This document shows positions 1-64,000 of a stretch of DNA of 64,000 bases, piece after piece. Source of the stretch: Isoetes taiwanensis (taxonomy: Eukaryota > Streptophyta > Lycopodiopsida > Isoetales > Isoetaceae); contig JAJEKV010000063.1 in assembly GCA_021234155.1 (NCBI GenBank), positions 7,005,710-7,069,709 on the forward strand. Direction: 5' to 3'. The translations under genes were made by a program, and so were the position numbers. The notes below the pieces were generated by a model, which searched no databases, had not been told where the DNA came from, and worked only from the letters and a program-made list of their open reading frames with translations. How positions within the stretch are numbered: the stretch's first letter is position 1; each line of letters opens with the position of its first letter.

Positions 1-73
1 TAGATGTTCTATGTGGGGGCCTGTACTTATTGTACACAATTATCTTATATATTGGGTGGTCTAACCCGGGGTT

Positions 74-409
74 GTGTTTGTTGATTTACCCATTTGGGGT
101 TCATCATTTTGTTCCCCTCTTCACTCATTTTGGGATTCATCAGTTTGTTTCCCCATGGTTGATCCCACTAACTTTGTGGTTTCCTCCATAAGTACCAGCG
201 GGCAGGTGGTTCCCAACACTTGGCCCATGGATATGAATGAAGACTCCGAAAATTCCGATCAGGACTTGGATCATGATCAATTTCAGAGCTTGGAATGGAA
301 CCTTGTTACAAGAAGAAGAAAGAAGGGAAAAGGAAACGAGAAGAATATGATCATGGGACCACCCAGAAGGTCCCCAAGGAAAACCAGACACCCAGTTAAA
401 TGGACATAA
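74..409 (+). CDS. LINE ORF1, C-terminal part
   Basis: A 111-codon open frame that ends by overlapping the start of the LINE ORF2 (ATG at 400, stop at 407-409). The C-terminal third is acidic and then strongly basic (RRRKKGKGNEK, PRRSPRKTRH), as expected for the tail of a plant LINE ORF1 nucleic-acid-binding protein. No CCHC knuckle is visible; the usual gag-like part would lie upstream of the window. The true reading frame may be open further left, so the first ATG is arbitrary. The ORF1/ORF2 overlap is the main support; the identity is inferred from position. Confidence 0.45.
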   Translation: MFVDLPIWGSSFCSPLHSFWDSSVCFPMVDPTNFVVSSISTSGQVVPNTWPMDMNEDSENSDQDLDHDQFQSLEWNLVTRRRKKGKGNEKNMIMGPPRRSPRKTRHPVKWT

Positions 410-3400
410 ATCTCAAGGGTATCACCTGGAACTTGCAGGGCAATAATTCTAATCTGAAAAGAGGAAGGGTGAAGGTTTGTCTTGTTTCTATGAATTTAGA
501 TTTCATTTTCTTCCAAGAGCACAAGATCCATGATGATAATATTGATAATATAATTAGAGAAGTGTTGCCTACTATTTTTAATCAGTGGTCTCTTAAAGCA
601 AATAATTCTTCGGCGGGTATTTCTATTGCTTGGCACAATAGGATTAATCTAAGCGATATTCAGATGATGCATGATGGTAGTAAAAGGTGGCAGATCTTAC
701 ATGGCAATATAGGGAACACTAGGATTGCTCTAGTGAATATTTATGCCTATCATCAGCCGGCTGAGAGGGCCCAGCTTTGGAATATTATAACTAACAGTTT
801 GAATAGTATCCCTTATGATGAGATTATAATGGGGGGAGACTTTAATATGGTTACTCATGATTATATGAGGAGTGCTAATTTCAGAGCCTTAGTGGGGAAG
901 AGAATGATAAGTGGATGACTTTGCTTACAAGCCATCACTTAAATTTGGCAAGAATCCAGCCTATCTGTTGTCTTCATGACAGGTTTTACCTTAGTGAATC
1001 CTTATGGAACAGCAGCTCTAGGGTCTCCAATCTCTCGAATTACACTATCTCTGATCACTATCCTCAGCTTATTAATATTAATGCCAACAATAATCAGAGG
1101 AAAAGGAATTCCTATTTTAAGCTTAATACTAATCTGCTGGATCATGAGGATTTCCTTACCAAGTTAGCTCAGATGTTGGATATGGAAGATAAGCCCAGTA
1201 ATGATATCGGGTGGATGGATTGGTGGGTTAGGACCTCTAAAAACATAAAGAATTGGTTAAAAGTATGGGGGAAGGAGATCTATCAGAAAGAGACTATTCA
1301 CCTGCAAGATTTGAGAAATCAGTACGGGACAGCTCAAGGCCAGAATAAGGAGGATCTTAAAATTCAGATCGAAAGGGAAGAAATCAGGATTGCAAAGGGT
1401 TGGAAGATTAAAGCCAAAGTCAAAGAGCTTATGGAAGATGACATGGCTAATTCCAAATACTTTTTCATTAAGGCCAAAGGAAGGATTAAGAAAAATCACA
1501 TTTATAGTGTCCTTTGGGAGGGAAATAATATTGTTGAAGACAATCAATTCAAAGAGGCTGCTAAGGAGCATTTTGTCAGAATTATGGGTACTATCAGGGA
1601 CACATTTATAACTTCATTGATATTCAGGCCAGAGTTACTAATGCCATGAACATCAGCATGTCTAGACCTTTCAACAATGAGGAGATTTTTAAAGTGCTCA
1701 ATGAAATGGAGAATGGCAAAACTCCTAGACCGAATGGCCTCCCTGCTGAATTCTTCAAGAAGGCATGGGGGCTTTTGGGTAATTTTATGGTTTCCATTGC
1801 TAATGAATTCCTACTAACCAAAATTTTGGATTGCAGGATCAACACTAGTCTTATTGCTCTCATCCCTAAAAATGACATGCCTATTTCTTTTTCAGATTAC
1901 AGGCCTATCTCACTTTCCAATGTGGTCTATAAGCTTATTTCAGGTTCAATTGCAGCTAGAGTCAAGCCTATTCTTGATGAGATCATAAGTAAAACTCAAA
2001 GTGCCTATTTGAAAGGGAGATATATCTTGGACAATGTTGCAGCAGCATCTCTAGGGATCAGCTGGGCCAAAGAAACTAAACAAAACATAGGGCTTCTGAA
2101 ATTGGACATCACCAAAGCCTTCGACACAGTAAGTTGGAAATTTTTGCAAGAATGAAGCCGGAGTTTAGGATTCTCGGAAGAGGTAATTTCTATTTTCATG
2201 GCTATTCTGAAAAACTCAAGATCGGCTGTCCTAATCAATGGAGAGTGCAGTCCCTTCTTTGATATAAAAAGAGGAGTTAAGCAAGGATGCCCTCTGGCAC
2301 CCTTCTTGTTTCTAATAGTCATGGAAGGTCTGCACAGTAATTTCCAAAAGCTTAGGAATCTCAATGAGGTTAAAGGGCTCAAACTCCCTCCTAATCAAGG
2401 GATGGAGGATATTCTCAATGTTCATTTTGCAGATGATACCTTTCTTTTTATGGATCTGGACAATCAATCTATTCAAACTACACAGCAGATTCTTGAGGAC
2501 TTTGGAAGATGCTCCGGTTGCAATATCAATCCGACCAAGACAAAGCTGATTTCAAGGGATCAGACTAAAGGGGAGCAATCAGCTTTATCCCTTGGATGTA
2601 TATATCTCTCTCCTACCACCAAAACCAAAATCTTGGGGATCCCCTATGCTATTAGGGTGAACGCGAGTGACCTGTGGGGGGATCTCTTGGACAAATTCTA
2701 CAGGAAGGTGGACTCCCTCAACTCTAAATTCCTTTCTAAGAATGGTAGGGCTATTCTTACAAACTCTGTTATTTCCTCTTCTCAGGTTTATCAGTCATCT
2801 ATTATCATGGCCCCTAAAAAGGTCTATTCTAAAATGCAAAGTATTATTGGTAGATTCATTGCAGGAGGAACTAACAGAAGATGCTGGATTCCAGTCTCCA
2901 TGAATGAGTGTTGTAAAACCAAAAGCATGGGAGGTTTGGGAGTTATTAACATTGAGAAGCAAGCAACTGCTCTAGCTGCTAAATACTTCTACAAGGCCTG
3001 TACAGATCAGATTAACCATCCGGCCAAAGCTCTGATCAAACATTATATTGGGAGATGCCATCCTTTTGGGTGGAGAGGGCTTAAGATGCACCTTCCTTAT
3101 AGTATTTTCTTTCCCTTCACCATCCCGAATTCCATCCCACTGATTATAAAAAAGTGGATCAGGGCGTGGCTCAAGGTTAAAGGAATGTATACTTGGAAGG
3201 AGGGCCTTTCTCAGGATCAACCAATCTTCTGGAGTCCTTCTCTTATTCTGGATGATCCCAATACTTGCTTGGCCTCTCATTTTCCTACCCTTACTAAGCA
3301 ATGGACTAACAGGGGAATTGTGTTCATCAGGGAGATTACCAATAATTTCGACTATCATACCTCGGTCCTAAGTGATCTGGGAGAGGAGTCTGAAACACTT

Positions 3401-3981
3401 TTCAATAGTATTACCCAGAGACTTGCTAGTGGTCAGTGGCACCATTCAGAAGATTCGTGGCACACAAATGGGTTCATTGGATACAAAGTTAAAATGGCTT
3501 ATAAATTCCTGAATAGAGATCAGGACATAACAATCCATATCAAATGGAATACTGATCCCTTGAGGATCAAAAGGAACCTCATCTTTCTATGGAAGTGTCC
3601 GATCCACCCAAAAGTCAAAGCCTTTATGTGGCAGCTTTGGCACAAGGCTCTTGCTGGAGGATGAACATGGCGGACTCTAACATTTGTGTGTGATGTATGC
3701 AGGATCAGGAAGATGAGAATCATCTTTTCAGAAACTGTTTATGGGCCGAATGGACTCTGGAGTTAGCTGAGACTGAGCTTAATATGCCCAATCTTAGGAC
3801 CATGAGCCCCACGGACTTTTTTCTTCCTGAAAACCCATCAAATTGGCGTATCTATCTTCTCCTTTGGAGAATGTGGAAGGGAAGGAATTCCCTGATCTTC
3901 AAAGAGGAGATTATATGGCCTCAGGCTATTATCGAGCAAACCAAATATGATATTAATGCCATGGTTCTATTGCGATAGCAA
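400..3981 (+). pseudogene. LINE (L1-type) ORF2: endonuclease, reverse transcriptase, zf-RVT
   Basis: Plant L1-like non-LTR retrotransposon polyprotein. The APE-type endonuclease comes first (GITWNLQG near 415, QEHK near 520, GGDFN near 835, SDHYP near 1050). The reverse transcriptase follows (DYRPISLSNV near 1895, LDITKAFDTVSW near 2105, GCPLAPFLF near 2290, catalytic FADD at 2425-2436). The C-terminal zf-RVT region is near 3540-3980 (PKVKAFMWQLWH, then NHLFRNC). The reading moves between frames near 915 and 1645, has a stop at 2153-2155 and another break near 3662. It is therefore inactive as read, although some breaks could be sequencing errors. Domain order and length are those of a complete plant LINE ORF2. 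Confidence 0.93.
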
Positions 3982-3988
3982 TAGAACC
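3963..3988. repeat. Perfect hairpin at the end of LINE ORF2
   Basis: Two perfect 11-bp arms (GGTTCTATTGC and its complement) surround a four-base loop, GATA. The second arm supplies the stop codon region of ORF2. Its position at the start of the LINE 3' UTR is compatible with an RNA structure, but no function can be shown. Confidence 0.7.
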
Positions 3989-4294
3989 AACATTCTTTGG
4001 ATGGGGACACCTATTCATGTTGGCTCTATTTATAGCCTCATTATGCTATGGCAGGTTATCGGCATTCTCTTGAGCTTCTACCTTGGTTGCTCCATCTTCT
4101 CTTGCCTTCTAGTGTCCCATCCCACCCTCCCCTATGGGTTGATCTGGGATCATGCTGTGAACTGTTAGATGTTTGTTCAATTTGGTATTTGTGATCTTTA
4201 TCTCTTAGGTAGGATTGCAGCCTTTGACTAGCAGGATTTGATGTTCATGATGAGCATCTAGGTTTGCATTACGGGTTTTCTATATATTTATATA

Positions 4295-4472
4295 TTCTCG
4301 GCGTGGCATTGTAGCCTCCGAGGCAGCACCTGTTGGAATTGGTCGGCTGTCTATTTTGTATATTTTCTCAGCGTGGCATTTTATGGCCTCTGGGACACCT
4401 ATCGGGAGTCTTGCCCCAAAGTGTTGGCTACTTGTTATTTATTTTCTCGGCGTGGCATTGTAGCCTCCGAGG
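4295..4472 (+). repeat. Three 29-bp repeats in the LINE 3' UTR
   Basis: Copies lie at 4295-4323, 4365-4393 and 4444-4472. Each begins TTCTCGGCGTGGCATT; copies 1 and 3 are identical and copy 2 has several substitutions. They are 70 and 79 bp apart, in the region expected to be the 3' UTR of the LINE. The 4473-5070 stretch after them holds no recognisable feature. Confidence 0.75.
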
Positions 4473-5099
4473 TAGCATCATATGGATGTTCTTTCTAGTT
4501 CAGCGATGTTTCTTTATGTTGGTTTTCTAGTCTCTATTCGAGTGGATGACTCATGGATATCCTTTCTACTTGGCTATATCATAAAAGTCCCTAAATCACT
4601 TACTAACATTTAACTGGGGAGCAATTTTGAGCTTGCAGGTTTTTTCGGCTGGTCTCAATTAGCACTTTTGTGATCGTTGTCATACTTTTTGAAAATTGTG
4701 TTGAGACGAGAACTCTCTGCTTGCATACATATGCTCCTCACAAACATGAATATGGGGTCGTGATAATGTTGTGCGAAGGGCTCTTGAAGGCCTATCGGTT
4801 GACATATAAAGAAGGTTAAGCTTTGCCACGACCTTTGCCTTGGTTCAATATTTATAGCAGATGGATTATACTTTTACCTTTTTATTATCATTTGATATGC
4901 TCTCGATGATTGTCTAGTTTCGGAGCATTTTTTAGATATCAATGGTTTTCAAATTCCTTACCCTAGTGGGAGGGGAGCCAATTTGTACTCAATGATTTTC
5001 CAGAGAGCTCAATGAGAATACCACTTCACGCTGATATGTGATCTAGGACCCATCCTAAGAATTGGATTGAGGAGATTTTCGATATTCATATTTGAACTC

Positions 5100-5510
5100 T
5101 TTCCATCTTTTTCTAACTTTACTTTGAATTTCTCAGGAAACATTCTGGTGTTGGTAAAGAAGCTGAAGTGGAAAAGAATCGACCTTCACTCTAATGCGCT
5201 ATGGCTTACTCAGTTTGGGGTCGAGATCCCGACAGCACATGAAGATGGATGCCACTGTGATTGCGCCTGTAACACAGCTTATGATGCAAAAAGGGATATT
5301 TTATGCGGGGCTAAGGATAAGAAAGGAAGATTTAATCCGGGGAAAGCTCACTTATGCAAGTGCCCATTCTGTCTATTCATAGTAGCTACAAAAGGAATGG
5401 GGAGAAAGGATCACGTTGAGGGCGAGCCCAAGAAAAGAAGATTTCTGGAATGATGGCTATGGTCATAAGAACTCTGTTTCTGGCTTTTAAAAATTAAACT
5501 CCTCTTTTGA
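5100..5510 (+). other. Unrecognised coding-like segment next to the transposon
   Basis: Two plus-strand frames look coding here. One gives a Cys-rich stretch (CHCDCAC, then CKCPFC). The other gives PVTQLMMQKGIFYAG, RIRKEDLIRG and later KEDFWNDGYGH. An intron acceptor-like CTCAG at about 5137 precedes it. I do not recognise the family. It ends about 260 bp before the left end of the large transposon, so it may be an exon of the sequence the transposon entered, or an older repeat. Confidence 0.3.
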
Positions 5511-5770
5511 CGTTGGTTCAGGCCTATAATAGGCCTTAATATTTTCTCTAGATATTATGTTGAAGGGTCTCCATAACCAACCCTACCCAAATCGGTTGCT
5601 TTTTGTAAACATATGTATATATACATATGTTAATATGTACACCTATATTTACATCAATATAAATACTACGCCTTCAATTAAAAAAAAAGAAAGATATGCA
5701 CTTGCCCAGTCATATCAAAGGAGAGCCTTATTAATTTTGTAAATGATAAAAATTTTGTTTAAATACAAAG
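5511..5770. other. AT-rich spacer with a TATATG microsatellite-like stretch
   Basis: Non-coding, AT-rich. The part around 5605-5665 alternates ATATGTATATATACATATG-like steps. The last four bases, 5767-5770 (AAAG), are the left flank repeat of the transposon that starts at 5771. Confidence 0.6.
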
Positions 5771-5802
5771 AACCATCATTCAATTAAATTGGGATTATGT
5801 CT
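5771..5802 (+). repeat. Left terminal inverted repeat of the 12.4-kb transposon
   Basis: 32 bases exactly complementary to 18149-18180. Homology stops abruptly at 5803, and AAAG sits just outside. The first palindrome-like GC core (ATCGCGCC) begins about 10 bp inside. Confidence 0.93.
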
Positions 5803-6702
5803 ATTCCAAAATCGCGCCGTATAAGCATTTTATTGACCATTATATTGAATTAACCACACTTTTGCACTGTGTTCATTTTCGGGCTAGGAATATGCATTTT
5901 ATGTGAAAATGCAAAGGCATTCAAATATTCGATGCAAATGACCCATATTATGACAGAATGTAGGCCGTTGAAAAAGCAGGAAATTGCCTATTAATGCGCA
6001 CATTCACGGACGACAACGAAATCTAAACATTGAAATTGTAATGCTTTACAAGTAAATAACAACAAGCAAGTTGCTACAAAACAGAGATTTTTGTGGTTCA
6101 AATCGAAGGCGTGGCGCGATTTGCTTGGCATAAATAACGATTATAATAGAACATAAACTACAAAAACTAATCGATTCATCGCCCTCAGCGCCAGAAAGCC
6201 CCGAGATCCCGCCGATCATGAACAAACCATGCTCGATTCCATATAAGATGGATTACAACATCAAAGGGATCAGGATAGAAGCGGACAGATTCATAGCAAC
6301 GACATCAAGCCAGCCCAAGTTCTATTTCTAGTTCGCACCGCAGAGGTCCGCATGGTTCATCTTGCGTAATAGAATGTGCCATAATAACAAGGAGAAGGCG
6401 GAGACCGGGTTCCATTCAGGGCTATTTCATGCATACCTATTTATACACACCAAAATAATTGACAAGATATACATACAAATTATTGCAAGTATAGCAAACC
6501 GCATACACATAATATAAAAAACAATACGCATACGTAACCAATAATGCTGATAAAAGAACACAATATATATTCAAAACCTTTCAGATAAAGTATATTTCAT
6601 ATTCAAAACTTTTTGAAAGTGTATTTCAGATACATATATATCAAAAAGTTCCCTTTCTAGAACGATTTTCTCAAGGTCCCTCACAATTTCCCGTCCGATC
6701 AA

Positions 6703-7264
6703 GTTAAGCGGGTATAGTGTTTGTATCTCTTCAACCGCTTTTTCCTGAAGCTATTTCCCAGAGACACTAACAAAGCGAAGTGAAGTCATCTTTGTCAAAA
6801 TCTTGAGGATGATAGGATGGCGGATTCAATGATCGTGGATGATTGAAGCAACACTTTAGAGCCGCCATCATCCACAATGATTATGCCTTCCTTATCCTCA
6901 ACACCTAGGGCATCCATCATGTTGCGCAAGCATTTCACAAATATCTTTTTACCCCGCTTCGGGTTCTTTAGGGTTTGTGAATGAAGCACATTTGCTTTGA
7001 TCCCGTGATGGACGCCCAATTTCTATTTAGCTCGTGCACTACTTTCAAAACATCCCAGATATTTCTATGCTCCATGGATGACCAAATTGCACAATCTAAA
7101 ACAGATCAAGGCCTGGTCCAACATCTCCTTCAGATAAGGGGCTGGTAAACATATTTTTAATACGGTCTCAAATGGTTGTTGCGATACCATGACTTTTCAA
7201 ACCGGGCTTTAGGTAATGTTCTACATAGCACACCATTCAAATCAAAGACCAAGACTTTTGGGGA
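6703..7264 (-). pseudogene. FCP1-like (HAD/NIF) phosphatase domain, broken
   Basis: Minus-strand translation shows the FCP1/NLI-interacting-factor phosphatase landmarks in order: VLVFDLNGVLCRT (D codon at 7241-7243), then AIWSSMEHRNIWDVL (WSS at 7075-7083), then IIVDD (about 6863-6877) followed by a Cys/Asn/Pro-rich end with PPSYP and DFDKDDF. Known family members dephosphorylate phosphoproteins such as the RNA polymerase II tail with a DxDx(T/V) motif. Here the second Asp is Asn (DLNG), so activity is uncertain. The frame changes at least twice between the landmarks. It is the most leftward gene of the transposon and probably the C-terminal domain of a longer minus-strand product; a similar domain occurs at 31.1-31.5 kb. 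Confidence 0.75.
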
Positions 7265-7601
7265 AGCCAAATCATTTTCGTAAGGAGAACAATAACGTAT
7301 GAGATGAAAGAAATGGAAAACAAAAACGCCGCCAGCGCGATTTCATTAATGATGCATGTCAACATAATTCAAAAGTATGTTCTAGGAAATTCAATCGCGC
7401 CAGCGCGATTTCTATATGCTTCTAGTTTGTAAAATGCATGGATATCAAAAAGGAACATTGTCACGATACCTTTCGCCTTCATCATTCCCCGTGTTCTCTT
7501 CATCCCTTGCATCTTTATTCCGAAGTTGCCTCCGGTCCGCTAGAAGCACCAACCACATCAGCTTGAGATTCAGACAAAGGTGAACTATGCTTGATAGTTC
7601 A

Positions 7602-9290
7602 TTACTCTTTACGCTTAACCCGGCTAGTGTTATCAGGTTTGGAGTCCGCTTCATCATCATTATTGTTATTATCATCATCCTTGGCATTGTCATCCGGGTC
7701 TATATTTTCAGGGCCAAGAATGTTCACAGGCATGTCGATAGGTACTTGGAGATCTGCACCTTTCGTCCATGTCATCCATGATGTTGGAGCCAAGCAATGC
7801 CCGCCTCGTAATCTCCCGCTCCTTAAGCAAATCAAGGTATTTCGCCTTAGAGCTAGAAGCTTTGTTTTTGCATCGCCGATTGGTCCCCTAGGGGCTTCCT
7901 CTAGTACTTTCTCAAAGAAGAGGTCCAAAAATTTTCGCTCAATCATCGGAGACGACGCCCGGCATTTCCTTGCTAACTTCAAAGCTTCTCTACCGATGTA
8001 ACCTCCAACGTGAAGTTCCCAGCAAGTTGTTCCCAATGGACAAAATGCTTCAATGAGATACTGGGAAAGGTCCATAGAGAACCCGTTCTTGTTTAGCTTC
8101 CCCTTATGTGAAGTTAGGAGCTCATACTTAATGTGGCCCACAAGAACCGGGTCGCCCTCGCTTTCTTCCTCTTCTTCCTCTTCCTCCTCTAACTCTTCCA
8201 CGACCTTGCCCTTCCCTTGTCTTCTTGCTCCGTGATAGAAGACGCGCAGATGCGTTCATCTAACTGATAGCACTGCCATGCTAGTTTCTCTCCATCTGCT
8301 TTTCCCTTAAGCCTTTCATATTCCTTATCATCCATAATGGCTATCATAATAATAAGCACATGAGAAATTTTACTTGCTATGCTGAAGTCACTGTCCTTGG
8401 TTTCATCTATGAGGATCGCCTGTCGTATGACTTTCACGCATTCTAAGTCATTTGCAGCACTTAGAGCATATGCATAGGACATGTCGGAGGGACATATAGT
8501 GACGATTGTGTAATGCATTTCGCCAGGCAACCACCGATATGTTGAAGAACGATATAGTCTTCAAGCGACCATCCGGGCGCCGACTATCAAGCACTAAGAG
8601 TGTGATATCATGAGGACCTTCACCCACTTCTGGCAAGGCACACTTGAAACCAAAGGGACACTTGATAAAAAATGTGGATTCCGCCTCCCGGTCCGCTTCA
8701 CCACCAACGCGACTTTTCGCTTCAAGTCGGATGCAACTTTTGTGTGAAGCCCATCGATCTTTGCAACGTTCTTCAACTTCGGCCGCTTGACAAAGTCCTT
8801 GGACCAAAATACATACTTCTTTTTAGGTCGCCGTTGGAGACGTTATACTTTTGCATTAGTCCTAACTCCGACAACGACCACCACTGGATGTAAGCCTTTG
8901 CAATTCCTCACCAACCGCCTTCTTGAGCACTCTAATATTCTTCACTCGTCGATGCATCTTCAAAGGATTCCATAGCCTTTGTTGTTTGAGGTTTTCTTGT
9001 AAAGGATTTCCTTTTCTCGATTAACCTATCCGGGATCGAGATGAGTTCTTGATCTTCCAATCCCTGGGCCTTCCTCATCTCTGTTATATGGATATCAAAA
9101 ATTGATGTGTCAACATGAGGAAATCTTCCTTGTGAATCTGGCAACTTCTTCTCCACGTAGGCGTCCCAGAATTCATTCCATTTCTCCCATACGGGATCTG
9201 AAGCAAAAACTATCTTGCAGGCATCCTTGGGCACAATTGGTTCTTCGGCAGCATCACCCTTTTCATCTCCTTTTTTTTTTCTTTGATCTG
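7602..9290 (-). pseudogene. Unrecognised minus-strand protein of the transposon, middle part
   Basis: Overlapping minus-strand frames hand over to each other and each looks coding. In protein order: PKDACKIVFASDPVWEKWNEF (about 9234-9170), a basic KLKNVAKIDGLHTK stretch (about 8770), GEGPHDITLLVLDSRRPDG (about 8620), GEMHYTIVTICPSDMSYAYAL (about 8520), a Glu run (8201-8160), then GHIKYELLTSHKGKL and CPLGTTCWELHVGGYIGREAL (about 8110-7990), ending in an Asp/Asn-rich tail. The frame changes near 8200, 8530 and 8900. I do not recognise the family. It lies upstream of the FCP1-like domain on the same strand and could belong to the same gene. Confidence 0.5.
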
Positions 9291-9530
9291 GTGCTCTTGG
9301 TCTTGTCCTGTATTATAGTCTGACTAAGTGTCCTTTCCAGCAACTTGAATTCAACGCTTTTGGACTGGCCCTGTCTGGTAGGCATTGGCTTCCCATATTC
9401 AATCCACTGGTTCCGAGCATGCCGAAGTTTCTCTATATAGGGACTGCAAGGAATAACTTCGTTAGCTTTATAATCGTGAATTCAAACAATCCTTCTAGTT
9501 TATAATCGCGCCACGCGCGATTTCATATTA

Positions 9531-9563
9531 GAAGGCAAATCGCGCCAGGCGCGATTTGCCTTC
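9531..9563. repeat. Perfect 33-nt palindrome
   Basis: Two exact 16-base arms (GAAGGCAAATCGCGCC and its complement) around a single central A. It is the longest perfect member of the palindrome family and lies 8 bp from another copy at 9504-9523. Confidence 0.95.
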
Positions 9564-9614
9564 GCTAAATAGCAAAGGGTTTTTGAAATAGTAGATGGTT
9601 CTAGTCGATAAGCA

Positions 9615-9697
9615 GGCCGGCGCTGATTTTATATTAGAATACAAATTGCGCGTGGCTCAACTTGTATTCTAATATAAAATCGCGCCAGGCGCGATTT
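9615..9697. repeat. Long hairpin with palindrome cores at its base
   Basis: Perfect 20-bp arms (9625-9644 and 9662-9681) surround a 17-nt loop. Pairing extends outward, with gaps, into a GC core on each side (GGCCGGCGC on the left, a full palindrome at 9678-9697 on the right). The loop itself contains a degenerate core. Confidence 0.85.
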
Positions 9698-9959
9698 GCT
9701 TATTTGACGGGAAACGTCTACCATCCCAGGAACCCATTGCCTTCTACTATGAAATCGCGCTTGGCGCGATTTGGTAATACGAAAAATAAAAATGTGGGAA
9801 GAGAATTACCTTTTGTATAGGAAAGTTTTTCCCATGTCATTTAGGAGTGCTTATTTGTTGACCCGCGCCAGAACCGCAGCTTCGGATGTCTGCCTTATAG
9901 AACAACTGATTCCCAGTATGCTGTGCCTTCTTGATGAGAATCTTCTGGGCCTCTATTGA

Positions 9960-10760
9960 ATGCTGGCCATCTATTATCATAATTCATAAAATGTATGTCT
10001 GGGTTCTCGATGAAGTCCTCCAAATTTTGCTCCGTGATGATTACCTTTTTGTTTTGGTATCGTGAAGGCACTACATCGGGCGTGCATTGGCACCTGCCTG
10101 GATTTTCGGATCATGCCGTTCAATATCTCCAAGGAGTGCCGCTTGTCATACCTTTCGCTGATATAAATAGCTTTAGTGGACTGAAAAGCCCTGCCCACGC
10201 TGGATCGATGTGTGAAGCCGAGGCCCGTGGATACTTGTCGGCATATTTCTTGCTTTGCTCATTGCCTCCAACCGCCCGCCTTGTCATCGCCACTTGTAAG
10301 GCCCTGCCACTTCAGTAGTTTCCGCCTCTAGAGCTAGCTTCTTCCTTGTCCTTCACTTTTGTAAGTAGACACCGCCCAGGGCCTCGTGCTAATGGCTCGT
10401 CGAGCAATTTGAAGCCCCTCGCATATTCTTCTAGGAGTCAATGGCTCGCCACTGTCCCGTACCCAAATTTGAAGAGGTTATCGGCCACGTCGTCCCGATC
10501 TTAAAGCGATCTCTTTAAAAGAGCTCGTGACTGCATCGATTGATCTTCTTTAGGCTTTTCTTATGTTTTTGGCCCACTTCAACTAGCATGTAACGTAAAG
10601 AATCGTCATGTACTTCACATGTAATAAGAATTCCTCGCTTCTTCATTTGATCGTCTCTCTTAACCTTGACATGGATATGAGGTCCTGTCTTCCCACCAGT
10701 TTTGAATATCTCCACATACCATTTCGACCCCTCTATAAGATCTTCTTCCGGACATGGAGG
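9960..10760 (-). pseudogene. Unrecognised minus-strand protein of the transposon, upstream part
   Basis: Coding-looking minus-strand pieces in order: EGSKWYVEIFKTGGKTGPHI then VKVKRDDQMKKRG and VHDDSLRYMLVEVGQKHKKS (about 10755-10550); DDVADNLFKFGYGTVAS (about 10495); RRAVGGNEQSKKYADKYPRA and PLKLFISAK (about 10280-10160); AIYISERYDKRHSLEILNGM (about 10165-10110); and VVPSRYQNKKVIITEQNLED then IENPDIHFMNYDN (about 10070-9975). Several frame changes separate them. No family is recognised. Strand and order fit one multi-exon or frame-disrupted gene with the segments at 7602-9290 and 12518-12913. Confidence 0.4.
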
Positions 10761-11109
10761 TTCTACGAGCCTTTATTATTCCGGATGTATCTTCTAACGC
10801 CAATACATGCCGCAGTCTCAGAATAAAGAACATCTTCTTTCGCCCTTTGCTTTTTCTCGATGTAGAGGTCTCGCCTTGCTTGGTCCTCCCTCTTTTGATT
10901 GTCTTTTGTGATCCCGTGGAAATTACAAAGACATGGGTTAATCTTTTATGCTCGATAAATGCCGCCGACACATATATTAACAAAAACGCCGCTTGGCGCG
11001 ATTTGAAAATGGATACACAAAGAAGTTCATTTAGTTTATTGGGGTCGGGGGCCAGCGCCGTTTTGTCCCAAATCAAAATGCAACAAAAATACGCTTGGCA
11101 CGCGTTTTA

Positions 11110-12240
11110 GAAGTGACCTGAAAGATAAAGAAACTAATGTAATGCCTAATTAAATCAAGGCTGTATGCGTTTTTCGTCCGAATCAAAATGCTCAGGAAAC
11201 AACTAACTATAAAAAATGCAACTTAAAGAGTTGAATCTTCATCAGAGGACACAACTAACTATACAAAACACAACTAGCTACTGAATACTGTTCAGCTAAG
11301 TATACAAGCTTCAAGCAAAGACATACAAACATTAAAAGAGAAACCAAATGTACACATTAAGCATTTGTTTCCATACATTTTTGGGACATATGAACTCAAA
11401 CATTAGAGGACACATGCTTCTTATTGGATAATAACTATATTATTACAGAAAAACATCCTAAAAACCAAACAAAAAAAGGGACACGTAAATCAATTACAAA
11501 CAAAAATGATCAATTACCCGAGGCGCTTTGTTGGATTTGTGCTTTCGCTTGTTCAGCAGCCTCCGTGCATGGATTTGTGCTTTAGTCTGTCGCCCACCTC
11601 TACCCGCCTCTACCGCCGATCCTCTAGACGCCATAGAACCGCAAGTGCGGATAATATGAGACGGGATTTTGGTTTAAACTTATATGTATCGCTCATAATC
11701 TTGGCGCCGATTTACAACCAGAATTCAAATTCGGCCCTTTTAAATTTATACCGCCTTTAATTAACCGCCTGGCCCCGCTCATTTACAAATTTAAATTGTG
11801 TTTTTCTTTTTAGTGCAATTTCAAGATACCAATTAATTATTAATTTCAAGAAACGCATATGTGGCAATCTACTACCACCTAATCGGCCACCTACTATCAG
11901 AGCGCCCAAGATCATTCCTACTATCAGAGCGCCCAAGAACAATCGACTATCAGAGCGCCCAAGATCCGTCTACAACGCCTTCAATCCCATTCGATCGAGC
12001 CGCCTTCAATCGAATCCAAGTTCTATGTGTCATGGTGTTCCTCTTGGAAACAGTTTCTGTAAGATTTCCATTATAAACTGCAATTATGAGGATGAGGCTC
12101 TTCCAAGAAGACATCCCGGTGGCGATACAGTTGGTGAAAGCGTAGGCACATTTGTAGCATGGCCAAAAGAACGTCTGAAAAAGGTATGTATATTTGGATA
12201 TTCAAAAAAATAGAATAAATTATAACATCTGCGTGATGTT
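11110..12240. other. Transposon interior without a recognisable gene
   Basis: AT-rich. Contains three near-repeats of CTATCAGAGCGCCCAAGA around 11893-11965. No reliable coding frame or RNA gene is seen. It may be intron sequence of the minus-strand gene. Confidence 0.5.
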
Positions 12241-12248
12241 GTGAATTT

Positions 12249-12363
12249 TGAATTCTGTGATGGTCTTTAGCCAGTCTTATCAACCCCATGAAACTACACA
12301 TTAATGAAAATGTGTAGTTTCTTGGGGTTAGTCATACTGGCTGGAGGGCATCACAGGATTCAA
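12249..12363. other. Long imperfect fold-back, miRNA-precursor-like
   Basis: Arms of about 55 nt (12249-12303 and 12309-12363) pair at roughly 45 positions around a short AT-rich loop. The apical 13 bp (GAAACTACACATT) are perfect and mismatches are scattered singly. Size and pairing resemble a plant MIR hairpin or the inverted repeat of a small MITE. It sits inside the transposon between coding segments. Expression cannot be judged from sequence. Confidence 0.6.
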
Positions 12364-12517
12364 TGTTTTCGACATTGCATATAAAAAAAAATAATAAACT
12401 AATGACAGAAAAGTATAGTGCAAAATTGCGCCAGGCGCGAGTTTGTATTCATATTCCAAAAAAGTATATGTACATTTCTTCTGCAAAAAATGCGCCAGGC
12501 GCGAATTCTTTCTATCT

Positions 12518-12913
12518 CTACAATATGTCACACAGGCCTACTTCATCGGCCCAATTCCGCAAGAAGTCCCATCTGAACCACCCTGATATGACAGGATCCT
12601 CATCTTCCCTGCGGATGTCGAGTCTCCAAACCAGAGTGTTGTATCGATCCCTGATACTATAAATTAAATCCTCGTACTTATTTGTTGGCATGAGCCTTAC
12701 TAAGAGCATGAGGAGTCGGATATGTCCATAGATGCGATGAAAGTGTTCCCATGGCCCCTGATACAGACTGTCTACTGGATTCTCCAACTCTCTTTGAACG
12801 TTTTGAACAGCACAATCAAGTAATATCTTGTACAGGGTCCAGAGTTGATGGTCGTCCAGGGGAAGTGTATTTGATCTAGAAGCAGCCAGTGTCCATGCAT
12901 AAGGAAAATCCAT
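12518..12913 (-). CDS. Unrecognised 131-codon exon/ORF of the transposon
   Basis: An uninterrupted minus-strand frame starting MDFPYAWTLAASRS and ending FLRNWADEVGLCDIL. It is rich in Trp, Leu and Arg (LMLLVRLMPTNKYEDLIYSI, then RDRYNTLVWRLDIRREDED) and appears to be a soluble helical domain, with no signal peptide. It is the most upstream clear coding segment on the minus strand and may be the first exon of the gene that ends in the FCP1-like domain, or a separate small protein. No family recognised. Palindromes flank it on both sides. Confidence 0.5.
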   Translation of the reverse strand: MDFPYAWTLAASRSNTLPLDDHQLWTLYKILLDCAVQNVQRELENPVDSLYQGPWEHFHRIYGHIRLLMLLVRLMPTNKYEDLIYSIRDRYNTLVWRLDIRREDEDPVISGWFRWDFLRNWADEVGLCDIL

Positions 12914-13307
12914 GGCACTAGAAGGAGAGAAATTAAGTAATTAGCAAATAATATATTACTCTCCCCATAAAACTATTCTGAACATACATATTTCAAAACG
13001 CGCCAGGCGTGCTTTGTGTTTTTCAAATATCTATTTCAAACGCGCCTGGCGCGATTTGTATAGAGCCGTATGAAAAGAAAAGCCGAGCCGAGCTTTGATT
13101 AATCTAGTGGAAAAACGTAACCCAAAAATAGAAATGCGCCAAGCGCGATTTCTCCCATTCCAACATATTATTCTAACAAAATGCATAATGCAGAATGCAG
13201 AATGCAGAATTCAAAATATAAAGCCAGTATTAGTTCATTGTTTAGTTCAATATTTAGTTCATTGTTTTAGTTCATTATTTAGAGCAGATAGAGGAAGAGC
13301 TAGTGAA

Positions 13308-13353
13308 GATCTATGATCTATGATCTATGATCATAGATCATAGATCATAGATC
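13308..13353. repeat. Perfect 46-nt palindrome of GATCTAT units
   Basis: Three GATCTAT heptamers, a central GATC, then three ATAGATC heptamers. Further degenerate units run to about 13430. It lies between the minus-strand coding region and the plus-strand transposase gene. Confidence 0.95.
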
Positions 13354-13425
13354 ATAGAGCAAGATCATAGAGCAGATATGATCTATGATCTATGATTTCA
13401 GATCTAAGATATGATCTATGATTTC

Positions 13426-13593
13426 AGATCATTAATTAGAACAGATAGAGGAAGAGCTAGTGAAATAGAATAACTTCATTATTTTAGATCATTAATTAGA
13501 ACAGATAGAGGAAGAGCTAGTGAAATAGAATAACTTCATTATTTTAGATCATTAATTAGAACAGATAGAGGAAGAGCTAGTGAAATAGAATAA
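13426..13593 (+). repeat. 60-bp tandem repeat, about 2.8 copies
   Basis: Units at 13426-13485, 13486-13545 and 13546-13593 are identical over the shared length; each contains ACAGATAGAGGAAGAGCTAG. A partial copy of this core stands at about 13283-13305. Identical copies imply recent amplification or an assembly effect. Confidence 0.95.
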
Positions 13594-13749
13594 GAGCAGA
13601 TCATATAGGCAAGATAAGAGTTCATGTAAAAGTAACTGATTAAACTGTTTTGCTGAAGGTGGTAAATATACTGATGCATGTAAAAGTAAATAACATGCTT
13701 TCTGTAAAATAACTACTTTATGTAAAGAATGAGAGATACTAACCTATTT

Positions 13750-14400
13750 GTGTTCTGTACCTGAGAATTGAGCCTTTGACTTCGAGCCGAAACCAAAAGA
13801 TCGAAAACCAAAGTTGATTTGAGCCTTAAGAAGCCGAGAAAAGCAATAGCAGCCTAGAAGCCGAGAAGCTTTTTTAACACAAAAACCAAAGTTATTCAAA
13901 GTCAGAGAGATTGTACAGAGCCGAAAAGCCAAAAAAACCAGAGACATTCTTGCTGTAACATTCTTGTAATATATCCTACAAACCTTGGAGCCGAAAACAC
14001 CTTTGAGCCGAAAACCCTAAAGCAGATGATTGTAGAAGTTTAAAAAGCTCGAAAAGCCGAAGTTTAAAGCATATAGAAGTTTAGATTGAGTCGAGATTGA
14101 TGCGATAGAAGCCGAGAAGAAGATAGAAGTCGAGATTGAAGCCGAGAAAAACCACGTGAGATTGAAGCGCCGAGAAAAACCACAGAGATTGTGGAGCCAC
14201 AGAGATTGAAGCGAAAGTGAAAGCAGAAAGCGAAAGTGAAAGCCACAGAGATTGAAGCGAAAGCAGTTCAAAAGCGAAAGGTGATAGATCGAAAAGCGCA
14301 CTGCAGGTCGGGTTCGAAGAGAGACGTAAAAGCCGGAAAAGTTGGAAAGGGATTGTAAACCGGAAATAATAATCCGCTTTTTAAAATTTTTCAGATCAGC
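13750..14400. repeat. GA-rich low-complexity tract between the divergent genes
   Basis: Purine-rich on the plus strand with many degenerate GCCGAGAA, GCCGAAAA and GAGATTGAAGCGAAAG units. Open frames here are by-products of the composition. Its place between the divergent coding regions makes it a candidate promoter/5' UTR region. Confidence 0.6.
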
Positions 14401-14814
14401 CATAATAACGCTTGAACATTTATTGCAAGGGTTATATAAGTTATAAGATTTAAGGTTAATAGTTTTAAGGTTTATAAGTTAAAGTTATTAGTTAAGGTTA
14501 ATATTTTTAAGTTCATAAATAAGGTTATAAGTTTAAAAATTTATGAATTTGAATTTAGAAGTTTTAAGTTTTAGAAGTTTTAGGCTAAGGTTATATTTAT
14601 TGAAGGTTAGAAGTTTTAACCTTAAAACTTCTAACCTTAAAAGTGCTAACCTAAAGCCTTAAAGTTGTTTTTAAGGTTACAACATTTAAGGTTATTATAA
14701 GTTAATATATTATAGGTTAACTTATTATTATTATAGATTAAGTTATTATAGGTTATTATTAAGGTTAACTTTCATTTAAGAACATGTTAGGGAGATGTTA
14801 TTTGGATATGCTAA

Positions 14815-14970
14815 TTTACTATAGGCATTTACCTAATTTACCTAATTTACCTAATTTATAGGCATTTACCTAATTTATAGGCATTTACCTAATTTACCTA
14901 ATTTATAGGCATTTACCTAATTTACTATTTGGATGTTATTTGGATATGCTAATTTACCTAATTTATTCAT
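14815..14970 (+). repeat. Tandem ATTTACCTA repeats before the transposase exon
   Basis: ATTTACCTA units and a longer version with TATAGGC recur across the stretch. They run into a pyrimidine-rich ...TTCATTTTAG acceptor at 14975, so the repeats probably lie in an intron or leader of the transposase gene. The 14400-14815 part before it is AT-rich with GGTTATA and TTTAAG motifs and has no gene. Confidence 0.8.
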
Positions 14971-14975
14971 TTTAG

Positions 14976-17928
14976 GTCAATGGCATGCAAAATGCTAAAT
15001 CCCCCAAGGCCCCCAATGATGGTGATCAAGGCAAGGAAAAATCCCCAACTAATGAAGATGACAAAGATGATGGGAAAGGAAAGGAAAAGACCAGAAATGA
15101 AAAGGATGAAGATGACAAAGATGATGGCAAAGGAAAGGAAAAGACCTCAAATGAAAAGGATGATGCCACAGGAAAGGAAATTGTACTTTATACTCGGGTC
15201 GATTGGAAAACAAAAGGTCAAGATCCCGCATGCATGCAACAGAGGCAAGAGGGAGAAGGGATTATTGTTCTAGCAGATCCTATCAATGCAAGTTGAATGA
15301 TGAAAGATTAGGGAGGACAAAGTTAGGTGTGGCAATCTCAAAATTATATGACAATTGGAAGGAAAAGGGTTCAGTGCAAACAAGAATGCCTAGCTTGTGT
15401 GAAGCAACTAGAGGTTCCAACTATTGTTGCATGGCCTAGGGGGAAGATTCAACCGGAGGGGAACTACACGTTTCCTTTAGATGTAGAACCATTGTCAACA
15501 ATGTTCACACAGTGTAGCAAGAGGCCACTTCCAACTTTCAAACATTATCCCACCAAAAGATGCAAGTCAGATTATGATTGTTCTCCTGAAGCCCTGATGA
15601 AGGTTAGAGGAAGTGAATGTTGTTGGGCCTCCTGTATTAGAATGTTCACAATAGAGGAGTTGGTGGGAGCAAGAGCTACATATCAGGAACATAAGTGTGA
15701 TAGCAGGAGGAATTTCATGTACACCATATTTGGCTATGCAATTCAGGATGAAAGATCAAAGAAGAAAAGATTCCCATTGAATGGAAAGTGGATATGTTCA
15801 AAAGCATGGATGGCTATACATGGAATTCCAACCTCTTCTTGGCACAACTGGCAAAAGAGACATGAAAATGGTAGTAAAATTGCATTGCATGGGAACACTG
15901 GCCTGGTAAGGCCTACCTCAAGAACTATAGCTGCAAAGGAAATATTTGAAAGATATGTGGATTTCAATGCAGAAAATATGCCACATAAGAGTAAGAAGGA
16001 TGAACAGGGTAGAGTTATTGTTGAAAAGAGATTGCCATCCCATTATATTAGAGGAAATAAATGCATTGCTTCGGGAACTTGGAGTGGCCTCTATATCCCA
16101 GCCCAGTTTTAGTAGGCTATGGAATAAGCATTTCAAGCATGTGACCATAGCAACTTCAAACAACTTTGCCAAGTGCAATTTATGTGCTAAGCTGAAGGAG
16201 ACACTAGATAAGACTGTGCAACCAAGTCTAAGGGCAAAGATAAGGGAACATATGAAGGACCATATGACAGATCAACTATCATGTAGATAAACTTATTGGA
16301 TGTGGAGGACCTTATCTGCAATGGAACCTAATAACTATCTATGTATTATACATGATAAAATGGACCAACGTAAGACTTGTCTTCCACAATTCAAGTACAT
16401 TCCTAAGTCATGTGGAAGATCATACCCTTTGCGATTTCAATGATCGGGGCAATATTGCATGGGCAGTCTGCACCTATTATGGCCATTTCAGTTTAGAGTT
16501 GTGGAGTGATGGTCCAGATTTTCACATTGGGAGTATCATGAGGTGTTTAAGAAACTATGAGAAGGGTTACAATGGTCACCCATGGGATCCTACAAGCCTA
16601 GCCGTGCACTACATAGTGCATTGTTGGATGGAACCCCTAATAGTATTGAAAAGTTTAGCAAGGCAAGATTTAGGAGGAATGGACCTAATGAACATGTTGG
16701 AGCTTCAACATCTCGTGCTAAACCTCGAGATGCCCGTAAAGCTCCTCTTGCAACTAGATAATTGTGCTGGTCAAAATAAGAACAGTGGATGTTTTCTTTC
16801 CTATCCTACTTAACAATTTGTGGGTATTTTTGAAAGAGTCAATTTGGGGTTCCTAATGCCGTGACATACTCATGAGGATGTGGATGCATTGTTTGGAAAA
16901 TATAGTCATGTATTGAGACGGCAGACAGCTACCAACTTTCCTGTGCTATTGGAAATATTTCATGGATGTACAAATCCATCTCCTATAGGATCTATCATAG
17001 AAGAAGTGCCCGATTGGAAGAGTTTTGTGGATGGTTATGCTCTCGACATGGAAGGTCATTCTAGACCTCTTCAATTCACTTTTTGGGTGAGAGAAGGGAT
17101 TCCAATCATGCAATGGAAAATGAGACCTTCAGAGGAGATTTGGAGAGGTGGGGCAGAAATTTGGCATGTGGATGCAAATGGCAAGCCTATGATACCTCCC
17201 CGGTCAACCAAAAGCTCTAAAACCAACTGAAGAAGTCAAGCAATTGGGATTGACTAAGGATGGCATCAATGACTACATCAAGCATTGGCAAACTAATTCA
17301 GATGAGACTAATCGTGCATTGATAGATTATTGGAAGAAGGCGATCAACTTGTTGGATGAGGTAGACACATCCTCAGAAGAGGTGAAAGAAGGGTGGTTCC
17401 CTAAAAGTAAGTGGAAAACATTTGGGCCGATTTAAGATGATGGTACCATTAGTAGCATTGTGAAGGCATATGCTCCTCCTCAACTGATAAACACTATGTT
17501 GGTCCTAAGAAGGATAGGCCAAAATATCTAGGCATGGATTGTTATGAACCTTCTAATCGACGTGGAGTGCCACCAATTTGTAGTAGTAAAACCAAAGCAG
17601 ATCTAGAGACCTATCCAAAGGTGGTTGGGATGGACTATCTCGGATATTTGCAAAGAAGAAGGTGATGTTAACTTCAATAAGGTGCGCGTGGAATGGTGGT
17701 GTCCAAAGACATCGCTTGAGTAATGTCACCGATAAAGAAAGATATTCAGATTGTTGGACAAAGAGGTGGAGGAGAAATCCAAGTGATCCTGATCTTTGGC
17801 TAGACATTGAAACCGTATTGTACTCGTGGACTCCAAAAACTATTCCTAGTAAAACAGCGAGAGTTACAATACCTCAGGATGTAAGGAATAAGGTTCTCAT
17901 ATCCTTGGGGATGCTAGTGGAAAAATGA
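14976..17928 (+). pseudogene. DUF7869-type DDE-like putative transposase, frame-disrupted
   Basis: Putative transposase. After a likely splice acceptor at 14974-14975 comes a charged start (MQNAKSPKAPNDG) with two copies of EDDKDDGKGKEKT. A Cys-containing part follows (CCWASCIRMFTIEELVGAR, about 15620; WICSKAWMAIHGIPTSSWHN, about 15790), then SFSRLW...HV with FAKCNLC (16105-16190). Catalytic-looking motifs stand in the family order: HDKMD at 16351-16365, LDNCAGQNKN at 16754-16783, HTHEDVDALF from 16865. These match the conserved blocks of the DUF7869 family as I know it, which I infer to be an RNase-H-like fold. The frame is broken near 15430, 16050, 16290-16440, 16800, 17225 and after 17435. 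The C-terminus reads to 17925 (LISLGMLVEK). It sits next to the right TIR, as transposases often do. Confidence 0.8.
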
Positions 17929-17959
17929 AAAACAATTACTATGTATCTTTTCTACAGTT

Positions 17960-17965
17960 AATAAA
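17960..17965 (+). terminator. Polyadenylation signal AATAAA
   Basis: AATAAA occurs 32 bp after the stop codon of the putative transposase, with T-rich sequence following. It is the natural 3' end signal for that gene. Confidence 0.55.
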
Positions 17966-18076
17966 AGTTGTGTACTACTTGAGTTCCATGATATATGATT
18001 TTGTAATTTGAAGTTAAGGTGTGAGTTTATATTCCCGTGTGTGATTATATGTTAACGTCTATTCTAGTCTAAGGGC

Positions 18077-18123
18077 AACAAAGTTACTAAAAAAGTGAAT
18101 TTAACAAAGTTACTAAAAAAGTG
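18077..18123 (+). repeat. Two 21-bp subterminal repeats
   Basis: AACAAAGTTACTAAAAAAGTG occurs at 18077-18097 and 18103-18123, 26 bp apart, just inside the right TIR. Subterminal repeats are often transposase-binding sites in DNA transposons; no matching pair was seen at the left end. Confidence 0.85.
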
Positions 18124-18148
18124 CAATATAAAATTTATCCCAAAATTA

Positions 18149-18180
18149 AGACATAATCCCAATTTAATTGAATGATGGTT
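18149..18180 (-). repeat. Right terminal inverted repeat of the 12.4-kb transposon
   Basis: Exact reverse complement of 5771-5802, followed by AAAG at 18181-18184. Two tandem 21-bp subterminal repeats lie just inside (18077-18123). Confidence 0.93.
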
Positions 18181-18291
18181 AAAGTGTTTTTGAGTAGATT
18201 ATATGTGTAAACGTACTTAACTAAGCTGAGTTAGCAAGTAACGGCTTTTGTTTTAGTTAAATTGGACATTTTTAGAGCAAGTAGTGAGGAT

Positions 18292-18358
18292 GTCTCACAC
18301 GTCGCGCCAGAAGCAAAACCAAGACTCTAGGTCTTGACCTTGGCGCAACGTGTGAGAC
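18292..18358. repeat. Hairpin with CTCACACG / CGTGTGAG ends, copy 1
   Basis: Imperfect inverted repeat: GTCTCACACGTCGCGCCA pairs with TGGCGCAACGTGTGAGAC, and a second palindrome (AAGACTCTAGGTCTT) is in the centre. It lies about 110 bp outside the transposon and 189 bp from the next copy. Confidence 0.8.
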
Positions 18359-18479
18359 CATACCAAAACACCTCCAAATCGACCAAGTAAGGGGCCAATC
18401 TTGCCTAACTCGATGAGACTAGCATGATTTGACCCTTAGATCACTCAGATTGGACAAGTTTTGACCAAGATAGGCCAAA

Positions 18480-18548
18480 TGTCTCACACGTCGCGCCAGA
18501 AGCCAAACCAAAAATTTATGTTTTGCCCTGGGCGCATCATGTGAGACA
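18480..18548. repeat. Hairpin with CTCACACG / ATGTGAG ends, copy 2
   Basis: TGTCTCACACGTCGCGCC pairs with GGGCGCATCATGTGAGACA. The left arm is nearly identical to copy 1, while the loop differs. The 18550-18750 sequence that follows reads like an LTR or 5' leader of a plant retrotransposon. Confidence 0.8.
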
Positions 18549-18945
18549 TCCAAACTTTGAACCTCCATAACTTGAGCTACAAAGCTCCAAATCACCTGAA
18601 ATTTGTTGCAATAGGACCGTTAGACAGTTTAGAATCCATTTATGACCTCAAATTAGGCTAGAAATGTCAAACCCCAGCTCAAAATGACCAAAATTGCTCA
18701 AACCCTTGAATTGTTTTTCCAAACTGGTTTGTTTGTAAATAGAAGCATACCCCATTAGTACCTCGCAAGTATTGCTCTAGGCTCGAAGCTGATGCCTCAC
18801 TCCTAGATAGAAGTCCTCAAGAACACCCCTTTGTTATAGTCATCTAGACCTCAGCATAGCAACCCAAGTTCAACTGTTCGTACATCACCTCTGCTCATGC
18901 CAAAGGCATAAACCTTGACCTAATTATGTGTCCTTCTAATAGAGT

Positions 18946-19871
18946 TTGACTTATATAGCCACCACATTGACATCCCCTATTGCCAGGATACCTAGAAAGG
19001 AGCTAGAGTCTAGAGTCGCCAAAGTCACTCCATGTGTAGAGATTGGACCTCCCCAAAAAAAAAAAACCAACTTTGCTAGGACCTTAGAGTATGCCTCAAA
19101 CATCATGAAGGCTTTGCAAAACAAACCTCATTTCACGCCATACCACACGTCCTAATGTCCATAGACTTGTAGATTATAGATATGTCTCCAGTAATGCTGC
19201 TCGAGCCATCTTGCTTGCTTATAGAGCCCAGAATGTTGTAGGAGAGCCCTTCAAGTAGACCCTTAGACTCTAGGATATACGAGCGTTGCTTTCGAAGTAC
19301 AGGGCCAGAGCCACAGAAGAGCTAGAGGCGCAACTTCTTGAAGACATCGAGGTCCTAGCCGATGTACAGACAGATAAGGAGAGGAGAACGAAAAGGCAGA
19401 CCCAAGAAAGGGAAGCACAACGACAAACACCTCAACTGACAAACAAGTAGAACAGGACACCACCGGCCTATCATCAATCTTCATCAAATGGGAAGAATAT
19501 TTGGTAACCAACGGCATCAAGAATTTTCTAGATGTCAAGCTCCCGGCTACCACGTCCACGAGCTCACATCAGAAAGAGGATCTCAACGCCTTCACCAACT
19601 CGACGCACAAGAGTTTCAAATGGAAGAACACCAGGCAGCAAAATATAGGTGCAGGAAGACGTTAGACATCGATGCCATGTTAGCATCACGAGCTAGGGCC
19701 AGAGGGCATAATCTTCCGTCGAGGAGAGAAGTCATGGCGACACAGGAGCGTATAGAAACCGGAGGGAAGACCACCACGACCTTGCAGCCCAGCAGCTCAA
19801 GCGAATGTCATGCAACGTCAACAAAAGGACCAACCAAGCTAGGCAACCACAAACCCGGGGGATTCACCTAA
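18946..19871 (+). pseudogene. Possible gag-like retroelement remnant
   Basis: A charged, helix-prone plus-strand reading that changes frame: FARTLEYASNIMKALQNKPH (about 19070), AARAILLAYRAQNVVGEPF (about 19200), then YRARATEELEAQLLEDIEVL with TDKERRTKRQTQER (19297-19420), and further basic/Gln-rich sequence to 19870. No CCHC knuckle, protease or RT is visible. Composition and the LTR-like leader upstream suggest a decayed gag, but this is inference. Confidence 0.3.
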
Positions 19872-21402
19872 CAATGGATGTATACATCATCTGCATTCCT
19901 CAACTTGGTTAAAACCCCCCCTTATAAGGTTGCACACCATTAAAAACCTCCCTTATACGGATTATCATTTGTCAACTATTTAGATCCCCTATCTTAGAAT
20001 AGCATTTCGTAACTTCCTTACATGACTGTCGCTTCCTTATAATCTATGATGCAATTTTGCAAATGGGTGCCCCCTTCCTTACAAGATACAATGCTATTTT
20101 GTAACTCATTATTTTGAATAAAAATGTGACATAAAATTCTATATGATATCTAATAATGCTAGTGCATTGCAAAACGAGTTTAATGTAGCTAAAAGTGATG
20201 GATACAATGTTCATGCCATTTTAGGGCTCTGTTTTACTTGCTCCAGGAGTCAAACCCGCCTCCCAGACTCTGCTTGAGCGATCTAGCTCATTAGTTTCCC
20301 TTTCTAGCTTCATCTTCTAGCAGTTCATCAGGATGGTCGAGTTCAGAGCAGGAGGAGCGAGCCAAGATCAGGTATTTTGTCAATTTAATAGCCTAAACCG
20401 TCTTCCAGTCATCGAACCAGTAGGTTTAGCCTATTAAATTGCCCATAGCAGCCATTTAGATCCCCAGATACCAAGCTCTAACTAAAGAACCTAACTCTAT
20501 GATATAGATTAGATCTTGTTCTTTAGTTATTCTGTGATATGTATGATGATGTATCTCTATGGACTCATTGTATTGGGAAGGGGGGTAGAGACCCTAAAGC
20601 CTGGTAGTTGATGCTCCTAGCTAGCCTCTTTAGCACACTGTAAATTCGCCCGTGGTACAAGAGCCACACCGGGTTGTGGGTGAAGGGCCAGGACCGGGCT
20701 TATAAGGAGGTTCGTGTTCGACTCTTGAACGATCCCTCATTTGTGTAAGGTCTCTGGGGGATCACTGTGGACTAGGTCTAATGTCTTGCCACTGCGTGTG
20801 GGCAAGGCATGGGCTCGACACCCGTGGAGTGATGCGTCACTCTCCATTGGGTTCAGGTCGAATAAGGGCAGTGGCCCTCTAGTCACCTTGAGTCAGCATG
20901 TAGATCTGCGGAGGGAGTGATCCCACCGCCCCATCGGGAACCGGGAGATGCAACCCCAGAATAGCCCCTTTGGCTATATGCATCCGGGCGGCTGGGTCAG
21001 GTCCCAACACTTTTCAACCTACTCGCAAAGTGTGCTGTGGAGGGGCGGATGGAGTGGACTACCCTAAGCCATGTTCTTATGCCACCAAATCCATTGCCAT
21101 GAATTTGCAATGCGCAATGAACTCGAGACCCAAGCCGTCACCATCCCTTTTAGTCTGAGCCTTGGGTAGGATCCCATATGTGATGTACTGATCTTTGTCT
21201 ATGCAGATATATGATGAGCCATCCTTCGAGATGCATCACTCTCCATTGGGTTCAAGTCGAATAAGGGCAGTGGCCCTCTAGTCACCTTAGAATAATTCTA
21301 ATAATTGTGTAACTATAATAATAATTGTATGCATCAAGTTGATTGCGGGTTAGGAAGATCCCAAGGTGGGGAGACCCACGATGCTGCGGACATCATCATT
21401 TC

Positions 21403-21415
21403 AAGGTGGGGAGAA
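21403..21415 (+). promoter_or_regulatory. Polypurine tract before an LTR start
   Basis: AAGGTGGGGAGAA immediately precedes TGTGACG at 21416, the standard plus-strand primer arrangement of plant Ty3/gypsy elements. Equivalent tracts occur at about 22964-22976 and 24534-24546. Confidence 0.75.
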
Positions 21416-21724
21416 TGTGACGTTCCAAAGCCACGATACTCGGTCCCGGGTGTATCTCGATCTTTCAAATCGCAGCGTTGCCACCGCACATCCATCCCGA
21501 CCGACGCGGTAAGCGTGTAGCCAAGCAGGTAGCACCCTAGGGGGCAACTTGCAAGGTGTGTGCATTTATTAATGTGCACATTTACCCATGTGCACATTTA
21601 TCCAAGTGTACACATTTACCCATGTGGACACTTCATGCCACCTAGTTATTAAAGGCAAGTGGGCCACACCCAATTATCCCACATGCTTAAAGGGATAATG
21701 GGAAACCCTAGCCCTAACCCTTTG

Positions 21725-21734
21725 TCTATATAGG
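21725..21734 (+). promoter_or_regulatory. TATA box of the LTR promoter
   Basis: TCTATATAGG, about 310 bp into the LTR, is conserved in each unit. About 30 bp downstream lies the point where the truncated first unit begins, supporting it as the transcription start region. Confidence 0.55.
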
Positions 21735-24546
21735 TTAAGGAAAACCTAACTTGCTATTTTCGTTCATGCCATCTTAGGGCTCTGTTTTACTTGCTCCAGA
21801 GTCAAACCCGCCTCCCGGACTCACCGAAAGCGATCTAGCTCATTAGTTTCCTTTCTAGCTTCATCTTCTAGCAGTTCAGCAGATGGTCGAAGTTTGAGCA
21901 GGAGGAGCGAGCCAAGGATCAGGTATTTTGTCAATTTAATAGCCTAAACCGCCTTCCACCATCGAACCAAAGAGGTTTAGCCTATTAAATTGCCCATAAT
22001 GTCACCCACTTAGATCCCCGTGATACCAAGCTCTAACTAAAGAACCTAACTCTATGATATAGATTAGATCTTGTTCTTTAGTTCTTCTGTGATATGTATG
22101 ATGATGTATCTCTATGGACTCATTGTATTGGGAAGGGGGGTAGAGACCCTAAAGCCTGGTAGTTAATGCTCCTAGCTAGCCTCTTTAGCACACTGTAAAT
22201 TCGGCCTGTGTACAAGAGCCACACCTGGTTGTGGGTGAAGGGGCCAGACTGGCTTATAAGGAGGTTCGTGTTCTGACTCTTGAACGATCCCTCCGTGTGT
22301 AAGGTCTCAGGGGATCACTCGTGGACTAGGTCTAATGTCTTGCCACTGCGTGTGGGCAAGGCATGGGTTCGACACCCGTGGAGTGATGCGTCACTCTCCA
22401 TTGGGTTCAGGTCGAATAAGGGCAGTGGCCCTCTAGTCACCTTGAGTCAGCATGTAGATCTCTGGAGGGAGTGATCCCTACCTGCCCCATCGGAACTGGG
22501 GAGATGCAACCCAGGAATAGCCCCTTTGGCTATATGCATCCGGCGGGCTACAGTCAGGTCCCAACACTTTTCAACCTACTCTGTAAAGTGTGCACAGGAG
22601 GGGCGGATGGAGTGGACTACCCTAAGCCATGTTCTTATGCCAGCCAAATCCATTGCCATGAATTCTGTCTGCAATGAACTCTGGAGACCCAAGCCGTCAG
22701 TCATCCCCTTTTAGTCTGAGCCTTGGGTAGGATCCCATATGTGATGTACTGATCTTTGTCTATGCAGATATATGATGAGCCATCCTTCGAGATGCATCAC
22801 TCTCCATTGGGTTCAAGTCGAATAAGGGCAGTGGCCCTCTAGTCACCTTAGAATAATTCTAATAATTGTGTAACTATAATAATAATTGTATGCATCAAGT
22901 TGATTGCAGGTTAGGAAGATCCCAAGGTGGGGAGACCCACGATGCTGCGGACATCATCATTTCAAGGTGGGGAGAATGACGCGTTCCAAACACAAGATAC
23001 TCTGGCCCCGGGGCGTATCAGATCTTTGCCACACGCAGCATTACACGCCATCCCGACTGACGTGTACGCCGACGTGTAGCCAAGCAGGTAGCACCCTAGG
23101 GGGCAACTTGCAAGGTGTGTGCATTTATTAATGTGCACATTTACCCATGTGCACATTTATCCAAGTGTACACATTTACCCATGTGGACACTTCATGCCAC
23201 TTAGTTATTAAAGGCAAGTGGGCCACACCCAATTATCCCACATGCTTAAAGGGATAATGGGAAACCCTAGCCCTAACCCTTTGTCTATATAGGTTAAGGA
23301 AAACCTAACTTGCTATTTTTGTTCATGCCATCTTAGGGCTCTGTTTTACTTGCTCCAGGAGTCAAACCCGCCTCCCAGACTCTGTCTGAGCGATCTAGCT
23401 CATTAGTTTCCCTTTCTAGCTTCATCTTCTAGCAGTTCAGCAGGATGGTCGAGTTCAGAACAGGAGGAGCGAGCCAAGGATCAGGTATTTTGTCAATTTA
23501 ATAGCCTAAACCGTCTCCCAGTCATCGAACCAGTAGGTTTAGCCTATTAAATTGCCCATAACAGCCACTTAGATCCCCGGATACCAAGCTCTAACTAAAG
23601 AACCTAACTCTATGATATAGATTAGATCTTGTTCTTTAGTTCTTACGTGATATGTATGATGATGTATCTCTATGGACTCATTGTATTGGGAAGGGGGTAG
23701 AGACCCTAAAGCCACGGTAGTTAATGCTCCTAGCTAGCCTCTTTAGCACAATCTTTGTAAATTCGGCTGTGTACAAGAGCCACACCGGTTGTGGGTGAAG
23801 GGGCCGACCGGGCTTATAAGGAGGTTCGTGGTTCGACTCTTGAGCGATCCCTCGGTGTGTAAGGTCTACGGGGATCACTGTGGACTAGGTCTAATGTCTT
23901 GCCACCTGCGTGTGGGCAAGGCATGGGCTCGACACCGCGTGGAGTGATGCGTCACTCTCCATTGGGTTCAGGTCGAATAAGGGCAAAGTGGCCCTCTAGT
24001 CACCTTGAGTCAAGCATGTAGATCTCGGAGGGAGTGATCCCCACCGCCCCATCGGAACCGGGAGATGCAACCCGGGGAATAGCCCCTTTGGCTATATGCA
24101 TCCCGGAGGCTCTGGTCAGTCCCAACACTTTTCAACCTACTCAGTAAAGTGTGCAGGGTGGAGGGGCGGATGGAGTGGACTACCCTAAGCCATGTTCTTA
24201 TGCCGCCCAAATCCATTGCCATGAATTTCGCATCGCAATGAACTCGGAGACCCAAGCCGCCGCCACCATCCCCTTCGGTCCCCGAGCCTTGGGTAGGATC
24301 CCATATGTGATGTAATCGATCTTTGTCTATGCAGATATATGATGAGCCATCCTTCGAGATGCATCACTCTCCATTGGGTTCAAGTCGAATAAGGGCGGTG
24401 GCCCTCTAGTCACCTTTTAAGAATAATTCTAATAATTGTGTAACTATAATAATAATTGTATGCATCAAGTTGATTGCGGGTTAGGAAGATCCCAAGGTGG
24501 GGAGACCCACGATGCTGCGGACATCATCATTTCAAGGTGGGGAGAA

Positions 24547-26138
24547 TGTGACGTTCAAAAGATATCACGGTCCCGTGGGCGATATCGCATCGCCTCACAC
24601 GCCAGACACGCCATCCCGACTGACGTGTACGCCGACGTGTAGCCAAGCAGGTAGCACCCTAGGGGGCAACTTGCAAGGTGTGTGCATTTATTAATGTGCA
24701 CATTTACCCATGTGCACATTTATCCAAGTGTACACATTTACCCATGTGGACACTTCATGCCACCTAGTTATTAAAGGCAAGTGGGCCACACCCAATTATC
24801 CCACATGCTTAAAGGGATAATGGGAAACCCTAGCCCTAACCCTTTGTCTATATAGGTTAAGGAAAACCTAACTTGCTATTTTCGTTCATGCCATCTTAGG
24901 GCTCTGTTTTACTTGCTCCAGGAGTCAAACCCGCCTCCCAGACTCTGCCTGAGCGATCTAGCTCATTAGTTTCCCTTTCTAGCTTCATCTTCTAGCAGTT
25001 CAGCAGGATGGTCGAGTTCAGAGCAGGAGGAGCGAGCCAAGGATCAGGTATTTTGTCAATTTAATAGCCTAAACCGTCTTCCAGTCATCGAACCAGTAGG
25101 TTTAGCCTATTAAATTGCCCATAACAGCCACTTAGATCCCCAGATACCAAGCTCTAACTAAAGAACCTAACTCTATGATATAGATTAGATCTTGTTCTTT
25201 AGTTCTTCTGTGATATGTATGATGATGTATCTCTATGGACTCATTGTATTGGGAAGGGGGGTAGAGACCCTAAAGCCTGGTAGTTAATGCTCCTAGCTAG
25301 CCTCTTTAGCACACTGTAAATTCGGCCTGTGTACAAGAGCCACACCTGGTTGTGGGTGAAGGGGCCAGACTGGCTTATAAGGAGGTTCGTGTTCTGACTC
25401 TTGAACGATCCCTCTGGTGTGTAAGGTCTACCGGGGATCACTGTGGACTAGGTCTAATGTCTTGCCACTGCGTGTGGGCAAGGCATGGGCTCGACACCCG
25501 TGGAGTGATGCGTCACTCTCCATTGGGTTCAGGTCGAATAAGGGCAGTGGCCCTCTAGTCACCTTGAGTCAGCATGTAGATCTCTGGAGGGAGTGATCCC
25601 TACCTGCCCCATCGGAACTGGGGAGATGCAACCCAGGAATAGCCCCTTTGGCTATATGCATCCGGCGGGCTACAGTCAGGTCCCAACACTTTTCAACCTA
25701 CTCTGTAAAGTGTGCACAGGAGGGGCGGATGGAGTGGACTACCCTAAGCCATGTTCTTATGCCAGCCAAATCCATTGCCATGAATTCTGTCTGCAATGAA
25801 CTCTGGAGACCCAAGCCGTCAGTCATCCCCTTTGAGTCTGAGCCTTGGGTAGGATCCCATATGTGATGTACTGATCTTTGTCTATGCAGATATGTGATGA
25901 GCCATCCTTCGAGATGGTTATGTGATGTTGATGTCGTATACTGACATGTATGTTTACGCTTCCGCAGCTAGGTAGGCCCTGAGGGAGACAGGGTAAATGA
26001 CCCCTTCATTCTTCCCACTGGAACTCACCAAGGTTGCAGTGATACGTGGAGGGCCCTGTATCAGTGTGGAGCTGGTATGGGGGATGAACTCCTGTTTGTA
26101 TACGGTGAGTGCTCCGTATATTAGTAGGGGACGTCACA
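24547..26138 (+). repeat. Complete-looking gypsy-type LTR (1592 bp)
   Basis: Starts TGTGACGTTC right after a polypurine tract and ends GGGGACGTCACA. It contains a TATA box (CTATATAGG, about 24848-24856) and the same body as the other units. Between about 25914 and 26138 it carries sequence absent from the inner copies. Confidence 0.7.
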
Positions 26139-27432
26139 AACATTACATTGTAATTTATGTATTGTAGTCTTGTATGCCATATCCAGTCTCCAAATTCACA
26201 ATCACCAAAGCGTGTGTTCTTAAGTTGCATTTATGTAAAATAACTACCAGGTCCAAAACCAAGCATTGGATTTTGAATTTAAAAAAACCTTGAGGTTTCT
26301 TCCTCACGGGGGACTTCCCTTCATTTATTTTCTATTCAATTTGGAGTATTCTAATAGATTGTATATTATAGAAGCTATCAATGCCTTTTAAAGCCTTTTT
26401 TTTTTCCTGTTTGGTTTCCAACAAAAACTTTGACTTGCAACCATGGATTTTGTTCATGATTTAGCTTATCTTCTGGTAAAAGATTCAAGAAGGTTGGCTT
26501 GATATATAAAACATTCATGCATGCAGACCATTCATGCTTTATTTGTGAATTGTCTAGACTAAGTTTTGTAATTGCGTTCTTACTGCGACTGCAATGGAAT
26601 GTTAGCAGCTCAAGTAAGAGGAGGAAACCTGTCAAGCTTTCATTTGAAAACTGAGAACACTACAAAGGCGCAAAGATTAACAAAATAAAGTTCACATAGA
26701 AAAACGTTTGTATAGGGACGGCGCATCACGAATGCATTTACGTACAGCTATAAAATATATGAAGCCAATGACACGTCACTTACACTTAAAATATAATGAA
26801 TACCAATTTCCAACCATAATGATTGCTTCCTGGCAAACGTCTAGGCTCATAAAATATTTTGCCATGAAGTGTGGGAACACCTTCAGCTACATTATCTGTT
26901 CCAATTGTGATCCACAAATTTTATATGGCTAAACTGTTCATGCTAGCATTGAGCACCAGCAACGCATGTTGTAAGGATAAGGCCAAGAAGCAATATATTA
27001 AATATAACTTGATCACATGTGCTTGGTATATGGACATCCACAAATACCCAAACTTCTATATATTGCCTAACATAGCAGGGTGTAAATTCTATAGTGGTGT
27101 ACAGAAAGCATTGTCCGGACATGTGCTTTATGTGCTGAAACTGCTTAGTACCTCCTGGACGTGTGACGTCCAACTGAATTAAAACAGAATTGGCATGCAC
27201 CAAGAATAGTATATGAAATTCCGGAATGGCAGGGATCAGTGACTAGGATCTCCAAAGACGCGGGAACTCCGTTGGCGGGGATGGAGTTTCCTTTAGTGGT
27301 TGGCGGGAGAAATCAGAATTCGGAATTGCAATTAGACCAATTCATACAATTCGAACAAATTTTGCATTGTTTCAATTGAATTCTCAATTTGGAATTGTAA
27401 TTCAAGTCGTGAAATCTGTCTCGTGAATTTCA
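26139..27432. other. Intergenic, no recognisable gene
   Basis: AT-rich sequence after the LTR. Short open frames are not conserved-looking. The last 200 bp before 27433 (GGCGGGGATGG, TGGCGGGAGAAA) could include the promoter and leader of the next gene, but no clear TATA box was chosen. Confidence 0.5.
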
Positions 27433-30400
27433 ATGGAAACCTCCCCTGAAAGCATCGATTCAACTAGAAGAAGGATTTTCTTGCAAATTCAAGCTGAAAA
27501 TAGAAGAAAATCCCGAGAAAGGAAGAGACAGAGAGAGAAGGAAAACAATCCTCCTGCCAATACCAAAGATTGTGGTGTTTTGAGTGAAAGAAGATTACAG
27601 GAATTGTCGAAGAATTTGGAAGATTATTTCAATGAAATTACAAATACTTTTGCCTCGAGTGTGGACAAAGGGAAGTTAGCATCGAGATTCTTCAAGAAAA
27701 TTAAACATCTTCCACTCGATGTTGATGTAGCAGATCCAAAAGAAAATGCCCTTATGAGGGATTTAATTTTGAATGTGAAAAAGACTTTTCAAGCTCAAAA
27801 ATATGATAGAAATACTGATGTTCTTCAAGCAAAAAGGAGTACACTGCAAATGGCTGCATCTTCAACAAAGGGAGTGAATCAATCAGCAATAGCAAGGCTT
27901 CTATCTATTCCAAGAAGAACTGTGGCAGCAGCATTTCAAAGACGTGTGTATGCAGAATTTGAAGCAGGTCTCTGGTCAATGTTTCAGAGGAGAAAAGGGT
28001 CTGATGCACTTTCAAATGAAGCAATAGGTAAGATAAAGAATTTTTGGGATGAGAATACTAGGATCTCACCATATAAAAAACATGTGAGAAAACATGTTAG
28101 TGAAACAGATGAAAAGATTGACCATCCTATTCATTTGCTGAAGATGACACAAGTAAGCACATTCTGCCTCTTTTTTTTCTGTATTTTGCATGATATTATT
28201 GTTGAATCTGTGTTATGATCAGTTGTAGTTTTATCTTCAATTCAGGAAAGAGTATCCTGAGATCAATATATGCTAGCAAACTTTTGAGAAGCTTAAACCC
28301 AGCTATATTAGGAGATTGCAAGAAAGAGAGACTTGCTGCTGCCAGTACCACATGCACCTTGATTTTGTCATGCAGACAATTAATAACATGAGGTCTGATC
28401 CTTACGGTGTGCACAAAGATTGCAAATGCGCATGCAAGGTATGTGGTCTAGGTCCAACATGCAATGCTAAGGACAATATTTTCAAATCTACAAGTGAGTA
28501 TTGGAGAAATGTGGTATGCCCCAAAGTAGAAGCAGATGAATGGTACAAACATGTATGTTTGATGCAGACCTGCAAGAAATGTGGTCTCAAGAGGTAAGTT
28601 ATTAACATAGCGCATATATATATTGTTTAACTTTTCATTTCTATGATATCTAGATAACATATCTCATATATTGTTTAACTTTTCATTTCTATGATATCTA
28701 GCTTCAATATTCTCTTACAGTACTTTCTCTAATCCACTTTATACAGGATTCTAAAGTGTTCAAGGGAAACAAGTAAATCATTAGAACACTGGTGGATTGG
28801 AAAGTTTTTGAAAAAGTTAGTGTTGATTTAGTGTTAAAAGGATCACGTCATTTATACTAATTTGTTGATTCTACTACTTGCAGCAAGAAGCTGTTTCTAA
28901 GAGAAACCCTAAGAAGAAACCAACTAAAGTTACAAGATTGGCCTACAAGACTGGTACCCCTAATTTCAGGAACATGCAAGAAAAACAATGGCAGCATTCG
29001 TGCCACACAACTACAAGGCTCATTGGCAAGCAAAACAATTCAGACAATGTTTGGCAAGTTTTGGAGAAGACACAATAGTTTCCGTAATTGACTTTGCAGA
29101 AAACTATGGTTTTAATGTTCAGCAAGAAGCGCAATCATGTCATTGGCACACTGACCAGGTATCCATTTTAGTTCATATCACTTACAGGTTTGGAAGGAAA
29201 CAAGACATCAAGAAGAAAAGAAAAGATATGAAACAAAAAGATGATAACAGAGAAATTATAAAAGAGTGTCACTTTTATATTTGAGATGAGAAGTCTCATG
29301 TCACTGAATTTGTACAGCATTGCCTCTTAAAACATGCCACTTGGTTGGAGGTAAATGGTATTCAATATTCCAAGCATTATGTATGGTCAGATGGTTGTTC
29401 ATCTCAATTTAAGTCTTCAAGACCATTCTATTTCCTGGGTAGATGGTACAGAGATCTTGGGATAGGAGATTATTTGGAATTTCTTTGGCAGCTCGCATGG
29501 AAAAGGTGAGCATGATGGCCAAGGAGCAGTGGTAAAAAGATTTCTCACAGAAAGGAACAACTGAAGTATAATGGGAGAAAACTCCAGTGTGCTGCAGATG
29601 TCGTTCGATTTTTAAATGAATTCTTTACCAACAGCTCATCTGATTCCGATATACACAGGTAAGTACTGCACTTGTAGCACTTGAAGCACTTGAAGCACTT
29701 AGACTTGTATTTTATAATAATTATTGTGCATGATTTTTATGTATGTTTGGTGACAGTTTACTAGTTTTGTACATATTGAAGGCCATTTATGTACAATTAT
29801 AAACTTTTTTTTTTGTTATTGGAATGTTTACTTACCTGTACAACACTTACAGTACTTACAACAGTTAAGCACTTACAACACTTGATTAATTGTTGCCTGC
29901 AGGTACTTTTGGGAAATTGATCCTCATAGTATAGATAGATCAGAAAGGTATGATGCTCAGACTCTCAAAGGTACAACTAAAATTCATTGCATCAGGCCTT
30001 TTGATAGAGAAAATCCTTTGAAGCTTGCACATAGACCTTTGTCATATTTTTGCATGTCTTGCCAGCAAGGGAAATGGGACTCCTGTAGCACTAAATCTCG
30101 TATAGGAGGTTGGGAGACAAATGAGTTGGTCCCAAAAAAAAGCAGAAGTGCAGGAAATTCCTGACAATGAGGTTGAGTCTGAAGACGAGGAGACTGATAG
30201 TGAAGATGATGGTGACCATGATCTGATCAGTTCTAATGTAGAAGTAGGGGACAATTTTGCAGTAAATGCAGAAGAAGGCAATGCTGAGGGTGTAGACTTT
30301 TATGTCCTGAAATGTATTGAGACAAAGAACACATTACTAGATGATTATGAAGATGGCTAGGGCAATGTTTTTGGAATTGGTGAGGTCATACTTTCTGGCT

Positions 30401-30582
30401 ACTATTACAAACAATTGGAAGGAGAATTAAGTTTTCAACCTCTTTTAGACAAACCACTGGCCAGAGTGTACAACCACCTCATTAGGCTTTGCAAATTTGA
30501 CATGACTTTGGTGAAAGACAACCTGTATAGTATGGATGAGCAGACATGCCAACAAATAATGAGCAGCATGCCTTCAAGTTGA
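27433..30582 (+). pseudogene. Transposase-like gene of a DFAENY/SDG/HGKG family, five probable exons
   Basis: Exon 1 (27433-28152) is basic and helical, with an HTH-like stretch (QSAIARLLSIPRRTVAAAFQ). Exon 2 (28246-28593) reads KEYPEINI then FEKLKPSYIRRLQERETCCC and a Cys-rich CKCACKVCG. Exon 3 is about 28747-28815. Exon 4 (28884-29658) carries DFAENYGF (29090-29107), SDGCSSQFK (29387-) and HGKGEHDGQGAVVKRF (29496-), which I take as the DDE-like catalytic blocks. Exon 5 (29903-30582) joins in phase as IHR-YFWEID. This motif series matches a family I know mainly from animal proteins lacking a common name. In-frame stops at 28274 and 29282 and several frame changes mark it as broken or mis-sequenced. 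Acidic C-terminal tail. Confidence 0.75.
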
Positions 30583-30729
30583 TAACAGTTTAGGAACAGC
30601 AATTGTGCAAAGAAGATAAAAATATTCATTGATAACTTAATAAGTATATCCAGATCTAAAGTATATATCAAAATGTATACAAAATTGGCCAGCCTACATG
30701 AACAACAAAAATGGCTGGCTCTCAGTTGA

Positions 30730-33700
30730 CTATTTATAATTTGTTTCACCACTATTTACAAATTGTTTCAGGTGTTGCAAGGCAGAGTTGTTGATGAACT
30801 TGCTATCTGCCTGTTCAGTCAGCCACTTCACAAATGTAGAGTAATAGAGATCAAAAGAAACCTGCTGAGGAACTGTTAACATTGCTGCATCCAACCTCTC
30901 AAGAATGTCCACGGCCTCCATATCAAAGAAATCCACATATTGTGCTCTCTTCAATAATGTCTTCCAGTTATCATCCACTGCAACTTGATACAACAATGGA
31001 AATATGGAATCCACTAGCAAACTTGAACTTGACTTAAATTCTTCAATCCTCATGCTTGCTGCAATAACAGTTGTATAAGGTGGAGACAAGAATGTCTTAT
31101 AAACTGAGTCATCAACCAAAATACATCTTGCACTGTATTGAGGAAATTCTGGCAGTACACCTTTTCCAAAGGTTTCATGAACACTGGTTTTTCAACATGT
31201 CCAGGTAACGTGAAAGGCATTTTGTCACAAACCTCTTGTCCCCAAATAAAAACAAACATGTGTATCAGTAATGGACACAACTTCTCTAACACTTCCTTTG
31301 TATTGAAAGCAGTCATAGATGACCATATAGCCAAGTCATAGTAAACACTTACCTTGTTTAAAAATTCTGTAACACCAGGCCTGAATAAAACTGTCTTGTT
31401 TTCTGTATACTCTATAATGTGTGGGCCAGGTATTTCAAGTTTTTCAGACTTTGAATATGTTTTAACCAAAACACCATTGAGGTCCATAATCAATAGCTTT
31501 CTACTCACAATGATATCTCTGCTATGTGCTGCTTTACCTAAATTCTTCACTTGTTGAACCATGTTGGCTGAACCATATTGGCTGAACCATCCCTGTATTA
31601 ACACAATGTTGAACCATTGTTGGCTGAACTATAATTGCCTCAACTATATTATCTTCCACAAAAGAAGACTCAACTATAGTTGGTTGAACTATAGTTTTTG
31701 AAGCTAATGGTTGTTGAACTATAGTTGCCTCAAGTATAGTTTTTGGAACTAAAGGTGGCTCAACTTCTGATGTTGATTTGTCAAGTGCTTGAGTCTCAAG
31801 TGTAAATTCAAGAGTAGTTGGCCTCACTTTTGTTTCTGCTCTCCTTTTCTTCACTTTATTGATGATGTTTGATTTCTCTTTTTCATTATCAAATTTGTTT
31901 GAATTTCGTGCAGACCTACATTAGAACAAAATAAATTCAAACAACCATTGCAAAGCAATTTAAATTTTTTTGATTAATAACACTCAAATGGCTACAATGA
32001 ACACTCAAATACCTTCTAATGGCTACAACACTTCCTTTCATTGATATGGAATTATCTCCAATTGTCCCTGCATAGAATCAAGGCCAGCTAATTTTCATGT
32101 AACAGACTCTTGATTGAGACAGATTCATTTTTGTCATTCAGAGCATCAAGTATAGCTTGAAATAGAATACCTTCTTTTGGAGTTGGAGCCTGATCTTCTA
32201 CTTCAACAGCAGCAGTGGCAGCAGATTGACCTGTCGTGATGATGCTTTCCCAAGTAGAAGCATTATTAAGTGCTACAAGTGCTTCATCTGTTGTTTGCTA
32301 CAACTCTAAACTTGTATGTACATCAGCCTCTACTACATCTTTCAAATTCTTCTTGCTTCTGAATGGATATGTCTTCTTAGTTGATTCTCCTTTCTTGCTT
32401 GCTTTATCTTTGCTTTTCTGTTTCTTTGGAACCTGCACTTTTGATTTGGGTGAAATTTTCCTTTTCTTCGAATGTTCCTTCACCACTTACATCTCTGTAT
32501 CACTCTCTCGATGTGACTCTGAATTTGATTTTCCCTCAACAACCTTCCCAAGGTTTTCTGTAGCAGCTTCACCCTCATCATCTGTTAATATAACATTATT
32601 TGCTCCAATCTTATAAGGAGATCTTGAAGTTGAGGGTAGCAGAGCAAGATTTCCAAGAGTTGATGTTCTCCTATCATGTACAATGGAAGGTGATCATGTA
32701 TTTTCAAGCACTGTCTCGTCCACAGGCACTGTCATACCAAACTCCAAAAATAAAGCAGAACCAGGGATAGGTTCAATACGTTGTACGTTTTATACGGAAT
32801 ACGTATGAATTGTATGATAGACACATATTTGCCGTATAAAATGCAAAAAATACGGCAAAAAAAAATTCCGGCGTCGAAAGATTTTCGCGTACGCGAAAAC
32901 AACGTGAAAGCGTACGCGAAAATTTTTTTGCGTACGCGAAACCTTCTGTACTGCGTACGCGAAATTTTTTTTTTTCCGGCCGGCGAGGTTTAAATACGTT
33001 AAATACGTATTTTATTAAAAAATACGTATTTTTTGACTTTATACGTCAGGAATTTGAATTTTGTACGTACAGAACCTATCCCTGAGCAGAACTGATAGAT
33101 GAAGTGCAAACAATGCATTTACCTTTAGCCAACAAAGCTGTGCACATTAAGTGATACTCATGATCACATTTTAGTTTTTATGATAACCTGTAATTGCTGG
33201 AGAATGCTAATCCACATGCAGCACAAGCGTCCTCAAATAGCACAGGTAAGTCTCTACTAACTGCATTGACTCTAATTGGTGAAAATTTCATACCTTTCAG
33301 TTCTTCCAAGTTTTTGAGGTTTGATCTCAGTATTGAGAGGTTAGCATCCTTCATGTGAAGTTCACCTTGCAATTCATCCCTTCTTGATGTTGTGTTTGGA
33401 TTGATCTTCCTGTAACTTGCCATTTTTTTTGCTGCATAGGTCTCAAGCATAATACTTGTTTCAAGCTCAGCAATGTCTTTCTCTAACTCTGGAGTTACCT
33501 GCAAAGATTTTTTGAGTTCTAATTCCTTTTTCATTTGCTCAATTTTATTGTTTGCTTCTGCCATATTATTATTGCCACTCAAAGCCTGGTTTGAGAGATC
33601 CTCTGTTGCCAATGTGACAATGACGTCATTCAACTCCAATGCACAAGCTTCTCTCTCACTAGAAATTCTGGTGATCTCATTCTCGATCAACTCAACATTC

Positions 33701-34172
33701 TGTAAAATTTTTTTGTTCAAAATAAAAGATTCTACTGCCAACTTCTTTTCCTCTTCAGCTTTATCATCTTCTTCTCTGTGTTACTTTTTGGTTCCAATTT
33801 TTCAGGCTTCCTACACCTCCTATATTTCATAATTTGAGCTCCAGCAGCAGCCCAGTTTACCTTGTGCTTTTCAGGATTTCTTTATGCAAATATGCAATTT
33901 TCCCATGCAAAAGCATAGGTTATCTGTTTTCTGACCTCATTATTGCATAATCCCTCACTCTGATAAAGCTTTCTTATCAATGATTGTAATTCTTCTTTCA
34001 GATGTGGCTGTACCAGCGAGATTTTTATACTGTGTCTGGAATTTATCTCCTCTCTCCAAACTGATAGCCAATCTTCAGTGGTGATGTTTTTCTCTAAATA
34101 TTTCATTTTTAGAGCCGGAATTAGTCCATCATCCGATAATCCATGCATTTCCACAAAATCTTCTACTGTCAC
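30730..34172 (-). pseudogene. FCP1-like phosphatase gene with coiled-coil N-terminal half
   Basis: Multi-segment minus-strand gene. It starts MTVEDFVEMHGLSDDGLI (34172), continues through RKQITYAFAWENCIFA and RNPEKHKVNWAAAGAQIMKY (to about 33790), then a coiled-coil (33741-33178, ending CAACGLAFSSN), a Lys-rich nuclear-type stretch (32486-32298) and TIVQPT-like repeats (31854-31560). It ends in an FCP1/HAD domain: LLIMDLNGVLVKTY (D at 31482-31484), AIWSSMTAF (WSS at 31317-31325), VDDSVYKTFLSPPYTTVI (about 31066-31119). As in the 7-kb copy, the DxD motif is DLNG, so catalysis is doubtful. A MITE lies in the gene. The end is about 150 bp from the end of the convergent transposase-like gene. Confidence 0.7.
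32762..33084. mobile_element. hAT-type MITE, 323 bp
   Basis: Perfect 13-bp terminal inverted repeats (CAGGGATAGGTTC) and a perfect 8-bp target duplication AGCAGAAC (32754-32761 and 33085-33092), both diagnostic of the hAT superfamily. No coding capacity. The centre has four copies of GCGTACGCGAAA (from 32887, 32910, 32930 and 32953) and several AATACGTATT-like palindromes. It sits between the coiled-coil and Lys-rich segments of the FCP1-like gene, probably in an intron. Confidence 0.95.
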
Positions 34173-34219
34173 TGTTTCGCTCGTTCTTATGCAAAGAATT
34201 TGGCTTTCGGCTATGGCTA

Positions 34220-34326
34220 TGGCTATGGCGCGAGAAAATTCGACTAAAAGCTATGGCTATGGCGCGAGAAAGTTCGATTAAAAGCTATGGCTTATGGCTA
34301 TGGCGTACGGCTATGGCGCGGGAACT
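34220..34326. promoter_or_regulatory. Repeated GGCTATGGCGCGAGAAA boxes upstream of the FCP1-like gene
   Basis: GCTATGGCGCGAGAAA followed by (A/G)TTCGA occurs twice (from about 34220 and 34250), with a third shorter version, CTATGGCGCGGGAAC, at about 34311. They begin some 50 bp upstream of the first ATG of the minus-strand gene. Read on that strand they contain TTTCTCGCGCC, loosely like E2F-type sites. Regulatory role inferred only from position and repetition. Confidence 0.35.
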
Positions 34327-34599
34327 GCCAGCATTAAATGCGTGACACAAGGCTGACAGGATCCAAGTGCTTTAGGTGTTGGGTGGTTGTCGCGTTTTTT
34401 TTATCACTACTATAGAATTTACACCGCCAGCAGTCATTTTGAAACTGAAAATCAATAAAATGAAGCCCTTGGAGTGTTCCCATGGAATGTCAAAAAAAGC
34501 TTGAAACATAATCCCATCTCTGAACATAGCAATACATTACCAGCTATAACTTCAAACCCTAATTCATGCCCAAATCTGGCTGCTTCTGTATCATCAAAA

Positions 34600-34812
34600 C
34601 ATAAAGAAAAAGCAAGGTAAGAAATGGCCTGATAATATTGTGACATATAAAGTAGAACTCATGATTCAGATGGATCTATGGAAAGGTCTGTAGAACTAAG
34701 GCATAACATAAAGAAAAAGCAACGATAAGAAATGGCCTGAGAATATTGTGACAAATAAAATAGAACTCATGATTCAGATGAATCTATGAATAGATCTGCA
34801 GAACTAAGGAAT
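34600..34812 (+). repeat. Tandem duplication of about 107 bp
   Basis: Copies start CATAAAGAAAAAGCAA at 34600 and 34707 and are about 90% alike. No coding content. Confidence 0.85.
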
Positions 34813-34819
34813 AATGTAA

Positions 34820-35529
34820 GGTTAAAATATGCTCACCTTGTGTCCAGTTTGATCAACTATTCTTAATCTCTTCAGATCGACCTATCCCTATTCAATCGGC
34901 TTCAAATCGCACATCAAGCTCTTCAAATCGGCTTAGGTTTTGCGGAACAATAAGAATTCGGGGTCCTGTTGATGAGACAGTATTTTACAGTGAGGGTGTA
35001 TGCCAGAAGGTAATTATGATCTACTGTCTTCCCGATAATTAGTGTCTAATCTAAATTTGGGGTTCTATTTTCCTACAGATTGACTATGGATTCAAAGGAA
35101 TCGACATTATTGCTACCTATTGGAAATATGCTTGCTTTTTTAGCAATTGCTGAATTTGGCACCATCGACATCTCACTAAAGCCTAATTTAAAGCTTGTGC
35201 TTGATTCATCGGTGTAGAAGTGGAGCCATTCCCTTGCTCGTATGCCATGTATTTGTTCTCTAAAGTTGATTTCATTCCTTATGTGGTAGCACAGTGTTTG
35301 AGATAAGCTACTTACATAATAGTTTGCGAAGTAGTTTATGTTTCATTACCTCCCTATCTATGGATAATGATAGGTTTTATTACCTTCCTATATATAGATG
35401 TTGATAGAAAACTACTTGAATTTGTTTTTTATCCAGGAGGGCGACTGATTTGCTTTTAAAAAAGCGCCAATAATTAGGGGATTGGCACAAGCTATAGCCA
35501 TCTGTGGGTCTTTGCCTATCATCTGGGGA
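34820..35529 (+). other. Unrecognised possible exons
   Basis: Two stretches look coding with splice-like borders: IRGPVDETVFYSEGVCQK ending at a GTAATT donor (about 35010), and, after a TTTCCTACAG acceptor (about 35080), LTMDSKESTLLLPIGNMLAF followed by LAIAEFGTIDISLKPNLKLV. Frames between them are not proven compatible. A third piece, VDIRACDQQNVQMNLVHGDF, follows at 36213. I do not recognise the protein; it could be a host gene fragment with a MITE in its intron (35539-35958). Confidence 0.3.
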
Positions 35530-35538
35530 TTCATACCT

Positions 35539-35958
35539 GGCGTAGGATAGTCTTACCCTGGATCCCGGAGGTGTGATCCCGGAGGACGGGATCCCGGAGG
35601 ACGTGTGATCCTAGAGGACAGGATCCCACTGTTAACTGCGCAGTTAAAAGGTGACTGCGCAGTTTAGGGCCATTTTTTGCCCGGATTTTTGCTTGCTGAT
35701 AGCAACGACGCTGCCATCTCTTCCTCCTTGGCATCAAACTACAGCTCTTCTCAAGCCCATTCCGACCACCTCGCACAAACCCCAGCTGATTCCGTGGAGG
35801 ATCGGCCAAGAAAAAAGCATAAGAAAACTTGGCTGATTTTCGCTATAAGGGGCTTTTTTTTTTTCGCAGTTACTGTGCAGTAAGGGGATCCCGCCGATGT
35901 CGTCCTCTGGGATCACACCTCCGGGATCCCCCAATCCAGGGTAAGACTATCCTACGCC
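35539..35958. mobile_element. Mutator-type MITE, 420 bp, possibly with captured sequence
   Basis: Inverted ends starting GGCGTAGGATAGTCTTACCC, perfect for 25 bp (35539-35563 and 35934-35958) and continuing imperfectly past 40 bp. The 9-bp target duplication TTCATACCT is perfect (35530-35538 and 35959-35967), as in Mutator-like elements. The TIRs contain repeated GGATCCCGGAGG. The inner 200 bp read as an open frame with a basic patch (RPRKKHKK), which might be a captured host fragment (Pack-MULE). Confidence 0.93.
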
Positions 35959-35999
35959 TTCATACCTCGCGTCTGTATGTTTTCTTAATTCCTTTTAGT

Positions 36000-36660
36000 T
36001 ACTTGACTACTAATATGTTAAAGGAGGAGGAAATTCGATACTAAAGCCAATTTTTTATCTATGTCATATAATATGGATCGACATGGATGGTAATCACATG
36101 GTTCATTTTGTGGCATTGCACAAAAAGAATAACATTGTTGGTTCTTAATTTCCATTGTTGCTAAACTGCTTGATGTGATTAAGCTCTCTAATATTCAACT
36201 CCATGTTTGCAGGTTGACATTCGAGCTTGTGATCAACAAAATGTCCAGATGAATCTTGTTCATGGTGATTTTCTGTCTATAAAGGTCCCAGGTTTATATG
36301 AGAAACATCCTGCACTGGTTTATCGGCTTATCGATGTGCTATCTATGCTCAATATGCTAGTATTACTTATGACCAAGTTCCAAATGTGCATTAAGTTTAG
36401 TACATTGGATTGAATGCTGCAACTTTTGTATTTCACGAAATGGAAGCAGAAATTGTATTCTCTTGGACAACAATAATTGCAGCTTTTGTTCAGCATAACA
36501 AAGAAAGAAAACTCTGATATTCTTCTTAAAGATGATGCAGAAAAGCTTCAAGCTGCATCAGGTTGCATTTCTTGCCATTCTTAAAAGCTTCCTCTATTAT
36601 GGCATTAATAAATGAAAGTAACTTATTCATGCTTTTGCGCGTTGGAAACTGGCTCAGAGC
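36000..36660 (+). other. Low-information stretch with one possible exon
   Basis: Holds the possible exon at about 36213-36410 (QVDIRACDQQNVQMNL then VHGDFLSIKVPGLYEKHPAL) preceded by a TTTGCAG acceptor. Otherwise AT-rich with no clear feature. Confidence 0.25.
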
Positions 36661-36662
36661 CT

Positions 36663-36997
36663 AAAATGTTAATGTGAGCTGCACTTTTGTGTAAAATATC
36701 TGGGGACTCAGATATTTTAATTAGCTAAATCATCCTGGTGTAGTCTGATTAAGTATCTCGAAGACCAAAATGTTAATGTGAACTGCAATTTTTTATGTAT
36801 AAAAATTCTGGGGACTCAGATAATGCATGGCTCATATTTAATAAGCTAATTCGGCCTGGTTAGTCTGATTAAGTGGCTCAAAGACGAAAATGTTAATGTG
36901 AACTGCACTTTTCTTTGTGTAGAAAATTTGGGGATTCTCATAAATCATGGCTCATATTTAATAAGCTAATTCAGCATGGTGTAGTCTGATTAAGTTA
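36663..36997 (+). repeat. Three tandem copies of a 104-120 bp unit
   Basis: Units start AAAATGTTAATGTGA at 36663, 36767 and 36887, each ending near GTCTGATTAAGT. Copies 2 and 3 share a GGCTCATATTTAATAAGC block missing from copy 1. The 37000-37740 sequence after it shows no recognised gene. Confidence 0.85.
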
Positions 36998-37740
36998 TCC
37001 TTCCTTACATTTCCACTGCTCTTGCTTAAGTCGAGACATCTCTAATATTTTGTCATGTGCCCCAGATTTTTTTCATGTATTCCAGATCATCTGCATAAAA
37101 ATCCAAAGTCCAAAAATCCAAAGTCCATATTTTGCCTTTCAATCTCATGGCAGGTCAAAATGGAAGTGAAAAGTTTTCATTGGCCAAAACATTGAATTTT
37201 TTGAGTAAGCCTGGTTTATACGATGTAGGGTGCAGCTGATCGAAGAAGACAATGAGCTTCTATTATAGGGAGGAATCCATAAATTTCTACTTGGCAGAAT
37301 GATTAGGTAACTATATGTCTATAAACTCATATTCATTTGCCTGCAACATGGTCTCCATGATTAATGCATAATAGTTATTGTGGTCTTAGCACATTGTCTC
37401 TGATGTAGACAATGCATGTTAATATGTAGCAAAATAACCGGGCGTTTCAGGGGGATTTGATGTGGATGTAAAAATAACAATTCCTGAAACGATAGACCAT
37501 ATATCCCCCGAGTGAGTGTCGCGAATGTGGCTCTTGGTATCAGTAATCCATAGCTCCTCTAGAAGTGCCTGATCTCCCAAGCAGCTCTGGCAAAATATGA
37601 GTCGGCCTTTCTCCTAATGGGCTTCCTCGGAGCTGCTGGTCTCTCTGGGGGCGGCTTCAAGGTGTTCTTCTTGGTATGTCTACCTCCTTCCACGTAGGTG
37701 ACCCTGTGCTCCTCATAGTACTTTTACTCCTCGTACATTT

Positions 37741-38500
37741 TCATGTACTGGTTGTACTCTTTAAGTTTCTTCCTGTACTCAAGCTCGTGCTTGAGTATAT
37801 ATGACTCCGCGCAGGCCTCGGCTTCTTCTTGTCTGCTGCCGGCTGCTTTGGGGATGGCCATCTTGGGTACGGGGGTACCTCTGCTGTCGGCTCCTCCTCT
37901 TCATTACTTGCGTTCGAGGGTCCTGAGCCCTCAGTGGGAACAGGGACCCTCATCTCCTCATCTGACTCGGTGTTAGAGGAGGGGGGCGGCTTGTCGGGCT
38001 CCTGCTCCCGAATGACGACGCCTTTTGCCGGCGTTGTTTTCAGCTTACGCCGGGTCTCCTTCGGTAACTCCGGGTTCTTCCCCTTGTCCACCTTCTTCTT
38101 CAGGTGCTCCTTCTTGCGCTTCCTGCACTCTTCCTTCTTCTTTCTTCTCTCCTCCTTCTGTCTCCTGCGCTCTTATTTCTCCCTCCTACGCTCCTCCTTG
38201 GTCTTCTTGACCTGTGGTCCCTCGTCCTCCCTTTTCCTCTTCCGCTCCTTCTTCTCTAATTTCTTGAGCTCCCTCTCTAGCTCCCTCCTCAGTTCTTCTG
38301 CATCTCTCTCATCTTCGTGGCCCGGCTCGCTCTGGCTCCCAGGGCCCTCATGTGTGTTGGCTGCTCCTCCTCATTGTCCTGGGCTCGTTCCTCCTCCTGG
38401 TGCTGTTTGGTTCAGGCGATGTTTGGAATCAAGGCAATCGGCTTCCTGGCGTCTAGAAATCGTCTTCTGGGACGAGGAGCTGTTTGCTGGAGAAGGTAAG
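37741..38500 (-). pseudogene. Charged coiled-coil-like minus-strand frame
   Basis: Read on the minus strand, a long Lys/Glu/Arg-rich helix (KKLEKKERKRKREDEGPQVK, ERRRQKEERRKKEECRKRKK) leads into KNPELPKETRRKLKTTPAKG, a Pro/Ser/Glu-rich linker and KKKPRPARSHIY. One in-frame TAA interrupts the helix at about 38174. No family is recognised. It could be an N-terminal or gag-like region of a retroelement, since a hairpin pair like that at 18.3 kb lies just upstream on the same strand. Confidence 0.4.
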
Positions 38501-38641
38501 TGTAAATGAGGAACCCTAATTGTCTACTTATAGGTAGGGGGATTTTAGGGTTTGGACCTGCAATTCCATATTATGCCATTCTAGGAGGTATTAGTGTAGA
38601 TATGATGAGTACATTAGGTTTATGTAGCCAAAAAGCATCCA

Positions 38642-38711
38642 CCACTCACACAGTGCGCGAGGAGCAAATCCGAGAATGGCGGATTTGGTTTGGGCGCACT
38701 TTGTGAGGGGT
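38642..38711. repeat. Hairpin with CTCACACAGTGCGCG arm
   Basis: About 31-nt arms with few mismatches around a 7-nt loop AGAATGG. The stem is perfect next to the loop (CAAATCCG / CGGATTTG) and GC-rich in the middle (GTGCGC). It resembles the 18.3-kb hairpins in the order CTCACAC, GCGC core, AGCAAA.CC. Confidence 0.85.
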
Positions 38712-38853
38712 CACCTCTTTTTGGGTCCAATTTTCAATTTATAAAGAGTTTCTTAGTGATCTAACATGCAAAACTAGCTACAAACCAAGGGATAAGTTGA
38801 ACTTCACTATCAGATTAGCTAAATTATGCATCTAACTAGGTCAACATGGGTCC

Positions 38854-38890
38854 ACCACTCACACAGTGAGCGGGGAGCAAATCCAAGCAT
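38854..38890. repeat. Second, decayed CTCACACAGTG hairpin arm
   Basis: CCACTCACACAGTGAGCGGGGAGC matches the left arm of the 38642 hairpin except for a few bases; its right arm is largely lost. Spacing to the first is 212 bp, close to the 189 bp between the two 18-kb hairpins. Confidence 0.6.
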
Positions 38891-38954
38891 GGCCTAGAGA
38901 TTTGTAGCACTTGACTCCTTTCACTAAAAATTTTTCCAGCACCAGCTAATCTAT

Positions 38955-39320
38955 TTATGATGAGGTCTTTTCTTCATAATGTTTTAATAAAAACAACCAC
39001 ATCTGCCTAGGACTTAGGTTCCTCAACTTAAGCCTAACAGTAGGGCTTACCTTGCAGGAAATTATGCCTTGAGCCCAGTATAAAGACCTCCCAGTTCCCA
39101 TGTGACTATTAACAGGTGTCCCTTCTGCATTTGCTGGACCTAAACCTGCATTTGTTCTCATATTAACAGAACCTTCAAAAACTGACCTCGTAATGGTGTT
39201 CATGTTCATATTTATGCCTCCATATGGATCAGTAAGATCCCAAAGATCCTCAACATCTAAAATGTGTTTCACAACATCCTTTCACACTTGGAATACTGGT
39301 CCTCCCTTGTAGACCTCCAT
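38955..39320 (-). pseudogene. Ty1/copia gag fragment (UBN2-like)
   Basis: Minus-strand reading MEVYKGGPVFQV then KDVVKHILDVEDLWDLTDPY follows the pattern of copia gag N-termini (WK..M...L...DLWD), and RQMWLFLLKHYEEK suits the later (E/A)W..L...Y motif. One stop interrupts it (near 39290). It begins about 80 bp after the primer-binding site of the same strand. The rest of the element is not seen, so it is truncated. Confidence 0.6.
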
Positions 39321-39397
39321 AGTGTTTAAAAGGCTAGCTCAAAATCTGTTAGACATTGTGAAAATGCAAACAACCAAGCAATTTCAACTTGAAAAAT

Positions 39398-39410
39398 GGC
39401 TCTGATACCA
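39398..39410 (-). promoter_or_regulatory. tRNA-iMet primer-binding site of a copia element
   Basis: On the minus strand TGGTATCAGAGCC, the classic plant retrotransposon primer-binding site complementary to the initiator tRNA-Met 3' end. The 5' LTR should lie to its right (39411 to perhaps 40300); its outer end was not found. Confidence 0.8.
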
Positions 39411-40330
39411 GGTTATTTTCATAAGTTCTAGTTCAATTCATGAATTTAAACTAGACTAAGAAATACTTCATATATATCAAACACCAACTTAGCAAAGAGC
39501 AATGATTAATCTTATAGCAACAATTAATCATTAAAGACCATTGAATATTGTAGCAAATATGGCACTGTAGCACGGGTATTGACCCGAATACTGTAGAAAG
39601 GTTGACATACTGGTTGCACCCCTAAATTTCCAACTGATAGCACAAATTTCTCCTTAATTATCAATTCCGGCCAACTGAAAATTCAAGTCGGCCTTCTGTG
39701 TTTCTTATAGGAACAACTCTGTTGGTTGTGGCATCAGATTTGGCCGACTTGCCGAGGTCTGACTTGAATGGAGTTTGCCCCCAAATTTTAGTGCCAGCTC
39801 AAACTATAAGAATAGTATATGGTTCAAAAATGACCATTGAACTTTTTTACGAATATTGAACCCTTTATATGTACAACTTAGGGTTCAACATTATAAGCAG
39901 AATAATTATGCACGGGTGTATGTACATGTCACAACCTACAAAAAGTAGGATCAATTGCACTACCTTGAACTCCCTGAGTTCCCCGCAGCCTTGAGTTACC
40001 AGAACTCCCCACGCACAACTGAAAAACTAATCCCCAGGATTAGCTTGAAGCCCTACTTCAAGAAGTTCTATTGCTAGAACTAATGCTGCTACTGAAGTAT
40101 TGCTCAATAACAGAGCAAAACGCCACAATGGATAATTCCAAAAGAACACAAAAAAGTTTGTGGAATAATCCCAATAGGGTCGAAACTGACTCTCGGCAAC
40201 TCAGAAAGAGGATACAGGCTGTAAGCACAAGCTTTAGACCGCCAACAAAATCCCGCCAAGCTGCTCCCAGCAAAAGATGAGATCTCTAAAACCCATCCCA
40301 AACTCCTTTATAGAGTCCCTAAGGCTAAGA

Positions 40331-40860
40331 TTAGCCTAAGCAAAGGCCATTTAAAAATAATCCCATGCCGCCCCTAGGCAAGTAATTCTCGGAACGTTCA
40401 CAGGCCACCCCATGGCATTCCCAGGGCAGACTCTCGGCCCCAAGGCCCGCAAGCACAACTTGCCCTTGGTCCGTAACAATTTCCTCCCCTCCCCTTAGGA
40501 CCTTGTCCTCAAGGTCTAGAGTTTGAATGAGGAAAGCATTGCACAAACTCATCTGTCTTCCAAGTGGCATCGATAGGAGACTGGCCTCGCCACAAGACTA
40601 GATATTCATGAATATCTTTATTGCGGAACTGCCAAGAAGCACCATGCTTAGCTCATAAATGTTCATCATTTAGAACAAGACATTACCTTCACATTTGTAA
40701 ACACAACTTTGTTAGATCTTCTTGCAATCCAAAAGTTGCATCAACAACAAGACGCAAATTTAGATCATCTGTCTTAGCCCAGAATGCATCAAGCACTACT
40801 CGCCAACAGATATTCTTGGGGAAACCAGAGCCAAGCACAAGCCAAATCCCTGATTAGGCA
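40331..40860 (-). pseudogene. Ty3/gypsy chromovirus 3' end with chromodomain remnant
   Basis: Minus-strand reading contains HEYLVLWRGQSPIDATWKTD followed by a FP..N...LEDKV-type end (TLDLEDKVLRGG, EEIVTDQG in another frame). This is the C-terminal chromodomain of chromovirus integrases, which targets integration to marked chromatin. Frames shift within it. No RT or integrase core is seen, so only the 3' end is present. Confidence 0.65.
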
Positions 40861-41496
40861 AGATAGTATGACTCGGAGCAGTTTGACATACGTCCAGTGA
40901 TGCAACCCCAAAACAAGAACCCTTGCCGTTGCAAGAAAAGAAAAAAAAAAAAAAAAAAACCGGAAAGGTTATACTTTATATTTTTGGTATATTTACCTTT
41001 AGGTTGATCCAGCCAATCATGGTTGTCCTGTCAACCCATACAAATGCAAAGGTTTCAAGTCCATCCACTAGACTCCTTAACCTTGATTTTATTTCTACTT
41101 TAATGAACTATTGCCATCTAAAAACTCACTATCCGCACTCAGTAGATACAAGTCATCTACTTATGTCAATCATATCCCAGACCACCCAGTGGTAAGATCG
41201 AGGCTACTCCACAACCATGGACATCCCATAGGGTCTAGCATGCGCGACATGCCCCCAAATTACTTGTAACACTTTAGGCCTTTGTCTCACTCAAAATAGA
41301 GCATCAAATCCCCTGATCCGAATCTTTTTACCAAATCCGGCCTACTTGTATCACGTCACGATGAAGCAGAGGGATTTTCCCTTTTAAACTTCTTGCCCAA
41401 TCTAAGGGCGCCACCTCATACCCATAAATCAATGGTTAGGGGGTTTTCTACGAGGCCTTTATAATTTTAATTAAATGACACTTTTGCATACGAAGC

Positions 41497-41639
41497 AAAT
41501 GCCATTTAAAAAAAACCCCACGCCGCCCCTAGGCGGTAAGGAATTCTCGGAACGTTCACAGGCCACCCCGTGGCATTCCCAAGGCAGACTCTCGGCCCCA
41601 AGGCCTGCAAGCGCGACTTCCCCTTGGTCCGTAATAGTA
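41497..41639 (-). repeat. Second copy of the chromovirus 3' flank
   Basis: About 143 bp matching 40339-40483 at roughly 90%, including ATTCTCGGAACGTTCACAGG and GACTCTCGGCCCCAAGGCC. Same orientation, 1157 bp apart. It marks another fragment of the same element family. A pure A-run lies at about 40940-40960. Confidence 0.8.
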
Positions 41640-42273
41640 CACTAGTACACTGTAAGCTTGAGCCTAATTATGTGATGACTATGTTATAGAATTCCAACAT
41701 TATGCATGTACATTTGATTGACATGGTTATTTAAACCATGGTTTTAAGAGATTTGGCTTTCTTAGTTTCTAAGCATGTAAATTTGCATGTCACCTCGAAC
41801 CCTTGTGTTAAGAAAGTTGGCTACCTTTTGGACAATTAAATATGTGTATCGTATTTGTATGCAAGCCAAAGGTGGAACATGGTGTATTTGCCATTTGGTT
41901 TAGGTTTCCCCTTGGTATTTTTAAATTAAATTTTCCAACACCGCGATTAAGATTCCAAGTTTTTGGGCATATCTCAAAGAGATGCTCCCTACCAATACTC
42001 ATGATTTAGCCATTAAAATGACCAATGACAATATATCTATGAAGATACACCCCATAACTTGCATACATACATGCATAGTTGACAATTTTAAGCCAACCAA
42101 GTTGGATCTACTTTAATAACAACACCGACCCAACATGCCAAATAGATTTGGTTGACACAAATAGGCCAAATACAGTTAATGTCTATGTGCTTTGTTGTGC
42201 GTGGCAACTGGTGGTTAATGATGACGACATCAAGTTCAATTAGTTTTAGGAATGAATTTTTGTCAGATCTATA

Positions 42274-42463
42274 TATGAATCCTAGGATCTAGGATGGGTC
42301 ACAAACTTGAACAAGGGCACTGGTTTGAACACCGCGATGTATGTTCGAATGTGCGCTTCCCCCGACTATGTATGACTCCTAGGATCCAGGATAAGTCACA
42401 AAATTGAACAAGGGAAGTAGGCATAGCACCGCACTGTATCTTCGGATGTGCACTTCCCCCGAA
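42274..42463 (+). repeat. Tandem duplication of about 97 bp upstream of the DUF4408-type gene
   Basis: Copies start at 42274 and 42371; both contain CCTAGGATC.AGGAT, GAACAAGGG and CACTTCCCCCGA-type ends. The array ends about 130 bp before the likely TATA box. Confidence 0.8.
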
Positions 42464-42590
42464 GGTTCGCGAGAATGTCGACATAAAGTGAGGTCAATAG
42501 GGTTGCAAGCGTATCAACAAAGATGGGCGGCAAATTGTTGTCCCATATGGTGGACCAAAGGCAACTTTTCTTTTTATCTTTAGGTCCTCA

Positions 42591-42597
42591 ATATAAG
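42591..42597 (+). promoter_or_regulatory. Probable TATA box
   Basis: ATATAAG in CTCAATATAAGGGC, 119 bp before the chosen ATG. It is followed by a CT/CA-rich leader with CTCATCACTTCTTCA, as in plant 5' UTRs. Confidence 0.45.
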
Positions 42598-42709
42598 GGC
42601 AAGCGAGGCCTCTCCCAAACTCACAAAATCTCATCACTTCTTCAACATAGCAAGGGCTTGGTTATAGATCATTTTGGTGAAGGCCTGAACGAGAAAAGTT
42701 CCAGCAGTT

Positions 42710-43587
42710 TTGGTGATGCATCTTCTGAGCGACGTAGCAAAAAAGCTGAAGCCTTCTCTTGCGAGAAAGCTCGCCGTAACGTTTTTCATATTTCCGGCTA
42801 CCGGGTTCATTCCGAGCTTGCTCAAGCACAAGGCACCTGATCGATTTGGAGCGTGCACTGTCTGGGAAAATCTGCAGTCCTGGTTCGAAGAACGCTCGGT
42901 TTTCTCTGACCTTGAATTTGTGTTCCTTGTTTGGCTTCCAAATACATGGGAAACGGTTTCCGAGTGGCTCACTCCCTTGCATTTGTTTGCTGTCACAAAC
43001 GTAATGATCATGGCGATCTTTTTCTTATCCACTGCCCGCCTTGAGGATAAATCCTGGGCCGTCGGTAATCCCAGGATTAAATCCCAGCCGTCCAACGTTC
43101 CTGCTAATAAAATCTCCTGGGCCGTTGGTAATCCCAGGATTAAATCCCAGCCGTCCAACGTTCCTGCTAATAAAATCTCAGTTCAGAAAGTTGCAAGTGC
43201 AGTTCCATCTCAAAACCAAAACGTTGCAGTTGAAGCAAAGGAGGTTGCAGTGAAGGGGATTAAGTATCCAGCTGAAGCAGTCAAAACTCTCCATGGATCA
43301 AAGGATTTGGTAGCTCAAGAGGTCAAAGCTCTCGAGTTGGCGAAGGAGCTGGTGCTGCAGGAGGTCAAAACTCCCACCAAGGGCCTAGAGAGATCTTCAA
43401 GTGCAGGGGAGAAGGAGCATCACAACATCAAGAAGTGCCCAAAGCTTGAGAGCAGTGCAACTTCTAAGCTCATTGTCCTAAACTGTCCCCGCTACCGACA
43501 TCTGTTAACGATGATCTTGATGCTTTCAATCAAAGGGTCGAAGATTTCATTGTAAAATTTAAGGAGCAGTTACGATGCCAGGAATAA
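42710..43587 (+). CDS. DUF4408/DUF761-type plant protein, one frame break
   Basis: Intronless plant gene. The N-terminal part has two hydrophobic segments: LAVTFFIFPATGFIPSLL (about residues 21-38) and, after the DUF4408-like WLPNTWETVSEWLTPLHLFA, VTNVMIMAIFFL (about 94-106), so the product is probably membrane-anchored. A duplicated 21-residue block follows, then a Lys/Glu/Val-rich linker. The end is a DUF761-like motif, DAFNQRVEDFIVKFKEQLRC, reached only by a shift of frame between about 43470 and 43495. In the unshifted frame translation ends at 43555. Members of this family are small plant proteins of unclear function. The break could be a sequencing error because the motif is intact beyond it. 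Confidence 0.75.
43052..43177 (+). repeat. In-frame 63-bp tandem duplication in the DUF4408-type gene
   Basis: Copies 43052-43114 and 43115-43177 differ at one base and encode SWAVGNPRIKSQPSNVPANK twice. Being in frame, it lengthens the linker without breaking the protein. Confidence 0.95.
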
Positions 43588-44180
43588 ATTATATTGTATA
43601 TATATACTCGGTCTATATTAGTAAGATACATGTATGTCTTACCTAGGCTACCTTATGCTTGTCAAAAACCTTGGCATGTGTCCTCTAGTTCTTGTCTAAG
43701 GGATCTTTTGATCTCTTTTTTATGTTCTATGGATCTCTCCACAGAATTGGAATCCTTTCTTTGGAGCATGTCTTCTTTAACTTTCACCATCCTAGTGCTT
43801 TGAGGTGGTCCCCTCTATCCTTTTATAAATATATATATGGTTGTGGTTATTGTGATGATATATAACATTCGTCTCTGTGTTTCAATGTTTTTAGTCGTGT
43901 TTCTACAGGTGTATAATAATAAACACATAAGAATAAGTTTGAAATCAATGGGTTAATAGATTAATGTTGCTATGCAAGATTATCTTTTCTAAAGAGCCTT
44001 TACACCCTATTGCTGCACACTACACCCATTATTTATAACCCAATTGTACAAATACTCATGCTGCCTACCAAAATGGATGCTATAAACATAACTTGCTTAT
44101 AGTTGTCATCACTGCTATAATTAATAGTAATATTTTCGTTGCGTATTATGTAACAACAACAAGAATCTATACGTGTATTG
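43588..44180. other. Downstream region without a gene
   Basis: AT-rich, with a TATATATA run near 43593 and 43828. It probably contains the 3' UTR of the preceding gene. Nothing else recognised. Confidence 0.5.
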
Positions 44181-44184
44181 AATG

Positions 44185-45290
44185 AAATTATTGACTATAG
44201 TTTAGTTCTTTTCTTTGAATAAAGAGACTAGTGGGCTTAAGAAGACGTGGCTTCATTTCTCACTATTCAAAAGTAGTCTCTAATACATTGCATTGTTCAA
44301 CTCCTAAAAGAGGCAATGGCCTTCAAAAAGCATACATATTGTAAGACTAGAAAAAATGAAATCAATGAGGGAATAGAATAGAATTGAGTTGCGTTGAGTT
44401 AGGAAAGGAAGATAAAGTTGCCTTTTGCCATACATACGAGAGTTTCAAACATTAAAATCAATGATATATCCATTGTGGTTTTGTTCAACTCTAAGGAGTC
44501 CACTAAGATACCTCTTTTAAAATATTACTTTTATTTAGAAAGAAAACACTTAAAAAAAGTTAAGTCTATATTTCTAGTGCCAAAAACTTATGTGAATTGG
44601 ACTTCACAGATGTTGCCTAAAGCCATGTTAGAAGGCTATCTATTATTTGTTGATCAGATTTAAAAGTGAAAGTTGTCTAAAAATGTCACTTTTATGAAGA
44701 CATTAATAAACTTATATTTTAATACCTTCTTTCTTCCACGTCACTTCTAGGGCATCTTCTTTCATAATCATGAAGCTCTAACATTTAACAAGGTTGCGTA
44801 TTAAATCAAAGAATAGAATTATTGACCCTAGTTTAGCATGTTGTTTTTTTCTTTAGAATAAAGACAATAGTTAAGAAGGGGAAGTCTTGAGTTCCTTTCT
44901 TACTATACATTCAAAATTTAAAAGCGATCTTATAATATATATTCCATTGTTAAACTCCCTAGAAAGACCCATTCTTCAAATGTGGTGACGTGATATTATA
45001 AAAGAATAGAACAAGATGGAATTAGAGTGAAGAATAGAATAGAAATTAAATTGCATTGAATTTATGAGAAGGAGAGATAAAGAGTTGCCCTTTTGCCGCA
45101 CATTCTAAGTGTCAAAATGGAATCTCATGATGCTCTATTGACTCTTAGAAGTCCCTAAGATACAATTTAAATATTGTGTCTTTTTAGAAACACACATAAA
45201 AAAAGTACATATCTACATTTTTTTGGTGCCAAACTTGGCACTTGGACTTTTGAAATGTTGCCTAAGGAGCATGCCAAAGGAAGGAAGGAA
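44185..45290 (+). repeat. Decayed direct duplication of about 620 bp
   Basis: The stretch 44185-44640 is followed by a diverged copy at about 44805-45280. Shared blocks include TAGTTTAG...TTTCTTT.GAATAAAGA, GGAGATAAAG-TTGCC.TTTTGCC, and AAATGTTGCCTAA. Many indels. No coding sequence is recognised in either copy. Confidence 0.65.
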
Positions 45291-45730
45291 GTATATTTTC
45301 ATTAAGCACCACAAAGGCCCGATCGAAGGACATGTCGACCACAGAATTGCAAAGAAACAAAATACATTGCATGGGCGAAGGCAGAGTGAGCACCATGGCG
45401 ATTAAAAACTAGCAGGGGAAAAGCGTTGCCATGATGACCACAAATCAAAAAGCTATCTTTAGCAAAAAGCAACAAGCATACCTCCAACAAGCAGGAACTT
45501 CAACAAGCGCCCGACGTAACCTCTTCCACGGCTAGTGCAGAATCTTTGGTAGATGCTTGGACTCATGTAGCTAAACCTCCATCCTCCTAATCTCACTTTC
45601 ATGAACTGCGATGGCCCTTAAACTGCTTTCTTCTCCTTTTCCTTCTTTTTCTCCACACATGGTTCTAAGGCATCTAACGTTGGCGAGAGCTCCTGGCATT
45701 TAACGGGGTTGCATATTAGCGAGGAGTCGA

Positions 45731-46047
45731 GAGCTTCCTTTCAAACAATACGCCATGCTCTTGAAATGGCGAGTTTGTTCATGTGTAGAGCAAGTTTTAT
45801 TACGCCGTTTTAAGTAGAAATAAATACAACATCCAAAGAGTCCAAGGTCCTAAATAGACATATAACAAAGCGAGAATTCCTAAATGGAGCTTACTTTCAA
45901 ACAACATACCATGCTCTTGAGGGAAATGGCGGTTTGTTCATCAATGTAAACAAAGTTTTATTATCGTTTAAGTACAAGAATAAATGCAACATTCAAAGAG
46001 TCCAAGGTCCTAAATAGATACCTTGACAAACATAACTCCTAAATGGG
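45731..46047 (+). repeat. Tandem duplication of about 156 bp
   Basis: Copies start GAGCTT(C/A)CTTTCAAACAA at 45731 and 45887 and both end near CCTAAATGG. They share GAGTCCAAGGTCCTAAATAG exactly. Confidence 0.85.
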
Positions 46048-48342
46048 CTATTATAAATGATGCTCAAATATTTTGGTTCAAAATATGGATGGGGAATTCC
46101 ACCTTACCACTTAAGGTGGGGAGCTCAAGGAATAGGTAACAAGATAAAAATCTTCAATAAAATTCAAATCTCCTATTACAGTACACCTACAAGTTCCTAG
46201 TTTTTGCTTGAACATCAAAACCTTTACGTAATTACTTTCTCAAAAAATTTGATTCTACACAACAAAAATTATCTAGCATTTTAAAGGCAATTTTGATTTT
46301 TCCTTATGTACAAAACAAAACACAATTGTTGTTAGTTTCTTGAATGACAAAACAAATTAGAACTTTAATCTTAGAACCTATGATCATACCTCTTTGGAGG
46401 AGATCCCTAATAAAACTTCAATAAGCCATTACAACATACAAAAGCTCATTGATTCACTATAATAAAACAAATGTTACAAATAAAGACCTATTTTTAGAAG
46501 GAAACTAAATTAAGAGAAAAAGCATTATATAATAATGCGGGGAAGGTGGAGATAACCCTAAAACCTCATCCTTAACATCTGGATGTAATCTAGATGTGGA
46601 TCTCTTCAGTCATGGGGAGAGTTTAATTTCTTAAAAGGCTTGGAAATTTGGGCGTTTTGCCCATATGAAGACTACTTGGCATTGTGTATACATATCCTTA
46701 GCAGTTAACATCTGCCAAATGTGCAAATGCCCACTTCTTAAAATGTGGCCACCTTGAGCGAAGAGCCCCGAAGAATTTCTTGGCTTGGCCAAGGGCGTCA
46801 ATGTGAACCCAGGAGCCAGCATGGCTAGCACTTAAATGGGAATTAAGGAGATGATCACATAAAATAAGGCAATGCTCTATTGACAAAGGGCCGGTTTTGT
46901 CATTTGAATGAGGAGAATTTGTGGTGGCTAAATAAATGAAACTCAATGTATTATTCTTACCACAATACGAAGGCCAAAGGAAAGCAGAGACTTTTTGGAA
47001 GATGTTCTTGTTCGATACGGACCAAACTAGTCGATGATTGGATTCTTTGAGGAGAATAGAATTGAATAGAATAAAAATAGAATGATTGTTATCATCCATG
47101 AGGTGAATTAGAAGCCTATATGGGACTATTGATGAAGAGCAGCCAGGACTTATTATTGTCGGGTTAAAATACATAGAAGGGTTCTCGGCGAAGGAGGGTT
47201 GCATGAGTGAAGTACTTATACAGCAGCTGCCTGGCCTTATCCAAAGGAAATGTCCCCTATAAACTTCCATTCACATTTTGAGGCAACATTTTTGGGTTGT
47301 AGAAAGTTTAATAAATCCTCTTGTACTTCAAATCCATCTAAGTTAAACTATAAGTGTCCTTCCAAGTCTTCCCTATTAAGAAGTCTGCGATAAAATGTTG
47401 GGGGTACAAGGAGAAAGCAGAGGATGGTCGCGGTGAGAATAAAGATACCCAAAGGCGTGAGGAGGCTTGAAACCAATTTGAGGCGATCATTGGAAGCTCT
47501 GTAGACTCCTGACTTTCCATGCCGAGGAGGAAGGGAGATCATGGGAGGCGACTTGAGGAGAAGAATAGTTCAAGGCAGGGCATGGGGGCAAAGTGGGAGT
47601 TTCAAAAGAAGCATAGAATTCTCAACCCGAGGGGGATGGGAGTCGAGAGTTGCATATGTAAAATGAAAACAAAGATTTGCTTGAAAAGCCTTGAACATGA
47701 AACTCATTGGATGCTTACGCGAGAAAAGATCGTCAGCGACATATTTGAACCCATCCACGATTTTTCTTTTTAAAATCTTCTTTTCTTGCACCAGGGCCTT
47801 AATCCAATGGATTACGCTACAATAAAACTAATTTTTGTTCTTGAAGGAGGGACCCAACAGGGCGTGTCCACTTAAAAAATCTGATATCCATGAAAAACTT
47901 CTGACGCATTTATTTATTTCTTTTTTCCGCGAACATGCCTAATTGGTGCTACTTGAGCCATTGTTTTTCTTGTGGACACATCCATTGAATCTCTGAAATC
48001 TATCACAAAAACAAAAATGATTTACATAGATAAGCTTTAGGTGAAGATCTTGTGGATCAGAGTGATGTTTGCGGAGCATCAGTAGATAATCGTCCATGCT
48101 AAGAAATAAATTTGATTGAGGTATAAGCTGCCAAAATATATTTTACACCTCTAAAATACATTTTTGAAAAATATATCCAGGGAGTTTGAAGAACATATAC
48201 AAACATATCTACATGCTCAATAACTTGAACAAGCATCCTGGTGACTTGCTAACAAAATCTTCTAAATAAACTTGGAGATTAAAATCTTCGCAGTAGTAGG
48301 CTTCGATCCATCATACCCACTATCAGGACCATCATCTTTTTT
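46048..48342. other. No recognised gene; open minus-strand frame 47270-46698
   Basis: A 190-codon minus-strand open frame (46698-47270) is present but has no motif I recognise and biased composition. The region may be decayed LINE sequence belonging to the remnant that follows, since parts translate with weak similarity to LINE proteins on the plus strand. Confidence 0.3.
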
Positions 48343-50100
48343 TTGAATGTCACACTTTTTCCAAGCAAATCCCATGCCACTATTCTTGATAATTGCATAG
48401 ATGGTTACAAGCTAGCCCGGCATTTGCAAAGTTGGAAAATTCATGCTCTCAACATCCCAAGCTCAAATGAGCCTTTTATCATCATGCAATATCGCGGTGA
48501 CACCTTTGTTTTCTTGAAAGATGATCCGCGACCTTAAAATTTCTTGGAGGCTTTTGGATTCTTTTGGGAGGTGTCGAGGGGTTATGCTTAACAAGGATAA
48601 ATGCTCCATTATCAGGAGTGAGACCTAATCAAAGCCGAAGTTATGCAAATAAAGGTTGTAGGAAGAAGATGTAACCAAATTACTTGGTTTACCCTGACCT
48701 TAGCAGTACACTTCATGGCCCAGGAACCATTAGTCCATGAGGAATTAAGAAGAAATCATGCTCTACCCAACTTCTCTCTCAACATAGGCATTGGGAACAG
48801 AGTGCCAACTTTCTGTCATAGCCAGTTCTCCGTCTAGCTATAATACGCAATAGTAGCGGAATAAAGCCTCATATGACATAGAGAGTGCTATAAGGAGATT
48901 CATTTGGCGGGGTCCACACACAAAGAGTAACTGGTGATTTAATGAAACCAAAAGCGAGAAGGTGGACTTGGATGCAGGATACATTTTATCCAACCTGGCT
49001 CGGCAGGGAAAATGGTTTGGAGAGCAATTCCACGAGCCATAATCCTTCACCGCACTAAAGCGATACACTATTGGGTGGAAAATCACATTAGGTTAGTAGT
49101 CACTTTAAAACACCTCCTACCCGGTCTGCTCTTCCAAATGACCCCTAATCACTTTGAAACCTCTCCTCTTAGAAGGATAATTAGGGCATGGAATAAAGCA
49201 TCTTATGTTTCGGACCTCGATAGATGCTCAATGCGAGAGAGAGATAAATTTCTTTTGGCATCCTGCTTTTGGTTTCAATCAAAAGCAAAATGGTTAATGC
49301 GGCTCTTACTCACCCTCAAAATATATGCATTTAAAACAATAGGAGATTTATTTGATGGTGGAGAATTTTGGATCTCATGGGATACTTTGGAAACTAAAAA
49401 AGAGAGTCGACTTTGGATGAAATATCATAGAGTGGCGGGCATTGTGTAGGAATTTAGATTTAGCAAAACAACTCTAGCGGATGGACACTTAGAAACAAAG
49501 AAGCTACTCGATCGGTGTATATCTGAGGGCATTCTCTTGGATCTAGGGACTCCAAGGCCAGGGCTATGGGGATGTGAGAGGAGAAACTTTGTAAGTATGT
49601 CAAAACAAATTTGCAGGAAAAGAGATTATCACGCGCCAAGAGAGTTAAGCTTTTTACGGGTTGGTTCTTCATCAAAACACATACAAATGCAATCGAGAAT
49701 TAAATATAATGAGATCGATTAGTGAGACATATCCTTTTGGGATGTGGCGGAAAAGAAAAGAAGTTCAAACCACATTTTCAATGTGTCCTTGTTTGGAGGC
49801 TTCACAATTAAATCATGGAAGCCCGGAGATATCTTTGGATTTTCTACATCACCCGATATGATGATACAATACAAAAACCTTTTCGATTTGGGTTATTTGG
49901 AAACATAGAAATGGGGTTGCCATTAATGGCAAAATCAGAATCACCATATCCCTTAAAAATGCTTTCCACGGACATTTGGCAATGTTGCCATGGCTCATAC
50001 AAAATACAAAAAGGAAAAATATGGCGAGAGGATTGGGATAAAGTTGGGAGGAGTTTAATGGTGCTTTTCAATTCTTTTCTCTGTACTAACCAAGTTTGAT
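48343..50100 (+). pseudogene. Second LINE remnant: reverse transcriptase and downstream part
   Basis: Plus-strand reading shows a decayed RT active site, MQYRGDTFVFLKDDP (48484-48530), where active elements have a YADD-type motif. It is followed by a FWEVSRGYA stretch equivalent to the FE.VSGL.IN block, and by AIRRFIWRGPHTKSNW (about 48875-48925), which matches the FLWGG region of plant LINEs. Later sequence is a patchwork of frames. Domains upstream of the RT active site are not recognisable. Confidence 0.65.
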
Positions 50101-50723
50101 GAGTATTCTCCATGACTCACGGAAAGAGACTTCTCGAGGATGGGAGCACCGGTGAAGTTGTTTGAAGATGAAGAAGATTGATGATGATGAATCAAGGATG
50201 TGGTGTTGGTGGCGATACCTTGATTGGTAAACGAGGAGGTCATCCCATGCCAAGGCCATCGGGGAAAATGTTAAACAAGCATGAGGTATGGAACCCTGAT
50301 AAGGTGAAATAGGTTCTCCTCAATCTATTTCACAAATGGCAACGAAGCAGGGAAGCCCATGTTATGCTCCTCATAAGACTACACAAATTCGTTAACCGGA
50401 GGTTGGATAAGATCTTGAGGATCTTTGGTATTTTAAGGTTGAGAGGACCTTACTGGCCGAGGATCTAGTTGATGTTTCCTAGATTGCTTTCACTTGATAT
50501 CTATTTCGTATATATCACTTGGTCGCCAATTTTGTGGACCAAAACCTTGTTGATCACTACATGATCGGATAAATTATATAGTTGAATGTTGTTTATACGA
50601 TCGCATGAGTCACGAGGTTTGATCTAAATCGAAGTCCCACGTTGAGGCGAGAATACCTACTTTTACATAATATGTTTTTCTTTTAAATGAAAATATAAAA
50701 ACCCCACCCCTAAAAAAAAGCTT
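50101..50723. other. Spacer before the 7.27-kb duplication
   Basis: No coding frame recognised. It may contain the 3' end of the LINE. The last 25 bp (AACCCCACCCCTAAAAAAAAG) directly precede the start of homology between the large repeat copies. Confidence 0.45.
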
Positions 50724-53700
50724 AGGCTAGCATCACTAGACCAAACATCTGCCTTGGTCAATCCCTTGGCAGTATTATCATCCTATAGCAAGATAGAGCA
50801 ATCAAGCATAGTATTTCATCACCCATATCATTTACCATTTGTTAAACATATTTTTTCTTTTGACTAAGGTCATTTTTACAACAGTAATATATGCTAGCTA
50901 CTTTTAAGCGTTAACATATCATTTGGTATACTTGTCATTATGCCATATGGCTATTAATGCTTTAAATCAATATTTGACCCTACAGTACTCTATTCAGGTC
51001 AGAAAATTGGGTCTATTGCTAATTTCAGCATCAATGAAACAAGTCTTTCCCATCCTTACTCAATTCATGGTGCATCTTTCATGATATGATTCCAGAATTG
51101 CCTTATGACTTATTTAAACTTTCTCCATACATTTTGAAGTCTTAGAGTGCTTATTTTATAAGCATCCAATAACTGCAGAGTCCTATATGCTATCTTACCT
51201 TTTTGTTTGTCGCGGTCTTCGTCCTTGCATTATTCCATGTTTATCTCTACCATAATCGACTATTATCATCCCTTATTTATTATTTGATTTCTTGCTTCTT
51301 GCCATTTACTCACGAATTTTTTAGGTTACAGTTCTTTGCCTTATTCATTTAGCGAAGTGTCAGTAATCTCTATTTTAGCAATCACTATACTCATATTCAT
51401 GATTAATATTTAGAACATTAAATTAAAGCAACATGTAGACATGTGCATTTCATGAGTATTATCAGGTGTAGTATTACATAACGTTTTTGTTCCCAAAAAG
51501 GATGTGTATTGACTCATATCTATTAATCATATTAATGTGATGAAATGCTTTAAGTAGAGTGACTAGCATAAAGTACTAGATCATATTACCAAAATAAGCA
51601 CAGCGCCCTATATATTTTAATCATTTTGCAATATATTTAAGACCCTACATAAAAGCGTAAGAGGTACAGTAGATCGGGGAAAGGAAAACCATTTTGCTTT
51701 AAGTTATGATCAGCAGCCTTTTTGAGTAGGCCCTTGTCATGAATCTTCAATTACTCCATCATCCATTCATGCATTGTGAAACTATCAAAGCAGAAGACAC
51801 AATAGGAGGAAAACCAGGTACCTGCGATAACCATACAAACATTAGCCGGTAAACCCGTTAAAGATGTAAGGGCCAAAAGGTACCTATGGGGTTCGAGTTT
51901 ATCTTGATAAGCCCATTATTGCCCTTTGCCCATTAGTATTACAAAGCATACAACAAATGATAAAGTAATATTATGGCTGCATTTGTATGGGCCCATTTAT
52001 CTTTGGCATATGGTTATGAATAATATTCTGTTTTAGTATTATAATCATGCATTTCGGACACGTATCTTCTTTGCATACACATATGTCATCATTTATTGTG
52101 TAATTATGAATGTCGATACTCTCGATATGGGTTTCTAAGGTATCAATTTATCTAACCCGGTCTCTTGTGGTAATCCTCCATCAAGTTCATGATTTATCGC
52201 ATTTGTATCATACTATAGTATCTGTTAATATCTAGATGAAAATTCTTAAGCACAATGCCGCGGTTACACGATTTATTTTAGCTGTCATGGAATCCGCGGA
52301 TATCTCGGAGGCTCACTATTTAATCTCTGGGATAGCTCGAATAATCTCGATTTATGTCTAAGGGGATGACATCCTTCTTGGTATTAGCTCCTACTATTAA
52401 CTAGTGCTCACGGCGTGATCATATTATCTCGGATTATCTTATGATCCCCTATGCCTTTGGTCCTTAAATTAGCAAGGTACAGTCAGAGTCTCGATTCATC
52501 TTTGGAAATGCTAGGCTTATGTAGAAACCTGCTTTCGGATCTTAGCCTGTTTGTTTTTGTAGCACGTCGACCTCACCTCTATTAAGCTATGGTGTAGGCT
52601 ATCCATTTAACCTTAGCGATGTTGCTTATTATCCTTGTTTAACACGGTAGATGCTATTAGTGCATACATTCCAATCACGAAAATACAAAGGTCTTGGCTT
52701 TTGGTATGTAGACTAGACGTTCTTTTATCTATATTCTTGAATCGACAATCCGAACTTATTCAAAAGCTTGAAATTCGTGCGGTTCATCTTGAAACTCTGT
52801 GTTTCACGGACTCTTTGAGCCCGGTGAATGTCCTCCTTAGCGTTTACTACACCAAATCCTCTGTTTCCCTTTTGATAGCCGGTTCTGTCATCTCTATTAT
52901 AACTTCTCTTTTGGCCATAGCCTCCTCCTATAGCCCCTTAGTCCATATTGGCTCAATCTTCAAAGCTCACAAGTCCCTGTAACTCAAACTCATGCCTTAA
53001 GGATTCATTGTTGAGTTTTCTTCATGGAACCGGGCGTCCACATCCATCCAGATAAGTAACCCATAATGTAGATTGTGGTCGATATCTTACCTATTTTCCT
53101 TCTTCCTATTTTGGTCCAACCTTGAGATCCGTAGAGCGCCTAACGTGGGTTACTGGCCAGTTCTAGGTTTATCGAGGCAGGTGTTAATCAATATTGGCTG
53201 CCCATTTTTAACCATTTTGGTATATAGCGTTTATTTTCTACCTTTGGGATGACCATAGTTGTGGTTTTGACTACTTCACCTACAATTGTTTCCATTATGG
53301 AGACCCAGGGATATATGCATAGCAGACTTATGCTCCTGGCTCCATGTTGTGCAATTTCCGCGAAGTCATGTAGCTTGGCTTGTTATTCTTCCTATAGCCT
53401 AAGATTCCTAAAGTTCTCTTTTCTTAGGTTTCTAGACATGGGAGCACTTTTTGAACTTACCAACCATAAGCTGAAAATCCAAATCTTGCCCAAAGCAAAA
53501 ATATAAACATATGCTCTTTGTATTGTAATTTGGCATATCCAGTTATATAGCTTATCGCTGACTGGAAACTGTACTCGCTTGAGCATCGATTCCCTCTTCC
53601 TATGTTTCACCGATGGAAGCCATTGTTAATCATTTCAACGTGAAAATATATATACTTATGCTTGCATCAACACCCTGGTCATGATGTTTATAGCATTTAA

Positions 53701-56700
53701 TAAAAAAATCACGCCACTAGTGGAATATGAATAACCACCTTATTTATTATCTTTTGTGAGCCTTGGGGATGGCTAACCCCCATGCGCTGCCACACGGCGG
53801 GTTACTCATATCCATAAAATATTAGCCATAAATTACTAGGCGATAACTTTGAAACTCGCCTTTTAGACACATACCTTTCTTAATAAGGTTTCAAAATTGG
53901 AGCGATGTTAATACTATCATGTATTGCTGATCCGAGGGAACTTATTTATTACGGATGCTATATAAACTTCTACGGGTCCTCTGATCAAAGCCATTGTCTT
54001 CAAAAGTCGAGATTAAGCGACCCGAATATCCTTGGTACAACGCCGCAGGCATGAATGGACATACATATCTGGCGAGAATCACATTGAAACAATAACATTC
54101 CTTGCACGGTAGTATGATGCGACTACTAGCATGGATATACTTGATGGCCTTGAATGGTAAGACATCCCTTTTGTCAAACTTGATGAATTACGGAAGATGC
54201 CATTTGCCACGCTCCAATACTTCTATTGTCATATTTAGAAGTTAACTAAGCCCATAAGCATTCTTGGGTGTCACTATATCTTTATCTTTGGTTTCCTCTT
54301 GTTATTGATTCCCAGTCCGTTAAATCATAAATCTGCGAACATCCACGGTTATATTGAGCAGTCTTTGTCGAGGAAATTCTTCTTTAATGATAGAGACCAA
54401 TTGATGTATTGAGGTCATCCATATATCTGAAAGTGTGTTTGAATAATTGACTTCTTTGTAATAAAGATCGCCTTGTGTTTGCTAGATTCTTTATAAAAGT
54501 TGGCTTGAACCATTACCATGCCTGAAGTTACCAAAACGATTTTGCATGCAAACCCATTAATTTATGCCACAAGTTTGGATCAAGTCTTTAGTCCCATCAT
54601 AATGAAGCTTGATTAGCTAGCGACCATAGGTTATTCGATACAAGTCTCCCTGCGTCATTAGTCTCCGACATTTTGCCCTTTGGATCACTTTAAACCCTTG
54701 GCTATGAACTTCTCTTCTCCATCATTTTTTTTTTATCAAAGTTTATTTGTTATAGTTGTATGTCATTCATATATTTCCAAAGCTTGATAGCTGTGTAACC
54801 CTCACATGTAGGAATCACATTAATGGGATGCTTTCATAGCATTTGGTTATGTCGACAACATATATACATTACCTTAAGGGTAGAGTTGTTAAAAGTACCA
54901 CATCATATATGGATGCAACCATCAATTAGGGTTTTAATCTTCACGGGAATAGATTAAAGAATCTTTCACGCATTTTTTTGGCTATGTCGGCCACTGGTTC
55001 CAATGACCATATTAAGAATGCTGCCGGTAACAATTTGTGATAGCTCGATTATTACCATTGCCATGTGCATTAGTGATCAGTGATACTCTTTTCTTGTGTG
55101 CCTTAAATATACCTATAGAGTATGGTAATTTTCAAGCTGCACATTCAACGCAGGAGGATGATAGCTTGCATTTCATTTTTTTGACCTTCCACAATATGAT
55201 CATTTGGTCTTGTGTGAACTTCCACGAAATCACTTTGCTTTGAGCCTATTGCATGCCATCTCATTATATGTTTTGGGCATATGAGCGGGTTATTTGATGC
55301 CTTATCCACTTGACTACATAAAGAAGTATTTCTGGAGGAGCCACTCTAATCTCTGATGAAGCTTGTTCATCTCATTAGGAGAATTTCTAGCATTAGTGTC
55401 TTTTTCATTGCTTGGTTATTCCACTGTGTGAAATTTTGTCCCTATCGACTATCTGTTATAACGATCAATTTATTCGTGTCGGGGGATGTGAATATATGGT
55501 GCTTCTGAATTCAAAGATCATTTACCGATCTTTGGATTTGGAGTTCTCGTAAATTCCGCCCATTCTAAGCTTTTATTTGGGATATGATTAAGTCCATCTT
55601 TGCTTAACATATTTACGAGAACATTGTTTTTTGTACCACATTTATTAATATTGGTAGTTCTAATGTGACCTATATGCGGATCCAAATTTATGCAATTGAG
55701 GGAATAAAGCGGAACCTCCTCATATTATTGGGCAAAGATGTAGAATGGTTTGCTTATAGAATCATATTCTCTGTATGTTTCCAAGAGAACATGGTGTTGT
55801 TCATAATATCTTTCTCAATATCTCAGTACATCTTTCATAGCCTTATAGACTATTTTGGGTATGCATATCTCATCTAGTATCTTAGATAAAAGATGCAGTG
55901 GATAATCTTTTTCTTTATTTTATCTCCACCTTCGCCGGATCACGGCTGCCTAGATCACATCTTTTGGTATTTTTGGATTTACTTAACCACGAGGAAGAAC
56001 TGAGGCCTATGTTAGTTTACATATTTAAATTTTGGAGAGTCAAGTTGATTTGTTGAGTCGTGTCTTTATCCACAAATTTGGATGTTCAGTCTTGGAGGAG
56101 TTTTTGGTAGAATTGGCACAAGAATGAATTCACATATCTTATGAATCATTATTCTTCTAATGAAATGAGATCCATACGGATAAGTTCTCATTAAACGCTA
56201 CGTTATGTGGAGTGACAAGTATCTAAGCATAAATGGCTTCAAAATAAACAAAATTTTTTCATATCGAAAGAGTGAGCCATACCTTAAATATCATGCCGAT
56301 TGCTTAGCAGCGATTACCATCGATGCCGCATTAGATCCTTAGCAATGTATTGGTATGAGAATGTCCCACATTCGGAGAAATTATTATCGGGCCTACCGAT
56401 GGAGTTATCCGGATTTTACCGACTTTGGATAAGGTAAGTGACGGTGAGCCTTGGAGGTGCATTTATGGTAATGATGTTGGAGTTGCTCCCTTTAGTTGCC
56501 TTCTTATAAAGATTTTGTTTTACGCGCTCATTCTGGCGATTGGCATCGCGCTAACAGGAACTCAATATTTTTTACAGGTCTTCTGTGATTATCCGCCCAT
56601 GGGACCATTAGGATAGCTAATTTTAAATCGACCTTAGGGTCTTGGACATTTTAATGTATCAATGCCTATGACATGTTTAAAACCTCATATCCTATAAACT

Positions 56701-57991
56701 GGGATACCGGCTTTAGAATTAGTCATAGGCAATATCGAAACAACCATTTGCCCGGTGATGGACATGTTAGAATTTTCTGAATTGAATTATTTAGCATATA
56801 CCATATTGCTGATCGATATGTATTCTGCGCCACCACGAGGTCATCTTGTTTACCATTTCCTTTGTCTTCACATGCATTTGAGATATACGTTTTAGTCCTC
56901 AAAGCGTTTCAAATAAAAATCATCACGCGATCAATTTTTCCGGATATGCCGTATTGTCCTTTTGGGCTAGCAGCCAATGGGTAGCTCTTAGCACATTTCT
57001 TATCAAGAACTTATTTGATACCATAATTTGATCTTACTTTTCTTCATCTTAACCATTCTATATCTTTAACGCTTTGCTTCATATGCCTCCTCCTTGCTAA
57101 TCCCCAAAGTCGCCGGACTTCTTCGTTAATGGGAGCTATTCGCCAAGTTCTTTGTCATATACGCCAGGCAGTTACATAATAGTCCATGGCTTTCCACCAA
57201 TCTGGCAGGTGTGTATTTCATACAATTTCTCAATGTGAACTTAAAATCCACACTTGTCTTGCTATCCTCTTGCGCAGTTCTTTTGAACGTAGCATAACTT
57301 TGTCTTCCTCGGTTAAGAGACACCGCACCATATATCATCATCGGCTCAAAGTCTTTATTTTTACCTGCGGCTTTTCGGCTGATCTTTCCTCTTCCTTAGC
57401 ATGCGGTTTTGATCCGATGACATCCTCGAAGCGATAGCTCAATAATGAAATCGTTCTTCGTTATCTTGTTTGGTGGTTAGCCTATCTTTTAAGCTGAAGC
57501 TGTCGCCAAAGTGCATATATGAATGGTGCCACCTCCTCTTCCTTATCGAGAGTTTGTCCCGGAGGTAATGAAGTAATATCCGTTCACAAATCCCTAGGTG
57601 GAAATCGGTGAAAACGTCGAACCCTCATGGCTTCCCTTTCGAGGATGATCTCATGTACCTTCATATTCTTGATCTGACATATATAATAGTTTACCTTTGC
57701 ATTATTTGGACCTTTCGATCCTATTCTTGTCCTTATAATAGTTCTCATTGTTCCATGTAGGTGGAATAATCTCCCATATTCATCGTCATATGCATCCCTG
57801 CGAGGTTGATTTCAAATTGAAAGCATTCAAACAACTTGTTAGTCATATTTTCGATATGTCTTTCATGTATTTAGAGTTATACTCAATCTAAATATAAGAG
57901 TTGGGATATATTCCGGCTGCGATACACGAGGGTATATGGGTAGAAACATCAGAATATATCGGTGAGATGAAGTTCCTAAAACAAACGGCAC
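50724..57991. repeat. Large head-to-tail repeat, copy A (7268 bp)
   Basis: Homology to the sequence starting at 57992 begins near GGCTAGCATC (50724) and runs the full length. For example GCCTTGGTCAATCCCTTGG stands at 50751 and 58020 (offset 7269), and GGTCATCTTGTTTACC at 56839 and 63969 (offset 7130 after internal deletions). No long open frame survives. Minus-strand fragments such as KRSYNRDDRTGYQKGNRG (about 52880) hint at retroelement coding, but no domain can be named. Whether this is a retroelement, satellite-like repeat or segmental duplication is open. Confidence 0.85.
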
Positions 57992-60900
57992 GGACTAGCA
58001 TCCTTGGGCTAAACAATACGCCTTGGTCAATCCCTTGGCGATTATTATCATCCTATAGCTTGAGATAGAGCAATCAAGCATGAAGTATTTCATCCCACCC
58101 ATATCATTTACCATTTGTTAAACATATTTTTCTTTTGACTAAGGTCATTTTAGCGGTAATATATACTAGCTACTTGTAAAAGCGTTAACATATCATTTGG
58201 TATACTTGTCATTTATGCCATATGGCTATTAATGGCACTAAATCAATGACCCTCTCTGATTACTCTATTAATTGAGGAAAATTGGGTCTATTGCTAATTT
58301 CAGCATCAATGAAACAAGTCTTTCCCATCCTTACTCAATTCATGGTGCATCTTTCATGATATGATTCCATTGCCGTATGACTTAGTTAAACTTTCTCCAT
58401 ACATTTTGAAGTCTTAGAGTGCTTATTTATAGCATCAATAGCGCAGTCCCTATATGCTATCTTACCTTTTTGTTTATTGCAGAGATTAACTCGTCCTTGC
58501 ATTATTCCATGTTTTATCTCTACCATAATCAGCCTATTATCATCCTTATTTGTATTGTTCTTGCTTCTTGCCATTTACTCTGAATTTTTAGGTTCTGGTT
58601 ACTGCCTTATTCATTGCTTGAAGTGTCCCAGCAATCTCTATTTTAGCAATCACTATACTCATATTCATGATGTATCTTTAGAGCGATGAAATTAAAATGT
58701 AGACATGTGCGATTCATGAGAGTATTATCCAATTATTATTACATAGCGTTTTATTTCCCAAAGGATGTGTATTCAGCTCATATCTGACAAATCATATTAT
58801 GCAGTGTGCTTTTAGAGTAAAATTTTGCGGCCTATAAAATTAACTAGATCATGTTACCAAGAATAGAAGCTTTTCTATATGTTTTAATCATTTGCAATAT
58901 ATTTAAGACTACATAAAACTTAAGTCAAAGTGGTCGGGAAAAGAAAACCACTGTTTTTTGCTTTCAAGTTATGATCGGCTGACCTTTTGAGTAGGTACTT
59001 GTCCTTGAATCTTCAATTACTCCATCATCCATTGCATTGTGGAAACTATCAATGAAGACACAACTCAGGAAGGCTTACGTGCCTGCTGATAACCGTAGAG
59101 CATTGGCGGTGAAGCGGTAGAGATCACGAGGGCCAAAAGGTACTATGGGGTTTTCGGTTTATGATGTATTTATTTTGCTACTGGGTCGATATTACAAGCA
59201 GCAACAGAAATATTCAAATGTATTAGCAATTGCATTTGTATGGACTTCCATTTATCGGCATATGATTTATGAATAATATTCATCTTGATGTATAATCATG
59301 CATTTCGGACCTATATCTTCTTTGCATACCCCTTGTAATCATCATTTGTTAATGTAATTATGAATGCTCGATACTCGGCTTAACGGTTTTAGGTATCGGC
59401 TATCTAGCTTCAGGTCTACTTGTGGTAATCATCCATCAAGTTCATGATTTATCTTGTTGTATCATCTTATGCTTATCTACATTAATATATCTAGAATGAA
59501 AATGTAAGCACAATACCGCAGTTACACATTTATTTTAACTGTCGGAATCCACAACCTGGATATCTGAAATATATTTAATCTCTACGGATAAGCTCAAATA
59601 ATCTCGATTTATGTCTAAGGGGATGAGCATCCTTCGCGGTATTAGCTCCTACATATAGTGCTCCACAGGCGTGATCATATTATCTGGATTATCTTATGAT
59701 CCCCTATGCCTTTGGTCATAAATGTAGGCCTAAGTCGAATATGCTCGATTCATCTTTGGAAATACTAGGCTTATGTAAACCATAACTTCGGATCTTAGCT
59801 TCTTTGTTTGTAACGTCGACCTCACCTCTGATGGCTATCTGTAGGCTATCATTTAACCATACTTGATATTTAGCAATATCCTTGTTTTAACCGCGGACCC
59901 GATCTATTAGTGCATACGATTAATCTGAAAATGAGTGTAACTTTTTGGTATGTAGACTAGACATTCTTTTATCTATATTCTTGAATACGACAATCGGAAC
60001 TTATTCAAAACACGAGGGGAATTGATGCGGTTCATCTTGAGCTCTGTGTTTCTGGATCTGAGCCCGGTGAATGTCCTCATAAGCGTTTGCCCACCAAATG
60101 CTGTTTCCCCTTTGATAGCGGTTACGTCATCTCTATTATAACTTCTCTTGGCCATGGCCTCCTCTATAAGCCCATAGTCCATATTAGCTCAATCTTCAAA
60201 GAAGCTCTAAGTCTAACAACTCTCAAACTCATGCCTTAGGATTCTGTTGTTGAGTTTTCTTCCTCCGGACCAGACGTCCGCACATCCATGCGTGTCGTAA
60301 CCCATAATGTGGGTGTGAGTCTTCAAAATATCTTACCTATTTTCCTTCTTCTATTTTGGTCCAACCAGTGAGGATCAACGAGCATTCGATTTTGAGTTTC
60401 TAGGTTTTATCGAGGCAGGTGTTAATCAATATTGGCTGCTTAACACCCATTTTATTAGATTTTATTTTCCTTTGGGACCATAGTTATTGGTTTTGACTAT
60501 CACCCCAATTGTTTCCATTATGGAGACTTAGGATGTATACGCCATGGACTTATGCTCCATCCCATGTTGTGCAATTTTTCGCAAGTCATGTGAGAAGCGG
60601 CTTATTCTTTCATGGCTAAAGATTCCTAAAGAGTTCTCTTTTCTTAGGTTTCCTGAACTTGTAGAACACTTTTGAACTTACCAACCATGAGCAGGTAAAA
60701 TCTTGCCCAAAGCAAAATACTATAAACATATGCTCTTTGTATTGTAATTTATCCTTTGGTTATATAGCTTATCATGTTCATTTCATATAGCGAGCATCTC
60801 AGTTCCCTCTTCCTATGTTTTGGAAATGAAACCATTGTTGATCATTTCAACGTGAGGCTATATTGCTATGTCTTGCATCAACACCCACAGTCATGATGTT

Positions 60901-63900
60901 TATGGCATTTAATAAAATCCTCACCTCACAGGTAGGAATATGAATAACACACCTTATTTGTTATTATCTTTGTGAGCCTTGGGGATTATTATGCAATGCA
61001 TATATCCATAAAATATTAATGCATAGAATTGCTAGGCGATAACTTTGAAACTCGCCTTTTAGACACATGCCTTTCTTAATAAAACGGGTTTCAAAATTGG
61101 AGGCGGTATTGTACTATCATATTAGAGTCGAGACTTGTTATTGGATGTATTTATGCTTCTTTACGAGTCCTCTTTGATCGAAGCCATTGTCTTCAGATGA
61201 TCTGAATTAAGCGGCCGAATATCCTTAGGCGCAGCGCCTGAACATGAATGGACATACATATCTGGCCGGAATCACGTGAAACAATAACATTTCTTGCTGG
61301 TAGTATGATTATGACTACTAGCATGGATATGGCAGTGGCCTTGAATGGTAAGACATCCCTTTTGTCAAACTTGATGAGTGCGGAAGATGCCATTTGCCTG
61401 CTCAATACTTCTATTGTCATATTTAGAAAGTTAGCTTTAAGCCCATAGCATTTCTTGGGTCATCACTTTACTTAATATATCTTTGGTTTCCTCTTTGATT
61501 CCCAGTCGTTAAATCATAAATCGCGAGAACATCCACGGATTTATATTGAGCGATCATTGAGGAAGTTCTTTAATGATAGAATTGATGATGGCGTGGTCAT
61601 CCATATATCGAGAAAGTGTGTTTGAATAATTCCAGCTTCTTTGTATAGATCCTTGTGTTTGCTAGATTCTTTATAAAGTTGGCTTGAACCATGACAGAGT
61701 ATAAGTTGCACCAACGAGAACATCTGAAACCCATTAGTACCTGAAGTTGGATCGAGTCTTTGAATTCCCATCATAATGGCTTGATTAGCTAGCAGCCATG
61801 AGTTAGCTCGATACAAAGTCTCCCTAGATCATTAGTCTCCGACATTTGCCTTTGGATCCCACTTTAAACCCTTGGCTATGAACTTTCTCTTCTCCATCAT
61901 TTTTATCCAAAGTTTGTTGTTATGGTGTATGTCATTTCATATATTTCCAAAGCGCCTTGATGCTTTTTAATGTCATAACCTCACATATCTGCGAATCACT
62001 GTTAATGGGATGCTCATAGCATTTGGTTATGTCGACAACATATATACATTGCCAGAACAGAATTTAGTACCACATCATATACCAGCGTTAAACCATCCAA
62101 TTAGGGTTTAATCTTCACAGAATAGATTGCAAAATCTTTCACACATTTTTTTTGGCATCAATGTACGTATGGTTCAATGACCATATTAAGTACTTTGCGA
62201 TAACAATTTGTGTCTTTCGGTGTACCTTTGTGCCATGTGCATTAATTGATCGGCGATACTCTTTCTTGTGTGCCTTAAATATACCTAGCAAGTATGGTAA
62301 TTTTTCAGCTGCACACGCATTCAATATAAGGGATGATAACGCATTTCATTTTTGACCTTCCACAATATGATCATTTGGTCTTGTGAACTTCCACGAAGTC
62401 TTCTTCTTTGAGCCTATTGCATGCCATCTCACGTGATATATGTTTTGGGCTATGAGCGGGTTATTTGATGCCTTATCCTGACTACATAAAGTATTCTGAA
62501 ACCACTCCAAACTCTTGATGACTTGTTCTGCATCATTAAGAGGAATTTCCTAGTAGTGTCTTTTTTTTCATTGCTTCCGTTATTCCATGGCCAAGTATGA
62601 CTATCTCACGGTGTTATAGTCAATTTATCCTTATCGAGATGAGGTATATGAATTTGTCTGAATTCAAGATCATTTTAGATCTGGTTCAGTTCTCTGAAGT
62701 AAATTCGCCCATTCTAAGCTTTTATTTGGGATATGATTAAGTCCATCTTTGTAACATATTTTGAGCTGTTTGTTTTGTACCACGTGTATTGGTAGTTCTA
62801 ATGTGACCTATGTGAGATCCACAAATTTATGCAATTGAGGGATAGGCGGACCTCCTCATATTGGGCAAGAGATGTAGAATGGTTTTGTAGCATAAGAGTC
62901 ACATATTCTCTGTATATTTCCAGAGAACATGGTGTTGTTCTAATATCTCCAATATCTCGGTACATCTTTCATAGCCTTATAGACTATTTTGGGGTATGCA
63001 TATCTCATCTAATCTTAGATAAAAAGTCTGAGTGGATAATCTTTTTCTTTATTTTATCTCCACCTTCCGGATCTGCATTTTGCCTAGATCATCTTTTGAG
63101 CTGTTTTGGATTTGCATAACCACGAAGAGCCAAGGCCTATGTTAGTTTTACATATTTAAATTTTGGAGAGTCAAGTTACAGTTTGTTGAGTCTGTGTCTT
63201 TATCCACAAATTTGGATGTTCCAGATTACTGGAGGAGTTTTGGCCGAGTGGCACAAGAATGAATTCATATCTTATGAATCATTATTCTTTTCTGAATCCA
63301 TCTGGGGATAAGTTCTCATTACTACGTTATGTGTTATTGCATTATCTAAGCATAAATAGCTTCAAAATAAACAAATTTTTTCATATCTGAAAATAAGCCA
63401 TACCTTAAATATCATACTTGGTACTTTACTTGTGATTACCATCGATCACGCATTGGTCATAGCAATGTTCCTTTGGTGGCCGAATGTCCCACATTCCACC
63501 AGTGTATCGAGGCCTTCCACGATGGAGTTATCCAGTTTTTCAGCTTTGGATAGGAGTAAGTGACGATGGAAGAGCCTTGGAGGTGCATTTGTCGTAATGT
63601 TGGAGTTGCTCCCTTTAGTTGCTTATGCATGCGGTGTTTGCTCTTTTGATTCTTGGCTGATTGGCATCTTGCTTCTTAGGAACTCAATATTTTTAGGTCT
63701 TTCAGCGAGGATATCATACATGAGACCATTAGGATAACTAATTTTAAATCAGCCTTAGGGTCTTGAGGACATTTTTAATGTCATGCTCCGGCATGTTCGC
63801 GCCTCCACGTATCCTATATAGGCGGATACCGGCTTTAGAAGTGTAGTCTTAAAGGCAATGTCGAAAACAACCATTTGCCCGATTGGACATGTTAGGGTTA

Positions 63901-64000
63901 CCGCGAGGGCCAGATTATTTAGCATATACCATATTGCACGATCCGGCCATATCATATTCTCGCCACGAGGTCATCTTGTTTACCATTTCCTTTGTCTTCA
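57992..64000. repeat. Large head-to-tail repeat, copy B (cut by the window end)
   Basis: Colinear with copy A from its first base to the window end, which corresponds to about 56870 in copy A. Differences are scattered short indels and clustered substitutions, often around CAG, CTG or CGG. The same order of landmarks is kept, including the region equivalent to the minus-strand KRSYNRDD fragment (about 60140). No coding gene is recognised. Confidence 0.85.

Follow-up and report, generated by a model that had tools for sequence, protein, structure and literature searches.

In the window (the whole 64,000-nucleotide stretch of Isoetes taiwanensis DNA that was analysed), a 12-kb element is bounded by terminal inverted repeats (TIRs) and flanked by a 4-bp target site duplication (TSD). 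Two genes are recognised in it: a DUF7869 gene at the right end, and a gene that runs leftward (about 9.37 to 6.57 kb) and ends in an NIF/FCP1-like domain. The features are collected in Table 1.

Table 1. Features of the element and of a second element in the window
Feature	Position	Strand	Remarks
Left TSD copy, AAAG	5767..5770		8 other two-ended copies have perfect, differing 4-bp duplications
Left TIR, 32 bp	5771..5802	+	685 + 685 exact genome matches, control 0
C-terminal tail of left gene	6574..6747	-
NIF/FCP1-like HAD domain of left gene, broken (motif I DLNGVL, IWSSM, VDD)	6798..7276	-	motif in 11/11 copies
N-terminal ~600-aa region of left gene, no known domain	7565..9367	-	tblastn of the 618-aa frame of copy L025
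DUF7869 gene (putative transposase), broken by frameshifts and stops	14985..17925	+	38 relatives, best E 2.8e-121
HDKMD; first Asp (16354-16356) is candidate catalytic D1	16351..16365	+
Asp of LDNC (motif LDNCAGQNKN), candidate D2	16757..16759	+	invariant in 36 aligned relatives
HTHEDVD; Glu 16874-16876 is candidate third acid	16865..16885	+	38 residues past D2
Right TIR, 32 bp	18149..18180	-	pairs with left TIR
Right TSD copy, AAAG	18181..18184
Second multi-copy DNA transposon	27078-34425		21-bp end pair, 20/21; 0/60 shuffles of region
Transposase-like gene of second element, DFAENYGF and WSDGCSSQFKS	27427 to about 29600	+	by eye

Organization of the element and its neighbours

The two TIRs are complementary at 32 of 32 positions and enclose 12,346 bp. 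With up to 3 mismatches allowed, their sequence occurs at only these two places in the window and in none of 100 shuffles, and the AAAG duplication is not extendable past 4 bp. The perfect inverted ends with identical flanks at 5771-18180, which an earlier note had pointed out, are thus confirmed. A chance origin of the 32-bp TIR was ruled out by the shuffles (0/100) together with the genome matches (685/685, control 0). Within the element, palindromic AATCGCGCC / GGCGCGATT sites recur (window 9504-9771, and also 5810, 7393, 10995 and 13048), and hairpin repeats of the CACACGTCGCGCC...GGCGCAACGTGTGAG type are found directly beyond its right end (window 18283-18358 and 18481-18556). The CpG observed/expected ratio is 0.13-0.46 over the transposase part (14976-18180) versus 0.63-1.32 over the left part (5771-14975), as if the transposase gene alone had long been methylated.

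The second element in the window carries a transposase-like gene, which matched no Pfam family above the cut-off, and a minus-strand NIF gene (E 9.2e-12) that also reads DLNGVL. The NIF genes of the second and first elements are 27% identical (E 2e-8, read-through pieces compared pairwise). The read-through of the second element's broken NIF gene scored 15.7 bits for the NCBIfam model FCP1_euk (cut-off 135) and 25.3 bits for HIF-SF_euk (cut-off 139). For the left end of this element, 143 candidates were found in the genome, and the 40 that were scored showed 95-100% identity; 3 of the 5 right ends sought were found. Inspection of the flanks by eye suggested duplications of 5 bp (CAATG) and 6 bp (TAGTTG) in one copy each, and none that is clear in the third copy with a right end or in the window copy. 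A RING-like frame near 33.1-33.3 kb was also noticed by eye.

Other repeats occupy parts of the window. About four units of ~1.56 kb, 93-95% identical, form a tandem array at about 20.2-25.9 kb, and two ~6-kb blocks in the same orientation (about 50.7-56.9 and 58.0-64.0 kb; offset about 7.3 kb) are 79% identical. At 35539-35958 lies a MITE-like unit of 420 bp, which contains G+C-rich repeats and whose paired 25-bp inverted ends match perfectly. Frames at 879-3661, one of them open for 502 aa, resemble plant LINE reverse transcriptase by eye.

Copies of the element in the genome

The genome searched is an assembly of 1,658,258,908 bases in 1,110 contigs. Exact matches to the 32-bp end number 685 on each strand (1,370 in all), as compared with 0 for the reversed control; further copies, as anticipated earlier, therefore exist. 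Among 100 of these 1,370 matches that were listed, 23 neighbouring plus/minus pairs on one contig and at most 28 kb apart were recognised by eye; the shortest spacing among them is 12.0 kb, 15 of the 23 pairs are spaced by 12.0-12.9 kb, and no short derivatives of the element were seen among the same 100 matches. The left 130 bp, used as a DNA query, gave 913 candidates; of the 40 that were scored, 3 reached 100% and 37 reached 99%.

From these 40 scored candidates, 10 plus-strand copies were drawn, and 19.7 kb was taken per copy. Eight of them have both TIRs inside the 19.7 kb, all with 32/32 complementarity, and are 11.8-19.0 kb long. Copy L027 is missing the outer 5 bp of the right TIR, and for copy L023 the sequence taken falls short of the right end. 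The TSDs of the 8 two-ended copies are CTAC, TAGA, TTAT, ACTG, AATT, AGGA, CAGC and ATTC. With AAAG of the window included, a perfect 4-bp TSD is found in all 9 two-ended copies, so that the duplication proposed in the earlier note is borne out by the aligned flanks. In copy L021, the element splits one unit of a 36-bp tandem repeat, and the intact unit on each side, comparable to an empty site, corresponds to the split unit with a single AGGA. Both TIRs, a real 4-bp duplication and many genomic copies support the view that the element is mobile.

The left ends of the fetched copies were picked by similarity, and the right ends were not so picked. A perfect right end is present in 8 of the 9 seen, and yet, with gaps ignored, the coding bins are 2-26% divergent from the window. 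Because the right ends are perfect despite this coding divergence, we infer that the copies were inserted recently and that most of the sequence differences predate insertion. Relative to the window, copies L017 and L023 diverge by 23-26% in element bins 1830-5500, by 2-5% in the transposase bins, and by at most 1% over the first 130 bp. The element thus appears to be a mosaic, the two halves of which were swapped between lineages.

An uninterrupted transposase gene was found in none of the 11 copies, the longest frame being 372 aa. Indel noise in the assembly was rejected as the chief reason why the genes are broken: an open frame of 502 aa exists in the same window, and different frames are open in different copies. 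With their transposase broken, the window copy and the other examined copies were probably moved in trans, and such movement by unsampled copies is the simplest reading of the decay. Movement in trans has likewise been suggested for the giant elements of Ectocarpus; in that genome, according to PMC12477816, the transposases of giant families are often dead.

The left gene and the DUF7869 gene

The N-terminal frame of the left gene is open over 618 aa in copy L025, and both the window (tblastn 9367-7565) and the other 9 copies fetched contain homologous sequence. This 618-aa region has no Pfam match and no PDB sequence match, and the NIF copies have no sequence match among solved structures. 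The whole read-through gene gave no relatives at E 0.001 among 7,995 candidates scored, a search that low-complexity words may have swamped. The NIF profile (PF03031; cut-off 21.8 bits) is matched at 23.1 bits by the window read-through, with X at the joins, and at 61.8 bits (E 8.1e-17) by the open domain of copy L023 (stretch L024). Thus, the minus-strand FCP1-like HAD domain reported at the left is real, although the window gene is broken.

The HAD phosphatases of the FCP1/SCP class have the motif I DxDx[TV], the third residue of which, an Asp, is the general acid/base. In all 11 copies, the motif is VFDLNGVLC (PVFDLNGVLC in L015); that is, DLNGV is found in place of DxDx[TV], and the acid/base Asp is changed to Asn. 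This change, which is shared by the second element, makes it improbable that the NIF domain is an active phosphatase working on the host transcription machinery, even though the family is matched and the open copy retains, by eye, the nucleophile Asp, a Ser in motif II, a Lys and the DD of motif IV. The phosphatase-like cargo of the earlier note accordingly stands as an NIF-domain gene recognisable in 11/11 copies, whereas the word "phosphatase" is weakened.

Selection was assessed with NG86 dN/dS values from identity-filtered codon alignments. For the N-terminal region of the left gene, 7 defined values range from 0.07 to 0.70 (two undefined); the two defined values against the divergent version, L017, are 0.10 and 0.07, at saturated dS values of 1.75 and 2.04. 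The NIF domain gave 0.27 and 0.80, and the transposase gave 18 defined values of 0.06-0.90 (one undefined). In tblastn alignments, which carry no identity filter and favour amino-acid matches, variability peaks at the third codon position in all 30 comparisons (10 apiece for the 618-aa region, NIF and the transposase), in several by only a small margin. The per-position variability is 0.33/0.25/0.54 between L025 and L017, and 0.050/0.044/0.053 for the transposase of L025 versus the window.

These are signs of purifying selection on the left gene, which we read as old and selected rather than as a recent passenger. A gene captured by chance and kept merely by its position between the ends could well be broken in the window copy, as is observed, and the homologous NIF gene in a different element 9 kb away may mean that such genes are commonly captured. 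Its presence in 11/11 copies, the dN/dS between versions (0.07 and 0.10, at a saturated dS of about 2) and the third-position excess nevertheless make a chance passenger quite unlikely. The occurrence of NIF cargo in two different elements suggests a common need.

The DUF7869 profile (PF25273; cut-off 26 bits) matches the right-end gene at 16865-17230 with 52.1 bits, as had been predicted; at 16268-16813 the score is under the cut-off (21.1 bits), and three relatives score 146-171 bits. The motifs HDKMD, LDNCAGQNKN and HTHEDVD noted earlier are all present, but in a gene broken by frameshifts and stops. D1 and D2 are invariant among the aligned relatives, and so is the candidate third-acid Glu, the next Asp being nearly so. 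One distant relative has SDGMA in place of HDKMD, in which the first Asp alone is kept. In predicted models, the relatives have an RNase-H-like core of the DDE/D type with acids at the three canonical places, which supports the proposal that DUF7869 is a transposase. The longer relatives add Tudor-like N-terminal and BAH-like C-terminal folds.

It is very improbable that DUF7869 is itself cargo and another gene of the element the transposase. A 12-kb element with unassigned reading frames in its middle (about 9.4-14.9 kb) offers a place for such a gene; however, the DUF7869 bins are the coding part most alike between copies (95-98%), and among the modelled parts of the element, a set without the 618-aa region, only the DUF7869 protein showed a DDE/D-like fold.

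Sequence comparison of DUF7869 with solved structures gave no match (best E 0.29), and Foldseek alone gave none at E < 0.001 in the PDB or among viral models. On viral contigs, 22 pattern matches contained 0 DUF7869 relatives. A search for Rfam families found none. No integrase family is listed in the Pfam scans, which list only matches passing HMMER's filters; the transposase of Ginger, for comparison, is Gypsy-integrase-like. The Pfam entry says only that DUF7869 is a domain of unknown function, and a limited literature search, which does not establish absence from print, found no paper naming DUF7869 or the string HTHEDVD. Two distant relatives (L001 and L002) are on contigs filed as Bacteroidetes MAGs, which we guess are probably eukaryotic contamination; no clear TIRs were seen on these contigs.

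Proposed mechanism and relation to known systems

Given the observed ends, TSD, copy number, conservation and signs of selection, we consider, with a probability of about 0.88, that the element represents a family of giant cut-and-paste DNA transposons, in which DUF7869 is a DDE/D-type transposase and the left gene a selected NIF component. The DUF7869 protein would bind the 32-bp TIRs, excise the element and insert it by a 4-bp staggered cut. The Tudor-like and BAH-like folds of the longer relatives may read histone marks and thereby select chromatin or tolerate it. The left gene, which is transcribed divergently and combines a ~600-aa novel region with an NIF/FCP1-like HAD domain of altered active site, would serve the element: its product might hold phosphoproteins, such as silencing factors or the tail of RNA polymerase II, instead of dephosphorylating them efficiently. 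A further-reaching version, which we regard as doubtful, is that DUF7869 forms a DDE superfamily of its own, comprising giant elements with a Tudor-like/BAH-like, chromatin-reading transposase, that these elements need a partner protein, the NIF pseudophosphatase, which would protect them against the host's transcriptional silencing by sequestering phosphoproteins of the host, and that different elements in the same genome acquired such a protein for the same purpose.

With the giant-transposon reading, the uncharacterised DUF7869 gains a testable function, that of a DDE/D transposase, possibly a chromatin-reading one. It is linked to exact ends and to a duplication of 4 bp, the family having over 1000 identical ends in one genome. 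The transposon-borne, phosphatase-like partner gene with signs of selection is cargo of a type that could influence transcription in the host.

With mariner/Tc1 transposases and retroviral integrases, the DUF7869 protein shares the predicted RNase-H core, the order of the acids and the spacing from D2 to Glu (38 residues); it differs in lacking sequence similarity to solved structures at E < 0.2, in the 4-bp TSD of the window element, and in the Tudor-like and BAH-like parts of its long relatives. It resembles the PF25273 proteins in the profile match and in the conserved HDKMD, LDN and HTHED motifs. The left gene resembles the PF03031 NIF and FCP1/SCP phosphatases in its profile match and in the residues recognised by eye (nucleophile Asp, motif II Ser, Lys, DD), and differs from them in DLNGV and in the junction to the novel ~600-aa region.

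The closest likeness is to Sola. As described in PMC10741241, Sola elements have DDD transposases, 4-bp TSDs and TIRs of 11-1124 bp, are mostly 2-9 kb and in some cases >15 kb long, and occur in moss. Sola1 is present in Physcomitrella. Sola1-1_Ec32 of Ectocarpus, according to PMC12477816, is 21.5 kb long and carries, on the strand opposite the transposase, a cargo gene for a ParB-like and DNA methyltransferase protein. The remark of the earlier note that it knew of no described superfamily with this layout is, as worded, not supported in view of these descriptions. The window element has a somewhat better than even chance of being a plain member of Sola (Sola1 or Sola2), in which case DUF7869 would be Pfam's name for a Sola transposase and the NIF gene a further accessory gene; such membership is compatible with the giant-transposon reading, and the comparison is one of published descriptions. 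The 32-bp TIR, the 4-bp TSD in 9 of 9 two-ended copies, the candidate acidic triad, the size, the moss occurrence and the dead transposases of the giant Ectocarpus families agree with it. In contrast, the third acid appears to be Glu, whereas Sola is called DDD; the Sola2 elements described have AT-rich TSDs, and CTAC, ACTG and CAGC are among those found here; NIF cargo is absent from these descriptions of Sola. Judged by analogy, the window element most resembles the giant Sola elements: like Sola1-1_Ec32, it is giant and has its second gene in the orientation opposite to that of the transposase, the cargo there being the ParB-like and DNA methyltransferase protein and here the NIF protein.
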